This document shows, in pieces, positions 1 to 64,000 of a stretch of DNA of 64,000 bases. The number at the start of each line of letters is the position of its first letter. Positions within the stretch are counted from its first letter, which is position 1. The notes beneath the pieces were generated by a model. That model saw only the letters and a list, made by a program, of their open reading frames with translations, searched no databases and had not been told where the DNA came from. The position numbers and the translations under genes are program-made. Where the stretch lies: positions 678,001 through 742,000 of the forward strand of contig OX453284.1 in assembly GCA_949710005.1 (NCBI GenBank), written 5' to 3'. The stretch is from Ricordea florida (taxonomy: Eukaryota > Cnidaria > Anthozoa > Corallimorpharia > Ricordeidae).

Positions 1-48
1 TGCAGATGAAATATCCTACAAAGAAAACAGAAATTACCAAAATGTTTG

Positions 49-444
49 GGCCCCATTCACACTAATGCCTTTTTTGTTTGAAAATGCATACTTTTTGATA
101 CGTTTTTTGCCTATCATCCACACTAAAACACCTAAAAATGCTGTTGAAAACAGACTTTCAAAAAGGGTTTCAAAAGTGGAGACATTTGAAAACACATTGT
201 TTTGAAAATGCTAAGTTTCTAGTGTGGAAAGGTGCGAAGGGAGACTTATGCAATTGGTTCCAGTCCAAATTGAGCATCTAACAAATGCACAGTCCCAGGC
301 TCCAGTTGTTTTCATAACTTTTGAGCATTTTGGTATGGGTAGGTGAAATACTACAAAAACGCTAGTGCGGATGAAAACTATTCGCTTTGTTTCTGCCAAT
401 ATGAAAACGGAGACTTTTGAAAATACATCAGTGTAGATGGGGCC
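49..444. repeat. MITE-like element with terminal inverted repeats
   Basis: A roughly 400-bp non-coding element. Its left end (GGCCCCATTCACACTAATG) is mirrored at the right end (CATCAGTGTAGATGGGGCC) with few mismatches, and the interior is rich in TTTTGAAAA-type words. The ends behave as terminal inverted repeats. The open frame on the minus strand at 211-399 is only a by-product. I could not define a clean target-site duplication. Confidence 0.65.
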
Positions 445-558
445 TTAGTTTTAAACCCTTTAATCGTTTCCTAGAGCTCACAAGCAATTCTCAAAAACAA
501 GTCTTGTACACTTCGTTACCTATTACTTAAGAGAATTCTATTAAGTGCTCAATTTGGA

Positions 559-705
559 ATGATTTCTGCACAGGTCCCTACTTCATTATGCCTGCTGTAG
601 CCATACTGTTTCATTCTGCAATAACAAGAAATATTTACATGTGCATTACCCTAAACAATCCATCTACTGCATGCATAATGAAGTAGGGACCTGTGCAGAA
701 ATCAT
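559..705. repeat. Perfect 32-bp inverted repeat
   Basis: The 32 bases at 559-590 are exactly the reverse complement of 674-705, around an 83-nt loop. This is a small fold-back element or the ends of a MITE. Between 706 and 1346 I see only AT-rich sequence and no recognisable exon. Confidence 0.8.
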
Positions 706-1346
706 GCCTTCAAATTTCCTCATGTGCTTTTGTTACAGTGAATTGGTATTGTGAAGAGAAGTTTAAATTTTTCATGGGTGGTAGAGTTCAGATAATTACT
801 ATTTCTAGTGGCTCTCCACTCAGCAATATTTCTTAGAGGAAATTGATAGGGAAAAAAGGATATGTTTTTAGAGAAACCAATCTAAGCTGATTTCTCGAAA
901 ATAAAAAAAAAAGTTAAATGTGTTCATTTCCTTAAAACGTCAAATACCACTGATTGGTTTATCACGTTCGAGTCCTTCTATCAACAAGGGGCCAAAACCA
1001 CTTGACTTTTTCAAACTTCTATAAAGCAAGTAGATTAAATTATGGAACAATATCATAGTTAAATGTATGTGAAGTAATTATGAATTAAGTATGGCAATAT
1101 AGCAATATAAAAATGCGGACAATATAGAAGGAAAAATGCATGAAAAATAAAGCTACCGTAAGGAAAATTGACAGTTTCGTCAAGGAAGACATTTTCTTTC
1201 CCCTGAGAAACACCTAGTTTCACCCTTTGCAAACTCGACAGTGAAGTTTACCGAAATGACTCTACGTGTTTGGACTGTGATTATAACTAATAAATTATGT
1301 ATCAAGAAGCTGTAGGGACAACAGTTGTAGTGGAAATGCATCTTAC

Positions 1347-1735
1347 CTCGAACTCGATCAAAGCTTGTCGTATTTTGGGCATCATCGTGACGCAGCTAAA
1401 ATATTACAAAGAGGTGTTTGTTATTCCCAAAGTAAGGAGACCAAGACAAGAAACAAAAATACTAAAGAAACAACACAAGAAACAAAAATACAGTACGTTA
1501 TGTTTCCGAACATCCCGAGGGCATGAAGTAGGTCTGGCTCACGAGCTTCGTCCGCAACTCCGCGAGCGTGAACCACTGGCGACGGTTCCGTAAAATGAGG
1601 GCTTCCAGTCCCCTCTACTGAATAGGTGATTTGTTGGAATGCTCCTGGATCGACTTTTTGACGTTTAAACTGTCCATTTTCGTACCCACTTTCGGCATAT
1701 GCTTGATAATCTGAAAGCGCGTGCTTTTCAGCCAT
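1347..1735 (-). CDS. HNRNPL: hnRNP L-like RNA-binding protein, first two coding exons (partial)
   Basis: RRM-type splicing regulator of the hnRNP L/LL (PTB-like) family. Exon 1 spans 1735 down to 1497, starting at the ATG at 1733-1735 (MAEKHALSD). Exon 2 spans 1395 down to 1347. The GT donor at 1496-1495 and the AG acceptor just above 1395 join in phase and give the start of RRM1: SPVVHARGVADEAREPDLL, then FGNIT, then MMPKIRQALIEFE. This matches the known hnRNP L pattern SPVVHIRGL...FGPI...MPKKRQALVEFE. A GTAAG donor follows exon 2, so further exons lie at lower coordinates; I could not find them before the left edge. An in-frame upstream extension of exon 1 exists, but the ATG at 1735 gives a normal N-terminus. 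Its neighbour MadBUB starts 195 bp away on the other strand. Confidence 0.82.
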
Positions 1736-1930
1736 GATGGCAGCGCTATAATGCCCACAATGCATTTCCATCACAACTAATGTCTGCGATGACCAAAAAC
1801 CAGCGGTTGGTCGGCGGGAAAATTTGAACTCAACGCTTCGTTTTATCATCTTGATGTTTTGTTCTTTGCATGTTTTTCATCTCAGATTGTAGCGAATTCT
1901 TTTTAACTCATTAGGCAGTATTCCTCGAAG
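1736..1930. promoter_or_regulatory. Probable bidirectional promoter, hnRNP L-like / MadBUB
   Basis: These 195 bp separate the start codons of two divergent housekeeping genes and must hold both 5' UTRs and both core promoters. I see no obvious TATA box. Bidirectional function is inferred from geometry only. Confidence 0.55.
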
Positions 1931-4900
1931 ATGGATACAAGCTCTGATCCCTTTAGTGGCAACGAATGGGAACTCAGCAAGGAAAATGTTCAGCCTTTGA
2001 AACAAGGCCGCAAGTTGGCGCCCTTGACGGCCGCTCTTGCTCCAAGTTCTTTGGATCAGACGAGAATTCATAGGGAAAAGCAGTATGTTTTTACGCTTTT
2101 GGAAGCTTATGGCCACTTACGATTTCCCTTAAGATTATTTGATTCTTTTTTCTGTTTTCGAAGGGAATTTGAAGCAGCAATCAGAACATACAAAGGCAAT
2201 GATCCCCTGGAAGTCTGGCACAGGTACAACCGTAAGCTCACTATATATTGCGTATATCGTATATTCCTTTGATCTGATATTAATACCTTTTTCGTGTGAT
2301 GTTTTACTATGTGTCAATGGCAAACATTTATTGAGTATGAAGCCTGCTTTAATTCCCTTAAATTATTTTCAATTAGATATATTGCTTGGATGAGCGAAAA
2401 CTTTCCTAAAGGAGGCAAAGACTTTGGAACTTTGTTGGAACGCTGTATCACGACATTCAAAGACGAAGCAAGATACAGAAATGACGAGCGCTATGCAAAA
2501 GTCTGGTTGCGTTATGTGAGTAAAATTGATCCTGAAGCTTTTGGATGCGTTAAAATCAAATACTGAGTCCTTTCCTGCTAGTAGGTGACTTTTATATACA
2601 AATTTGTGCGTTTTTTGTTTGTAGAATAATTAATCTGCCCTTCTCAAACAACACATTCAAAAATGGATAACTGAACTGTCCATAATCAAGGACAGACTGT
2701 AAATGTTGGAAATGTTGCCAAATTTTTTCAACAAGCAATTCATTTCTATCTGTGCCATCCTTATTGTAGGTGCACAGGGTACAATAATAACAAATTATTT
2801 GGTTCAATTTACAAAGCTTTAAGAGTCATTTGATAATGCCCTTCTATTCAGAGTGATATCTGTAAGGATCCTATGGACATTTACAACTACATGCACAGCC
2901 AACAAGTGTGCAGTGGCCTGGCATTGTTTTATGAGTCTTGGGCCCTGTTTCTTGAAAACTTGGGAGACCCTAAGAAAGCAGATGAAGTCTATAGTCTGGG
3001 AATAAACAGGAATGCACAGCCTTTGGATAGGCTTGTGAAACAGCACAGGTTTGAGTTTTGATATTATTACTGTTATCATTATTATTTGTTATTGTTATGG
3101 TTGTTATCATTATTATTATTAATATCTATACCATTACAATTTTTAATGCTTTTGATATGATTGTTATAGCCGTATAGATATGAACAGCATGCACAGGTAT
3201 AACTAATGTCAAGGGAAAACTATCTATATGGGGCACGATTCATATTCAATAAGTTCTGAAGTAGGTGGCTGTAACACTTCAGGGGCCGTAAGAAAAAAAA
3301 GAAATTTAATGTTAGAAAGTAGGTGGCGATGATTTGAGAAGTAGGCAGTGAAATTTGCCAGTTGATGGTTTCTTTTGAAACCCCAGTATAACCTGTGGGT
3401 CTTGGAACATACCTAATTTAAAAAGGTATTATTAATGGTTAGAAGTATCAGTGAATTGTAGAAACTGAAACTAAACTACTGGCAAGTCCAAATAAGCTAA
3501 TGTGATAATAAGTGATCTCAGACACTAACATTCCTCAAGCTACCATATTGAATGTTTTTCAATGTTAAGTGGGCCTGATAGTACCAACTTCTCTTCTTCT
3601 TCTTCTTCTTCTTCTTCTTCTTCTTCTTCTCTTGTTTCTTTTTGTTTGTTTGGTATTCAGAGCCTTTGAGATGCGTTTAGCAGAGAGAATTTCAAGTGGC
3701 ATGCAACAGGTGTCATTAAAAGATGATTCAGAATCACAGAGGACAATGTTGGGAGGCCTGAAACCTCATGGAATGAAAGGTACTGTTGGAACCAAAAGGA
3801 CTGGAAGTGCTACTATGGGTAAGTTACAAAGCAGTTTTAAGTACATGATGTATTTACCAAACCAAGGAATATGGTAGTTATTTTTGTGTGCTATGATTGG
3901 CTTTTGTTACCTAGAACATCCTAACTGATTCATGGTTCTGGAATGGAGATCACAACAGTGTCGTTTTTTGTTATACTGTACTTCCTATAACAAATTTTGC
4001 AACACCATCAATCTGTATTGTTATGTCAAAGACAACAATAAATGATGAGATTTAAAACATAAATGCAAACTTCATTATGGATCAGGATGGTTGTGTCCCA
4101 TCAACTTTATCATCATTTTACAATGTATATTGTTCCTTGACAGCTACAAGAGGTGGACTTGGTCCAGTCCCACAAATCTCAAATGCTGGTGCTTCTTTCA
4201 AGGTGTTTTGTGATGAAGATGTAGGAACATTAAAATCCCTTCCCCCATCCACTGGTGAATGGCAGATGCCTCCAACTGAACCAATAATAAAGAAAGAAAA
4301 CACCCAGAAACCTGGAAAGTGGTCTAATGCCAAGGTATTCAGGACATGGTTGGTTGTTGAACAAATGTGAGGTCAAGATATAAGACTTAGTGACCTAGCA
4401 TGAGGCCTAGATGTAATTATGGGTTATTGACCATGTGTAAGGTCAAGATATATGGGTTATTGACCAAGCATGACGTCAAAATACTGTATATAATTATCAA
4501 TTCTTATTAACCAAGTACAAGGGCCATAATGGGAGAATGTCATATCTCAAGGTCTTGACAAAAAAATACAGAGGGCCAATTTTCCCCTGGTACAATCCCG
4601 AGCAAGCTTGGTTATATAGTAAGAGATTTATTACATGACTGGAAACTGCATTTAGATTTTGGGTACTAAAAAAATGTGAGCCCAAGATTTGCTGAAAATG
4701 TTTGTATTCTAAAATCAAAAAAAGGTATCGATGGGGATTCTATCTTTCTAGCTAAAGATTCCATTTAGGAGTTTTGCTTTGATTGTTGACCAAAAAAAGT
4801 TCATACTTTCCGCCAGCTTGATTTGGAAGACAAAAATACAGTGTACAACTTTGAATTGTGTGGGATATTTTGGTACATTACCCGGTCCAGTACTGGTAAA

Positions 4901-7900
4901 ATATTGGCCCCTGCCAGAGTGTAAATCAAGGCATCTGATTGGCTGAATTTAGTTTATATTGGTCCTCTGAGCCATCTTAGTTGTGTAATAAGGTTGTGTT
5001 TATTGACCAATAAGCATAACATAAAGGTATGTCAGCTGTGAACTAAAGCTAAAATGTGTTCATGTTGACAGAATTCTTTTTTATATTACTATGGACTGCT
5101 TAATGCAGTCAATCCATAATGTGCACAAAAATGTATAATAACTTTAAGTAGTTATAATAATGATTGCAGTATTGTTCAAGGTTTGAAAGGTACAGTATAG
5201 CTGAACAATAAATGGATGTACAAGTGAATTTCTTCTGTCTCTAAGAGATTTATACATGTCAAATACAAGCACAGTGTAATCTGTGAAGTTCTATCTTTTT
5301 TGCTTCCTATTGAATGCATACATTTTCTTAGGCATCCCTGAGGAATCAGCTCAATGTACCATTCAATGGAACCATACAAAAACCAAACTTCACAGTACAT
5401 GTTGACAATGATGTAGCAAGCCATCCTCCATGTACTCCACAACATGTTTCTCAGTTTGATAAAGTGCTGAGTGCACGAAAGCCTGAAAAACCCTTTGTGA
5501 CAGAAGCGCTAAGTACCAAGGTACAGTTTATTGTTATGTACATGTAACACAGCATTTTAGAATACAAATATCTTATAGAGCAGATAAAAATATCATAATT
5601 ATTATATTGCACTAATTTCAAGAGTGTCTGTCAACCCTAGACAGACAGTGAAACAAAAGACGAGGCAGACAATGAATGGTTGGTTTGCAGGCGATGTGAT
5701 GCAAGTTGTGCTGGTGGACAAGAACAAAACACCACCTCTTCAAATTCAACTCTATTTGAGTGCATATTCTTGCAGAGAATTTTGTTTTGCATCAGTCACC
5801 ATTCGGTACTGTAAAGAATTGGGATGGTAGGCTTGGCCAATGCTTGTTATGAGTTGCACTGTTCGTAACAGCTTGGGTTGGTGCTTGTAAGCACGGGGAC
5901 AGTACTACAACTGTACTAGGCTAAAACTCTAAACTTTCTTTATTACTGCAGGGCTTGAAATAATTAGTTTTGCCATGTAATAGAGACAGAAGGCATGTAC
6001 TATAATATTCTTGTCTGCTCTGAGCACGTACTAAAGCATAATTATTTGTGTGATTACTACGAAATGGGTATTTGTATTTCATTCTTATAACCTAATTGAT
6101 CTATCATCAAGTCATGTTGATGAATTACAATTGTCACGCTTTCTTTAACTTTACTACAGTACCTCTGAAATTTAAGTTACCACCTTCTCACCCTTCTTTC
6201 AATAAGAGTCTTATCTCTCTCAAGAGCCAGCCAAAAAACTGTAAGTATTATTGTGAGAATTAACAATTGACAGACATCAAAGGCACATGTACCCTGCAGG
6301 CCATCTAGTGAATGAGTGTAATTTTTAGAGCTTGTTTGCAAATTGTTTGTGTTTGTCTAGGTGTGGGAGCTGCATACCACCCCAACTCTACCTTTGTTGA
6401 CCTAAAGCAATCTTCAATGTGCTATCACTTTGTAACTGATACACCTGTTTCACTCACCCTTCAACACTAATCATTTTAATGTAAACATTCTTAGCTGCTG
6501 TCAAACAGTGGTGGCCATGCTCAGGAGCGGGTAACCAAAGTGATGTATTGCAAGGATAAGATCTATGCAGGAACTGAGGAGTTTTCCTTTGAAGAACTTC
6601 GTGCTGCCAGAATTTTTGCTCAGATGAGGGCTGGAACTTATGTCAAGCCAGTGACAGAGGATCCACAGGCGAATAATGTGCGTTATATGTACCCTAAGAA
6701 AGAAGTGTATTCCTTTGATGGGGAGTTTCAATGGGAGGAGGTTCTTGCAAGGCGCCACTTTGAACGACTGAAAAATCATAAGTCATCAAAGAGCCACAGG
6801 GATGTGCAGTTAAGGATTCAAAAAAGTAGATTTGCTGCCGATCAACTTCAGAGAGAGGAACCAATGGAAGTTGGAAGCTGTCAGAAGGGTGTCATCCAGA
6901 CTTCAGCCTGTCCAGTGCCTGAGGCCACAATTGAGCTTTACTCAGCGCTGACCCATAGCAGGTAATTGTCAGACCACAAGATTACATGTATTTGCAGCCA
7001 GCTAGCAGGTGGTAAAACTTCCAGAAACCTAGTGTTTGTTATTTTCAAATCTATGTTGGACGCATTTATTTAAACTGGACCTGGTTAAAGTAACCAATAT
7101 TGCACCCCAAAATTGTAAGCCCTTATTTTTGCAATAAAATTAATACATTTAGTATTAATACTCTGGTGATTTTACAAAATCACGTGTTCTGATTGGTTTG
7201 TTATCTCTGATTATCAACCAATAATCACCTTGGCAAACAAAATGGTTGCCAGTCATTCGCGTGCTTTTGATGAAATAAAAGTTTTTCTTCTTGCAAAATG
7301 CTTTTTCTTTTCTTTTTTTGAAATAATTACCTGTATAATTATACTAAAACAATTATTCGCCTCAGGCTCAGTGATTATCGATGACTATTTACCTCGACTT
7401 CATCTTGGTGAATACTCACCAATAATCACTTCACCTTCGGTGAATAATTGTTAATTACAAAATATACCAGCAGACTAGATTCTGTGGCATGGAGTTGAAT
7501 GTGTTTACAGATATTATGTAAGAGCACTACATTTGGTATTTTTACTGCAAGTTAAATTTGGCATGTATGATAAAAAAAAAAGGATTGTTAATCTTGAAAA
7601 AATAGCTGATGAGCCAAGTTAACATAGCATCATTTTCTGTGACATGTGCTACTGTTCCAATAAATGCACAGTAATGTAGGGTCCCAGATGTCAAAATATC
7701 CCATCTGCCTTAATTGAAGTTGGTCATTCCCAGAAACCAGTGAGCCTATGGTTTATCTTGTCCCCTGATTTTTCCCATTTTCTTGTCATAATAATCGCAT
7801 AAATAAATTGTACCTGGAGAGTTTAAAGCCATCTTCATTTTGTTTCATTCAATATTACTGTTATTTTCTTTATTGCAGCACTGAACCTTTTGCTAGAAGA

Positions 7901-10900
7901 GGACTGGCTTTTGGATGTCCCCCCAGCTCACGCATCTTTCCAACTGATTCTGAAAACCCAAACAGTGGCAATAAAGGTGTCCCTAGGGTACCGCCTCTGA
8001 GTGACAATCAAGCTCATTTAACCCCAGGGAGTGGTCTAAGTTCTGCCTTCCAACCAGCCAAAAAGGGACTTCATCTTCTACGCAATGATTGCACATCATC
8101 TAACGAGAGGAATACTGTTAGAATTTCAAATGGAAGGTCACTCAACATTTCAAGCTGTTATGATGCTGAAAATGCTCCTGCAAGAGGTTTTGATGAAGAT
8201 GTGGCTCCTTTGACATCAAACTTTCATAAAACACCTCTTGCAGACCATCTTTCCACTTATACTCCAAATGTAGAAAAAGGCAATATTCACACCAGCAAGA
8301 ACAATATTTCAGTTTTCTTTCGCACCCCTGATGCCAACATATCCGGTGATATGAGCAGCTCGCATCTTACAGGTCCCTCACCGACTCTATTCACAAAACA
8401 GGCATTAGAGGAAGTGAGGAACATGTTTCATGGTCCCCTTGAGTCAGAGCGGGATGCTACCTTGGGAGGTACCCACCATGAACTCAATGACTCAGACAAA
8501 GACTTCGAAGCTGCTTTCAGTAATGAAAATACAGCCACTGGCACTTCTTTCTCAACAGGCTTTGCAGCTTTTGGTGAGTGTTTTTGTCATCAGCTCTTAC
8601 ATTTTTATTAAAGAACATGCTCAGCCTGACATATAGAAGATGGTCTATTTTGAGCCTGGAGGATTTGTGAAAGATGTATTTTGTAGTACTGTTGCCGATA
8701 AAGCTGGTAAAAGCAAGTCCCATTAATTTGGATGTTCCACCACTGAGCTACAGTGGTAAACTTGTTGGAGCAAGGCCATTAACCCAGGTTCATGGGACAA
8801 ATATATATTATAACAATATTTTTCTTTGTGCACTTGACATGCAGGTGGACTTGGTGCTGCTACAGGATTTGTTATATATGAAGAACCTGCTACTGACAGA
8901 AAGAGTGAAGATACTGAAGTTGAGGATAAGGAAAACATGTATATTTGAGTTTCTTTCTTGATAACCCTCTTGCTTCCATAATCTGAATTTCAATTTGTGG
9001 ACTATGAGTGGCAAATTGACCTTAGTTTAAATGTCTGCCTGGTGATTTCTTGCTTGACCCTATTTTTCTGAAAAAAAAAAAATAAATAAGTAAAAAACCA
9101 TGCAATTGTAGGTAAATATTAAAGCAGGTTGATGAAATCTGTACCCAGTAACTACATGTGTATTTGAATGCTGTAGGTTAAAAACTTACCAAGTTTTGTT
9201 TTATTAAATTTGTATGGGAGAATGGCTAAATGGATCTATTAGACTCACTTTCTTGTTTTAGCCAACAACAAAAGACAGAGTTTTACTGCAAATTGAAGTT
9301 TGGCCTTAGAAACAAGCCCAGTGACAAATTTATCTTCTATTTTCACTTCCTTTTATTTGGCTTTCCATTAGTTTTCCTTCTTTAAAGAGTAAACTTGTAG
9401 GATAGTCATTTTACGCATGAGGTCTATAGGTTTGTGGATTGGCTGATTTTGATGAGAATTTATGCGGATTTGAATTCATTGATCCGAAAACAGTTCAATG
9501 GTGTTACTCAATGGCAGAAGAGGCTTTGTAATTGAATGTTTTGAATTTTTTATGGGAAAGACTTAGCCCAGGCTATTTTCTGGTCAATCCACAGGCCTCC
9601 CAAGGACAGCCACCAGGAAACTGCACCACGGCCATTGGCCGGGATTTTACAGCCATCAGTGGGCATCCCAATATGTCCCCACAGTGAAGATGAAGAAGAA
9701 TTTTTTCCAGATAAAGAAAACTTTCCGGATCAACCAGTTAAACTGACCCACCAAACGACAGAAAAACATCAAAACGGAAAATCAAACGAAGTGTCGTTAG
9801 CCGAGTACCCCAATGATCAAACGCTTGCTTCTGTCAGCTTTGCCACAGCGGCACGTGTCGCCTCGACTCCGTTCTGGAACGGTATTGAACCACCATCATT
9901 ACCCAGCATTCCTTGGAGCACAATTCGCCCTGCCGCTGATAACAACCAAGCCTTGAGTGATTTGGCGGTGGGAGGTAATCTGTGGGCTCAGACCGGTGGT
10001 AGTTTTATGTCCACGCCGAGTAAAGTGCTGAGTCCCATACTGGAGCGAAGCAACGAACACTCGAAATCAACTAATTCTAGCCAATCTACCAGTGCGTTAT
10101 CTAGAAGAGGGTCGTGTTCAGTGGGCCTACCCCCACACAGTAGAGTTGAACTGAGCAAAATTCAAGAGGAGCCGAGCAGTTGTCATGGCGGTATTTTACC
10201 GCAATGGAATGAAGAAATCAGTTCACTGCAGGACCCATTTTCTGCAAAGGTTATTGATAGATGTTTGCTCAGTGTCGATCCTCCTATTAACACTTACGAA
10301 GGTTTCTTCCAGTCAACAAAGGAAATGCCTAGGATTGCAGCAAATTTGGTTGTGAGTCTAGGTAAGCTGTTACTTTTTATCCTGTTACCTCTAAATTCAA
10401 AGCTTATGTCGTTCAATAGCGATTTTCTTTTTAACCCTTTCCTTCAAGTACGGTGCAGTCTACCCTTCTGGCTTACGCTTTTCTTCCTTTCAATACTGCA
10501 TTTAAGAGTACCTGTAGTCACATTTTTTTTTGTTTTGACCATGGGCTATACTCATTTTTAACAGGGCGTGGTCTGAGCCACGCGTGACCACGTGTTGTCG
10601 TCTATCATAACTTTCGTACATTGGGCTGCTACTTAAGTATATCTTCTGTCCTCCTGGTATTATAATTTTTAAAATCTTTCTCTTGGTTTCCAGGTAGTGA
10701 CGACGTTTATCGTGTGGAGAGAGTGGTAGCGTCCGGGGCATTTGCCAAAGTCTACATGGCAAGGAAACTCATCGACGAATTGCAATTGGATGATATGGAA
10801 ATGGATGACGACAGTGCTGTTGTGCTGAAGGTGATCATGTTAGCCTTAAGCGTCTTGTCTTGTAATACGTACGTCATAATAAAACTATGAAAACTGCTAT

Positions 10901-13900
10901 ATATATAAAATTTTGGGGAAACAAGACAAACAACGCCATGATAAAGTACAGCTCTGCAGCTTTCCAACGAATGGGCTTCGGCCACAAAGCACTGTATTGT
11001 AACTCAAACAATACTACAGTACAGAATTGTGCAATAGCTTTCTAAAGAATCTTCACACTGCATGGTTTGGTCCACAGATGAAAAAGTTAGAACCACATTG
11101 TATAGTAAAACAAACAGTACCACAGTACAGAACTGTTAAGTAGCTTTACAAAGAATGGTCACTGCATGGTTTGATCCACAGATGAAAAAGTTAGAACTAC
11201 ACTGTATAGTAAAACAAACAGTACCACAGTACAGTACTGTTCAGTAGCTTTCCAAAGAATGGTCACACTGAATGGTTTGATCCACAGATGTAAAAAAGGT
11301 TAGAACCACACTGTATGATAAAAGTACAGTACTGTTTAGTAGCTTTCCTAAGAATGACCACACTGCATGGTTTGATCCATAGGTGAAATTTAAGGTAGAA
11401 CCACAGTCTCTGTGATGTTGATCATATTTAGCATATCAGCAAAGCAAATTGTTTGTTCAAATATACTAATAAATATACTTGCAGTAATAATTATTACAAA
11501 AATAACATAGTAACACAAGGAGCAGCAACTGTTACTTGGTTTTTATTCATTTCGCTTAATACAATACTAATGGTATCTACCTTTTCAAGTGTTACTCCTC
11601 TTTGAAATGTGGCTATAGACTTTTTTTAATTTTGAATTAAATGGCTTGAATTCGACAAACAAGCACCCAGTAACCAACTTATTTACGTTGCTTTGTAGGT
11701 TCAGAGTGTCTCAGTTGAATGGGAATTCTACATATGCCGACAGCTGCACCAAAGGTTGAACACCATGGGTAGCTCAGAGGAAACGGTAAAGTTAATTGCT
11801 GTTTTGGTGGTTACTAATATGAGGGTCTTGATAGAATTAACCGTCAAACGTCAAACGGCCTAAAATCTAGCCAGTCAACCGTCAAAAAACTGTTCTTTCT
11901 TTAATTTGTTTGTTTTTCCTTTTCTTTTTTTTTTTTTGTTAATTTTCGAAAGGTCAAAAATTTAACCGTCAACAGTCAAAAAACCAGAGGTACTTCATAA
12001 TAAAAAGACGGGCATTCTGTCGTACTTAAGTGCTCCTCCATTACTTAACGATTGGACCGTCGCAAAAATAATCCTGAGTATAAACTTAAGCTGTGGACCC
12101 ATTATCGATATTGATTTGTTGATAGATCTTTTGTTCTTGTAACAATGTTTAGCACTCCATGTTCATGGACCCGCCATCTGCGTACCTTTACTGCAACTCA
12201 TCCGTGTTGGTGGACAAATACAACTCACTTGGAACTTTGCTTGTAAGTTTTTTGTTCTTACGTTTAATTGAAAGCAGTTAAAGTGACTACAGCTGGTTAG
12301 TGTACGTTTTCAACTCTTGTTATAGAGCAGTTTTTAATTTACTGATATCAATTTGATCTGATTTATTTAATTTAATATGATTTCATTTCATTTGTGCTTT
12401 ACAGTGTCACCAATTAGAACGTCAGTGCTAGATACATTTGACACTCAAGTAATGTTCATTATTATTATTATTTTTTTTTCTATTATTTTTTTTAATGAGC
12501 TTCATTAAAAATTCATATATAATAAAAAGAGATCAAGAATCAGTATGGCTTAAAGGTGCTATAAAATTTGATAAAACTTGATAAAACTTGATAAAACGAT
12601 TATTATTATTATTAAAATTATTCTTATTACTATTATTATCAATTATGGTTCATGGTTCTTAGAGAGAAAACCATGACGTGCAACCAAACGAGAAAGTTGT
12701 ACAAATGTTTACCCTGTTTCATTCTTCAGGACATGGTCAACAAGTACAAGATGAAGCAGAAATCTATTGAACATTGCGTGGCGGTTTACTATGCTGTCGC
12801 GTTGTTAAGAATATTGGAAACTATGCATGCTCATGGTATCATCCACGGAGATATCAAACCAGATAACTTCATTGTCTTGGACAGGTAATCTATAGTGTGT
12901 GTGAAAGACGCGTGAACTGAGCCGCTGAGTTAGTCTTAAGACGATTAACGCAAAGCCAAGGTTAAACGGTGTGTATACCTCATACTAACCGAGTTCGAGG
13001 TCCGTACTGTAAGTTACGGACCGAGTTTTTTCCGCTCGGATTTATGGCCGAGGTTTGTAAGACATTTAAATCCAAGCGGAGAAAACGAGGTTCCCTGCTA
13101 GCAGAGGCTCTTTTCCTGGTGTTCGCTGACGGGAGAAAAGAGACCTCTGCCATGGGTCGAAAATAGCTATATTGAGCATGCGCCGCGGCTCAGCGACCGA
13201 GCCGGCCGACCAAGCCATCACGTGATATTCGCAGCACGTCAAACTGGCGCGAAAAACCCACGCAGATGGCGCGTTATGTCTCACACCCCAGTTAACTCTC
13301 CGTCAAGAAAATAGAGGAAAATATCTACTAGATCGCCAAAAACGCCGCTTAAAAAAGTACAAAAATCGTCTAGAGATAGTTGTTGTCTGATCTGTGGTAT
13401 TAACTTCAAGTTATCTGGACAGGGAAGCTTTTTCAACACAACCACAACTACAGGACTCAAAAAAAATTTAACAGTCCTTCTTGGAGAGTCGCCAGATTTT
13501 TCCTTGTCATCCCGACGGGTTTGTAAATGCTGTAAACGAAAGCTGGACTCAGTTATAAAGAGAACATCGATTCTCGAACGAGACAAAGCATTTCTCATCG
13601 ACAAGTATCGGAAAAATAATTCTACAAGCGCGAGGCAATGCGCTATAGGAAACGCCAAGCTCTCGCCGCCGCGGTACAAACCGGGATGTGTAAGGAAAGT
13701 CCCTTGAGTGTAAACAAACAATTTAAATCAAGGAAGGCCATTTACAAAGAGAAAGATGGAGTGGAAGAGCTCGGTGTTTTTCCATTGAGCACCAGTTTCG
13801 AAGATTTTATCCAAAACGGAAGAAAGCAAATTGAACTCTTTCGAGCACGCCGACGAGCACGCCATGTTTGCATTGTGGGGTCAATAAATGACAGCGGAAT

Positions 13901-16466
13901 TAATGAAAAGAAATGCGCGAGACGCAACGGGCTCAAGTTGCGGTCAGCGAACAACGCAAGGAGCATGCGTTTTCAATAGAGCCGTCCAAGACTGTGGACG
14001 GCGGTTGAATCAAAGCCATTTTCGACCCATGGCAGAGGTCTCTTTTCTCCCGTCAGCGAACACCAGGAAAAGAGCCCCTGCTAGCAGGGAAAAAACTAGG
14101 ATCCGTAACTTACAGTACTGACCAAGAAAACGAGGTTTGTAAGACATTTGTTATATCAAAACAAACTTTTGAATTTAGCGTTCAGTGTACGGCCCGCTAA
14201 ATTGACCAATCACAGCGCGCGTACTAAATGAGAGATATAATAAAGTCTTAAGCTTAGCCTAACTGGATGCGTCAGGGCGTGACAAAATGCTCGTCTAGTC
14301 GTCCGCTGAGACGGGTGGAATCGTTACCGTACGAGTAGATTTCATTGATAACTTGTCCGACACCGAGACAAACCAGCCATACTATGCAGGCTGTTGGTGC
14401 GCTTTACCTGCTTTGGATGCCACCATTGTGGTTAACTGGAAAACCCCCAATCCCTGCATACCTTTGGACAGAATTGGTGCACCTGTACAGTAGTTCCATA
14501 GAGAAAACTGTTGAATTAAAGAATTACAGTTTCAGTCGCCCCGTTTACCATTTAAAATACCTGAGCAAGCTGGCAAGTGACCCGCGCAAGTAACATTTGA
14601 GAGTTGCTTGCGCAAAGGACAAGCAGAGATTTAAGTTTTTGTCGAGGCCTATAAGTGCCATTCGGCTTTTGATCAGTTGACCTGAAAATTATTATTCACG
14701 CTTTAGTTTGGAAGAAAAACGTTTGTGCCTATCAACATTACACTATAGATTACATCAGAAACCCATAAGACTAGAAACATGGAAGTGCCTCCGAATGTCT
14801 TGAACCACAGCTTGTCCACATTCAATCCACCAAGTGCCATATTTGGAAAACAATGGAAACCTAATTAACCAATCAAACTGCCTTCAGTAGTGTGAGGTAC
14901 TTACTGGGAATTAAGCGCCTCTGCTCAAAACATGGCGGACACGTCGTTGCAAATTGTTTATGTTGTGGTTCAATTTTTTCCTTGGTTTAAATTTTCTTTT
15001 CTTTTAAATTTTCTTTTTTTCTTGCTATGGTAATGTATGATAATGAGTTTGAAACAAAAGAAAATAAAATTTAAATCAAGGATAAAATTGAACCACAACA
15101 GTTATGACGCGCCGTGGAAGCAGGACAGTGCCAACAAGCTCAAAGACTGAGACAAGTAGTTTCCAAATATGGTACTTGGGAAACATTGAATCCGGACAAA
15201 CGGCAAACGCGCGTTACTCGTTTCAAGTCTTTTGGGGTTTTGATTACATACATGCATGAAGAGGGTGGGATCGCGTCTTGAATGGCAGGGCTGTGGGGCG
15301 TCCTGTTCTTGTGACTGTAATGGAAGACAACGCTCTTTCTTCCCTTCCGCCTCCACCGTAAATGTATATTGTTCGCCAGGGGGGATAATGCCCTGATTGT
15401 TTTTCCTCAGTGACGCAGACACACCCAACTCACCCCCGCTCCAGCTGATTGATTTTGGACGCAGTATTGATATGACTCTGTTTCCCCCTGGAACCACTTT
15501 CACCGCCAACTGCTACACTGACGACTTTCAATGTATTGAGATGAAGGAAGGAAAACCTTGGACAACACAGGTGAAAACAGCTTGTCAAACTGTGGCTTCT
15601 ATTTTCTTATCGTAATGACCATGTGCAAAGCTACTGTACTGTGGTACTACTTGTTTTACCATACAGTGTGGTTCTAGCTTATCCATCTTTGATATGATTG
15701 CAGTGTTATGCGATAGTGTTTGTTTTACCATCCAGCGTTAGATCACCCTAACGTTAACACCCAAAACGCTTTTGCGTGACGAGCGGTATCTTTTGAACAC
15801 TGCAGATCGACACATATGGCGTCCTGGGCACAATACACTGTCTTGTCTTTGGCGAATACATGAAAGTCTTCAAAGACCAAAGAGTAAGCGGAAGATGGAA
15901 GATTACCAAGTCCTTTAAGAGGTATGTTAACTTGTTTTTCATTCCTGCTTGTTGTCTCTGCCAAGAATAAATTTCAATCTACCAATATGCAACTTTGACA
16001 ATGGTTAGATTTCCAGTATTTCGTTACACGAGCTTTCCAAAATGTCGTTTAAGCTAAGGGATGGACCATTAGAAAAAACCGGAGGGGTGGTGACAATTTC
16101 CAAAAAAAATTCCTGCAAGCGATGACACCTAAAAAAATCATGCAGACAAAGAAAAAAGAATCCTGCACACTAGTGGGCTTCAAAAAAAAAATTAATGCAC
16201 CGAAAATGTTTCACCCCCCTCCGGTTTTTTCTAATGGTCCGTCCCTAACGTAAAACAAGTCAACATCGTTTGTTGGGAAATTTTTGTTTTTCAGGCACTG
16301 GGACGGCTTATGGAGCACGTTCTTCGACTCGCTGTTGAATTCCACACTCAGTGGCGAACAGGCTTCAATACGGAAATTTCGTGAAGGATTTGAAAGCATT
16401 TATAAAGCAGACGAGCGCACGGCCATTAGACAGAAAAGACGGCACGATATTTTGATGTTTGAGTGA
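1931..16466 (+). CDS. BUB1/BUB1B: MadBUB: spindle-checkpoint kinase combining BUBR1 and BUB1 features
   Basis: Mitotic checkpoint protein that would act at kinetochores and in the mitotic checkpoint complex. Exons (all GT/AG, phases consistent, 4026 nt, about 1341 aa): 1931-2082, 2164-2223, 2377-2515, 2852-3048, 3661-3818, 4144-4334, 5332-5520, 6495-6961, 7879-8573, 8845-8938, 9595-10361, 10694-10830, 11699-11785, 12153-12242, 12730-12884, 15411-15570, 15806-15921, 16295-16466. In order: KEN box (17-19); Mad3/BUB1 TPR domain (about 50-190, NDPLEVWHRYIAW); an ABBA-KEN-ABBA cassette (FKVFCDE 254-260, KEN 286-288, FTVHVD 319-324) leading into the BUB3-binding GLEBS motif; MYCKDKIYAG...FSFEE (379-400); a third ABBA-like motif (FVIYEE 758-763); KEN at 778-780 and 821-823; AARVASTPF (about 867); LSPILE, like the B56-binding KARD (about 926); and a kinase with a Gly-rich loop, VVLK, HGDIKPDN (D1182) and DFG (D1207). 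The kinase looks active, as in BUB1, while the N-terminus is BUBR1-like: the state before the vertebrate duplication. Confidence 0.93.
3589..3633 (+). repeat. (CTT)n microsatellite forming a polypyrimidine tract
   Basis: About fourteen CTT/TCT triplets lie shortly upstream of the AG acceptor of MadBUB exon 5 (3661). The tract serves as, or extends, the splice polypyrimidine tract. Confidence 0.85.
7150..7452 (+). repeat. Interspersed repeat family A, copy 1 (MadBUB intron)
   Basis: About 300 bp, starting near TATTAATACTCTGGTGATT and ending near GGTGAATAATTGTTAA. Internal words such as GATTATCA, AACAAAATGG and TCAGGCTCAGTGATT recur, in the same order, at 22541-22847 (full length) and 31266-31416 (5' half). 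It is a MITE-like family with no coding capacity. The open frame across it is spurious. Confidence 0.8.
10990..11410 (+). repeat. Tandem repeat of about 105 bp, four diverged copies (MadBUB intron)
   Basis: The block ACAGTACAGAACTGT...AGCTTTCCAAAGAATGGTC...TGGTTTGATCCACAGATG...TTAGAACCACACTGTA repeats about four times with small indels. It lies in the intron after the exon carrying the kinase lysine. An inverted copy of one part lies downstream at about 15625-15735. Confidence 0.8.
12990..14105. mobile_element. Fold-back DNA element in MadBUB intron
   Basis: About 1.1 kb with long terminal inverted repeats. The inner arms 13091-13163 and 14018-14091 are reverse complements over about 74 bp with one mismatch. 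Outer arms around TACTGTAAGTTACGGA (near 13005) and TCCGTAACTTACAGTA (near 14100) match as well. The left arm has an extra block of about 60 bp that is itself a small palindrome. The interior holds a degenerate zinc-finger ORF. It sits in the 2.5-kb intron between exons 12730-12884 and 15411-15570. The exact ends and target-site duplication are uncertain. Confidence 0.75.
13276..13707 (+). pseudogene. Cys-rich zinc-binding ORF inside the fold-back element
   Basis: An ATG at 13276 opens a frame that meets a TAG at 13312 and is then open to the stop at 13705-13707 (about 130 codons). The readable part has CCLICG followed about 50 residues later by VCKCCKRKL, a C-x2-C ... C-x2-C arrangement that suggests a zinc-binding domain, then a basic helix-rich stretch (IKRTSILERDKAFLIDKYR). 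Its position inside terminal inverted repeats suggests a DNA-binding or passenger protein of the transposon. The early stop, lack of a clear transposase core and short length point to a non-functional or non-autonomous copy. I do not recognise the family with certainty. Confidence 0.45.
14126..14240 (+). repeat. Interspersed repeat family B, copy 1
   Basis: Starts CGAGGTTTGTAAGACATTT and runs through AACAAACTTTTGAATTTAGC and CCGCTAAATTGACCAATCA to AGAGATATAATAA. The same sequence occurs reverse-complemented at 17051-17192. It abuts the fold-back element at its right end, and part of the CGAGGTTTGTAAGACATTT word also occurs near 13050 in that element's left arm, so the two may be nested. Confidence 0.65.
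14961..15100. repeat. 140-bp MITE with roughly 40-bp inverted ends
   Basis: The left arm (TGTTGTGGTTCAATTTT...) is mirrored by the right arm ending AAAATTGAACCACAACA, with an AT-rich middle. It is non-coding and lies in the intron before the MadBUB exon carrying the DFG motif. The rest of that intron (14241-14960 and 15101-15410) shows nothing I can identify. Confidence 0.8.
15625..15735 (-). repeat. Inverted copy of the 105-bp intronic repeat
   Basis: TACTGTACTGTGGTACTACT...TTTTACCATACAGTGTGG is the reverse complement of the tandem unit at 10990-11410. A second partial hit (GTTTGTTTTACCATCCAG) follows at 15719. The two loci sit in different introns of the same gene in opposite orientation. 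Confidence 0.7.
16057..16246. repeat. 190-bp MITE in the last MadBUB intron
   Basis: The ends AGGGATGGACCATTAGAAAA and TTTTCTAATGGTCCGTCCCT are inverted repeats that continue into CCGGAGGGG/CCCCTCCGG. It is non-coding and sits just upstream of the last exon (16295). Confidence 0.82.
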
Positions 16467-19400
16467 CGGCCCCAACATTTGATGAACAGCGGTCACGAGC
16501 TTGGATCGACCCCTCTGATGTCTTATAATCTTTTTTTCCTTTCTCTGTTTTTTCCTTTTTTATGTCCCCCAATTATTTTCGGTGCACGGAAACAAAGGTG
16601 CATGTTGCTAGCTTGCACCAGTGTCCTTTCTTTTCTTTGTTACATGTGGAAAAAGTCGTGCAACTAATCTCGTTCTTAGATCCCGCGTCCCCTTGACCTG
16701 CGTTCTTTGGGAAGAGTATTGGCGGGCAACAATTTTGTCGTATTATGCTCCTGCCGGCTGCGCCCAAGCTACATTTTGAAGTTGTTTTGTAAGACCCTAC
16801 TCTTGACGTCCCTCCTTTTTAAGGATCTGGACAAACTGAAACGTGGTAGCGGATTGTTCCACCATTGTGCGTAGATTATGCAGTAACGTATCTTTTATCG
16901 TCCTGTTTTCTTTTGAGCTATCTGTTTGGATTATCCCACGAAGGACACTTAAGATACAGAGAACCTGTAAGGTGAAAAAATATGCCGTGCGATTGTTCCA
17001 AGCTTTATTCCCCTAGATATTTTATTTTTGTTATTGTAAATTACATTGTTATGTCTCTCAGTTATTACGCGAGCTGTGATTGGTCAATTTAGCGGTCTCT
17101 ACTTCATTGTATGGCCCGCTAAATTCAAAAGTTTGTTTTGGTCGCCAAAATGGCTCCAGAGATATAATAAATATCTTACAAGCCTCGTTACGGGTTCTAC
17201 CACAACTCTGAACATGTTGCAGTTGCTAAGGAACTTGCCCCTCAGGACTGTTTAAGTATGACTTCAAGTCATATCGTGCTCTTCCTGCCTCAAATGTGTA
17301 TCCATTGCCTCCAATTTCACTCTGTAGGATGTTTGAATGCTTGACCAAACAAAGAGTTAGACAGCATCAAGAGAAAATGAGATTCGTGATTCAGTTTCTC
17401 TTGACAGTACACTAGCGTAATTTTGACCGCCAAAGCCTCCAATATATGCAAATGCGATTTGAAACTTCCACTTGCTCGGGCCAATGTGGGGGATTTTTAT
17501 GGTATTTGAAGGCATGATTAGCCCAACGCGAAACAAAGAATGAGACTGCCGAGTCCCCAAGTACCTCAAAATGTAATGCACTCAACAAATGAAACTCAAA
17601 ATTCTGTGGAGTCGGACCCAGAAACATCGCTGACGACCGCGCGCCTTCAGTCTTTGAAACGATCATATGGAAACCAGGCTTAAACGAGCAGAAATTTCGT
17701 TCAAAAGTCAAATAAATCGGCCTGGAACAAATTGTATAAAAACTCTGGCGCTTTGCAGGGCTGGCCAAGTTCGCTCAGGGCGCGCTTTGACGTACTACGT
17801 GGGTCTGAAAAAGAATTGTCTCGGAAAATCAACTGTTGATTGTTTCGTGCGAAACAATACGTTTAGATGCAAACTATTCATGAAGTCGATGCGATGTTTT
17901 CCTTGTTCCTCGTTTTCTCAGTTTACTGTCAAAATGGATTCCATCTCGGTTAGTGGGCTGATGTCCTTTGGAGAGGGACAACCTTGATTATCCCGCCTAC
18001 CAAGAGCTAACCCAGTTGAACGAGTTGGCTCGCCTCCAGAATGCTGTCCCAGAATACACCTTAAACATGTCTCGTACAATCTTGAAAAGGTCAGGAATTT
18101 TAGCAAGCGTCTTAAAAGATCTTTGAATTTGCCGGCTTATGGTCCTTGAAAAATACTTGATTTCTCTGCTTGGTCTTGAAAAGTCCTTGAAGTTTACTCT
18201 TCCTTATATGCCTTTTCAGGGCAGTCACTTTTCAGCGAGATTTAATGACTTAGTCGGTGACTGTAGTCATTTTACAAAATTATTAACGTCGTGCATGGTT
18301 TCATGAACCAAGGTTGAACTACCTCACACTGTACATGATCTAATTGAGTGTGATATATATGAAAAGCGGACAAAGAGTTTCAACTGATTTCTTGAATAAA
18401 GCTTTCTTCTTGAGAAAAAGTCTTTGAAAAGTCCTTGAATTTTGTTTGTTGGAAGTTGTACGAACCGTGTTAAAATTTGACTGACATGCAGGGATTTTAT
18501 CATTGTCCACGCCTGCCAACTCGGAACCCGTTGTGTAAACGCAAAAGTCTAACTGATGCGAATCACATTATCTGCTCACTCAACAGGTGGCAGTTGACCT
18601 GTTGCAAAGAAGTAAAGAAACCTTCGAGGGTCGATGATTTCAGTCTTCCAACACCTACTGATCCAAATTAGAGTTAACAATTGGAAAACTGAAAAAGTCA
18701 CTTGAACTGCTGAGTTAGACTTTCAAAGTCGATCTACCTTGAGCTGGCGAAACGACCATGGTAGGTTTACCTAGACTTCAACCGTTCAATGAAATTTGCA
18801 TTAGCCAAGACTTTTCTGTGTGCTTCTACTCGTCTATTCGACGTCTCGCTAATGGTGTAAATTAGAAGGCTTCAAAACTAATAGATTGGTCAAATACGCT
18901 ATATCGAGGGAAACTGTTCCAGACAATTCTAGCTTGGAATATTTAAAGCCAGTTCTCTGTAAAAGCGGAACCAACAAACTGCATAGTTCGTGAACGTCTC
19001 ATGGTCTAGGAATTCGGCTCTAGAGAAAGCAGTCACCCTATGCAACTGTAGCAAGCATTGTATAGCACCAGGATGTTTAGTTTCTGGCTAAGTTCAGAGC
19101 CAGCTTTGCCTAGTCGTTTTTATTCCAAACGGAAGTTATAATACAACATCCCATTTCGCTACCAATACCGTCGCTTGATCCAGAAGAAAGTTTTTCCACT
19201 TAGGAAATGATATCAAATTCAGTGGCATTTGCAAAAACACAAGTGGTCTTACAGTGCGACTATTCCCACCAAGACCACTCAGACAAATTTTCATACAAAT
19301 TGTCTAATCGCGATTGAGTATCTAAACAACAGAATCTCTACACTGAAATGTTTTTAATGTCCGGCGCTTAAAATGCATATTGTTTGCTCTACAACTGTAC

Positions 19401-20231
19401 AAAACATATCAAGATTAAAAATGAATCATCTTAGTCGGTAGAAACTCGCCACAAATCTGTTACGCGGCATCACTGAAAACAGACATTCAAAATTTGTATG
19501 AAAAGTTATTTGGGTGGCCTGGGTTCGAGTAGTCGCGCCGTAAGGACGAAATGTTTAATGTAGAACTCTCAGAGTTTAAATGGCGCGTTCATGGCCAGAG
19601 TAAGGTGGTTTTTCTATCCTCTGAGGATTTTATTGAGTATTTTGACACTTGATACTTTCTACCAAACGGATACTGAGGCTCGAGACTTGACATTTGACCT
19701 GTTTTCCGCTTCACCTGTTACCGCTGAAGCTTCAATAGATCATTGACACAAAATTTCATAACAAACTCAGTTACCTGTAAAAACAAGCAAACCCGCAGGG
19801 GGCCCAGACAATGTATGGGTTCACTGTGGCATACAATTGAGCGATTTGTTAGGGGATGTACTGCAAAGTTCGTATATTGGGAGAAATGTTAGTAAACATC
19901 CTAGAAATAATTTTGAACTAGCCAAAATCGTGGTAGTTTGCTGGCCAACCGGCTGTAAATAGCAAATATTGATGATTTTTAAGGTTGTGCGGCCATAGGT
20001 CTAGTTCAATGTAATAGTCCTCGCAAAATTCAGAAACTAACCAATACTTATCCTCTAAACGTAATAGCTTCCAAGGGGGCAAGTTTTCTCACATTAAAGC
20101 CCCTTAAACTTTCGGGTACATTCCCGCTATCTTTTACTCTGACCGACGCACCGCGCGGAATGCTTGCTTTATACAAATGCCCTCAAAAGTAGCGTATCCA
20201 CATAGGAAATATCTCTTTTACAAATTGTTAT
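16467..20231. other. Intergenic region, mostly featureless
   Basis: This is the 3' flank of MadBUB and the space before the sulfotransferase. Apart from the inverted family-B repeat at 17051-17192, I see only short chance open frames on both strands and no domain or splice-supported exon. The stretch near 18120-18440 repeats TCTTGAAAAGTCCTTGAA-type words, perhaps an old repeat. Confidence 0.5.
17051..17192 (-). repeat. Interspersed repeat family B, copy 2 (inverted)
   Basis: Reverse-complement match to 14126-14240. Recognisable blocks are GTGATTGGTCAATTTAGC, CCCGCTAAATTCAAAAGTTT, and GATATAATAAATATCTTACA followed by GCCTCGTTAC. Confidence 0.65.
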
Positions 20232-20291
20232 TTGTTCTTTATAGCCAAGTTCGTGAAGGATAGCTTGATTTTACACCACCTCAGATGTCAT

Positions 20292-21407
20292 ATGAAGAAC
20301 CCTCAAGGGGTACGAGGGATTTTGGCTTTCGCTACGTTGGGCGTTATGGTGTACTTCATAATACGGGTACTGGCTCAGTATCCTGGCCTTCTAAACTATC
20401 GTTTCCTTCCAGAGGAAGCAAAGAACGAGAACAGCAACGTTTTGATTATAGCGCATAAGCGATCGGGCTCTTCATTTCTTGGACAGATTTTTAACAGCCA
20501 CCCCGACGTGTTTTACGTTTACGAACCACTTCACGCGCTTGATGTCACGACCATGCGACATACGGAGTTTTATAGACATTCAATAATGAATTTATTGCAC
20601 GACATATTCGCTTGCACGTTTTACAAGCAAACGGAATTTTTGGCCTTTATGTCTCGTATGCAATTTAATCGTTTCTCTAGTCGCGCTCTTTCCGTGCCGT
20701 TCTGCGAAAACGCAACGGACTTGCGCAACCGAACGCTCCTGCGTTGCAAAGACTTAGAACCGGATATCATGTCACTGACTTGCGCTCGTCATAACCATAA
20801 AGTAGTCAAAGCTCTAACGCACCGTTTACCGTGTTTGACTGTTGACACATTTGTACCTCTTCTGAACTCCGACAACGACCTTAAAATTGTTCACTTGATA
20901 CGAGACCCTCGTGCCGTTGTAGCTTCAATGGAGCGCATGGGATGGTCTGGGCACCACTCAGCATTCGCGACAGCAACGACAAACATTTCATTCTTCAAAA
21001 TCCTCGTCCGCAACTTTTGTTCCAACATGGTAAAAACGATACGATTTGCGTTCGAAGCAGAAGAAAAACTTAGAAGCCGATACAAAATGCTTCGGTATGA
21101 AGATCTAATTGCAAGCCCTAATGAAGTAACAAAAGACTTGTTTGAATTTGCTGGTATTACCCTCAGTGAAAGAGTCAGAACGTACCTCGAAAAAAGCACC
21201 ACTGCGCATGACCGTAGAAACTTGCTCGAATATTCCACGTTTAGAAAAGATATTTTGTCTTTAAAAGATTACTGGAAGGGCAGTCTGAGTAAAAAAGCGC
21301 TGAGAATTGTAGAATCACACTGTTGGCCTATGCTTGAGACATTGCGATACACTCCTGTCTTAAGCTACACTTTGTTAAATACTACCCAAAAGGGAGAAGC
21401 TGTATAA
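20292..21407 (+). CDS. Carbohydrate (Gal/GlcNAc/GalNAc 6-O type) sulfotransferase
   Basis: Golgi type II membrane enzyme predicted to move sulfate from PAPS to a sugar hydroxyl on glycans (CHST1/3/5/7-like family). From the ATG at 20292 it is 371 aa. There is a short cytoplasmic tail, a membrane anchor at about residues 8-30 (GILAFATLGVMVYFIIRVL), then the 5'-phosphosulfate loop HKRSGSSFLGQIF (about 54-66) and the 3'-phosphate motif KIVHLIRDPRAVVASM (about 200-215), followed by a C-terminal YEDL element. The frame is open further upstream to 20232 without an ATG, and CTTTATAG there resembles a splice acceptor, so a 5' exon is possible. A single coding exon is usual for this family in many animals. 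The substrate cannot be told from sequence alone. About 3.8 kb of gene-poor DNA separates it from MadBUB. Confidence 0.88.
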   Translation: MKNPQGVRGILAFATLGVMVYFIIRVLAQYPGLLNYRFLPEEAKNENSNVLIIAHKRSGSSFLGQIFNSHPDVFYVYEPLHALDVTTMRHTEFYRHSIMNLLHDIFACTFYKQTEFLAFMSRMQFNRFSSRALSVPFCENATDLRNRTLLRCKDLEPDIMSLTCARHNHKVVKALTHRLPCLTVDTFVPLLNSDNDLKIVHLIRDPRAVVASMERMGWSGHHSAFATATTNISFFKILVRNFCSNMVKTIRFAFEAEEKLRSRYKMLRYEDLIASPNEVTKDLFEFAGITLSERVRTYLEKSTTAHDRRNLLEYSTFRKDILSLKDYWKGSLSKKALRIVESHCWPMLETLRYTPVLSYTLLNTTQKGEAV

Positions 21408-22540
21408 TACTTGGGCGCTTTTCAGCTGCCTGTTACAAAACCAAAACCTATGTTATTAGTCCGGCGAAGCACTTCTTGGAGTTAAAGCGTTAAGGTTATC
21501 AATTTGCGGTTAATTCATTTTTTAATAGGGTCAGGGTTTCAAAAGGCCCTTCCCAATACAAACAAATCAGAAATTTTCCCAAGCATCCCCCTTCATCCTT
21601 GCCCCTCACCAGTTGGTTTATTTTTTGTCTTGGTAATGTTAATACGACCATCTGAATGCCTAGTGAAATGAAAGTGCGTTGTAGTTTTACGAGTCATGTC
21701 TTTAAGGGGATCTTTACAGAGTTGACAAGACAAAAATTTTCGAAAAATGGTCTGACGCAAAAAAAGTTTGCCCTTAAGATCTTTGTATTCATATGTCGTT
21801 TCCTTTTACTGTCAATTCGACTGTGCATAGAATGTTCGCTAATGCGAGCATATTTTCAAACAATCATAACATCCGATAAACGCATTAAAACTACCACTTT
21901 TTCATGACAGTGGCACTGGTCATAATCTGGTTACTTGGCTGATATGATGTAATTTTGACAGGTCTTCCTGTACTACGGTTCCAGCTTGGGCTGTTTGGCA
22001 TGTTTCTCATTTTCAGCTGTAGAAATAGGACAGACATTTCTTACTGAATAACTTATGGCACTTCTAATATTTAAGCCTACAACACAAAACCAACTGAAAT
22101 TAATAAAAAATACAGATTTTAACTCCTTCATTTTTCCCTCACTATCTATCAATTTTAATTCCAAATGCTAACGAGACAATCCGTTTAAATAATAAGTGAA
22201 AATAACAAAAAGTAATACCACCCCCCACCCCCACCAGCCCGCTCCATTGAAAAACAGTTAAGACATCCCCGTATGAGGGCCGTACGCCATGGCGCGAGCA
22301 GGGCAGTAAAAGGCTGCACTATCTTGTGCATGTCCCTGCGAGATACAGCCGCTGCAAATATGAGAAATATACAAGAAGAGTGACGAGATAAATATTTTCC
22401 CGTCAAACCCATCTACTCAGTCAATAAGTGCACATTTTATCATTATCGTTATTATTAATGTTACTTTCATTATCCAAGACTTTCCTGTATAAGGTTCGTA
22501 TGTATTTTCTACGTTTTTGGTCCAATAATCTGCTAACATA
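21408..22540. other. Intergenic region without a recognisable gene
   Basis: This lies between the convergent sulfotransferase and TRM5 genes. It contains a C-rich run near 22220 and short chance frames. I see no conserved domain, splice signal pair or clear repeat here. Confidence 0.5.
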
Positions 22541-22847
22541 TATTAGTATAAATACTCAGGTGATTATACAAAATCGCGCGCTCTGATTGGTTCGCTATCT
22601 CGGATTATCAGCCTATAATCACCTCGACGAACAAAATGGCTGCCAGTCGTTCGCGCGCTTTTGATGAAATAAAACTTTTTCGTGTTGTAAAATGCTTTTC
22701 TTTTCTCTTTTGAAATAATCCCCTGTGTATTTATACTAAAACAATTATTCGCCTCAGGCTCAGTGATTCCCGGTGAATATTCACCTCGACTTCGTCTCGG
22801 TGAATATTCACCGATAATCACTTCGCCTTCGGCGAATAATTGTTAAA
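22541..22847 (+). repeat. Interspersed repeat family A, copy 2 (overlaps the TRM5 3' end)
   Basis: This is a full-length relative of 7150-7452, from TATTAGTATAAATACTCAGG to GGCGAATAATTGTTAAATA. Near its right end the paired sequences GGTGAATATTCACC and TTCGCCTTCGGCGAA can fold. The last part of the TRM5 coding sequence runs into it. Confidence 0.82.
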
Positions 22848-25326
22848 TATCTAAAAGATTTGCCGCAAATTACTGAGCCACTTGAGCTCTGAAACAAAGT
22901 CTTATAACAGAACTGGCAGTGGGAACACCAACCTTCATTTTGCTGTCGCTTCAGTTCAACATTCTCTTCAGCAAATGCAACAGACGGCGGCAACTTGAAT
23001 GATACGCAAACCATCACTTTTTTCGGAGCAACATCACGCACACAGTGAACATCATACTGACTTGTCAGACTAGTTCCCAGTCCCTTCTCCACTTGCTTCT
23101 TGGCATCTTGTCCAGGAGACTGGGACTTTGAGAAACAGTAGCAGTGAATTGTTGGAAGAATACAGTCTTTATAGGTACAATATAGACCACGAAAAACATT
23201 GAGAAACTCAACAGCACTTGCCGGTAGATTCATAATAACATGATTGAAAGGTTTATGAACTCCAGCATCACTTTGATGTCCTTTTTGATGGGCTGATTTC
23301 AACGTTACCATCTTCTTTATAAAATCCCTTCCATCCATGTTAAATGCATAAACTTTACCCTCAACGTGATTGGTCTTTGCATTTGTAACTAAAAATTCAT
23401 AGGACGAAGGATTCAAGTCATTGGCGTAAACTGTGCATCCTTTCTTAGCAGCTGGTATGGCAAAAGGACCAACTCCAGCAAACATGTCACACACTACATC
23501 ATCTTTACCAAAGAGTTCAATAAGTCGTCTATGCTCTGTCTGAAGTCGTGAATTCCAGTATACTTTAGAAAAGTCAAACTCATAGATGCAGCCATCTTGT
23601 TTCACTGATGTCTGAAGGTTTTTTTCCCCAGCTATTACCTCCATCTTGAAGAAACGGAAGGTATCATGAATAGTGTTTGTCTTGTTCACTACAGTTTTTA
23701 TTTGAGGTGCATTCTTGTCTAATATTACTTGACCTGTTGAAGGAATGCAAAGTTAAACACACAAGCTACTGAGTGATGCATGTGATGAAAATCACAGAAC
23801 AAATACTCCAAATGAGATCTAGTTAAAAAAAAACCAAGAAGGGTAGAATTCCAATGTATCAATTATGTACATATGGTTCATTAACCGCCGACCAGGTAGG
23901 TCGGTTGGTAGAGCACTGGATTACCGTGCGGGAGGTCGCGGGCTCTAAACCCCAGCCAGACCAACACTCGTGGTCTTAACATAATTGAGTAGAAAGTGCT
24001 GCCTTTGTAATGACATCTGCAAATGGTTAGACTTTCTAGTCTTCTCGGATAAGGACGATAAACCGTAGGCCCCATCTCACAACTCTATCTGTAATGTGGG
24101 ACATAAAAGAACCCATGGCACTGTTCGAAAAGAGTAGGGTGTGTTCCCAGTGTCATGGTCTATTAGTCTGATTGTAATGCGCATATGATTATCTATATAG
24201 AATATGCGCAATAGAAATGGAGTATATTATTATTAATATTCTAAAAGGCTGAACTCTAACCTGTTTACAGGCCTCACTTTGCTTTCTTTAGCTGAAGGAT
24301 GCAAAGAAACCTAGTTGAGAGTACATGCTTGCAGTTTGTCTAATGTTTGATTTCATTTGTGCTGAGAATAAACAGAGAAGCTGTGAAGAGTGTACAAGGC
24401 CTTGGGAGTAGTGTTACTAAAAGTCTTGTTCCCTATTTGTTGAAATACTGGGCAATCTCCGGTCTTTGGGCTACTTCTGCTATTGCATCCGTGCAGGTAC
24501 GAACAGGTCTCTCAATTAAGTCAATTTTCTCTATCATACAGTAATGAGAATAATACTGGTAATTATAATAAATAATAATATGATAGCAAATACCAATATT
24601 AATAATGGCAGTATAAATAATAATTAACTTGGTTGACTCGTTAGCAAACAGTGGTTGATAATTAAAGGCAATTTCACTGCCATGGAATCTTACAAAATCA
24701 TTATCTGACAATTTTTCCATGGATGGTGGTTTCTAACCTACCTATTCAACCAATTCTCGATAGCAATCTTAGCAGTTTTCAAATCCAGTTGATGTAGTAT
24801 ACCAGATCTATATAACCTGAGTAAAAAAAGCCCTTGTTTATCACGTTACATACTTACCTATCAAGTTTTTAAAATTAAGTTGAGAATCTCTAAGGTTCAA
24901 GTGGGCTATGTGCCCGATAGTCTCAAAGGAAGACGGTACTTCAATTATTTCACAAGGCAGAACAGCCCTCAAGATCTGCTCTACCGTCCAGTGTTCATAC
25001 CCTAAAACCAGATCATAGGTTGTAGCTTCTGCTCCATGCTTTTCAGCAAATTCGCGCTCTTCATCTTCCAACAGTGATTTCTGTGGGTTTAGTAGAATAA
25101 TCTTCTTATCTGCAGAGGTTTCTGGATCTGGGACGATATTTCTCAAACGTGGCTGGTTAAGCAAACTTCTGCTTAGCTTCTTCAAGAAGAGCGAACATTT
25201 CTTGGCTTCGATTCGCAGAGCTGGCAAGTTGATTATCGCCTGAAATGCCTCTTTGTTTAAGGTCTTGACTCCTCTTACTGTCCTTGGAGGAGTGAACAGT
25301 GACGAAATCATGGATAATTTCTCCAT
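22808..25326 (-). CDS. TRMT5: tRNA (guanine37-N1)-methyltransferase TRM5
   Basis: Puts the methyl group on N1 of G37 beside the anticodon, using SAM; in animals the protein serves nucleus/cytosol and mitochondria. Two exons: 25326 down to 24858 (ATG at 25324-25326) and 23733 down to 22808, joined in phase through a GGT glycine codon, total about 464 aa (human about 509). Seen in order: PRTVRGVKTLNKEAF near the N-terminus; GHIAHLNLR before the junction; QVILDKNAPQIKTVVNK after it; the SAM-binding DMFAGVGPFAIPAAKKG; DLNP; and the catalytic-region NLPASAVEFL. The last residues (about TIIRRRRSDYR) and the stop codon are read from a family-A repeat at 22541-22847, so the native C-terminus appears to have been replaced. 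The intron holds a SINE (23886-24238). BABAM2 starts 240 bp away, divergently. Confidence 0.92.
23886..24238 (+). mobile_element. tRNA-derived SINE in the TRM5 intron
   Basis: The head looks like a tRNA with pol III promoter boxes: A box around GTAGGTCGGTTGGTAGAGC (23895-23913) and B box around GGTCGCGGGCTCTAAACC (23934-23951). About 270 bp of unrelated body follows, then a TATTATTATTAA-type tail. It lies opposite in strand to the host gene. The tRNA part lacks a full cloverleaf and is not a functional tRNA gene. Confidence 0.8.
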
Positions 25327-25566
25327 TGGTAGAAAATCATCTATAGTATGTAAAAACACCGACAAAAATTAAGCGACAATTTTTTCACATTTCGATTGCT
25401 TTTCCAAGATTTCATTGACAGGGCAGCGGTTGTCGGTGTTTTGTGCCAATACGTTATATATGGTAACTCTATTGTCCAACCCAGTGAGCGTTTCAAAATG
25501 GAGTGAAAGCATGTTCAACGGCAGTCGTAGCGGAAATGAAGTAAATTTTTCAATTTGTACGGTGGA
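25327..25566. promoter_or_regulatory. Probable bidirectional promoter, TRM5 / BABAM2
   Basis: These 240 bp lie between two divergent start codons (25326 minus, 25567 plus). Both genes are expected to be constitutively expressed. The shared promoter is inferred from geometry; no TATA box is evident. Confidence 0.55.
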
Positions 25567-28500
25567 ATGGAGGGTGATCTGCAGAACAAATTCCACCCTG
25601 AAATTGAAAAGTTTGTTGAAGCCGTACTGAACAATGAAGGCATGGGTGTTTGCGGTGAGATACCAAGAATCACCGATCCTAAGACGAGGTTTGTTACATT
25701 TATTTGTTGTTGTTTATCTTGACTTTGTTTATATTCTAATAATTACAGGGAATTTTCTTGTCAATTTTCCGTTGGCCTACCCGTAATAAAGCGATGTAGA
25801 GTTCTAATTTTTTGAACTGATAATCAAACATTCGATTGTGTCGATATTTAAACTTGAACGCAAATCAAATGTGGTTTAAACGTCAAATTATATTATGGAT
25901 ATGATCTGCTGTTCTATGGGTACAATGTGATGTGTTTTCAAAGATGTATTATTCAGATCTGGTTACATCTATTATCAGTGAGAATACAGCCAACAGAAGA
26001 AACTATGCGCTTTGCTTTTTATACCAAATCATTCTTATTAGTAGCCACTTTCGCTTCCACATGAGTGATATACTCTCAATTTGCTTTCTTCAAACTCTGC
26101 CGCGTGATCAGCAAGCTGCTAATCATAAATCTCACAAATTTCCTAGAAAAAGCTTTTGCTTTGTGAATGTTTGAAAGAATTCTTAGCAGGGGGGCGATGA
26201 CATTAAAATCAGTAAAATAAGAGATTTATTATAGCTGTTGAGTATTAATACTATTGTCACCTTTGACACAATTTTGACAGTTCATCATACCCTCCAAAGT
26301 CTGCCAGATCATGTGATTGTTTCAAAGTGCTGGTTCCATATGCTGGGAGAGTGTTGAAATGTAAGTTTAATGTCAAGCATCTTGACAACAACTTCCTAAT
26401 TGAATATGTGTTCAAGTTAACAGTAATGTAACTGTCAACTTTACAACATAGCCCAGACAACTGTTCTCAAGAATTCAAATCATCAAGCATTAACCCTTTA
26501 AGCCCCAATAGTGTCTCTATAGATTTTACTCTGGCTAACGCCAGACGATTTTACTCATCACAGGGAGACCCCTCGGGGCTTAAAGTGTTAAGAAGACTAA
26601 ATTGATCTGCAAGTACATATTAGTACCAATAACTCTCCAAACCAATGTTTATAAGTTTGTAAATAGTAGTCACAAGGGAGAATTACTTTCCAGGTGTTGG
26701 AAGTAAACTGGTTAAACATTGAGAATTTTGTCTCAAGTTAAATGGGATTTGGGGGCCTCTAGCCTGCTTACATGTAGCAGTCATCTCATTTTCACAGGGT
26801 AAATGCCACCTATACTTTGGGAAGGAAATGCTTGCAACTGGCTACATAGTTCCTACTGTTTGTGGTAAATGGCAACCTCAGTAGTCGGCCTGTTACTCTG
26901 CTTACCAGTGAACACTAATTCACCTTGACACTGATGGATTACATGTATATAATCCTTGCTGTAATTCAGTGAGATGCAGATGAGTAAAACTTAAACAAAC
27001 ATGTATTGTGTAGTAACTAGTCTTGTGCTTCATTCGGAATAATTGTCATCAGGGCTAGTGGCAGTGACCTCTCGTCTCCTTATAGGGGAGGTTATTTTTG
27101 ACCACAGAGAACCACATTTGCCACCAGATTTTATCTTTGAAGCAATGGATCAAGAGTTCATACCTGATATTGAAGAGATTGAGGTAATCTATATGTGCAT
27201 GATTGTCTTGTTATACATCTATACTGTATTTAAAAAGGAATGGTCTGAATAATGTTGTTTTGAAGAATAGATAATTTTCAAAGCCCCATGATGAAATACA
27301 ATAAAAAATTGTCATGTGATGGCTTGCATATACCGTATTCAGATGCTATGACCTCTGCTATGCTAGAATAAAGAAGTACAGTGGGCAATTTCCTTTTCTC
27401 TTTCCTCATCTTATGTTGTTTCCTTAGTTATTATCAATAGGAATGAATGAATAGAATGCAGATCATTGTTTGGACTTAGAGCTTTGATTTGGATAGGTTG
27501 TGTACACGAATCTCCAGCAGCAATGAATTTTCAATGTGCCTTTTATGTTTTATGTTAAAGCACTATAATACTCTGCCCACTATGTCGTCAGGATACTCTT
27601 TTGCCTTAGGCTTCCCTATTGTCTGTTCTTTTATAGGTAACAGATAGTGTTTAGGAGACAGGCACTTGTGAAACAACAAATTACAATCATTTTAATCCAC
27701 ATTGGAGGCAAAAACAAGTGTACAGTATTTTATTTAAAACTATCTGTTCTCATTGAGGACCAGATCAGAAAAAAACTGACATGCACATCTTGCCTGTGAT
27801 CTTCTCTTAGGCCTTAGTAAACTGGGATTCAGGCAATCCACAAAGTCTGATGACTGTGATTTTGAAACTGGTAGAACAGTACAAAGAATATCAGAGAAAA
27901 CAAGTGGAAGCAATCCCCAGGCTCCAATTCGAGTATTCAACACTCTCAGCCAATAGTGAATACAGTGAATTTGAAGTTGATGTTGTCAGGAATCGACAGG
28001 TATGAATTGTCACCCAATTTTGAAACTTTTTTCTTACAATAATTTTATTACAAATATATTTGCTCTGCAGCATTCATATAATGAAGGCTTCATGTAGAAT
28101 TTGGTTTTGCACAAGTAACGTTAACAAAATGGCAAAAGCTACACTGTGTGGAGAAAAAAAACATTATAAGACATAACAGTACTAATAGCATATATTTTCA
28201 TTAGTACATATTTGATATTATTTTATACATACTTACTGTTATTCATGCAAACTTCATATATTGCTTTCTTTTTTGGGAGATGCTTTGATATTTATGCAGG
28301 GTGAAATCTCCTTTGTATTCAATATGTTCACAGACAGTATTTTAGAGAAATTTTGTGGCACTTGCTATGATGCTGTTTGGGAAACTACATTATTTCCGGG
28401 CAAACAGGCCATTGTCCCAATTTGGTCTTAGAGCAATTTGCTCATTTCTGTTGCAGACTAAAAACCTTGTGGTAAATTTCATGATCAAGATTCCTGTGGA

Positions 28501-28909
28501 TCTGAGTGAAATTCCACCATTTCTAATACAGGTAAGAAATCAAATTTATGTACTCAAAAATCAAGGAAAAGAATGCTTGTACAAATTGTGTTTTAATGAT
28601 AGCTTCTTGTCTTTCTAGGATTTTCCGGGAGATGACATGGTTTGTTTATTTGTGTCTTATGAATCTCTGGATGGTGGGAATGTGACACCAACACTTTTGC
28701 TATCACCAAGAGTAGAAAGGTGTTTACAGCTGCATTATTACTAATTGAAAAGTTCTTTTACATAAAACCTCACATCATACTGTACTTTGTTGTTAAGTTC
28801 TTGAGGAAGATGTTAAAATGGAAGTAGACATGGACGCAGTTGATCAATCCAAGCTTTGGAGTCATAGCTCTTTAGAAACTCTCGTGAGTTACAGAAAAAT
28901 GGTATTAAT

Positions 28910-28941
<32 letters not shown>

Positions 28942-31900
28942 CACCACAAGTAACATTTCAAAATTGCCCAAAATACCACAAGCCGCAAAGATATTAGATA
29001 GGAAAATGTTGATAAGAGAAAAACTTGAGAAACTTACAAAGCCCTTGTAATACATGACGGAAAAGGTTGTCACGGACGTTACATTGTTAAGAGTTGAAAA
29101 CATTGAATGTTAATCAATTGTCTTGGATAATACCATCTTTTTTGCTGTTTTGTAGTGCAGTTCAACTGTTTTCTTTTCTAATTTTGTCTTAAAAATTGCT
29201 ATTACCGGTAATTCCTCTTGATTCTGAGTCAAACCTATGAAATTAAACCTACATGTAGTTCAGTGTGCAATTACAGTTTTGAGTTGTCAAGTCTCAATGG
29301 ATACACTATGTCAAGCTTTAAACACTTTTTCAATGACAGACTGCCATGGGACTTGAAATGGACCATTTCCCAGAACCAGTTAAGGCATTTTTGACACTTT
29401 CCTGTCATACACTCTTCTTTGTTGCTGTCACAGACCAAGTTGTCTACAAATGATCTTGAATATAAGGGAAAGCTTGGTATTTCTTTACTAAGTGTGTCAC
29501 AAAGCATTTTGATATTGTCATGATACTGGCAAAGGCAAACTTCTCTTGGAGTGGATGACTTGAGAAGAACGTTGACTGGTCTCAGTGAGCAGAACTTACT
29601 CAAGCCTATCTTTGTATGTGGGTGTTCTTGCTGAAACGTACCAAATGTTTCCTTTAATGACCAAATCAAGTATCTCTTTTGGAGCTTTGATTTCTTTCCA
29701 TTGTTCCTGGATATGACAAAGTCTTTTTGTCCTGGAGACTGGCGTGAAATTGAATCACAGAAGTAGACTTCCTCAATAGTTGTGGCAGGGATTTGATTGT
29801 TGCCAGTAGGATCCTTGGGTTTGTTGAATGTTAACTTAGTTGTTTCAACAATTTTAGAGATAACAGCTTTTCTCTTCCTAGGGCTGCTTGGAAGCTGCCT
29901 AGAAACCTTTTTGACAGCTTTTCCTAAGCTATGAGGAGTTTTATAGACATATTCAGACTCAATTTGTTCAGTATTGGCTGAGGACTTAGCTTTGGTGGCC
30001 AGCTTTTTCTTTAACCTATGCAGCCTCACCCTATCTCTAACTTTCTTTTTCTCAATGACAGCCTTTCTTGGACTATGGATATTATTTTTTCTGCTTTCCC
30101 TTTTTCTTTGTCTGTCTTTTTCCTTATATGCTGCACTCAATTCAGCATATATATATATATATCGTTTACACTTTGCAGTCCTTGGACTGAATTACGTGTA
30201 CTGTTACAATTCATAAAAATATTTTAACTATATATATTACAAGATTAAAAATATTAAAAGCTATTAACATTATAATATATTAAAAACTATTAAAAGCGAT
30301 CTATGCGATGTAATTTAAACTATTGTCTATAATAAAAGAGTTTTTAAAACGGTTCGTACTACAAACTGGTGTGTCAAACACTCTCCTGTTGCGTAGTTGG
30401 TGACCCACTAGTTGACCTTTTAGGCAGCAGATTGACTAGTTTGTGGTCTTTTGCATGTACTTTCTTTCAGCACCCGTCTGAGGCATATTGATTATGAAAA
30501 TATTACAGACTCACTAACTTTACATGTAGTTTAATAGGAAAGGAATCTATTTGGTCAGCAGTGTTTTAACAGAGCATGCCCAATGACTTCCATGCAGAGC
30601 ATGCTCACAAGTGTGAAACTGCTGAAAGGCTTTTCATTTATCAAGCATGATTGTAAAAAGTATATAGATTTGAAAAAAACTCAAATAATAAAACCCAATG
30701 TTATATTATAGTTCACACCATGTAACGTCCGTGACAATACATGTAACGTCCGTGACAGCATGTATAATGTCATATCAAAATTTTGGCAGTAATGATGACT
30801 TTGAAATGAAGAGAATTAGAAAAGATAGTCTCTGTGCATAAACATTTAGGGGAAATTGCTTCAGAAAACTTTGAATTCACAGTTCACAGGGAATTTTATT
30901 TAAAGTAACTACATCAAAGACTGTGGTTTACAAACATGTAACGTCCGTGACGGCAATGTATTTTAAAATATGAAGGGTTGGTTAAATGAAAATTAGGAAA
31001 TTAACTGCCCTGCAGAACATTCTTTATGTAAATAGGTTTTTGTATTAATGAAAGGTCGTAAACAGTTTTTAAACTATGTAAGACTGAGTTTTGAAACTGA
31101 TCTCAAATGTCTAAATGGTAACGTCCGTCACATGGAATTGCCCACAACAAGAAAGTGCAGCAAAATTGATCTGAATATACTATTATTATCTTTATCATCA
31201 TCGTCATCATCATCATCATCATTATTATTATTATTATTATGATTATGATGATAATAATAATAATTCTTATAAGTATAAATGCTCAGGTGATTATACATAA
31301 TTTTGCGCTCTGATTGGTTCACTATCTCGGATTATCAGCCGATAATCACCTCGACAAACAAAATGGCTGCCAGTCGTTTTTCAATTGTTACACACGCTTT
31401 TGATCAAATAAGATTTTTTAGTTAATTATTATTTACCAAAAATAAACCAACTACATATCACCGAAATATGTATCAATGAATTAGACGCCTCCTTATTATT
31501 AAGAAGCCTTGTAAATTAACCGCTCTTTTAAAAATCAGAACATTTGGCGCCATACAGTGGCTGTGATATAATAGGTGGAAAGATAAATGTAAGTAATAGT
31601 TTTTTTTTTCCTGTGCTTTCTTCCCCCAGAGCGTTCGGTGGTGCCAGCCATCTACGTATTCCCCACTGGGGTGGGGTAAATGGCTGTCTCTTTGAATATC
31701 TGCCATTGATTCGTCAGCTGCTGTCACACAAGGTTGGTTGGCGTCTTTTCTATGTACTTCTATGTACTGTTCATTGGTTTATAATATGATTGTTATGTGT
31801 CCTTGTGTCGGATCACTGTAATGAATTTGAAACCAAGCAGACTGGGTATGAAACTGGTTCAACGAAAAACAAAAAAACAAAATAGAATCTTAAATTACAA

Positions 31901-34900
31901 AAGCTACAGTAATAGTAATAGTTGTAGTTAAGAAATAGAAAACATTTTCCTAGTTTTTATCAAGTTATAGAAACGAGTGAAGTTTGGGATAATGAGAAAT
32001 GTTGTGGGTACACGAGCCGATAGGCGAGTGTTTCCACAGCTTTTTCGAGTTCTCGCAATATTTCACGAGTGTTTCTGTAACTCGATAGGAACACGAAGAA
32101 AATGTTTTCTATTTCTTTTAAAAAATAGCCCGATGCCCGTGACTACGACAACTTTTTTATGTTTCTATCGAATTACAGAAACACGATTTTTAACCAATCA
32201 GCGCGCATATTTTCCTTGGGATGTTTTCTAATAGGTAATAGTAACAGCAACAAAGTTAACAGTAAAGGTAACGGTAACGGCCACTGTAATGGGGACAGAA
32301 AGAGTAACGGTAACGGTTACGGTAACACTAGTGGTAACAGTAACGGAAGGAGTAACAAGCTACAGTGATGGTAACAGCGACAGTAATGGTGTAAGTAACA
32401 GTAACAACAACGGAAACAGAAAGAGTAACGGTAATAGTGAACGATAACGATAACACTGTCAGTAACTTTAACAGTAACGGAAACAGCTTTAATAATGGGA
32501 ACATTAGCAAAATAGGCCCGCAAAGCGTGCATGTGGCCACTGTTTTAACGTGTAATGCAAATGCAGTAACAACAACAGTAACAAGAACTTTGATTTGCAG
32601 CCAAGAATTACAGAAGGAAAAAATATATAAAAAAATTCTAAAATATATAGAGATAACATGGTTCCCTTAATAAACATGAATGGATCAGAAGATGGAACAC
32701 ACACGTAGGTAATTTTAAAGTGATGAATATTTTGGTCGGTACGACCCATACACACACAGTTAAACAAACAAAAGAAGAAGAAAGGTCAAAAGGAATAACA
32801 GCAAAAGAAAACTAAGGATGCCAGTATTAAACAATGGGAGGCTTAAAAATGGTATTAAATAGAAATCACACAATGCAGAAAAGGAATATTTGATAGTTTG
32901 ATACTTGAACCGTGAACAGTCATGGCCTTTTGTACTTTTCTAATGACGCTTACTGTTAGCCAGAACTGGCCGGTCAGACCAGTCCATTTGTAAAGAGAAT
33001 TCCACTAACAATCAGAACTGCCCAGCCAGATCAGTTTTTTCTACATAGCATGCAAAGCAGTGACAGGTTTTTAGCGAAAACTATCAAAAGAAGCCTACTT
33101 CATTTTAAATTTGACCTGCCCGCCTGGTCAGTTCTGACTTTTGGTAAGGGCCCTAAGACTCTAATGATGGGAAATTTGCCGACCTGTTTACGACATAAAA
33201 ACGTTTTGCTACGCGCAAACTAAACAAGTGGGGTAAAACGGCTTATCAATGCACTGATCACGCAACATTGTGAACATGTTTACCTCAGCAATTAGTAACG
33301 CTACAATGATTGGTTCCTGGTTTATCGCATGACCAAATGACTCGATTCGTTTAACGGCTCACTGAAATTTTGCCAAGAGGTTGCCATTTCATACCGAAGA
33401 ACTTGTTTTCGGACATGTATCGTTTCGATCGAACCTAAAACTACGTTTGTTGTCGAAACTTCTTACTTTAAAAATAAATAACTTCTTATTTTAAGAAGTT
33501 ATTTTTTGTGTTTTACCTTCTTTTTTGTGGTACTGGCTGTTTAAGCCAGTAACCCGCCATGTTGTAGACTGCGAGCAGTCTCTTTATTTTCGTAGCTTCC
33601 GACGAGAATGAAACAAAGCGAGCGGCGAACCCGCGAGCCTCGAGAAACGAGGGAAAAACACAGGAAAAAAACTCGAGTAGCGCACTGTCAAAGGCTGCAA
33701 TCATATGGTAAAAGTTCCAACAACCGTAACAGTTACATTCAAAGTAACAGCAGCAATAATGAAAATAGTACAGTCTGTACCTTCAGCTTCTGCCAGTTAC
33801 ACACGAAATTGTGGGCTACCTTGTAGAATCACTTACCCAATTCACTAAAGTACATGCAACTATGTGACTTGTTAATCGATGTGGATGAATAAAGTTTGCA
33901 ATTACCCAATCATAAGTTATTGGCCTAATTAACAATTAGACCCGTGGCCCTTGAGGGTGAAGGATCTAATTGTTTTATTAGGGAGCTTAAGCACGCGCGT
34001 TTTGAGACGCGGACGGCAACCGGAAGTGAGCTGTTTCCCATTTTATCTTGTCTTCACACAACTACATTTACATTGATTAGTATCTTTTCTCCATTAGAGA
34101 TGATCACTATAAAAATCTGGGAGACACTAGTGTCCTGGCACGCGAAATGTTCTTTTGCGGTTGCCGTCCGCGTCGCAAAAACGCGCGTGCTTAAGCTCCC
34201 TAGTATCACCCAACTAGTCGGACGGAAAAGGCAATAATAAAGTTAGCAAGTGCCAGTTGAAGAAATATTTATTTCGGAATAAGACGAAAGAAAGCGTCAC
34301 GAATTTCGCTACTCGATAACTATTACTTATAGTCCTCTAGTAGCGTAGCCAATCAGATTGCGGCATTTGCATTAGTCCACTAGTTGGATGATACTAATTA
34401 GATTTATGCCCCTAAATGTTTAAAGGTGAAGCAAGTTTGTTCAGCTTACCAAAGGAGAAGGGAATATGTCGCAGCTTTCTTGAGTGCGTTTGGAAGGTGA
34501 GTGACGCTCTATCGTGGTTGAGGAACAAACTTACGAAACCTAGTTGCACTTTTAAAGATTGCCAACGTATAGCTCACTAAACTTGGTTGACGTAAGCGCT
34601 GTGGGTAGAATAAGTAAAATAAAGGCGCACGCGGACCGCATCGTATCCATGTTCCAGGTTGTGTGTTCAAGAGAGACTGTGTAAATTTTTTCAAAGACAA
34701 CAATACACTCGCCCTATAGGGGTGTGCATTTTTTCAGTCTTTGAAAAGTTTACAGTTGCTCATCTATTCCAAATTGCACTGGAAACCATTTGATAACCTA
34801 TACAAATTCTTCGCATTGGTTGCAGACGTGAATTCTTAGGTATGTACTAGAGTCCTGAGATTTCTGTTTTGCAATTCATACTCTTCTTAACTGCCTGAAC

Positions 34901-37113
34901 AGTACTTAGTATTGTTTGCAATATTACTTGTACTAAATGTGTACTTTTTCAGCTCTATTCTAGAGTATGATGCAGAGGGATTCAACATGCTATCGTTACT
35001 GTTTCAAGTCCAAGGATTCTACTGTATTGTTCACAGTAAGTGCATTGTACAGAACGATAAGGAATCTTTGACTCCTACTGGAAAAATCTCGGATTCCCTT
35101 TTTCCAAGTGTTTCTGCTACATTCTGAGCAAATTCAAGCAAATTTATTAGTCTCCTCAACCAATACGCGATCTTCATGACTTCGCCACCCATTCACTTTG
35201 ATATTCAAATCCTAACAGTATGCAGGATGTTTGTCCCCGGCATGAACCTAGTTTAATGACCTTCCTCCCGGGAGTCCCCTTTAGTTTAGTAGTAGAGCTT
35301 TGGAACTGGAAATCGAAAGCTCGTAATTGCGACTGTTATTAGAAGAATTCGGATATCCTTCTTCAGAGTTTGCCTTTGGAATGCTGAATAAATACTATGT
35401 TATCTTTCTCAAATTCACGAGGCCCAACATATACCATTTTCATTGTTTTACGATTCAGTACCCGTCAACTGAATTCGACGTTATTACGAATTTCATGACA
35501 AAATTCATTCAGATGGAATCTGGTGCTAGATTTACCATAAATCTGTGAGCAATGGCAGTGGCAAATCACTGAATTCCAAGTTGGCGTGTTTCTTGTCTCA
35601 GCCAATCAGCATACGAGGTCTTGTTGCTGCATTGTTACTAGATTGCTTGACAAGAAATTTAAACAATGTTGTTGTAAAGTTTATTGGAGGGAAAAGGTGT
35701 TAGGACGGATTGCATTGCGGATTATTTTATCTTATACATGCAACTAATTTGTGATCAAACTTTCTTTCGCGCGCCCCTGATAAGGAATGCATGATCGTTG
35801 GTGATTATACAACTGCCCTACTGGCACACAATCAGGCCTCGAGATATAAAAAAAAATTAAGGCTTTTCCTGGCATTCAGAGCGCAAGAATGTTATTTATA
35901 TTTAGTTTTTCTTGCTGTGTAGTTGAGCTGGGAAGGAACTTTCCCCACGAGGCGCCGGTTTTTATTCTACAATCGATATACCACGAATACAACAACTTCC
36001 CATACGAAAGGTGTGAGACGGAGTATCCCTACAGCCCGCGATGGTCTGGTATCGAGATGGCTGAGAGGGCCAGGTACAGTATGCAAATTCCAAAGTAGAG
36101 CTTCAAGGATAAATTACAATCAATCTTTATTGTACTCACTCTTGCTCAAAAATGAAATTACGACAATGAGAATATTAAAAGTAATAATTACAGTACTGGC
36201 TGCCTGCCTGACCAGTTATTTTATTACATTGATAGGTGCATTACTTTCGCATTAATGACTTCTCTTTCAGCTTTCGCTGCTTAGCTGTGTAAGAGCAAGA
36301 AGGTGGACTAGATTGAAAGTGTGACGAATGTTTAGGCTCAAAACAGAAATAAGAACATTTGCACTCGTTTGGGATTCTACCACTCAAATAGACGGTCATA
36401 AAAAGAGTGCGTTGGAAAGTTCATTACTACATCGGGGTTCCTGGTGCAACCTATTCAATGCCTTAAACCTGTAGTCCCTATAGTGATGAGCATCCAATTT
36501 CTCCTGTTGATATCAATACCTAGTAGTGATGGGCTCCTGCTAGTACTGAAGGCAGGAAATGAGATTGTGAAAGAATGATGACCAGTAGTTATCTGTGTTG
36601 ATGTTTTAACACTTTTCGTTTTTTACTGGTACTGTCAGGTGCGTAGCTAGAATTTTTAAAGGGGGGGGGGGGGGTCACACTGTGTCAAACCCAGGGTACT
36701 TACCAGATTGGCATGTCAACATCCTTTCCCGGCCTCGGTTGCCGAAGGATGATGATGATGATGATGTCAACATCCTCGCCATGGGCAGTGAGCATGGGGG
36801 AGGGACAAGCCTACAAAATAGCTGCATAGATGAATTAAGTTCCACGTAACATAAATTTCTCTATTTTAGTTTCACACAGGGGTGGTCACGGGCACTCCTG
36901 GATCCCCGTCTAGCCACGCCCCTGACTGTATAAAATGTATGCGGACCACAAAATATTTTTTTTTTCAAATATTATGGCTGGAATAGTCGAACCGTGTTGA
37001 CGAAGCCTTCATTGCGTGTTTTTTAACTGTTATTTTGTTTTCTCAACAGAATATTCCTCTTGGAAAGAATACCCGCCTTCAAGGATTCTTCTTTAAGCAA
37101 CGGAAAGTTTTAA
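25567..37113 (+). CDS. BABAM2: BABAM2/BRE (BRCC45), BRISC and BRCA1-A complex subunit
   Basis: Scaffold of the K63-specific deubiquitinase complexes BRISC (cytoplasm) and BRCA1-A (nucleus, DNA-damage response); it holds UEV-like folds and bridges BRCC36 with BABAM1. Exons: 25567-25688, 26281-26360, 27086-27183, 27811-27999, 28457-28531, 28619-28719, 31630-31732, 34426-34496, 34953-35035, 35923-36073, 37050-37113. All have GT/AG borders and consistent phases, 1137 nt, 378 aa (human 383). Matches to the known protein run end to end: PRITDPKT, CFKVLVPYAGRVLKWEVIF, LPPDFIFE, TKNLVVNFMIKIPVDLSEIP, PTLLLSPRVER, HLRIPHWGGVNGCLFEYLP, RRREYVAAFLSAFG, LEYDAEGF, YPYSPRWSGIEMAERAR and C-terminal SLSNGKF. 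Intron 6 (28720-31629) carries a transposon and the terminal introns carry MITEs, yet no coding exon is damaged. Confidence 0.95.
26490..26592. repeat. 100-bp MITE in a BABAM2 intron
   Basis: The ends TTAACCCTTTAAGCCCC and GGGGCTTAAAGTGTTAA form near-perfect inverted repeats around about 60 bp of non-coding sequence. Confidence 0.8.
29051..31131. mobile_element. DNA transposon with repeated GTAACGTCCGTGAC motif (BABAM2 intron 6)
   Basis: The word GTAACGTCCGTGAC occurs reversed at about 29068-29083 and forward at about 30721, 30742, 30937 and 31117 (the last as CGTCCGTCAC). The copies are clustered at both flanks of the ORF at 29271-30140. Subterminal clusters of one motif are typical transposase-binding sites, so I read the whole as one element with boundaries somewhere near 28.9 and 31.15 kb. 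The true terminal repeats and target-site duplication were not identified. Confidence 0.6.
29271..30140 (-). CDS. Transposon-encoded protein fragment, basic N-terminus and Cys-rich end
   Basis: An open frame of 289 codons, with no ATG at its upstream end, nested inside BABAM2 intron 6 on the opposite strand. The N-terminal 110 residues are very basic and rich in coiled-coil-like Lys/Arg/Glu (KEKDRQRKRESRK, LKKKLATKAK, SSPRKRKA). Then come SPGQKDFVISRNNGKK, LQKRYLIWSLKETFGTFQ, IGLSKFCSLRP, EVCLCQYHDNIKML, and the cysteine pattern CDSNKEECMTGKCQKCLNWF. I recall proteins with the order SP-x-KKDFV / KR-L-L / GFSKF-x-LRP / CVCxxHQN / ECMxGKC as a widespread repetitive family in cnidarians, usually longer, so this copy appears truncated at both ends. 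The flanking motif copies suggest it belongs to a DNA transposon. The function (DNA binding or transposase) is not proven. Confidence 0.55.
   Translation of the reverse strand: MSAAYKEKDRQRKRESRKNNIHSPRKAVIEKKKVRDRVRLHRLKKKLATKAKSSANTEQIESEYVYKTPHSLGKAVKKVSRQLPSSPRKRKAVISKIVETTKLTFNKPKDPTGNNQIPATTIEEVYFCDSISRQSPGQKDFVISRNNGKKSKLQKRYLIWSLKETFGTFQQEHPHTKIGLSKFCSLRPVNVLLKSSTPREVCLCQYHDNIKMLCDTLSKEIPSFPLYSRSFVDNLVCDSNKEECMTGKCQKCLNWFWEMVHFKSHGSLSLKKCLKLDIVYPLRLDNSKL
31194..31265 (+). repeat. (TCA)n/(TTA)n microsatellite
   Basis: Runs of TCATCA followed by TTATTATTA and ATGATAATAATAA. The minus-strand frame across it reads as polyaspartate and is spurious. Confidence 0.9.
31266..31416 (+). repeat. 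Interspersed repeat family A, copy 3 (5' half only)
   Basis: Matches the first half of 22541-22847 (AGTATAAATGCTCAGGTGAT ... ATTATCAGCCGATAATCACC ... AACAAAATGGCTGCCAGTCG) and then diverges. It directly follows the microsatellite and precedes BABAM2 exon 7 by about 215 bp. Confidence 0.78.
32234..32480 (+). repeat. Degenerate (GTAACN)n hexanucleotide repeat
   Basis: Hexamers such as GTAACG, GTAACA and GTAATG recur for about 250 bp with many substitutions. It lies in BABAM2 intron 7. Weak traces continue to about 32590 and recur near 33725. Confidence 0.85.
33981..34200. repeat. 220-bp MITE with 44-bp GC-rich inverted ends
   Basis: GGGAGCTTAAGCACGCGCGT at the left is mirrored by ACGCGCGTGCTTAAGCTCCC at the right, and the match continues inward through CGGACGGCAACCG/CGGTTGCCGTCCG. 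The flanks are TTA and TAG. It lies in BABAM2 intron 7. Confidence 0.85.
36631..36929. repeat. 300-bp MITE with CAGG(T/G)GCGT(A/G)GCTAGA ends
   Basis: The left end CAGGTGCGTAGCTAGA is mirrored by TCTAGCCACGCCCCTG, a hAT-like terminus. The interior contains a run of 14 G residues (36661-36674) and a short ATG-ATG microsatellite. A target-site duplication is not clear. It lies in the last intron of BABAM2. Confidence 0.7.
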
Positions 37114-38311
37114 AAGTGATAAAATATGCAGAAGTTGTGATTGGACGCATGGTAAGCAAACTGTGTAAGTTCCCGCCTACCCACCCCCTCAGGTTCTGGT
37201 CAGGGTGGTAGCTTGGCCATGGAGGTTGTTGGGAACGTATTCACGCCAATATTTTCAGAACGAAGAATGGCCGCTTGATGTATGAACAATAGCTGAGCTG
37301 GTATTGGGCTCCCAAGATGTAAAGGAATCGGAGAACAATCATTTAACCTTGTTGCGGGGCAAAACTGGAGGTTCCTCGGCGGAGTGCCGGAATCATGCTA
37401 TATTCTAACGAAACAGGGGCTGTACTAGCTGGGTTGATTGCCTGATGCTCGAACAATCAAACAAGGACACCAACTATTACATATTACAATTGGTTCGCCG
37501 TTTTTCGGTTTGTTCAGTGAACCTAATTAGCCGAGGGAAACTCCACTGATTTGACTTAATTCAAGTGACTGACTTGCTATGCTGGCAAGTGAAGGACACT
37601 TACGAATGAGTTTAATACGGGGACAACTGTTAGTGATTGAGCTGGTCTTCAATTGCAAGAGGAGGAAGTTTCGTCAGCAATGCAGATTCGTTGGACTCAG
37701 CTGAGCCAATGTCAAAATAGAATTTGCATTACAGCCGCGCGCACAAATTATACGTGCGTGGGAAGAAGTGCGAGAACGGAAATTGAGCCTTTTGAGAGAG
37801 AGGCGGCTTTTTATTGACTCTCTCTCGCACCATCCGGCGTGGTGCGTGGACTCACGCCTTCCGCACACGGATATATCGGCTGTCAACACTTCTTTAATAT
37901 ATATTGTTGACAAACGCACAAAAAATGAACATTGAAAAATGCCTTTTGGAAATCGCTGACATCACACCTAGCCTTACAAATTATCACTTAGTAGTTGGTC
38001 AATGAACTGCTGTGCAGTTTTGTTCAAGTGTAAAAAATTATTTATGCATTAGTCTTTTCTCATGCCGATGTTGAAGAAACAGAAACCAGCTGAAAGAGTT
38101 TTTTTTAGTGCTGTTGTAAAGAGTTCAGTTTGTACGTTAAGGTTCAATCTGGACTTTTTAAAGTGGAATATTTTTTATCTCTTGGAAATCACTTTTGAGA
38201 ATTAGAGATGATACTTCGTAAACCTCGCTTCTGTTCTCGTTGTCGTTTGAAGGGAGATTCATTGGAAATTCTCCCAAATTGTACGTAACACACAATCCTC
38301 TCATTCGCTCC
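37114..38311. other. BABAM2 3' flank, no gene seen
   Basis: Presumed 3' UTR followed by intergenic sequence. Only short chance frames are visible, none with recognisable protein features. Confidence 0.5.
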
Positions 38312-38460
38312 GGCGAAGGACTTACGCTCGAAACGTCAGCACCTCCCTTTTACCTTACGGTGGTATAACTTACTTTATCAATTCGTTTGATTATCCCAAT
38401 TTCTTGTGTTTCAATTCCCCACCGACGCAGCATCAGTTTCTTTAGAAACTATCCCCACAA
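38312..38460 (+). mobile_element. 150-bp mobile sequence, copy 1, seeding the minisatellite
   Basis: From CGAAGGACTTACGCTCGAAA to CTTTAGAAACTATCCCCACA this is about 90% identical to 54109-54258, where the same sequence is a clean insertion. The tail ATCCCCACAA at its 3' end is the first part of the 18-bp minisatellite unit that follows without a gap. Confidence 0.85.
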
Positions 38461-41400
38461 TACTTCTTATACCCACAATACTTGTTATCCCCACAATACT
38501 TGTTTTCCCCACAATACTTGTTATACCCACAATACTTGTTATACCTACAATACTTGTTATCCCCACAAAACTTGTTATCCCCACAACACTTGTTATCCCC
38601 ACAATACTTGTTATCCCCACAACACTTGTTATCCCCACAATACTTGTTATACCCACAACACTTGTTATCCCCACAATACTTGTTATCCCCACAATACTTG
38701 TTATGCCCACAATACTTGTTATCCCCACAAAACTTGTTATCCCCACAATACTTGTTATACCCACAACACTTGTTATCCCCACAATACTTGTTATCCCCAC
38801 AATACTTGTTATGCCACAATACTTGTTATACCCACAATACTTGTTATACCCACAAAACTTGTTATCCCCACAATACTTGTTATCCCCACAATACTTGTTA
38901 TGCCCAAAAAAATTGTTATCCCCACAATACTTGTTATCCCCACAATACTTGTTATGCCCACAAAACTTGTTATCCCCACAACACTTGTTATCCCCACAAT
39001 ACTTGTTATGCCCACAATACTTGTTATACCCACAATACTTGTTATCCCCACAAAACTTGTTATCCCCACAATACTTGTTATCCCCACAATACTTGTTATG
39101 CCCACAAAACTTGTTATCCCCACAATACTTGTTATCCCCACAATACTTGTTATGCCCACAATACTTGTTATACCCACAATACTTGTTATCCCCACAAAAC
39201 TTGTTATCCCCACAATACTTGTTATCCCCACAATACTTGTTATGCCCACAAAACTTGTTATCCCCACAATACTTGTTATCCCCACAATACTTGTTATGCC
39301 CACAAAACTTGTTATCCCCACAACACTTGTTATCCCCACAATACTTGTTATGCCCACAATACTTGTTATACCCACAATACTTGTTATCCCCACAAAACTT
39401 GTTATCCCCACAATACTTGTTATCCCCACAATACTTGTTATGCCCACAAAACTTGTTATCCCCACAATACTTGTTATCCCCACAATACTTGTTATCCCCA
39501 CAATACTTGTTATACCCACAATACTTGTTATCCCCACAAAACTTGTTATCCCCACAATACTTGTTATCCCCACAATACTTGTTATGCCCACAAAACTTGT
39601 TATCCCCACAATACTTGTTATGCCCACAAAACTTGTTATCCCCACAATACTTGTTATCCCCACAATACTTGTTATGCCCACAAAACTTGTTATCCCCACA
39701 ACACTTGTTATCCCCACAATACTTGTTATGCCCACAATACTTGTTATGCCCACAAAACTTGTTATCCCCACAAAACTTGTTATCCCCACAACACTTGTTA
39801 TCCCCACAATACTTGTTATCCCCACAAAACTTGTTATCCCCACAATACTTGTTATCCCCACAATACTTGTTATCCCCACAAAACTTGTTATGCCCACAAA
39901 ACTTGTTATCCCCACAAAACTTGTTATCCCCACAACACTTGTTATCCCCACAATACTTGTTATCCCCACAACACTTGTTATCCCCACAATACTTGTTATA
40001 CCCACAATACTTGTTATACCCACAAAACTTGTTATCCCCACAATACTTGTTATCCCCACAATACTTGTTATGCCCACAAAACTTGTTATCCCCACAATAC
40101 TTGTTATCCCCACAATACTTGTTATGCCCACAAAACTTGTTATCCCCACAACACTTGTTATCCCCACAATACTTGTTATGCCCACAATACTTGTTATGCC
40201 CACAAAACTTGTTATCCCCACAAAACTTGTTATCCCCACAACACTTGTTATCCCCACAATACTTGTTATCCCCACAACACTTGTTATCCCCACAATACTT
40301 GTTATCCGCACAATACTTGTTATACCCACAACACTTGTTATCCCCACAATACTTGTTATCCCCACAATACTTGTTATGCCCACAAAACTTGTTATCCCCA
40401 CAACACTTGTTATCCCCACAATACTTGTTATGCCCACAATACTTGTTATACCCACAATACTTGTTATCCCCACAAAACTTGTTATCCCCACAATACTTGT
40501 TATCCCCACAATACTTGTTATGCCCACAAAACTTGTTATCCCCACAATACTTGTTATCCCCACAATACTTGTTATGCCCACAAAACTTGTTATCCCCACA
40601 ACACTTGTTATCCCCACAATACTTGTTATGCCCACAATACTTGTTATGCCCACAATACTTGTTATGCCCACAAAACTTGTTATCCCCACAATACTGGTTA
40701 TCCCCACAACACTTGTTATCCCCACAATACTTGTTATACCCACAACACTTGTTATCCCCACAATACTTGTTATCCCCACAATACTTGTTATGCCCACAAT
40801 ACTTGTTATCCCCACAAAACTTGTTATCCCCACAATACTTGTTATACCCACAACACTTGTTATCCCCACAATACTTGTTATGCCACAATACTTGTTATAC
40901 CCACAATACTATTTATGCCCACAATACTTGTTATCCCCACAAAACTTGTTATCCCCACAATACTTGTTATGCCCACAAAACTTGTTATCCCCACAATACT
41001 TGTTATCCCCACAATACTTGTTATGCCCACAAAACTTGTTATCCCCACAACACTTGTTATCCCCACAATACTTGTTATGCCCACAATACTTGTTATACCC
41101 ACAATACTTGTTATCCCCACAAAACTTGTTATCCCCACAATACTTGTTATCCCCACAATACTTGTTATGCCCACAATACTTGTTATCCCCACAATACTTG
41201 TTATCCCCACAATACTTGTTATGCCCACAATACTTGTTATGCCCACAATACTTGTTATACCCACAATACTTGTTATCCCCACAAAACTTGTTATCCCCAC
41301 AATACTTGTTATCCCCACAATACTTGTTATGCCCACAATACTTGTTATCCCCACAATACTTGTTATCCCCACAATACTTGTTATGCCCACAATACTTGTT

Positions 41401-41795
41401 ATACCCACAATACTTGTTATCCCCACAAAACTTGTTATCCCCACAATACTTGTTATGCCCACAATACTTGTTATGCCCACAAAACTTGTTATCCCCACAA
41501 TACTTGTTATGCCCACAATACTTGTTATCCCCACAAAACTTGTTATCCCCACAATACTTGTTATCCCCACAATATTTGTTATCCCCACAACACTTGTTAT
41601 CCCCACAAAACTTGTTATCCCCACAATACTTGTTATGCCCACAATACTTGTTATCCCCACAAAACTTGTTATCCCCACAATACTTGTTATCCTCACAATA
41701 TTTGTTATCCCCACAACACTTGTTATCCCCACAATACTTGTTATCCCCACAATACTTGTTATCCCTACAATACTTGTTATTCCCACAATACTTGT
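38461..41795 (+). repeat. 3.3-kb minisatellite, about 185 copies of an 18-bp unit
   Basis: The unit is TTATNCCCACAANACTTG, with two freely varying positions: base 5 is C, A or G, and base 13 is T, A or C. The other bases are nearly fixed. Because 18 is a multiple of 3 and the unit has no stop codon in several frames, reading frames of 800-1160 codons exist on both strands; these are by-products. Units missing one C (17 bp) at about 38813 and 40882, and repeated strings of variant units, show higher-order duplication. The minus strand has GGGG or GGG every 18 nt. The array ends at ATACTTGTGATCCGAGC. Confidence 0.97.
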
Positions 41796-43390
41796 GATCC
41801 GAGCGGACAAGACGAGCATATCTTGCCTACTCAATTGCAGGAATTGTCAGCTTTTTCCTGCGAAACAAAACAAAACCTTGCTCGCTCAGCCACATAATAA
41901 GGTGATAGAAAATAACAGCGATATTCGTGTACCAGTCTGAAGACATAGTATCGCGAGTCCTCTGTATGAAACCCCCTCAGAAAAGGTTATTTCAACTAAC
42001 TTCATTTAGCTGCTACTTCCATTTAAACTATTTTTGAGTCACAATATCATAAAAAACTGGTTACTCCCAAGAATTCCTACAGTTTTCTTAGTTAACACCG
42101 GTAGGGAGTGAGAAAGATTCCATATTGTGTTTACTCGAGCTGGCTTAGGTCTTCATCACCAAGCTTAACCCAGGGGTTTTATGGAACAAGGGAACAGAAC
42201 CATTCATTTTCACGGAACAAGGGATAGTATCATGGAACTATTTTAGGGAACCTCTGATGAAATTGCTGAAACAAGAAAAAAAAAATAAGGTAACTTGATT
42301 TTTTTTTCGTTTTTTTATTTTATTTAAATTTTTTTTTCAATGGAGAACTTGAAGGGAGAAAATTAAAAAAGATTAATGGAATTATGAGACATGTACCCGC
42401 CCACCCCCCAGGGAGAAGCTCCTTTATGCTCATTTACAACCCTGGCTTTATACTTTCCCCAAGAAGAACAAAGATCAAAGGCCCCTTGGTGTGTCAAATT
42501 ACTCGATTAATTGGATGAAACCTTTATTTAAAATAACTCAGGGTGGTCCCGTCAGGACCTAGATCGGTCCTGTTATCAAGGCGAGCCCTAATTGGTGTCC
42601 TTTTCTACCAGGAGCCCAATGGGCTCCTGTTGCTACTTATTAGTTGAAAAAAAAGCGCATGGTTCCAAGACCTGCGTATTGATAAAAAGTGCATGATTCT
42701 AAGACCTGCGTTATTCTTCCGCCAGATCGATAAGCTTATCAGATCAAATAGCTATCTATCGTTGGGACTGTTGTTTAGTTATCGGCGCTTAAGTGTTCTT
42801 TTGCTCATTTCCTCGTCGCTCGTGAGGTCTGCAAAGGTGTATTTTGACCAAGGATGGAGTGAAAGAAAGGAAAAACAACCTGATGATTTTAGCGTTCGGC
42901 TCAACACTGCAGACGGCGTTTTGAATCAGTTCTTCTCTCCATGTCCTCAGGAAAAAATTTACTCCTTTACCCCATCCCCCAGATACATGAACAGAAGACA
43001 ATGGTGCGACCTCTGGGACAAAACCCGGCAAACCTAGCAGGGGAAGCACCGGAAAACGAGTTTAATCCACGTTTAATGTACAAATTAATTTTCTTACGGA
43101 TCAGAATGGAGTGAGTGAATTTAATGTCTATACCTAACCCTCATTGCATAAAACGTCATATCACGAGGTAAAAAGGTGGCCAGAAAGAATGTTCCTATGT
43201 GCGATGGAATAATGACTGGTCAACTCTTCAAGCTAAAAAGAATTACCTGACAAAAGATCTTTAATAACACACAAGTATTTTAATTATTTTGTTTCTCGCT
43301 CTAATATATATTAAGCTGAATCGAAGAGATGACCAAGTGCAACCTAAAGCTGCGCTGTACGAAACCATTGAAATGAAGTTCTGTTTTTAA
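41796..43390. other. Intergenic region right of the minisatellite
   Basis: No gene is recognised. It contains an A/T homopolymer-rich stretch (about 42275-42345) and a chance open frame at 42693-43037 on the plus strand with no family resemblance. Confidence 0.5.
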
Positions 43391-44000
43391 GCGTCTCTGT
43401 TTGGGTGTTACACTACAATTCACCCTAAAAAATAACAAATGAATTTTAAACGTACTTGTTAGGGTTTTGCACTACAAATTCACCCAAAAGAAATCCAACA
43501 AGGTTGATTTTGCGATGTTCATGACCATGATATTTTGCTTTGCATTTCATTCCCGAAAATTGTCAACTCTTAAGTGCGCTCTACAGAAAAGCTAATTTTT
43601 ACGGCCAAAAATTAGTGTGGAAAACAATTACTGATAAGACAACTCTTGAAACTACAAATTGTTTTTTCTTTTCGAGTGTCCCTGTTGGGGGTCACACCTC
43701 AAATTGCCCTAGAAAACTATTATAATTAATTTCTCGATGTTTATAACACAACCTTTTGTTTCGAATTTAATTCCCAAACTTATCAACTCTTACGTTTACT
43801 GTATAAAAATGCCAGATCGCGTACTAACGAAAATTTGATGTGGCACACACATAAGGTCACTTAACACACCTATTGAAATTATAAAGTGCTTTTTTTGGAG
43901 CGTGCCCTGTAGGGATTTAATACAAATTCACATAGAAAACTAACAAGGTTAATTTCTCGACGTTTATAACAGCATTTTTTTCCCCAAAAACTTAGTCCCT
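43391..44000 (+). repeat. Diverged repeat with about 225-bp period
   Basis: A block resembling GTTAGGGTTTTGCACTACAA - TTCACCC - AACAAGGTTAATTTCTCGA - GTTTATAAC recurs at about 43456, 43680 and 43906, with another partial copy at 43391. Spacing is about 225 bp and identity is moderate. Coding potential is absent. The following stretch, 44001-45082, shows no recognisable gene. Confidence 0.6.
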
Positions 44001-45082
44001 TTGCACCAGCAGTCCGCAAGTACAACAGGAAAACTCAATGTTCGTCTTCTGCTTCTAAACCGATGATACTGATGATGTGAAAGCCGAGACTCTTGTGCCT
44101 GGCTGATTTTCAGCCAACTCTGCAAATTGACCTGAAAATTAGAAAAACAAAACTGACTTGGGTTTCATTGTAAAGACGTTGGAAATGGGTACACCAAATG
44201 AGAACCATGGTTGAAGCTGTCAGCAACTGAAATTGTCGCAATGCATTGATATTTGACAAATCAACAACTGTTCTGAATACGTCTGAGCGTAAAGCAAGCA
44301 ATCATATGCCTTATTCCAAAATGGCCGTCTTTTATATCTTCTTTTTGTTTTTATCTACTAGTAGACCTTGATGCCTCGTTCAATGTTAAATATTCTTTTG
44401 AGGCATCAAGGGATAATTTGAATAAAAACAAAAGAATATTTAAGGTATCAGTTATGGAAAATTTGCCATTTTACATAATTTTACTTTTTTAAACAGTTGG
44501 ATAAATCTTAAGGTTATCTTTAAAATTAAAAAAAAACTCCACTTAAAAATATTATATCTGTCGCTAGGTTTTGCACATTAATTACTTAATTGAGAGTTGA
44601 CAAGTTAATTCTGTCAAATGAGTTAATTGTCGAGGCAAGGTGTCACGTGATATCAATAACATGCTAAGTTTGACACGCGATTTCGCGCGCCATAATCAGT
44701 GCACGGATGTCTTCGAGGAAGAACAAGCGATCTTGCCCTTTTTCATCGGCTAAAGTAAGACCGAAGAAGGCCGCTAAAATTAGCGGGAAGCGACAAAGCG
44801 TCTTATTACAACCAAGAAAAACTGCTGGATGAACTCGATCGCGATCACGAAGCCAGCGAGCAAGCCGAAATGAGCGCATGTCGCCGTAAAATACAATTGC
44901 AATAAACTGTCGAGGCAGAGGAAATTAAGGAAGAGACGTTTACGTTTACGACGTCCGCTCCAGCGTTTCCCTTTGTGCCCTTGCATTTTCTCGGGGATCT
45001 ACGGACCTTGGCATCTTTACTGACATGGTCATAATTTTGAAGATTAGTCAACCGATACGGAAAATTTCATCCCCAAACAAAC

Positions 45083-45666
45083 GCTGTGGCTAAATGACCG
45101 GCAGCCGGTCAAGGTTCAAAATCACTAAATGACCGGCACTCTGATATTTTTCTCAAATTTAAGGAATCGAAGGAACCCATCCAATTCAATGTATCATACT
45201 GCCAAGCGATCTAGAAGAGCTGTATAGATCGTGAGTCTAACGCTCCACTCAGAGAGAAAAGCCATGGTTTGTCGACTGCCGGTCACGGTTTCTCACTCAC
45301 TAATTGACCGGCAGTCCGAGTTGAGGGGATCGGGCGAACCAATGATGTATCTCTCAATATGTCGATTGAGAACAAGCGATCCAAAACTTTTTCTCTATAT
45401 TTAAGTATAAGAATATGCAGATAGCAGTCAGACGTAAAGAATCCAAGTGTCACAAAGCATGGTCTCGCTCTCTGAGCGGAGCGCAAACCAAGCGTTTGAC
45501 TCACGATCTCTACAGCTCTTCTAGATCGCTTGGCAGTTCTTAATCGACAAATGATAGTTTGAATTGGATGGGTTCTTTGGATTCCTTAAATTTGAGAAAA
45601 ATATCAGAGTGCCGGTCATTTAGTGATTTTGAAACCTTGACCGGCTGCCGGTCATTTAGCCACAGC
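45083..45666. repeat. 580-bp fold-back element with repeated GACCGGCA motif
   Basis: The left arm (45083 to about 45262) is the reverse complement of the right arm (about 45466-45666) with a few differences, beginning GCTGTGGCTAAATGACCGGC. The motif TGACCGGCA or its complement occurs at least six times, including head-to-head pairs (GACCGGCAGCCGGTC) near both ends and in the centre. Confidence 0.82.
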
Positions 45667-45760
45667 GAACAGTAAAAGATGATTTCACGTTTACTAACCT
45701 AAAAAAGCGGTTTATTCACAGGAAAATAATTTACCGCGCGCCGTCGCGGGAAATTTGTAC

Positions 45761-46000
45761 CTGTTCCATGTTAACTGTCATTCCTATTGTTATATAGAAA
45801 TTTGATTCCTCTACGGTTTCTCCCTTGCTGTGAAAATCTCTTAACACTTGGATTCCGCCGAATTTTAGTTTTTCTCTGTTTCTCGAAAGTAAAAAATAGG
45901 CGACCTGTACGTGCATTTCGAGTTCCAAGTTGTCAGCCCCTGGACCAAATTGGCTGAAATTCGGAGAGCATGTTGTCAGAACGTTCGCCGACAAAACCAT
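45761..46000 (-). CDS. Possible first coding exon of an unrecognised gene
   Basis: An ATG at 45998-46000 opens 80 codons ending at a CAG|GTAC junction that could be a splice donor; without splicing the frame runs to a stop at 45731. The sequence is not low-complexity: MVLSANVLTTCSPNFSQFGP..., LELEMHVQVAYFLLSRNREK, FGGIQVLRDFHSKGETVEES, NFYITIGMTVNMEQ. Its composition is protein-like, but I do not recognise the family and found no partner exon downstream. It lies just beside the fold-back element, so a repeat origin is possible. Treat it as a weak candidate. Confidence 0.3.
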
Positions 46001-46892
46001 GTCTGCGAATTCTGATTATTCTTCTCATTAAAAAGTTATGCCTTTTTTTCGCGGGCAGTTCTATTTTTCTCCCTTTTCAAACTTTATCCTCTTGTAAAAA
46101 AATAACAAACGCATGTGCCGGTTTTTGAGGTCAATGTGTGAAGAAACGGATGCCATGTTAATCGTTTTCTCCGACCTAAATTTAGTGGGCCTTTACCTTG
46201 ATTTATGGGTTGGTGAAGCTTTTGTAAACAATTCACATTTTCGAAAAACGGTATATTTTTTTACCGTTCAAACAGATCGGGCCATAATCTGTAGTTATTA
46301 AGCTTCCAAAAAATATACGGTTTATATGGTTTTTGTTAAAACCAAGAACGCTAGAGCGGACCGCGCGCGGATGGTCAAATGGGTTATACTGATATCTTAA
46401 ATAGCGGCCATTTTGGAATAAGTTGCCTGTATTAAATGAGAAGAGAAATTTCCCCGCCCTAAATTTGGGAAGAAAAACTCGCGACTTCAGGCGACTCTAG
46501 TTCTTTTCCCGATTGTTTCCGTTTTACCTGACGCTTAACACATTTTCAGATAGACAATAACTTAGGGCAGCGCTTAACCAGATGACTTTCGTTGTTGATC
46601 TAGTTCTGTGTTTGTAATAAACTTAGTATGCATACTGTAGCTACACTGCTTTCGTTTTTCAAAAACGAAGAAACAGTTTACTGGTGCATTATCCCGCCTG
46701 AATACAGTTACAGCATCCACAACGAAACATGGCGTAATCTTGAAAACTAGCCTCGTTCGTCAAAAAGAATATAGCAAACGCTGAATAAAAAATGTGCCTT
46801 ATATAACATTGAGTGGTATACCGAGTGGTAGCAAATTGAAAAAAAATATGTCACCCTTTGTTGGTAGAAATGATATCCGCATACTGTGTTTT
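46001..46892. other. Intergenic, nothing recognised
   Basis: Only short chance frames on both strands are visible here, without domains or clear repeats. Confidence 0.45.
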
Positions 46893-47075
46893 GTTATATA
46901 CCAAGACTTTCACTCAACAAAACGAGCACTGTGATTGGTTGATTCTTGGTCACGCGCCCCTGATCAAATTCAAATGTACCCCGACCAGGATAAAATTGCG
47001 CAGTTGTTGCCAATTGCACCGTCTTTGTGTGTTTATCTTTTCTATTGGATTGTTGGGAAAGTCTAAATATATAAC
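46893..47075. repeat. MITE family C, copy 1
   Basis: The ends GTTATATACCAAGACTTTC and GAAAGTCTAAATATATAAC are inverted repeats. The interior reads GAGCACTGTGATTGGTTGA. It is followed by a larger palindrome built from CACTTAATGTATGGTCCC and its complement (47078-47200). The minus frame at 46894-47082 recurs in copy 3 and is a repeat by-product. Confidence 0.82.
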
Positions 47076-47984
47076 AAAGCACTTAATGTATGGTCCCTCG
47101 GGAAACCAGTTAGTTTGTTTTCCCGAGAGTCCTGATGTTTCCCGAGACGAGGACTCTCTAAAACAAAACTGTTTCCCTCGGGACCATACATTAAGTGAAC
47201 ACCTCTTGTATTAGCGAAAGCTGTTCCTAAGAGGAAATAAATTGAAGACTTGAAGATACCGTTTCACTCGGGACCATACATTAAGTGTACAATGCAACAG
47301 TCGGGGTAGCGTTTTTGAAAAGGTGCTGTAAAAACGCTTTGTGTACATCTTAGATTGAATAAATTTATGCTGGTTTCTATAAGATTAACGGGTACAAAAA
47401 ATTTCATGCAGTTACCAGTAATGAGAGAGAAACAGCAATGCTCTTATAATTATAAGTTTGCATGTAGGTAACTCAGCTGTGCCTTTTTATTGCACACTAT
47501 TTCCTTGGCATAGCTAATTTTAGGCAAACCAATTTCCTATACAATTTTTGCATTCTATGCCTTGGAATGTTTGCAAATTAAGTTATACAATGTCTGAAAC
47601 TACTGTAGGTGAGAGGGCCACCCTATAAGGTGTTTCACGGCACTTAAAAGTAAAGAAATAGTTGAAAAACATGCACTATTAATCCAACATTACTAATAAT
47701 ATTTATTAATGTTCATCATTGGTGATTGTACACTTAATGATGTAAATGTACCCTCCAATCAAGAGCTTGTGAACATCATAAAAGCAGGGAATACTAACAG
47801 TTCCAACAGCATTAAAACTGGGATTACTGTCTTTTTCTGTTGCATTTCTGTAAGTTTGTTGACAATCAGCTCATTTAAAAGCTTTGTGCCAGCCTTACAT
47901 TATATGCAAAGAGACTGAAATGTTACATTTTAAATGCATTTAATACATTGGAACAATTTTAATATAATGCAAGGTCAGCATATT

Positions 47985-48109
47985 GTTATATACCTAGACT
48001 TTCACCGAACAAATTGAGCATTGCGATCGGTTGATTCTGCCCCAAATACAACAGCATGTGTTAAGTGCATGAATAAACTAAAAATGGCATGCTGTTCTAA
48101 ATATATAAC
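47985..48109. repeat. MITE family C, copy 2 (internally shortened)
   Basis: Same ends (GTTATATACCTAGACTTTC ... CTAAATATATAAC) but with a shorter, partly different interior. It is again followed by CACTTAATTTATGGTCCC and a palindromic partner. Confidence 0.78.
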
Positions 48110-48205
48110 AAAGCACTTAATTTATGGTCCCTTGGGAAACTAGTTAGTTTTGTTTTTGGAAAACAAAACTAACTTTCCCTTGGGACCATATATTAAGTTT
48201 ATATT

Positions 48206-48394
48206 GTTATATACCTAGACTTTCACTCAACAAAACAAGCACTGTGATTGGTTGATTCTTGGTCACGTGCCTCTGAGCAAATTTACATCTATCCCGACCG
48301 GTATACAATTGCGCAGTTGTTGCCCGTGTGCCAGGTGTGCCGTCTTTGTTTGTTTTTGCTATATTTTGTTTCAGGGAAAGTCTAAATATATAAC
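48206..48394. repeat. MITE family C, copy 3
   Basis: Begins GTTATATACCTAGACTTTCA and ends GGGAAAGTCTAAATATATAAC-like. The interior shares GCACTGTGATTGGTTGATTC with copy 1. It is followed by CACTTAACTTATGGTCCC. The next 400 bp up to 48801 hold nothing I recognise apart from the SID1-family 3' UTR. Confidence 0.82.
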
Positions 48395-48801
48395 AAAGCA
48401 CTTAACTTATGGTCCCTCAGGAAACTAGCTAGTTTTGTTTTCCCTCGAGTTCAGGAGTGTAACTAGTGACCAGCATGACTTCATCAAGGTTGGGATTTAC
48501 AGTGTGAATGTGAAAGCAGCAGAACCTAAATAGGAATTAATGCTTAATTAACAAATGATTTACATGTTAAGAGGCACTGTCTCAGGTAGCTATACATTTT
48601 CTTGTCACACTCAATCAGAACTTCAGTTTTTTGTTGATACATACCATATCCAATTGATTACCAGTGTTTAGCTCCTTTATTTCAGTGTCAGGTGCAATTG
48701 GCTAATGTGCCAGCTTGCCTGAGCAAAAATGTTTTTCAATTTACGGTAAGTTCATTACAGTGTCCCTATACACCGCAGTAATAGAAGTCATTCTACCAGT
48801 T

Positions 48802-51378
48802 TTACACATAAGATACACTGTGATATTCACTGTCACTTCTTTTCTCTTTCATTGCACTGTCCACTTTAATTGATGGGAGCTTGTCTATTATCTCAGAGTC
48901 TCTCTCCTTACCTGTCAACTCATCTTCATTTAGCATCACATCCTCATTCTGACCAGCATTACTGATGCTCTTGTTGTCCCAGTACATGCTCTCCACCCAG
49001 TAGTAAATTTCCACTTTTCTGGTAACATAGATCAGAAGGTAAGCACTCATCAAAAGGGCAAAGGACGACAGCATATGCCAGATATCATGGTAGTCAAAGA
49101 AGTCCCAAAGGACACACTCTTGGTTCTTGGTGCGCGAGAAGCTTGGTGCAGCAACCTTGCGAGTTGTAGACTTTATCTTAAAGAAGTACATTGCAAAAAC
49201 CCAAAAGAGGAAGGTGGTGATCATGAACAGAACACGGTACCAGTTACTCCAGAAGATCAGACAGATATGTTTTGGGTTGCAAAGCTGTTTCAGTCCACCA
49301 CCAACACTACCACCAGAAGATTTGTGCTTGTTCAGAGACATAGCAGCATCAAAGCACAACAAGCCAAGAATGCTCAGAGTAACCGCAGCCACACAAGAAA
49401 ACAGGAAAAACTGAGACCAGTCACCAAACTGATTGAAGCCAATAATGATCAAACAAAAAGGAAAAATTACAATCCACACCCACTTCACAATGGCCTCCAC
49501 AAATGAAACATGGTTTCCATTTTCTCTGCAAATTTTCCATTTGCAGGGTACACCAACCTTTAAAAAGGCCCAGACATACATGACAATTAACCAGAAAACC
49601 AGAAAAATCCAATAAATTACTTCAAAGACTGTTGGAAGGCCTTGAGTATCCCTTACAGACCCAATATAGTTAAACACCAGCAATGGAGCCACAAAAAACA
49701 AGAAATATTTTGGTGCATGAACAGCAGTAGTACTTGGATGTTTGCTCTTGTCATCACCTCTCAATTCATCTTTGACTCTGCAGTTAAACAATGCAACTAC
49801 CACCAGCCCAGAAATTATGAACATGAATGCAGAGTCAAACTGGAAAGTTAGACGGGAGGGGCACAGATGGTACGTGGCTGAAAACAACCCCTCAAAAACT
49901 AAAGCCCAAGCAAGTGCATAGGCAACAGAGTAGTTATAAGGTGGAAAAGGTCTGGAACTAGAGCTCTGCAGACTGTATGAGTTGTGACGAGCTTCAAGTG
50001 CTATAGCCTCCCTGAATGAAAATGATAAAGCAAGGAATATGCCATGAATGACATAAGGCACATTACTAAGCATGAAATTGGACGGCATATCAGTAAGGGA
50101 AATTGGTCTGTAGCAAAGTTCATTGTAGTAGCAAAGATCCCGATTGCCACTTTCAATCATATTTGACCAACGAGCAATCACAAACTGAGCAGAGCCAACC
50201 ATAAAACTAATTGCAAGAACTGCTGTCAAGTAAGAGTATGTCTTGATACCTTTGCCAAACCAAGCAACCCCCACTTCAACCCACCGTTTGAAAGGGAAGC
50301 TCTTTTTCTCTATTGGTGGAGGCAGGTAATCAGCAACACTCTTACTTAGTGCCATTTCTGGTATTCCCATTTCTTTGTCCTCTCTCAAAAGAATGGGGGG
50401 TCTTATCCTATCAAAGTCAGAATTGAGGAAGAAATGGGCAAAAATGGCAACTGCAATGCCACCAAAAATTGCAATGATGCACATGTAAAGAGCAGGAAGA
50501 GCCTTTCCAATAGTGTCATACTTGTAAGCAAAGGTTATTGTCAGGTTAACAGCCTTCTGCATGGAAATCTCCTTGTCTATAAGATAACTACGGATCCCAA
50601 CATACCATCGTCCAGTTTTGATCTTAGGCTTTGAATACTGAGATAATGTTATTCTACCAGACTTGGTAAAAGTTAATTGAATTGTCTGATTTTCTTCTCC
50701 AGAGATTTTAATACCAAGTCCCTGGCTTTGGGCAGCAGAGCAGCTCTGGGACACCACAAGAAGACACTCCATGTCAGAGTCATAGGAGGTTGCAGAAATC
50801 TGAAGTAACTTGGACAACTGTTCTTCGTTTACATCAAATGCTTTTACTTCAGCCAAACCATCATAGCGAACAGAAACTGATTCTGGTTCACTTGGAATTA
50901 AGGCAGAATCATCCAATTCAACCTGCACTGTGAAAGACTCATTCTCAGGTACTCCAAAGAAAAGAAAATCAAGTTCTTTAGTCCCTGAATATGCCGGCAT
51001 TACAGTTTTGCTCTGGGGGCAGGCATGAAAGTGGTACCTTTGTATGTTACTGAGATCAGAGGAACGTGCAACACCCACAAACAGTACATTCAAGTTCTCA
51101 AGGACCATAGAATAAAGTGCACTTAAATTACTGGAGGTGCTGGATGCTCCCAAAGTCACACGCACTATGGCTGATTTTGTGCTATGCTTTACATTGCAGC
51201 TTCGTGCATCACTGAAGTGGGATGTTAAGGAACCATTTATCATGACAGTCTCATTGGTTGCATAATATGATTTGCCAAAATCACAACTGACTTGGAAAGC
51301 CTGCTCACTGACCACACATGTCATGGTTGCCACAGTAAGAAGCAGAATGGCCAGATGCAGCTGGTAGGAACAAAACAT
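48802..51378 (-). CDS. SIDT: SID1 transmembrane family protein (SIDT1/2-like), intronless
   Basis: Multi-pass membrane protein of the SID-1 family (double-stranded RNA/nucleic-acid or cholesterol transport; lysosomal or plasma membrane in animals). It is 858 aa, close to human SIDT1/2. Seen in order: signal peptide (LHLAILLLTVATMTCVVS); an extracellular beta-rich domain of about 290 residues with several N-glycosylation sites; a first membrane segment (ALYMCIIAIFGGIAVAIFAHF); a cytosolic loop; then about ten membrane segments. The conserved metal-site motifs are present: SATYHLCPSRLTFQFDSAF and the C-terminal HDIWHMLSS. The start is at the ATG at 51376-51378. A CATTGTTAG sequence directly before it looks like a splice acceptor, so a non-coding 5' exon is possible. 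The whole reading frame has no intron, unlike the many-exon vertebrate genes, which suggests retroposition or intron loss. Confidence 0.93.
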   Translation of the reverse strand: MFCSYQLHLAILLLTVATMTCVVSEQAFQVSCDFGKSYYATNETVMINGSLTSHFSDARSCNVKHSTKSAIVRVTLGASSTSSNLSALYSMVLENLNVLFVGVARSSDLSNIQRYHFHACPQSKTVMPAYSGTKELDFLFFGVPENESFTVQVELDDSALIPSEPESVSVRYDGLAEVKAFDVNEEQLSKLLQISATSYDSDMECLLVVSQSCSAAQSQGLGIKISGEENQTIQLTFTKSGRITLSQYSKPKIKTGRWYVGIRSYLIDKEISMQKAVNLTITFAYKYDTIGKALPALYMCIIAIFGGIAVAIFAHFFLNSDFDRIRPPILLREDKEMGIPEMALSKSVADYLPPPIEKKSFPFKRWVEVGVAWFGKGIKTYSYLTAVLAISFMVGSAQFVIARWSNMIESGNRDLCYYNELCYRPISLTDMPSNFMLSNVPYVIHGIFLALSFSFREAIALEARHNSYSLQSSSSRPFPPYNYSVAYALAWALVFEGLFSATYHLCPSRLTFQFDSAFMFIISGLVVVALFNCRVKDELRGDDKSKHPSTTAVHAPKYFLFFVAPLLVFNYIGSVRDTQGLPTVFEVIYWIFLVFWLIVMYVWAFLKVGVPCKWKICRENGNHVSFVEAIVKWVWIVIFPFCLIIIGFNQFGDWSQFFLFSCVAAVTLSILGLLCFDAAMSLNKHKSSGGSVGGGLKQLCNPKHICLIFWSNWYRVLFMITTFLFWVFAMYFFKIKSTTRKVAAPSFSRTKNQECVLWDFFDYHDIWHMLSSFALLMSAYLLIYVTRKVEIYYWVESMYWDNKSISNAGQNEDVMLNEDELTGKERDSEIIDKLPSIKVDSAMKEKRSDSEYHSVSYV

Positions 51379-52405
51379 CCTAACAATGGGTAAAATGGAG
51401 AGTCAGTTTGCAGCTACATGATAAGCACTTTAGGGTGCGTTAAATTCCTACGCAAGGTGAAAAATCATCATTCTTCAACCCTGGTCTAGTATTGTTAACA
51501 CAAGAAAGTAAGGTAATTATGAAAAGTTGGTTTCTTCAGGGCAAATAAACAGGTAACTGAACCTCGTAGAAAACAACTGCATTGTGCAGTCTTGTTGTGG
51601 TTTCCGGGGAAAACTGAGAAAGGTGCAAAACATACCACCCTGGTCGTACAACTAAGAAAGTAACGTGTCCGCCGAGGAAACATGATAATCCTCTTAAGTT
51701 AATAATTTGACACTTAAAACCTATTTGATATAAATTCTTTTTACAGTTTAAAATGCACTTTCAATCATAATCTGAACCGATATACATTCAGCGTCAATCC
51801 CAATTTTCAGGTGCTATTAATTATTCCCCGTAAATCTAAGTATTACAGGTTAGTAACACTAATAAAACGCCGGTTCATAGCACGGCTAAAAATATAATTT
51901 TAAGAGTTTGGTGTAATCTTGTTTACGGCGAGTCTGGAAGGCAGAAAATAGTTTCAAAAACTCACGCTTGACTTTGCCTTCTTAGGTGTTCCTTGGCCTG
52001 AAAGAAGTAAACCATATCGACTCCCCCAGACGCGTGGTTCCCTACTCACTGAATTATGGGAAGGAATCTATAAGCCGTTTGGGAATATATCTCCTCATAA
52101 ATTAGGCCTAATTATGCTGCAGACGTGGGCATTCTTCAATTACTCATTGTCAAGAGGCTGCCCCGAAATGTTGAACATCTCCGGCACTCAAGCCAAAAAA
52201 TTGACAGTCGTTGCGTTATTCAGGTCCGTCATGCAAGGGCAACCGTAAACAATAGAATCCGGAAACGGAAACTGAAACTGCGAGGTTCATGTCTTCACTG
52301 TCTGTAAGAATTATCATACTGATGCAGTTTGCAATGTTTCCTTTTCATGTTCTTAAAACGGGAACATATATTAGTGTGTTCCGTTTCTGAAAAAGAGGAG
52401 CCCAA
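51379..52405. other. Upstream flank of the SID1-family gene
   Basis: Presumed promoter and 5' UTR of the SID1-family gene, then sequence with short chance frames only. No clear repeat or exon was found. Confidence 0.45.
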
Positions 52406-53456
52406 GAATCAGTGGTCGGTTCCGGCAATTCTACTTTTTACAAAAAACGCGGATTACGAAAATGAAAAATGCCTTAAAATCAAGGTCTTTATTTGTATTT
52501 TACACTCGAAACAAAAAAAGGACACACTTTTTTTAACTTCGACTCGCCATTATGAAAACCTGAGAAAAGTCCCCCCTTTTCTCATAAAAAGCGGGACATT
52601 TTTAGGATTTGTCTTCGATATAAAGTGAACCAACTTTCTTGAGTAATATTCATATCTCACTAATCACAAAACAGCGAGAAAGGAAAATTTCTCGAGTTTT
52701 TTCAGCTTTTTGCCTTTTTATACAAAGACGAAAAAAGTCGACTTTTTTTATCTTTCTTTGTTTCGACTTTTCGGCCGGCAGCTGTCAAGGTGACAGCTGT
52801 CAAAATTTAGTTGACGCGCCTGCATTTAGTTTAGATCCCCTGGTTTAAATCGAGCATGAATATCATGGCCAGATTACTATTGTTTAAAGTTGAAGACTTA
52901 GGTTTGACCTCTTTCTCGTCCATCTTAATCTTGATGTAAACGTCCGACATCTTCAAGCATTGAACACAAAGTGTGCAACACTTGTAAATTAACGTCAGGA
53001 TTGCTCAGAGTTTCCCGCCATTTTTTGACAGCTGTCAGTCGAGAGGCCCGAAGATTGGGATTCCCGCCTTTTTTTGATAACTGTCCGCCAAAAAGTCGAA
53101 ACAAAGAAATATAAAAAAAGTCGACTTTTTTCGACTTTGTATAAAAAGGCAAAAAGCTGAAAAAACTCGAGAAATTTTCCTTTCTCGCTTTTTTGTGATT
53201 AGTGATATATATAAATGTTACTCAAGAAAGTTGGTTCACTTTATATCGAGGACAAATCCTAAAAATGTCCCGCTTTTTATGAGAAAAGGGGACACTTTTC
53301 TCAGGTTTTCATAATGGCGAGTCGAAGTTAAAAAGGGTGTCCTTTTTTTGTTTCGAGTGTAAAATACATATAAAGACCTTGATTTTAAGGCATTTTTCAT
53401 TTTCGTAATCCACGTTTTTTGTAAAAAGTAGAATTGCCGGAACCGACCACTGATTC
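52406..53456. mobile_element. 1.05-kb long inverted repeat (fold-back element)
   Basis: The left arm of about 385 bp (52406-52790, beginning GAATCAGTGGTCGGTTCCGG) is mirrored by the right arm (about 53075-53456, ending CCGGAACCGACCACTGATTC) at very high identity with a few indels. The 280-bp centre is single-copy, with TGACAGCTGTCA palindromes. The open frames in both arms are mirror images of each other and not genes. A transcript across it would form a hairpin of several hundred base pairs. Confidence 0.92.
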
Positions 53457-54108
53457 CCAAGGTAGAGGATTGGACAAATATATATTGTGTAGTAGTAGAG
53501 AAGGAGGGCCCGTACATCCGGGAAACCGAGTTCTCCCGTTGTTGTCAAAAACCCTCGTGGTCGATGGCAGAATAAAGACTGTTGTTCATCATTAAGTCCT
53601 CGGTGTTACTTGCGGCTTTTGCTCCGGCCAACATAACCACTCATTGATCCACTTCAACACCACGATCATGATAAGTCATTTAAAATTGATACACAGGTGA
53701 CAACAGCAGTAAGCGAAACACATGACCCAAATAGATACTCACGGATACCATATGGTTTAAAAGCAGAATCAACTCTCCATAGAATAACAATGAATCCATC
53801 CACTGCCAGTCCGGGGGAAACTTTGGAAAAGGATATTCCACAACTAAATGAGGATATGGAAATAGTAGCCCACAGTGTATTCCTGATATTTAACCTAACC
53901 GTCACAGGCTACGCGAATGAGTAATACTGTGGTTAATAATATCGGTCGAAATCTAGTGAACCGACTCAGGGTAAGTTTTGGCGGTGAACTACTCCAGGAT
54001 ATTCAAAGATATGACTTATTTATGACGTATAATGATCTTTTCTTAACCGCCCAGTAATATAACGTCATGATAGATTACGACAGGGAATATCCAACTAAAA
54101 TATCCGAC

Positions 54109-54258
54109 GAACGAAGGGCTAACGCTCGAAACGTCAGCACCTCCCATTCACCTTACGGTGGTATAACTTACCTAATCAACTCGTTTGATTTATCCAATTT
54201 GTTGCGTTTCAATTTCCCACCGACGCAGCACCAGTTTCTTTAGAAACTATCCCCACAA
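54109..54258 (+). mobile_element. 150-bp mobile sequence, copy 2, with 13-bp target-site duplication
   Basis: TAAAATATCCGAC occurs immediately before (54096-54108) and after (54259-54271) a 150-bp block that matches 38312-38460. The reading frame of the capsid relic resumes on the other side, so this is a clean insertion. The 3' end is AAACTATCCCCACAA. No reading frame or clear pol III boxes are seen, and how it moves is unknown. Confidence 0.88.
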
Positions 54259-54464
54259 TAAAATATCCGACAGCTGAGAGCCAACTCTGGCGATAAGGAC
54301 ACAACCAAACCTAAAGATCTTCTGGTGTCAGCCATTCATAATATAAAGTACTGCATTCCCCTTGATCATCCCATTCTCAATGATGGTGGAGTATTCTACC
54401 AAAGAGCATTGACTGATGCGTTGAATTTTGAGATTACATTAGCGTCATTAAATGATAAAGCGTA

Positions 54465-55206
54465 ATAGCGATCATAATCATAGGAAATGTTGTGTCGCTT
54501 ATGTCAGAGTGGGAATGCCTGAAAACATAATCATTAGGGGGCTTGTGAACGACATTATCATAATCATAAGAAAATGAAGGACCATTTTCTTATGATTATG
54601 ATTACGGATTATGTCCGTGCTTATGATTTATGTCGCTCTCGGTTGTAGTGGGAACGTGAAAACATAAGCGACATAATAATAATCATAACAATGAAAGCGG
54701 CCCATTGTGCTCCAGCCAATGAAAATCTAGTTCCAGTACGCTCAGCTGGTCCAACAGGTTCTCAGAGTTTTGTTCTTTGATTGGATATACGCGGAGCAAC
54801 CAGACTAAGTAAATGTTCAAATCGCAACGGAGACATTCTTATCGATTTAAAGTGCCACTCTTGATCTCCGAGCCGAAGTTCCTGAATACGAGTATGATGA
54901 CATTCTAATCTTTGCCGTTCTCTGAATGTCGGTCTTAGCCTAAAACGCCATTTGTATTCTCTCTTCTTCCTCGAGCGACATCGTCGCAAATCAAGAACAG
55001 AATCAGTATGCAGTGCAAGATGACGATCAATTGTCGTACGTATGTTTGCACGGCAGCCATTTTTGAAGCCTGGTACTCAAAATAAACAAGTGTAAAACTG
55101 CTGTATGACAAGACTTGAGGAACACGTTCCCACTAAATCATAAGAAGCTTACGTTTATGATTGCGATTATGATTATGATTATGATCGTTATGTCGCTAGT
55201 GGGGAC
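54465..55206 (-). mobile_element. Truncated PIF/Harbinger-type transposon in the capsid relic
   Basis: Both ends are built from AGCGACATAA- and ATCATAATCATAATC-type words in inverted orientation (left about 54465-54700, right about 55140-55206). The minus-strand frame at 54762-54989 reads QELRLGDQEWHFKSIRMSPL and FEHLLSLVAPRISNQ, which resembles the N-terminal part of Harbinger transposases (FRMxxxxFDELLxxVGPRI). No DDE core is present, so the copy is internally deleted and non-autonomous. It interrupts the relic between pieces 2 and 3. Confidence 0.72.
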
Positions 55207-55883
55207 CAAGCCCTACTACACATGATGATAAACAACCGAATTATCAATTAACTAATCTTGAATTAGAATACTGTTGTATAACTAGTGAATATCTATCTCG
55301 AGAGGCAAAAACTTCATATGCAGTTGGTAAATGATATTTCTATAAAAATGTTCCGTTTGAAACTTCCATTATTGATCAGAAGAAGAAGGGTATTATCTAT
55401 CGGTTAATATTCCCCGAGGGTCAGCGACTGGAATATTTAATGTATGTTTGTTGATGAAAGTTATAATGGGATGAGAAACTCTGAAAAGTTTTTGTATCCT
55501 GATATTACTTCAGTCATTATTGATATCGATGGAATCCCAAATCGATTACATTCCCAGGGTATGCTGCCAACCGATTTTTGTAACAGTATTAAACTGCGGT
55601 GGGATGTTGGTAATATGAGTGAGAGTTATTTTTATGAGGATAAATTTGCCTTATGGATTGATGTTAGGTCTCACTATGTCGCGGAATCTTCTACTGCGTT
55701 AAAGAAAATCTCCGTTCTCGCTGGTTCACCAACACTTAGGACTGTATCTATCGTTTCATTCACTTTATTGCTTCTCTAACACGTTCTACACTCGTTCTAC
55801 ACTCTCGCGGTTTCGATCTGAACTAGTGAAGTAGGGGGAAAGTGACAGTTCTAGGCCAGCACTTCAAGACCAAAAACACAAAA

Positions 55884-55905
55884 AATCCTGCACGCGTGCA
55901 GGATT
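55884..55905. promoter_or_regulatory. Perfect 22-bp palindrome upstream of the Cys/His-repeat gene
   Basis: AATCCTGCACG is followed at once by its reverse complement, with no loop, 54 bp before the ATG at 55960. It could be an operator-like site or part of a 3'-end hairpin of an upstream transcript. Confidence 0.6.
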
Positions 55906-55959
55906 CTAAAAATGATACCATATCATCTTAAAGGGATGACCTGTACATCCAAACTCATC

Positions 55960-56376
55960 ATGCCCAATCAACGTCAAACTGTCAAAGAGCTCCGCGCCAT
56001 TGCCAAGAATCGCAAGATAGCCAAATATTATAAGATGCGCCGGGGAGAGTTAGTGGAGGCGCTGGGGATGCCTGAAGAGGTACCTAGTGGTGGAAAATGT
56101 AACCATGGCAGGCGTAAGGTTCAGTGTAAGGATTGTATGGGATCACAAATATGCCCTCATCTAAGACAGAAAGCGTATTGCAAAGAATGTGGTGGTAAGG
56201 GTATATGTATTCATGATAGAGTAAAGTACTCTTGCAAAGATTGTGGTGGTTCCCAAGTATGTTCTCATGGTAGAACTAGGTACAGATGTAAAGATTGTGG
56301 GGGAAATGGCATATGCGTTCATTACAAACGTAAAGATCGTTGTATAGATTGCCGCGATCTTATGAAGTCACAGTAA
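55960..56376 (+). CDS. SAP-like plus Cys/His-repeat protein of the virus-like element
   Basis: 138 aa from the ATG at 55960 (an earlier in-frame ATG at 55912 would add 16 residues). Residues 1-40 (QRQTVKELRAIAKNRKIAKY, then YKMRRGELVEAL) look like a SAP/Rho-N-type helix-hairpin that binds nucleic acid. The rest is five tandem copies of a Cx(1-2)H-x(5-7)-Cx2C pattern: CNHGRRKVQCKDC, CPHLRQKAYCKEC, CIHDRVKYSCKDC, CSHGRTRYRCKDC, CVHYKRKDRCIDC. This suggests one zinc ion per repeat. Similar Cys/His repeats occur in giant-virus and algal/oomycete proteins (from memory). It is the only plus-strand intact gene of the block and converges on the minus-strand cluster, sharing a hairpin at 56387-56417. 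DNA or RNA binding is inferred. Confidence 0.75.
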   Translation: MPNQRQTVKELRAIAKNRKIAKYYKMRRGELVEALGMPEEVPSGGKCNHGRRKVQCKDCMGSQICPHLRQKAYCKECGGKGICIHDRVKYSCKDCGGSQVCSHGRTRYRCKDCGGNGICVHYKRKDRCIDCRDLMKSQ

Positions 56377-56386
56377 TATAGTGTGC

Positions 56387-56417
56387 ATTTTTGTAACGCG
56401 AACCACGTTACAAAAAT
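56387..56417. terminator. 12-bp stem hairpin between convergent viral genes
   Basis: The arm 56387-56398 (ATTTTTGTAACG) is the exact reverse complement of 56406-56417, loop 7 nt. It lies 10 nt after the plus-strand stop (56376) and 13 nt after the minus-strand stop (56431), so it could end both transcripts. Confidence 0.7.
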
Positions 56418-56430
56418 CATATCTAGTCCA

Positions 56431-57183
56431 TCAACGAAACAAAGCCCAAGCCAATCCAGCAACTACGATTATCAGTGTAAACATATTATTTTCATGTTGT
56501 GTGGTTTCAGGCTCTTTGATTTCAGGTTTAACATCCGTTATTGGTGTTTTCACCTGTACAGTTTCAGTTCTGGTAGCTGCATGTGGTAACTTAACTTTCG
56601 AAGAGCCCAAGTTATGGCTTATTCCTACAGTCTTGGTCTCGAGGTTTACATTTGAGTTGACTCCGAACTTCATGTCACCCGTGGCCTTCATTAGGTTGTT
56701 GTTGTAACCAACTATACTCTCCGTGTTTATGATCATATTACTGGGCATTAGCCAAACTCCAGGTGCAATTGCCAGATCCAATCTTAACTTCGCTTCCTGA
56801 GTTGCGAGTTGGTACCTTTGTACTGAACTTGATATGTCGTTCTCAATCACACTGCTTTCAAATAGAGCCAAAAACTCTTGCTGTGTTTCAATTGCCCCAC
56901 CACCCGTGCCCACAATCGAGTTTCGTGTATTGACTTGCGATCCCAGCACACAGTAAACGAAGGCCTCAGCAGATCGATTCAGTCTACCCAGCCCAGCCTT
57001 GGTGAGCCCATAACCACTCGTTGGGATGAACCAAGCATATTTGTACCCAGCAAAGTCATCATTGCGAATGAATGAGATGAGGTTACCTTTTTCCTTCTTA
57101 CCACCATCATCTGAGAATTTGCCACCATCACCAGGCCATTGATTTGCATCTTCATCATAGTTTCGAATCAAATGAACATTTTG
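56431..57183 (-). CDS. Conserved virus-like protein, C-terminal part (after a frame break)
   Basis: The frame runs from the break around 57183-57190 to the TGA at 56431; there is no ATG of its own (the first usable codon, near 57171, is TTG). Readable blocks: NQWPGDGGKFSDDGGKKEKG, NLISFIRNDDFAGYKYAWFI, GLTKAGLGRLNRSAEAFVYC, TGGGAIETQQEFLALFESSV, a run of Thr/Lys/Pro/Glu, and a C-terminal membrane anchor (NNMFTLIIVVAGLAWALFR). From memory, similar sequences in cnidarian genomes follow directly on the N-terminal half encoded next door, in one chain. The overlap with the upstream frame at a run of five G on the coding strand argues for a one-base slip. A virion or membrane-linked role is possible but unproven. 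Confidence 0.7.
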   Translation of the reverse strand, partial: QNVHLIRNYDEDANQWPGDGGKFSDDGGKKEKGNLISFIRNDDFAGYKYAWFIPTSGYGLTKAGLGRLNRSAEAFVYCVLGSQVNTRNSIVGTGGGAIETQQEFLALFESSVIENDISSSVQRYQLATQEAKLRLDLAIAPGVWLMPSNMIINTESIVGYNNNLMKATGDMKFGVNSNVNLETKTVGISHNLGSSKVKLPHAATRTETVQVKTPITDVKPEIKEPETTQHENNMFTLIIVVAGLAWALFR

Positions 57184-57953
57184 AAATCCCCCACCTCGTC
57201 CATGAAAACCAGCCCCATAGTCTCATGGTTTCGCCCGCCTTTCCATCTGAAATCAGAACCATTAGCGATCCCGAATTCAGCGCATAATCTTTGGTATGCA
57301 ACTTTACTGTAAGGGTTGTTAGCTATGGCAAATGGTTGTTCATCTGGCAGAGGTACATTCAATTCGTACAGTATTCGCCTTATGGTGAAATACACATGAA
57401 ACTTTATGAAGCCAGCCACCACTTTGGGGTAGTTCAAACTTTCAAATGGGCTGACACCACAGCCAGAGGTCGCACACCACACTGCAAAGTTTAGTTGTTG
57501 AGGCCAGTAGTTCATGTCGGGGGAGTTTAGCCATTTTCGACTTTGTTTACCAAACTTGAAAGTCACAACTTGGGAGGTAAATATGTTACGCATCTTAGCG
57601 GTGAATTTTTTCGTGTTGGACACGTATATGTCCAATGACGTCAGCATGTTTGTGGTGTTACTTGTGGGTTCGTCAAAATCAATGGCTGGAATTGGGTAGG
57701 AGCGATTTGTCATGGTCAGGCTCTTTGGGAAGGGGCTTGATGTATCATCCAGTCCCAAATCAATCCATAGTAGTTGTTTGAGACCTGGTCGGATGTCATC
57801 AGTCCATGTCTTGCCAGTGGGATCATCATAAGACATGATTGTTAATCCATTACGTGTCCATACCATATAACCACCATAATTATCATTCACAAATTTGAAT
57901 TGGTTCAAATCAGCCTTAGGATACCTATTTCTGAAGTCGTTTAGTAAGCCCAT
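57168..57953 (-). CDS. Conserved virus-like protein, N-terminal part
   Basis: 261 codons from the ATG at 57951-57953. Blocks seen: FVNDNYGGYMVWTRNGLTIM, DIRPGLKQLLWIDLGLDDTS, SLTMTNRSYPIPAIDF, NMLTSLDIYVSNTKKF, LNFAVWCATSGCGVSPFESL, FHVYFTIRRILYELNVPLP, VAYQRLCAEFGIANGSDFRW, then NHETMGLVFMDEVGD before the frame ends at 57168. I recall this set as a repeated, unnamed protein family of cnidarian virus-like elements that normally continues through the neighbouring frame (about 500 aa in all). It has no membrane segment and a mixed alpha/beta composition with aromatic-rich strands. A structural (virion) role is a guess. Stop and next frame overlap at the break. A hairpin abuts its start codon. 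Confidence 0.75.
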   Translation of the reverse strand: MGLLNDFRNRYPKADLNQFKFVNDNYGGYMVWTRNGLTIMSYDDPTGKTWTDDIRPGLKQLLWIDLGLDDTSSPFPKSLTMTNRSYPIPAIDFDEPTSNTTNMLTSLDIYVSNTKKFTAKMRNIFTSQVVTFKFGKQSRKWLNSPDMNYWPQQLNFAVWCATSGCGVSPFESLNYPKVVAGFIKFHVYFTIRRILYELNVPLPDEQPFAIANNPYSKVAYQRLCAEFGIANGSDFRWKGGRNHETMGLVFMDEVGDFKMFI

Positions 57954-57979
57954 CTTCTATCCAGACTTTGGGTAGAAGA
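57953..57979 (-). terminator. Hairpin after the 99-aa viral gene
   Basis: A ten-base-pair stem (TCTTCTATCC with GGGTAGAAGA, one G-T pair), loop 7 nt, 18 nt after the stop at 57998 and touching the next start codon. Confidence 0.65.
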
Positions 57980-57997
57980 GTTCATGATTTTAAGTCA

Positions 57998-58297
57998 TTA
58001 TGTGAGAAAATATATAGCACTAGCCAAACCAAGGGTCCAATGTATTGCGGAACATACAACAACTACATACAATCCTTTGTTTGATTCTATAATCTTTTCT
58101 TCATAAATAGCACTGATTTCGTTCCTAGTGGTTTCATTTCTATTGTCCATAAACTTGTTTTTGAGTATTTGTAGTCCATCATTAATCAAATCTTTGAGAG
58201 CAATTTCGAAGTATTTGAATTCCTTTGTTTTATCCAAATTTATACCAGCACGTTCTAGGGACTTGAATTTCTCTTCAATAGATTGAATATTAGCCAT
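57998..58297 (-). CDS. Small tail-anchored helical protein
   Basis: 99 aa from the ATG at 58295-58297. The first 75 residues are charged and helical (EEKFKSLERAGINLDKTKEF, YFEIALKDLINDGLQILKNK), ending in one hydrophobic segment at the C-terminus (GLYVVVVCSAIHWTLGLAS). I do not recognise a named family. Its place in the compact block and its tail anchor suggest a virion-membrane or host-membrane protein. It is followed by a hairpin. Confidence 0.65.
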   Translation of the reverse strand: MANIQSIEEKFKSLERAGINLDKTKEFKYFEIALKDLINDGLQILKNKFMDNRNETTRNEISAIYEEKIIESNKGLYVVVVCSAIHWTLGLASAIYFLT

Positions 58298-58366
58298 GGT
58301 TATGTTACTAGTATATCAACCTTTAAGTATATTTGTATTAGTAGATGTTTTGCTCATAAACTATAG

Positions 58367-58966
58367 TTATAGTCCTCCTTTTAGTTCTTTGAGGATTTCT
58401 TGTCGTACTCTCTGCCTCAATACCAATGGGTCCTCCCCATCCATATTTTTTTCAGCTTTAGACCGTATCTCAGCCTTTAGTTTTTCAAACTTCTTGAGCT
58501 CTTCTATGATAAGCGAGAATTGTTCATCAGAGATCTTATTGTCACTAAGGGCTTTGGAAACCAGGTCTTCAATGGTGTTTATTTTGGATTTGGCCAGTGT
58601 GATGGTGTTTTGATGCTTCACAGCTTTCTTGGACAGGTTCTTTGATATGTGTTGGCATGCTATAGATGCACAGACAAACACACCACTCACTACACCCAAT
58701 GGCACAGCTGCGACAATTCCGACTCCACTAAGAGATGTGCCCAATCCACCAGCCGCCAAAATACAAGATAGGATACCACAGGTCGAGCTTGCGTTTATGA
58801 GCGCGCCTTTTGACCGGTTGTACTTTTTTAGTACCATCTCGTAATGCTTCAATTCAGCCTTCAGCTTATTCAAAATGTCACAACATTGTTGTAATCTGAA
58901 AGTAGCGCCATCAGGGGGAGGCGCCGTCGGAGGCAAGTTGGGATAGATTCCTTTGTACTCACCCAT
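58367..58966 (-). CDS. Helical protein with central Gly-rich membrane hairpin
   Basis: 199 aa from the ATG at 58964-58966. The N-terminus is proline-rich (YPNLPPTAPPPDG), then comes a helix with a coiled-coil look (CDILNKLKAELKHYEMVLKK), a long Gly/Ala-rich hydrophobic stretch at about residues 58-105 (SCILAAGGLGTSLSGVGIVA, AVPLGVVSGVFVCASIA), and a charged C-terminal helix bundle (SKINTIEDLVSKALSDNKIS, DEQFSLIIEELKKFEKLKAE). I recall very similar C-terminal sequences as repetitive, unnamed proteins in cnidarian virus-like elements. The amphipathic helices around a membrane hairpin would fit a membrane-active virion protein; this is inference. Confidence 0.7.
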   Translation of the reverse strand: MGEYKGIYPNLPPTAPPPDGATFRLQQCCDILNKLKAELKHYEMVLKKYNRSKGALINASSTCGILSCILAAGGLGTSLSGVGIVAAVPLGVVSGVFVCASIACQHISKNLSKKAVKHQNTITLAKSKINTIEDLVSKALSDNKISDEQFSLIIEELKKFEKLKAEIRSKAEKNMDGEDPLVLRQRVRQEILKELKGGL

Positions 58967-58999
58967 GTTTGGTTACGGATCTCGCGTACTTTTAAAATG

Positions 59000-59632
59000 T
59001 TATCTGAATCGCAAACTGAAGGTGATGGGAGACCCATTCAGATTTAATTTGTTCCATTCAATGTCGAGGATGCTCAGATCGAAGTGATTTACGGGGGTTT
59101 TGGATTTGTGAACGGGAATGACTGGATAATCCTGTGATGGTATGTTGGCAAGGAGTTGTGAGGGTGAGATCTTCACAGGGCCTGTAAATCGAGCATTGTT
59201 CATATAGGATGACTGGTTATTCACTAGACTGCACATAAGTCTCAGGGGCTCCTTGATTTGGAGATTTATAGGGTATAACTTACCAGGAGTTATGACTTCA
59301 GGTAAACCTAGAGCAACTTGCAATCCTCTCGTAAGTTTGATGTCGGAGTTCTTGTTGGAGTTCAAATAGTCAACAGTATCGGTCTCAATGATCGATAGCT
59401 TGGCCTTATCCGTATCATTGAGAAATATCGCGTGTATACCACGCAGAGAGTATGTACCGGGCTGGATTATTATGAGGGGTCGATCTTCCTCATTGAGTAC
59501 ACTCTGGCGATCCTTGAAATTCACCAGTCGTTTGGGTATATTACAACCCAGAAGTTGTATCTCTCGAACCTTGTCCAGGGGAGGGTCCAAGTACACCCTG
59601 GTTTCAGACTCGTACATTGTTATGCTCAACAT
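59000..59632 (-). CDS. Penton / minor-capsid-like protein
   Basis: 210 aa from the ATG at 59630-59632, almost entirely beta-type sequence: MLSITMYESETRVYLDPPLD, VREIQLLGCNIPKRLVNF, IIQPGTYSLRGIHAIFLND, LQVALGLPEVITPGKLYPI, LRLMCSLVNNQSSYMN, and a C-terminal strand pair NLNGSPITFSLRF. The pattern 'VYLDxPLxxVxxIQLLxC ... ITPGxYxL ... FDLSILDxxxNxLNxNGxPITFxLxF' matches what I recall of the minor capsid (penton-like) proteins of Polinton-like elements in cnidarians. A single jelly-roll virion vertex protein is the best guess. It sits five bases from the preceding gene, in the middle of the block, as expected for a late structural operon. Confidence 0.62.
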   Translation of the reverse strand: MLSITMYESETRVYLDPPLDKVREIQLLGCNIPKRLVNFKDRQSVLNEEDRPLIIIQPGTYSLRGIHAIFLNDTDKAKLSIIETDTVDYLNSNKNSDIKLTRGLQVALGLPEVITPGKLYPINLQIKEPLRLMCSLVNNQSSYMNNARFTGPVKISPSQLLANIPSQDYPVIPVHKSKTPVNHFDLSILDIEWNKLNLNGSPITFSLRFR

Positions 59633-59637
59633 TTACA

Positions 59638-60606
59638 TTAACGACGCCTCTTCTTTAATTCGTCCACAAAGTACACTACAACAGCGAGGATCAACAGCCA
59701 AGCGTTCTTACCCAGGAATGAAATGACCTCCCCAGCGGTCTTGAAAAGGAAACTCACGATCGCCCCCACCATACCAGGCAATAACTCACCAAGTTTCTTA
59801 CCGATGGTCTTCAGCCCGTCCCCCACACCTTTTCCCAACTTGGATAGGCCCTTGGAAAGATTAGACACGATAACGCCAATGACCACACCAACGGCGCTCA
59901 CAATGGCAAATACCGTGAAACCATATTTCTTGAAGATCGCTTTCACTCTATCTCGCAATGACATTCGCTCCTGGATTTGCTCATTCTCCCCTTCCAAGTT
60001 AGCTATCTCTTCCTCTTGTTCAACAATTTGTTCCTCGATGGTCTCTATTTGACTTACTTCTTCCGGGGTTTTCAATGCCTTTTCTCGATGGAATCTTACC
60101 TTCTCCTTCAATTTACTAACGAACCCTTTTCTCTTGGTTATCTCACCATTATTGGCTTCCACAATTTCTTCCGCGCTTGGACCTAACTCTTTTGTAATTG
60201 TTTTGGGTAATCCTTTGTTCACATCACCATTCGCATCGAATAATGGATGCCATACATTTCTGTCTGGATCTCTGCCAGTGATTTTGACAACGATTTTACC
60301 CCATTCATTGTATTTGAAAAGGAACTTGGGTTTGGCATTTGGGAATTTATCTACAATCTTGGTCCAGACTTCATCTTTGTTTTCTTCCATAACCTCCATC
60401 TCTATATCTTCACGTGGTAATTGAAGATACCCTAATTTACGTTTAGCACCCTTGGTCGTGGATGTTTCCAAGACTTTGTCTGGTGTTGGAGGCTGCCTAC
60501 CAAGTAGCGGGGTATCTTCGAAATCATCGGGATCTTCTTGTTTGTTTTCTTCCCCCAACCCGAAAGGATCGTTTTCTTCTTCTCCTTCAGGATAAGCAGT
60601 TGCCAT
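59638..60606 (-). CDS. Acidic/coiled-coil membrane protein
   Basis: 322 aa from the ATG at 60604-60606. It has an acidic N-terminus (EGEEENDPFGLGEENKQEDP), a middle globular part (DEVWTKIVDKFPNAKPKFLF, NEWGKIVVKITGRDPD), a coiled coil at about residues 180-225 (SQIETIEEQIVEQEEEIANL), then hydrophobic segments YGFTVFAIVSAVGVVIGVIV (about 235) and GMVGAIVSFLFKTAGEVISF / NAWLLILAVVVYFV near the end, with Gly/Lys-rich linkers and a KKRRR tail. From memory this architecture is common in cnidarian virus-like elements. The name is unknown; a role in virion membrane or entry is only a possibility. Confidence 0.68.
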   Translation of the reverse strand: MATAYPEGEEENDPFGLGEENKQEDPDDFEDTPLLGRQPPTPDKVLETSTTKGAKRKLGYLQLPREDIEMEVMEENKDEVWTKIVDKFPNAKPKFLFKYNEWGKIVVKITGRDPDRNVWHPLFDANGDVNKGLPKTITKELGPSAEEIVEANNGEITKRKGFVSKLKEKVRFHREKALKTPEEVSQIETIEEQIVEQEEEIANLEGENEQIQERMSLRDRVKAIFKKYGFTVFAIVSAVGVVIGVIVSNLSKGLSKLGKGVGDGLKTIGKKLGELLPGMVGAIVSFLFKTAGEVISFLGKNAWLLILAVVVYFVDELKKRRR

Positions 60607-60640
60607 ATTTGATGTCGAATATGGGAACTTCTAAGTTAGT

Positions 60641-61048
60641 TTATCGCACCCACTTGCTAATTATAAATACCAGGATTAACATCGCAATAACGACATAGAC
60701 CGTCTGAGCCATTCTTTGGTCTTCATTCGGTCTGTAATAGTCAGAGAACTTGGGAGGATCGCCTATTTGATTGTACAATCTCATCGCTTCATCCGTCTCC
60801 GATATGTTCTCAGATGCCTGGTCAGCATCACTCTTCCTCTTATTCATAAAGTCAATATATGCCAAGCGCCTCTGTTCATGCGCAGCGTAATCTTTTTGGT
60901 ACTCCTCCATTGCTTTGTCATGCCTTTTCCTTTCCTTTTCGAGTTCTTCGGGTGATGATCCAGTGAGGACATGTGTTATATAAGTACCAAAACCGAGGGC
61001 AGCTGCATTGGCGATTGCACCTCCGATAACGATCGCTATAGTCGCCAT
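60641..61048 (-). CDS. Two-helix membrane protein, virus-like element
   Basis: 135 aa from the ATG at 61046-61048. The N-terminal membrane helix (ATIAIVIGGAIANAAALGFG) is followed by a charged helical domain (ELEKERKRHDKAMEEYQKDY, RRLAYIDFMNKRKSDADQ), the motif PPKFSDYYRPNEDQR, and a C-terminal membrane helix (TVYVVIAMLILVFIISKW). Proteins with the same layout (short membrane helix, KERKRHDxAxE, LxDFYxPxExQ, membrane helix) are, as I recall, repetitive in cnidarian genomes. It lies 3 bases after the 73-aa gene and 34 bp before the coiled-coil gene. Confidence 0.7.
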   Translation of the reverse strand: MATIAIVIGGAIANAAALGFGTYITHVLTGSSPEELEKERKRHDKAMEEYQKDYAAHEQRRLAYIDFMNKRKSDADQASENISETDEAMRLYNQIGDPPKFSDYYRPNEDQRMAQTVYVVIAMLILVFIISKWVR

Positions 61049-61051
61049 TTG

Positions 61052-61273
61052 TCAATCTATTGTAGGATTCCTTAATTCAATGTTGAAAAAGTACTCCAAC
61101 TTGGGACCGTCCTTCAAATGATCGAGTACAGCCATACTGAATCCTTTCTCGTCAAAGGATATTACGGACCCATCGCCATCTTTGGTTATGAAGTCACTCA
61201 AAATGGGTCCATCTCTCATATGACTATCCAACGCAAGTTTGAATCTTTTGGGATCAAGTTTCACCGTGGCCAT
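61052..61273 (-). CDS. Small soluble 73-aa protein
   Basis: Starts at the ATG at 61271-61273 (MATVKLDPKRFKLALDSHMR). The longer frame to 61354 overlaps the upstream gene and was not used. It contains two similar halves: FKLALDSHMRDGPILSDF and FSMAVLDHLKDGPKLEYFF, each of the form F-x-x-A-(x)-D-x-(H/M)-(L/M)-(K/R)-DGP-x-L-x-x-F, an internal duplication. The family is not known. The gene sits 2 bases after one gene and 3 bases before the next. Confidence 0.65.
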   Translation of the reverse strand: MATVKLDPKRFKLALDSHMRDGPILSDFITKDGDGSVISFDEKGFSMAVLDHLKDGPKLEYFFNIELRNPTID

Positions 61274-61275
61274 TA

Positions 61276-61497
61276 CTAAAAGCTCTTTGGTAGTATCTTT
61301 TGATCTTCTAAATAGGTTTTGAGGTACATACTTCCTGACAAAACACCCACCCATTTGACAAAATTCATGATATTTGACGATGGATCACCAATGAGCGATT
61401 TTTTCAGGACCTCTTTACCCACATAGCCCACAAGAGCTGAGAGCCCCACGAGAACTGTAGAGTCTGTAACAGTCTTTACAAGCTTGTTGTCTGACAT
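61276..61497 (-). CDS. Small membrane protein, two hydrophobic helices
   Basis: 73 aa from the ATG at 61495-61497 (MSDNKLVKTVTDS), chosen over the GTG four codons upstream. Hydrophobic segments are TVLVGLSALVGYVGKEVL and IMNFVKWVGVLSGSMYLKTY. The family is not recognised. The spacing of 2 and 8 bases to its neighbours marks it as part of one transcription unit. Confidence 0.62.
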   Translation of the reverse strand: MSDNKLVKTVTDSTVLVGLSALVGYVGKEVLKKSLIGDPSSNIMNFVKWVGVLSGSMYLKTYLEDQKILPKSF

Positions 61498-61505
61498 TTT
61501 ATGTA

Positions 61506-61952
61506 TCACATCAACTCATCATTTAAGCTGTTTTCTCTGTTTGAGGCTCTCTTGACCTCATCCATGTTCTTGACAGGAGGTGGTTCGAAGGTTTTAGAAG
61601 TTACACCTAAGTCAGCTATTCTGTCTTTGTATCTCGTGTATAATGAATAAGCAATCCCTATTATGGACCCGAATATTAACAAATTATCAAAGGATAGACC
61701 GGGTATCCAGGCATCATCATCCTCTTTCACCAATGCATCTTGCTGCTGTTGCTGTTGCTGTTACTCCTTTTCTTTCTGACTATCTATCAATGCATCCCGT
61801 TGCTCTTTTTCCTTCAATGCCTCCTTAGCCTTCTTGTGGTAGTCGGCCAGTTTCTTCCCGGCCTCCACCTTCTTGGGATCCTTTACTCTATCCTTGACAT
61901 CGGGTTCTCTTGTGATTTGCTCAACAGGTTGCTCAGACATGTTTGTATCCAT
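61506..61952 (-). pseudogene. Membrane protein gene with an in-frame stop before a polyQ run
   Basis: One reading frame from the ATG at 61950-61952 (MDTNMSEQPVEQ) to the TGA at 61506, interrupted by a TAA at 61761-61763. The upstream part (63 codons) is a Lys/Glu-rich helix (KKVEAGKKLADYHKKAKEAL). The part after the stop begins with about eight Gln codons (CAG/CAA), then KEDDDAWIPGLSFDNLLIFG, a membrane helix (LLIFGSIIGIAYSLYTRY) and a charged tail ending RENSLNDELM. The frame is unbroken apart from that codon, so this is either a very recent nonsense mutation or a read-through stop. The neighbours are intact. Function unknown. Confidence 0.6.
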
Positions 61953-61971
61953 GTTATAATTTGGCTTTAAC

Positions 61972-61998
61972 TCTCCTAATAGGATGCCTATTGGGAGA
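61972..61998 (-). terminator. Hairpin after the 74-aa gene
   Basis: Twelve-base-pair stem (TCTCCTAATAGG with CCTATTGGGAGA, one G-T pair), 3-nt loop, 16 nt past the stop at 62015. Shares CTTTAACTCTCCTAATAGG with the hairpin at 62271. Confidence 0.7.
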
Positions 61999-62014
61999 TT
62001 TTTTGAACCAACAC

Positions 62015-62239
62015 CTACCAGAAGCAATGACGTTTGCTATACAACCAACATAATCCAATTCCGACTATCAAACCTTTGAACCATAATAATGCTCTCTCAC
62101 CTAACTCATCATTCTTTATTCTTTCCTCATCTTTACAATCTTGTATTATTTCCCGACATTGTTCATCTATATTTTCTCTACAATACTCTTCACAATATTC
62201 TTTCACAGTCGCTCTATAAACAACTTCTGTGTCAGCCAT
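62015..62239 (-). CDS. Small Cys-rich tail-anchored protein
   Basis: 74 aa from the ATG at 62237-62239 to TAG at 62015. The soluble part has an EYCEEYCRENIDEQCREIIQ repeat-like Cys/Glu helix. The C-terminus is a membrane segment (WFKGLIVGIGLCWLYS) followed by KRHCFW. Cysteines about 4-9 residues apart suggest disulfides or metal binding. The family is not recognised. It is bounded on both sides by related hairpins, so it is probably its own transcription unit. Confidence 0.62.
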   Translation of the reverse strand: MADTEVVYRATVKEYCEEYCRENIDEQCREIIQDCKDEERIKNDELGERALLWFKGLIVGIGLCWLYSKRHCFW

Positions 62240-62270
62240 GTTTGTATCCCCATTATCACTTAGCTTTAAC

Positions 62271-62298
62271 TCTCCTAATAGGTTTGTCTATTAGGAGA
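62271..62298 (-). terminator. Hairpin after the 328-aa gene
   Basis: Eleven-base-pair perfect stem (TCTCCTAATAG with CTATTAGGAGA), loop GTTTGT, 12-13 nt past the stop at 62311. Confidence 0.75.
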
Positions 62299-62310
62299 AG
62301 TAAGTCTTAA

Positions 62311-63297
62311 TTAACAATGTTCTATCACATACTCATCTTCATCTTCTGATTCTTGTGGCTCAGCATCATTGGGAGGTAACATACGAGATTCCGATTCTTG
62401 CGGTGTAGCATTATTGGAGGGTAACATGCTAGATTCTGTTTCTTGTGTTGTAGCATTATTGGAAGGTAACATTCGAAAACTAGTCATGCTGTTGAAATCA
62501 CTTGGAGTGAAATTCATCTCAGTAACACGAAGACGGGCTGAGGCACCGTAACCGGTCTGCCCGTGGGATCCCCAGAATATACCATCCCAATGGACAACAG
62601 GATGACTAAAACCGCTTACATACTTGTCGGGTTGCCACATGTATTCAAGTGGGTTAACCATTTCATCATCTGGGCCGTATACACAAGTTCTGGATAGGAT
62701 GTTACAACCCTTACCCCAGGTTATGAATTTGAGGTAGGCACGCTGTGGGCTGCTTTTGTCCTTTGTCTTCTCACCCGTTTGTTGGTCTGTGATGTTTGTG
62801 TAATCGTATATCGGTTTCACAGCAAAAGACCAATCATTTTCACTCTTGGCAGTCGTGTATGCATTGAAAGTTGCGGGTGGAACTGACCTCTCTGATTTTG
62901 GTTTGTTACAAAACTTTTTGAGTGAGTTCAATGTGATCTTCACTACATTATCAAGTGCTTTTCGAGTCTTGATCTCTTCGGTTGTTGGGCAATCCATGGT
63001 ATGAATCGATGTCACTGGGTATGAAATTTGGAACCCCTCCAACGTCTCAAGTCTGCGACTGTCTTTGTCGGTTCCAAATGGCCACACCCCCGATATACCC
63101 GAAAAGAATTGCTTGGATAATTCAATGAAGATCGGTCGCTTCACACCATTGGGACCTTGTACGTAAACATCTGAAGTAACCCATTGGTTTTGTACATTAC
63201 TTCTGCCTTTGTTGAAGGATTTACTCTTGGGTTCAGAAACAACAATGGTGTTCCAGTCAAAATCAGAGTCAAGTGAAATGAAGATTGGTTCAGCCAT
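62311..63297 (-). CDS. Putative NCLDV-type single-strand DNA-binding protein
   Basis: 328 aa from the ATG at 63295-63297 (MAEPIFISLDSDFDWNT). The core has RPIFIELSKQFFSGISGVWP, QISYPVTSIHTM, then AYLKFITWGKGCNILSRTCV, NPLEYM, VHWDGIFWGSHGQ and a final strand SARLRVTEMNF. The layout 'lysine/tyrosine-rich strand, G-x-E/D-x-x-x-P-L/V, hydrophobic I/V-x-I/W-x-x-I-F/W, final V-x-E' resembles the small DNA-binding proteins of giant DNA viruses (DUF5871-like); this is pattern recall, not a search result. The C-terminus carries three near-identical 15-residue repeats (MLPSNNATTQETESS, MLPSNNATPQESESR, MLPPNDAEPQESEDE) and an acidic tail. Acidic tails are typical of viral ssDNA-binding proteins. The likely role is coating viral DNA during replication. 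Confidence 0.5.
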   Translation of the reverse strand: MAEPIFISLDSDFDWNTIVVSEPKSKSFNKGRSNVQNQWVTSDVYVQGPNGVKRPIFIELSKQFFSGISGVWPFGTDKDSRRLETLEGFQISYPVTSIHTMDCPTTEEIKTRKALDNVVKITLNSLKKFCNKPKSERSVPPATFNAYTTAKSENDWSFAVKPIYDYTNITDQQTGEKTKDKSSPQRAYLKFITWGKGCNILSRTCVYGPDDEMVNPLEYMWQPDKYVSGFSHPVVHWDGIFWGSHGQTGYGASARLRVTEMNFTPSDFNSMTSFRMLPSNNATTQETESSMLPSNNATPQESESRMLPPNDAEPQESEDEDEYVIEHC

Positions 63298-63345
63298 GTT
63301 CAACACTTTACCTTTCGGTTATGACATAGTACATACCTATCTTTA

Positions 63346-63376
63346 AGCCACTTAGTATGTCACCTACTAAGTGGCT
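63346..63376 (-). terminator. Second intergenic hairpin, 12-bp perfect stem
   Basis: AGCCACTTAGTA (63346-63357) pairs exactly with TACTAAGTGGCT (63365-63376), loop 7 nt. It is similar in sequence to the hairpin at 63429, so they look like a duplicated pair. It lies about 50 bp before the next start codon. Confidence 0.65.
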
Positions 63377-63428
63377 CACAAGTGGTTATTTTAGTACTAA
63401 AGTTGTGTTGGGGCTTTGCTGCTTAGGT

Positions 63429-63453
63429 CTCTTAGTAGGTCATCTACTAAGAG
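63429..63453 (-). terminator. Hairpin after the gene at the right edge
   Basis: CTCTTAGTAG (63429-63438) pairs exactly with CTACTAAGAG (63444-63453), loop 5 nt, 15 nt past the stop at 63469. Confidence 0.7.
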
Positions 63454-63468
63454 GCTCAAAATCGGTTC

Positions 63469-63999
63469 TTACATATTCCATCGTTCTTTCATGTCTTTCA
63501 ATTCCTCGTGGTCAATACACCAGTCTAGCACTCGATCGGGATGCCATGCTGCAGCCACTAATTCATCAAAAACACTTTTGAATTCTACTTTATGGTATTG
63601 CTTGTTAAAGCTCAACATTGCTGCAGGGATTAGTTTATCGAGAACACGTTTGAATTCTAGTCTATGGTATTCCTTGTCATAGTTCAACATTTTGATTCTA
63701 ATGTATGAAAGTTTAGAATCCATTCCATTTGCAACATGATTAACCATAGGTCTAATCAGACTAGGGTTTTCTAAGACATCCTCTAGATCCCAATCCCAAT
63801 CCCAATCCTGATCTTCATCATCATCAATATATTCATCATCATTATAGGGTCCAAATATGTCACAGTCATCATTTCTATCAAGACACACTTGGAGTCCATC
63901 CATCAAAGCATTCCTAATCCTAGATCTCAAAACTCTCACAATACGATTGATTGTATCATCCATAGAATCAACATCATCATCGTAATGGTCTACTATCAT
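63469..63999 (-). CDS. Acidic protein with giant-virus-like WHPDRVxDWC motif
   Basis: 176 aa if the ATG at 63997-63999 is the start; the frame is open at the window edge, so it may be longer. It is strongly acidic in the middle (YNDDEYIDDDEDQDWDWDWD). The C-terminal half has a duplicated block: EYHRLEFKRVLDKLIPAAML and QYHKVEFKSVFDELVAAAWH, then HPDRVLDWCIDHEELKDMKE. Proteins with A-W-H-P-x-R-x-x-x-W-C-x-D-x-E ends are, as I recall, common and functionally unassigned in mimiviruses and phycodnaviruses. This supports a viral origin for the block. Function unknown. Confidence 0.6.
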   Translation of the reverse strand: MIVDHYDDDVDSMDDTINRIVRVLRSRIRNALMDGLQVCLDRNDDCDIFGPYNDDEYIDDDEDQDWDWDWDLEDVLENPSLIRPMVNHVANGMDSKLSYIRIKMLNYDKEYHRLEFKRVLDKLIPAAMLSFNKQYHKVEFKSVFDELVAAAWHPDRVLDWCIDHEELKDMKERWNM

Positions 64000-64000
64000 C

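Follow-up and report, generated by a model that had tools for sequence, protein, structure and literature searches.

A Polinton of the corallimorpharian Ricordea florida that carries a TFIIB-like gene and no recognizable adenovirus-type protease

What kind of element is represented by the compact, virus-like gene block that runs off the right margin of the 64,000-bp window analyzed here (C13:678001-742000 of a 538 Mb assembly of 48 contigs; window numbering is continued below past 64 kb)? The original prediction, drawn from the window's letters, described the block as mostly intact and “Polinton-like” or giant-virus-related, and proposed that its missing core genes either lie beyond 64 kb or mark an unusual element type. 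We conclude, with high confidence, that the element is a Polinton (Maverick) integrated in the genome, from a lineage in which a TFIIB-like gene is present and no adenovirus-type protease can be recognized. The Polinton-like assignment is borne out by inverted repeats, 5-bp duplications, a polymerase, an integrase, a capsid protein, an ATPase, and many near-identical copies, while the proposal of an unusual element is not supported as regards its type, since it is a Polinton that differs in the TFIIB-like gene and in the undetected protease.

The Polinton spans window positions 55830 to 72556 (16,727 bp; right end at C13:750556), as similarity to the C7, C6, and C5 copies stops at ~55830 and ~72556. 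The suggested search for terminal inverted repeats with a 5-6 bp duplication recovered both, as 260-bp repeats and a 5-bp duplication (Table 1). Fourteen copies were examined for target duplications and both ends were recognized in eight; a 5-bp duplication flanks six of these eight, and of the other two, one has no duplication and the other, inserted in a microsatellite, gives an ambiguous result. Terminal inverted repeats and a short target duplication are features of the Polinton family, in which the usual duplication is 6 bp rather than the 5 bp seen here.

A 601-bp probe, run against the genome, gave 40 scored copies, all 96-100% identical in DNA sequence and distributed over 15 of the 48 contigs, and a neighboring relative has 314-bp repeats that are 100% identical. 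The copies are therefore recent by these identities, and the activity of the element is directly testable. These insertions also bear on the reading that the block is a contaminant joined by an assembly error, for which nothing in favor was found: the copies have differing flanks and flank-specific duplications on many contigs, which refutes this reading and leaves it a virtually nil probability. Also very improbable is a single integration of a fragment of a larger virus, whether a giant virus or another. Such an origin would accord with the match of the capsid protein to the NCLDV-type Capsid_N family and with the presence of a TFIIB-like gene, TFIIB being a marker that is near-universal in giant viruses (PMC12638062). 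However, a bounded 16.7 kb unit with inverted repeats, target duplications, and an integrase of its own, repeated genome-wide, has the defined ends and many insertions on which we reject that origin. Single-protein and alignment scans of IMG/VR viral contigs returned no relatives at that sensitivity.

The core genes predicted to lie beyond 64 kb are indeed there, in the form of a family-B polymerase, an rve integrase, a capsid protein, and an A32-type ATPase; the rightward search thus yielded the expected PolB, integrase, and packaging ATPase, but not the adenovirus-type protease. Over 795 aa, the polymerase of the window copy shares 92% identity with a frame matching PF03175 (E 4.9e-29), although PF03175 is not among the Pfam matches listed for the window copy's own polymerase or for the relative's. 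Family-B exonuclease and polymerase motifs are present in order, and the enzyme is inferred to be protein-primed. The integrase matches rve at E 1.5e-7 (32.0 bits, 0.6 under the Pfam cut-off of 32.6) and an IS481 transposase at E 9.1e-13, and the relative's integrase matches rve above the cut-off (E 1.7e-9). The capsid protein matches PF16903 at 25.2 bits against a cut-off of 24, a family match that predicts a double jelly-roll fold, and its counterpart in the relative falls slightly below that cut-off (23.7 bits). In the C7 copy the packaging ATPase has a P-loop and matches PF04665 at E 1.4e-12; the window copy carries a C-terminal fragment (E 3.4e-7), and the relative's fragment is slightly below the Pfam cut-off. 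Sequence comparison with solved structures produced no convincing match to the capsid protein, polymerase, or ATPase.

Within the window, 14 tightly packed minus-strand ORFs occupy 56431-63999, accompanied by a single plus-strand ORF, and adjacent ORFs overlap by a few bases or are separated by 3-71 bp, with one gap of ~165 bp (63306-63469). The compact virus-like block is real, and its ORFs recur elsewhere: 20 or 21 of the element's 21 proteins have matches in every one of three further copies, and 15 of the 21 are matched in the relative at 40-75% identity. Between copies, dN/dS is 0.06-0.10 for the integrase (three copies), 0.08-0.22 for the ATPase (four copies), and 0.20-0.30 for the capsid protein (three copies). 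Because the ORFs are matched in copies and relative, and several genes have dN/dS well below 1, they are not chance frames. The description “mostly intact” is too favorable for the window copy, which is partly decayed, with ORFs broken or split, and broken genes occur in the C7 and C5 copies as well. The gene at 56431-57953, for instance, is undivided in the relative and in the C6 and C5 copies, where its frame measures 514-550 codons from stop to stop, and is in two pieces in the C7 copy as in the window.

Table 1. Features of the element within the window
Feature	Position	Strand	Basis or remark
Left half of Polinton	55830..64000		Similarity limits vs C7, C6, C5 copies
Target-site duplication AGTGA, left copy	55825..55829		Right copy at C13:750557, after element
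Left terminal inverted repeat, 260 bp	55830..56089		98.1% identical to right repeat
Cys/His-repeat protein	55912..56376	+	Pfam Rho_N E 6.1e-7
Two ORFs (56431-57171, 57168-57953) of one broken gene	56431..57953	-	Hydrophobic C-terminal tail by eye
Small protein, C-terminal hydrophobic stretch by eye	57998..58297	-	ORF and copy comparison
199-aa protein, hydrophobic stretch by eye	58367..58966	-	dN/dS 0.12-0.22
210-aa conserved protein, candidate penton	59000..59632	-	58 homologues
322-aa protein, C-terminal hydrophobic segments by eye	59638..60606	-	Only weak matches, of coiled-coil type
135-aa protein, hydrophobic segments at N- and C-terminus by eye	60641..61048	-	dN/dS 0.27-0.93
Small protein	61052..61354	-	Residues 27-100 mainly supported by other copies
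Small membrane-type protein by eye	61276..61509	-	ORF and copy comparison
Two ORFs (61506-61733, 61761-62027), split here	61506..62027	-	One frame in three other copies
Small protein	62015..62239	-	68% alike in C6 copy
328-aa candidate ssDNA-binding protein	62311..63297	-	dN/dS 0.18-0.37
WHPDRVxDWC-motif protein, C-terminal part	63469..64000	-	ORF cut by window end

The candidate penton has no Pfam match and no PDB relative in a profile search, the candidate ssDNA-binding protein has no family or PDB sequence match, and the broken-gene family at 56431-57953 has no convincing match in Pfam or among PDB sequences. The frame of the WHPDRVxDWC protein runs on to 64224 and measures 268 codons, stop to stop, in C7. 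Neither the C7 nor the C5 copy has a recognized counterpart of the small protein at 62015-62239. The small hydrophobic proteins of the block probably serve in the virion membrane or in entry.

Two features set this Polinton apart from known ones, the first being the addition of a TFIIB-like gene, which sits between polymerase and integrase. The gene has 140 scored matches in the genome, 134 of them without a stop. Two observations count against our reading: the dN/dS of this gene is as high as 0.5-0.8, and, among the PF03175 matches listed (at least 59), just one of the 140 places has such a match within 5 kb. The matches to TFIIB are weak but collinear. The C5 copy matches two TFIIB structures, which we take to be archaeal, at E 3e-4 and the NCBIfam TFIIB model at E 3.7e-4; the window copy matches the NCBIfam model at E 0.0036 and nothing in the PDB, the C7 copy has no NCBIfam match, a three-sequence profile reached E 0.6 only, and no TFIIB Pfam model matched in the three copies scanned. 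This weakness and unevenness among copies would suit an unrelated protein combining a zinc ribbon with a helical part, and not a transcription factor. We consider that unlikely in view of the collinear matches of the C5 copy in both structures and NCBIfam, and of a CxH...CxxC ribbon near the N-terminus, a ribbon of a type that is a feature of TFIIB. The element's frames include no RNA polymerase gene that we could see, and we therefore propose that the TFIIB-like protein probably serves to bring the host's RNA polymerase II to promoters of the element. Among the matches listed in searches of the openly accessible literature, TFIIB occurs together with Polinton in PMC12638062 and PMC6563490 and together with Maverick in PMC6746690; the TFIIB passages of these papers deal with markers of giant viruses, with giant viruses themselves, and with integrated elements of archaea, and not with Polintons.

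The second feature is the protease: Pfam gave no peptidase family in the proteins scanned (all but three ORFs of 74-100 aa), and no adenovirus-type protease is recognizable. PF00770 matches 26 places elsewhere in the genome. A polymerase match is found at a distance of 10.2-10.4 kb from 16 of them, and none of the 26 has one of the 140 TFIIB-like places within 20 kb. Given PF00770 places near a polymerase and none near the TFIIB-like gene, two Polinton lineages appear, from sequence, to coexist in this genome. It is also conceivable, though rather unlikely, that capsid maturation was not lost and that the same Polinton encodes a divergent protease within an uncharacterized protein. Candidate hosts are the WHPDRVxDWC protein and the gene at 56431-57953, with its conserved Q, C, and H (W, Q, H, and D are invariant and the cysteines near-invariant in 49 aligned members); for the protein at 59638-60606, one PHROG match, a weak one (E 0.0097), bears the name head maturation protease, and beside it stand matches to tape-measure families that are likewise of the coiled-coil kind. 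Against a hidden protease stand the Pfam result and the detection of PF00770 at 26 other places.

The element nonetheless shares with Polintons/Mavericks (Polintoviricetes) the polymerase, rve integrase, packaging ATPase, and major capsid protein; cnidarian members of that group, such as P-3_NV of Nematostella vectensis and the one of Hydra, are named in PMC4028283. Since an adenovirus-type protease is identifiable in 74% of the 72 Polintons of that paper, making it common, not universal, we do not take the protease as defining the group. In PMC10120064, a cnidarian MCP group lies outside the main Maverick-Polinton cluster of a capsid network; with a Polinton-kind capsid protein and a cnidarian host in common, it is possibly the same lineage as ours. 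With slightly less than even confidence, we propose an anthozoan Polinton lineage that lost or replaced its protease, gained a TFIIB of its own to steer host RNA polymerase II, coexists with protease-bearing Polintons, and spread recently, which would explain the apartness of cnidarian capsid genes from those of other animal Polintons. A lineage with a TFIIB-like gene, in which neither an RNA polymerase nor a maturation protease is seen, would shed light on the way the gene sets of Polinton-type elements and giant viruses came together.

The 15-20 kb size of Polintons is likewise shared, and the gene set suggests a life cycle in which a linear genome would be copied from its ends by the protein-primed polymerase, the ATPase would package it into a capsid of major capsid protein and penton, and the integrase would insert it into host DNA. 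Adintoviruses are animal-tropic and linear, and have a Polinton-type polymerase and integrase. A further difference from known Polintons lies in the paired terminal genes. The first ~59 residues of the Cys/His-repeat protein, a Rho_N-type domain, fall within the left inverted repeat, and residues 1-59 are 95% identical to the N-terminal part of the polymerase, whose gene lies at the opposite end; the two proteins thus have this N-terminus in common because the inverted repeat encodes it.

The closely packed virus-like gene block originally predicted at the window's right end, with 14 ORFs on the minus strand (56431 to 63999) and a single one on the plus strand (55912-56376), is real, and its genes and ends identify the element as a Polinton (Maverick). 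As a kind it is ordinary; what sets it apart are two features of its gene content and a high copy number of recent origin. Scans of ten window proteins against Pfam and PHROGs returned nothing useful besides Rho_N in the plus-strand Cys/His-repeat protein, and the element type was therefore not decidable from the window alone. To find the ends, the right flank on the same contig, C13 (stretches L009-L011; L009 position 224 is window position 64224), and the surroundings of three other insertions (the C7, C6 and C5 copies) were compared pairwise. Similarity between copies stops at window position ~55830 and at L009 ~8556 (C13:750556), giving a length of 16,727 bp, of which 8,171 bp lie inside the window.

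Both ends of the element start with AGTAGGGGG. The original prediction had looked to terminal inverted repeats with a 5-6 bp duplication, and the window copy has inverted repeats of 260 bp that are 98.1% identical (4 mismatches, 1 gap); the repeats of the other copies differ in length and identity (C7, 251 bp, 99.2%; C6, 290 bp, 88.3%; C5, 262 bp, 99.2%). Among 14 copies examined for target duplications, both ends were recognised in eight, the remaining six having one or both ends unrecognised or outside the fetched stretch. Six of the eight (window, C7, C5, C14, C2a and C3) carry a 5-bp duplication; the C6a copy sits in a TTA microsatellite, which makes its duplication ambiguous, and the C16 copy has none. 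Of the two alternatives in the original prediction, the one placing the rest beyond 64 kb is borne out: L009 holds the polymerase, rve integrase and A32-type ATPase.

Genes of the element in L009, right of the window
Feature	Position (L009)	Strand	Evidence
Polymerase frame, 1316 aa	4594-8544	-	ORF
TFIIB-like frame, 277 aa	3722-4555	-	ORF
Integrase	2759-3748	+	Pfam rve E 1.5e-7, 32.0 bits, cut-off 32.6
Capsid protein, 411 aa	1498-2733	-	Pfam Capsid_N 25.2 bits, cut-off 24
A32-type ATPase fragment	846-1406	-	Pfam Pox_A32 E 3.4e-7
203-aa protein	242-853	-	ORF

A second, related Polinton lies in the opposite orientation at C13 about 753823-768244 (L010, L011). This neighbouring relative has a polymerase 56% identical to that of the element, inverted repeats of 314 bp at 100% identity, and a stop inside the ATPase frame; in Pfam it scores above the cut-off for rve (38.3 bits) and just below it for Capsid_N (23.7 bits) and Pox_A32 (22.4 vs 22.8, the query being a fragment). 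The ATPase of the C7 copy has a P-loop and matches Pox_A32 at E 1.4e-12. By hmmscan, PF03175 matched neither the window copy's polymerase nor that of the neighbouring relative; the genome's best PF03175 place (C1, E 4.9e-29) is 92% identical to the former over 795 aa, and the exonuclease and polymerase motifs occur in order. Four closely similar PF03175 polymerase frames lie inside 29 kb at G000:C8:21370732-21399303, one of which (L025) gave no blastp match to the element's polymerase at E 1e-3.

The inverted repeat includes the starts of the Cys/His-repeat and polymerase genes, and the two proteins consequently share an N-terminal Rho_N-type segment (95% identical over residues 1-59); in the polymerase Rho_N scores 22.2 bits, below cut-off. 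A Rho_N domain is present in the neighbouring relative's left-end protein, and a similar segment is visible by eye at its polymerase start, where Pfam finds none. We can only guess that this segment binds the DNA ends.

The window occupies C13:678001-742000 of the assembly (537,793,885 bases, 48 contigs), in which a 601-bp probe from the block (60000-60600) has at least 40 matches of 96-100% identity on 15 contigs, a lower bound as 40 of 895 candidates were scored. This rules out both a contaminant contig joined by error and a single integration. Of a set of 21 window-element proteins, 20 had a match in the C7 stretches compared, 21 in those of C6, 20 in those of C5 and 15 in the neighbouring relative. 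Individual copies are damaged: gene 56431-57953 is in two pieces in the window copy and C7 but undivided in C6, C5 and the neighbouring relative; the window copy has a split gene 61506-62027 and an ATPase frame lacking its N-terminal part; in C7 both the capsid and the integrase gene are split in two; and C5 has an interrupted polymerase frame. Undivided natural forms were found for single genes. The WHPDRVxDWC protein (63469 onward) is truncated by the window edge, its frame running on to 64224, and in C7 and the neighbouring relative a similar motif occurs in a further protein, encoded between the left-end genes.

Comparing two to four copies per gene in pairs gives low dN/dS for the integrase (0.06-0.10), ATPase (0.08-0.22), capsid protein (0.20-0.30), polymerase (0.20, one pair), 56431-57953 gene (0.11-0.22), and 58367 (0.12-0.22) and 62311 (0.18-0.37) proteins, and many element genes have therefore been under purifying selection between insertions. 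The 60641 protein has 0.27-0.93, the TFIIB-like protein 0.52-0.80 and the WHPDRV protein 0.30-2.47; the candidate penton (59000-59632) has 0.09-0.17 when C7 is left out and 0.40-0.85 when it is included. In comparisons with the neighbouring relative, dS has reached saturation or comes close to it.

The original prediction had also proposed a search for an Ad-like protease beyond 64 kb: no Pfam peptidase was detected in the element proteins scanned, a set that left out three ORFs of 74-100 aa (61052, 61276, 62015). The 59638-60606 protein weakly matches (E 0.0097) a PHROG named head maturation protease, amid tape-measure families. PF00770, run against the whole genome as a control, matches 26 places with E values of 0.001 or better, and 25 of these are stop-free. 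Sixteen lie 10.15-10.43 kb from a polymerase, judged against 59 PF03175 places among the matches listed, and the other ten have none of the 59 that near; we read this fixed spacing as another, protease-bearing Polinton family. No PF00770 place comes closer than 20 kb to a TFIIB-like place, of which 140 were compared (smallest distance 42 kb), and because they stand apart from all 140, lack of the protease appears, at the PF00770 model's sensitivity, to be a property of the TFIIB-like-bearing lineage. One of the 140 has one of the 59 PF03175 places within 5 kb.

The TFIIB-like assignment varies among copies. Against solved structures, the C5 copy matched two TFIIB structures at E 3e-4, which we take to be archaeal, and further, presumably human, ones at E 0.26; the window copy had no TFIIB match in PDB. 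NCBIfam TFIIB was matched by C5 (E 3.7e-4) and the window copy (E 0.0036) and not by C7, no Pfam TFIIB model matched any of the three copies scanned with Pfam, and a three-sequence profile reached TFIIB at E 0.6 only. The window copy also matches a PHROG of unknown function (E 1.9e-7). At least 140 genome matches to the gene are 82-100% identical (140 scored of 294 candidates), and 134 of the 140 are stop-free vs ~11-15% expected had random substitutions brought them to their mean identity of ~89%, a rough comparison because the search favours good copies. The neighbouring relative has no TFIIB-like gene, and the portions of the literature searched describe none in Polintons.

Of 474 candidates for the 57171-57953 query, 216 proteins reached E 0.001 or better; among the 120 of 216 matches listed, the single one with an organism name comes from the coral Oculina patagonica (36% identity), and this one name makes an anthozoan host probable. 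The candidate penton had 58 homologues and the 62311 protein, a candidate ssDNA-binding protein, 10. Five viral contig scans found no relative. Published Polintons include examples from Nematostella and Hydra, and among 72 Polintons an ATPase is identifiable in 83% and a protease in 74% (PMC4028283). Of the metazoan capsid genes, only those of cnidarians fell outside the main Maverick-Polinton cluster (PMC10120064), and terminal-protein and OTU-like protease domains are reported for Polinton polymerases (PMC11071308).

Directly left of the element, five plus-strand frames at window 53637-55776 are 48-67% identical to pieces of its capsid protein and mark a decayed older relative. To its right, L009:8834-9898 (+) is a frame that presumably resembles Harbinger transposase and in which a short protein repeat recurs many times in tandem. 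The window also contains a long 18-bp tandem repeat array with strong GC skew that is open in several frames (38387-41940), and an uninterrupted 858-aa membrane-protein frame (48802-51378, -) that we take to resemble SID-1. Inverted repeat arms of 127-141 nt, 92-98% complementary, at 52406-53456 probably mark another mobile element.
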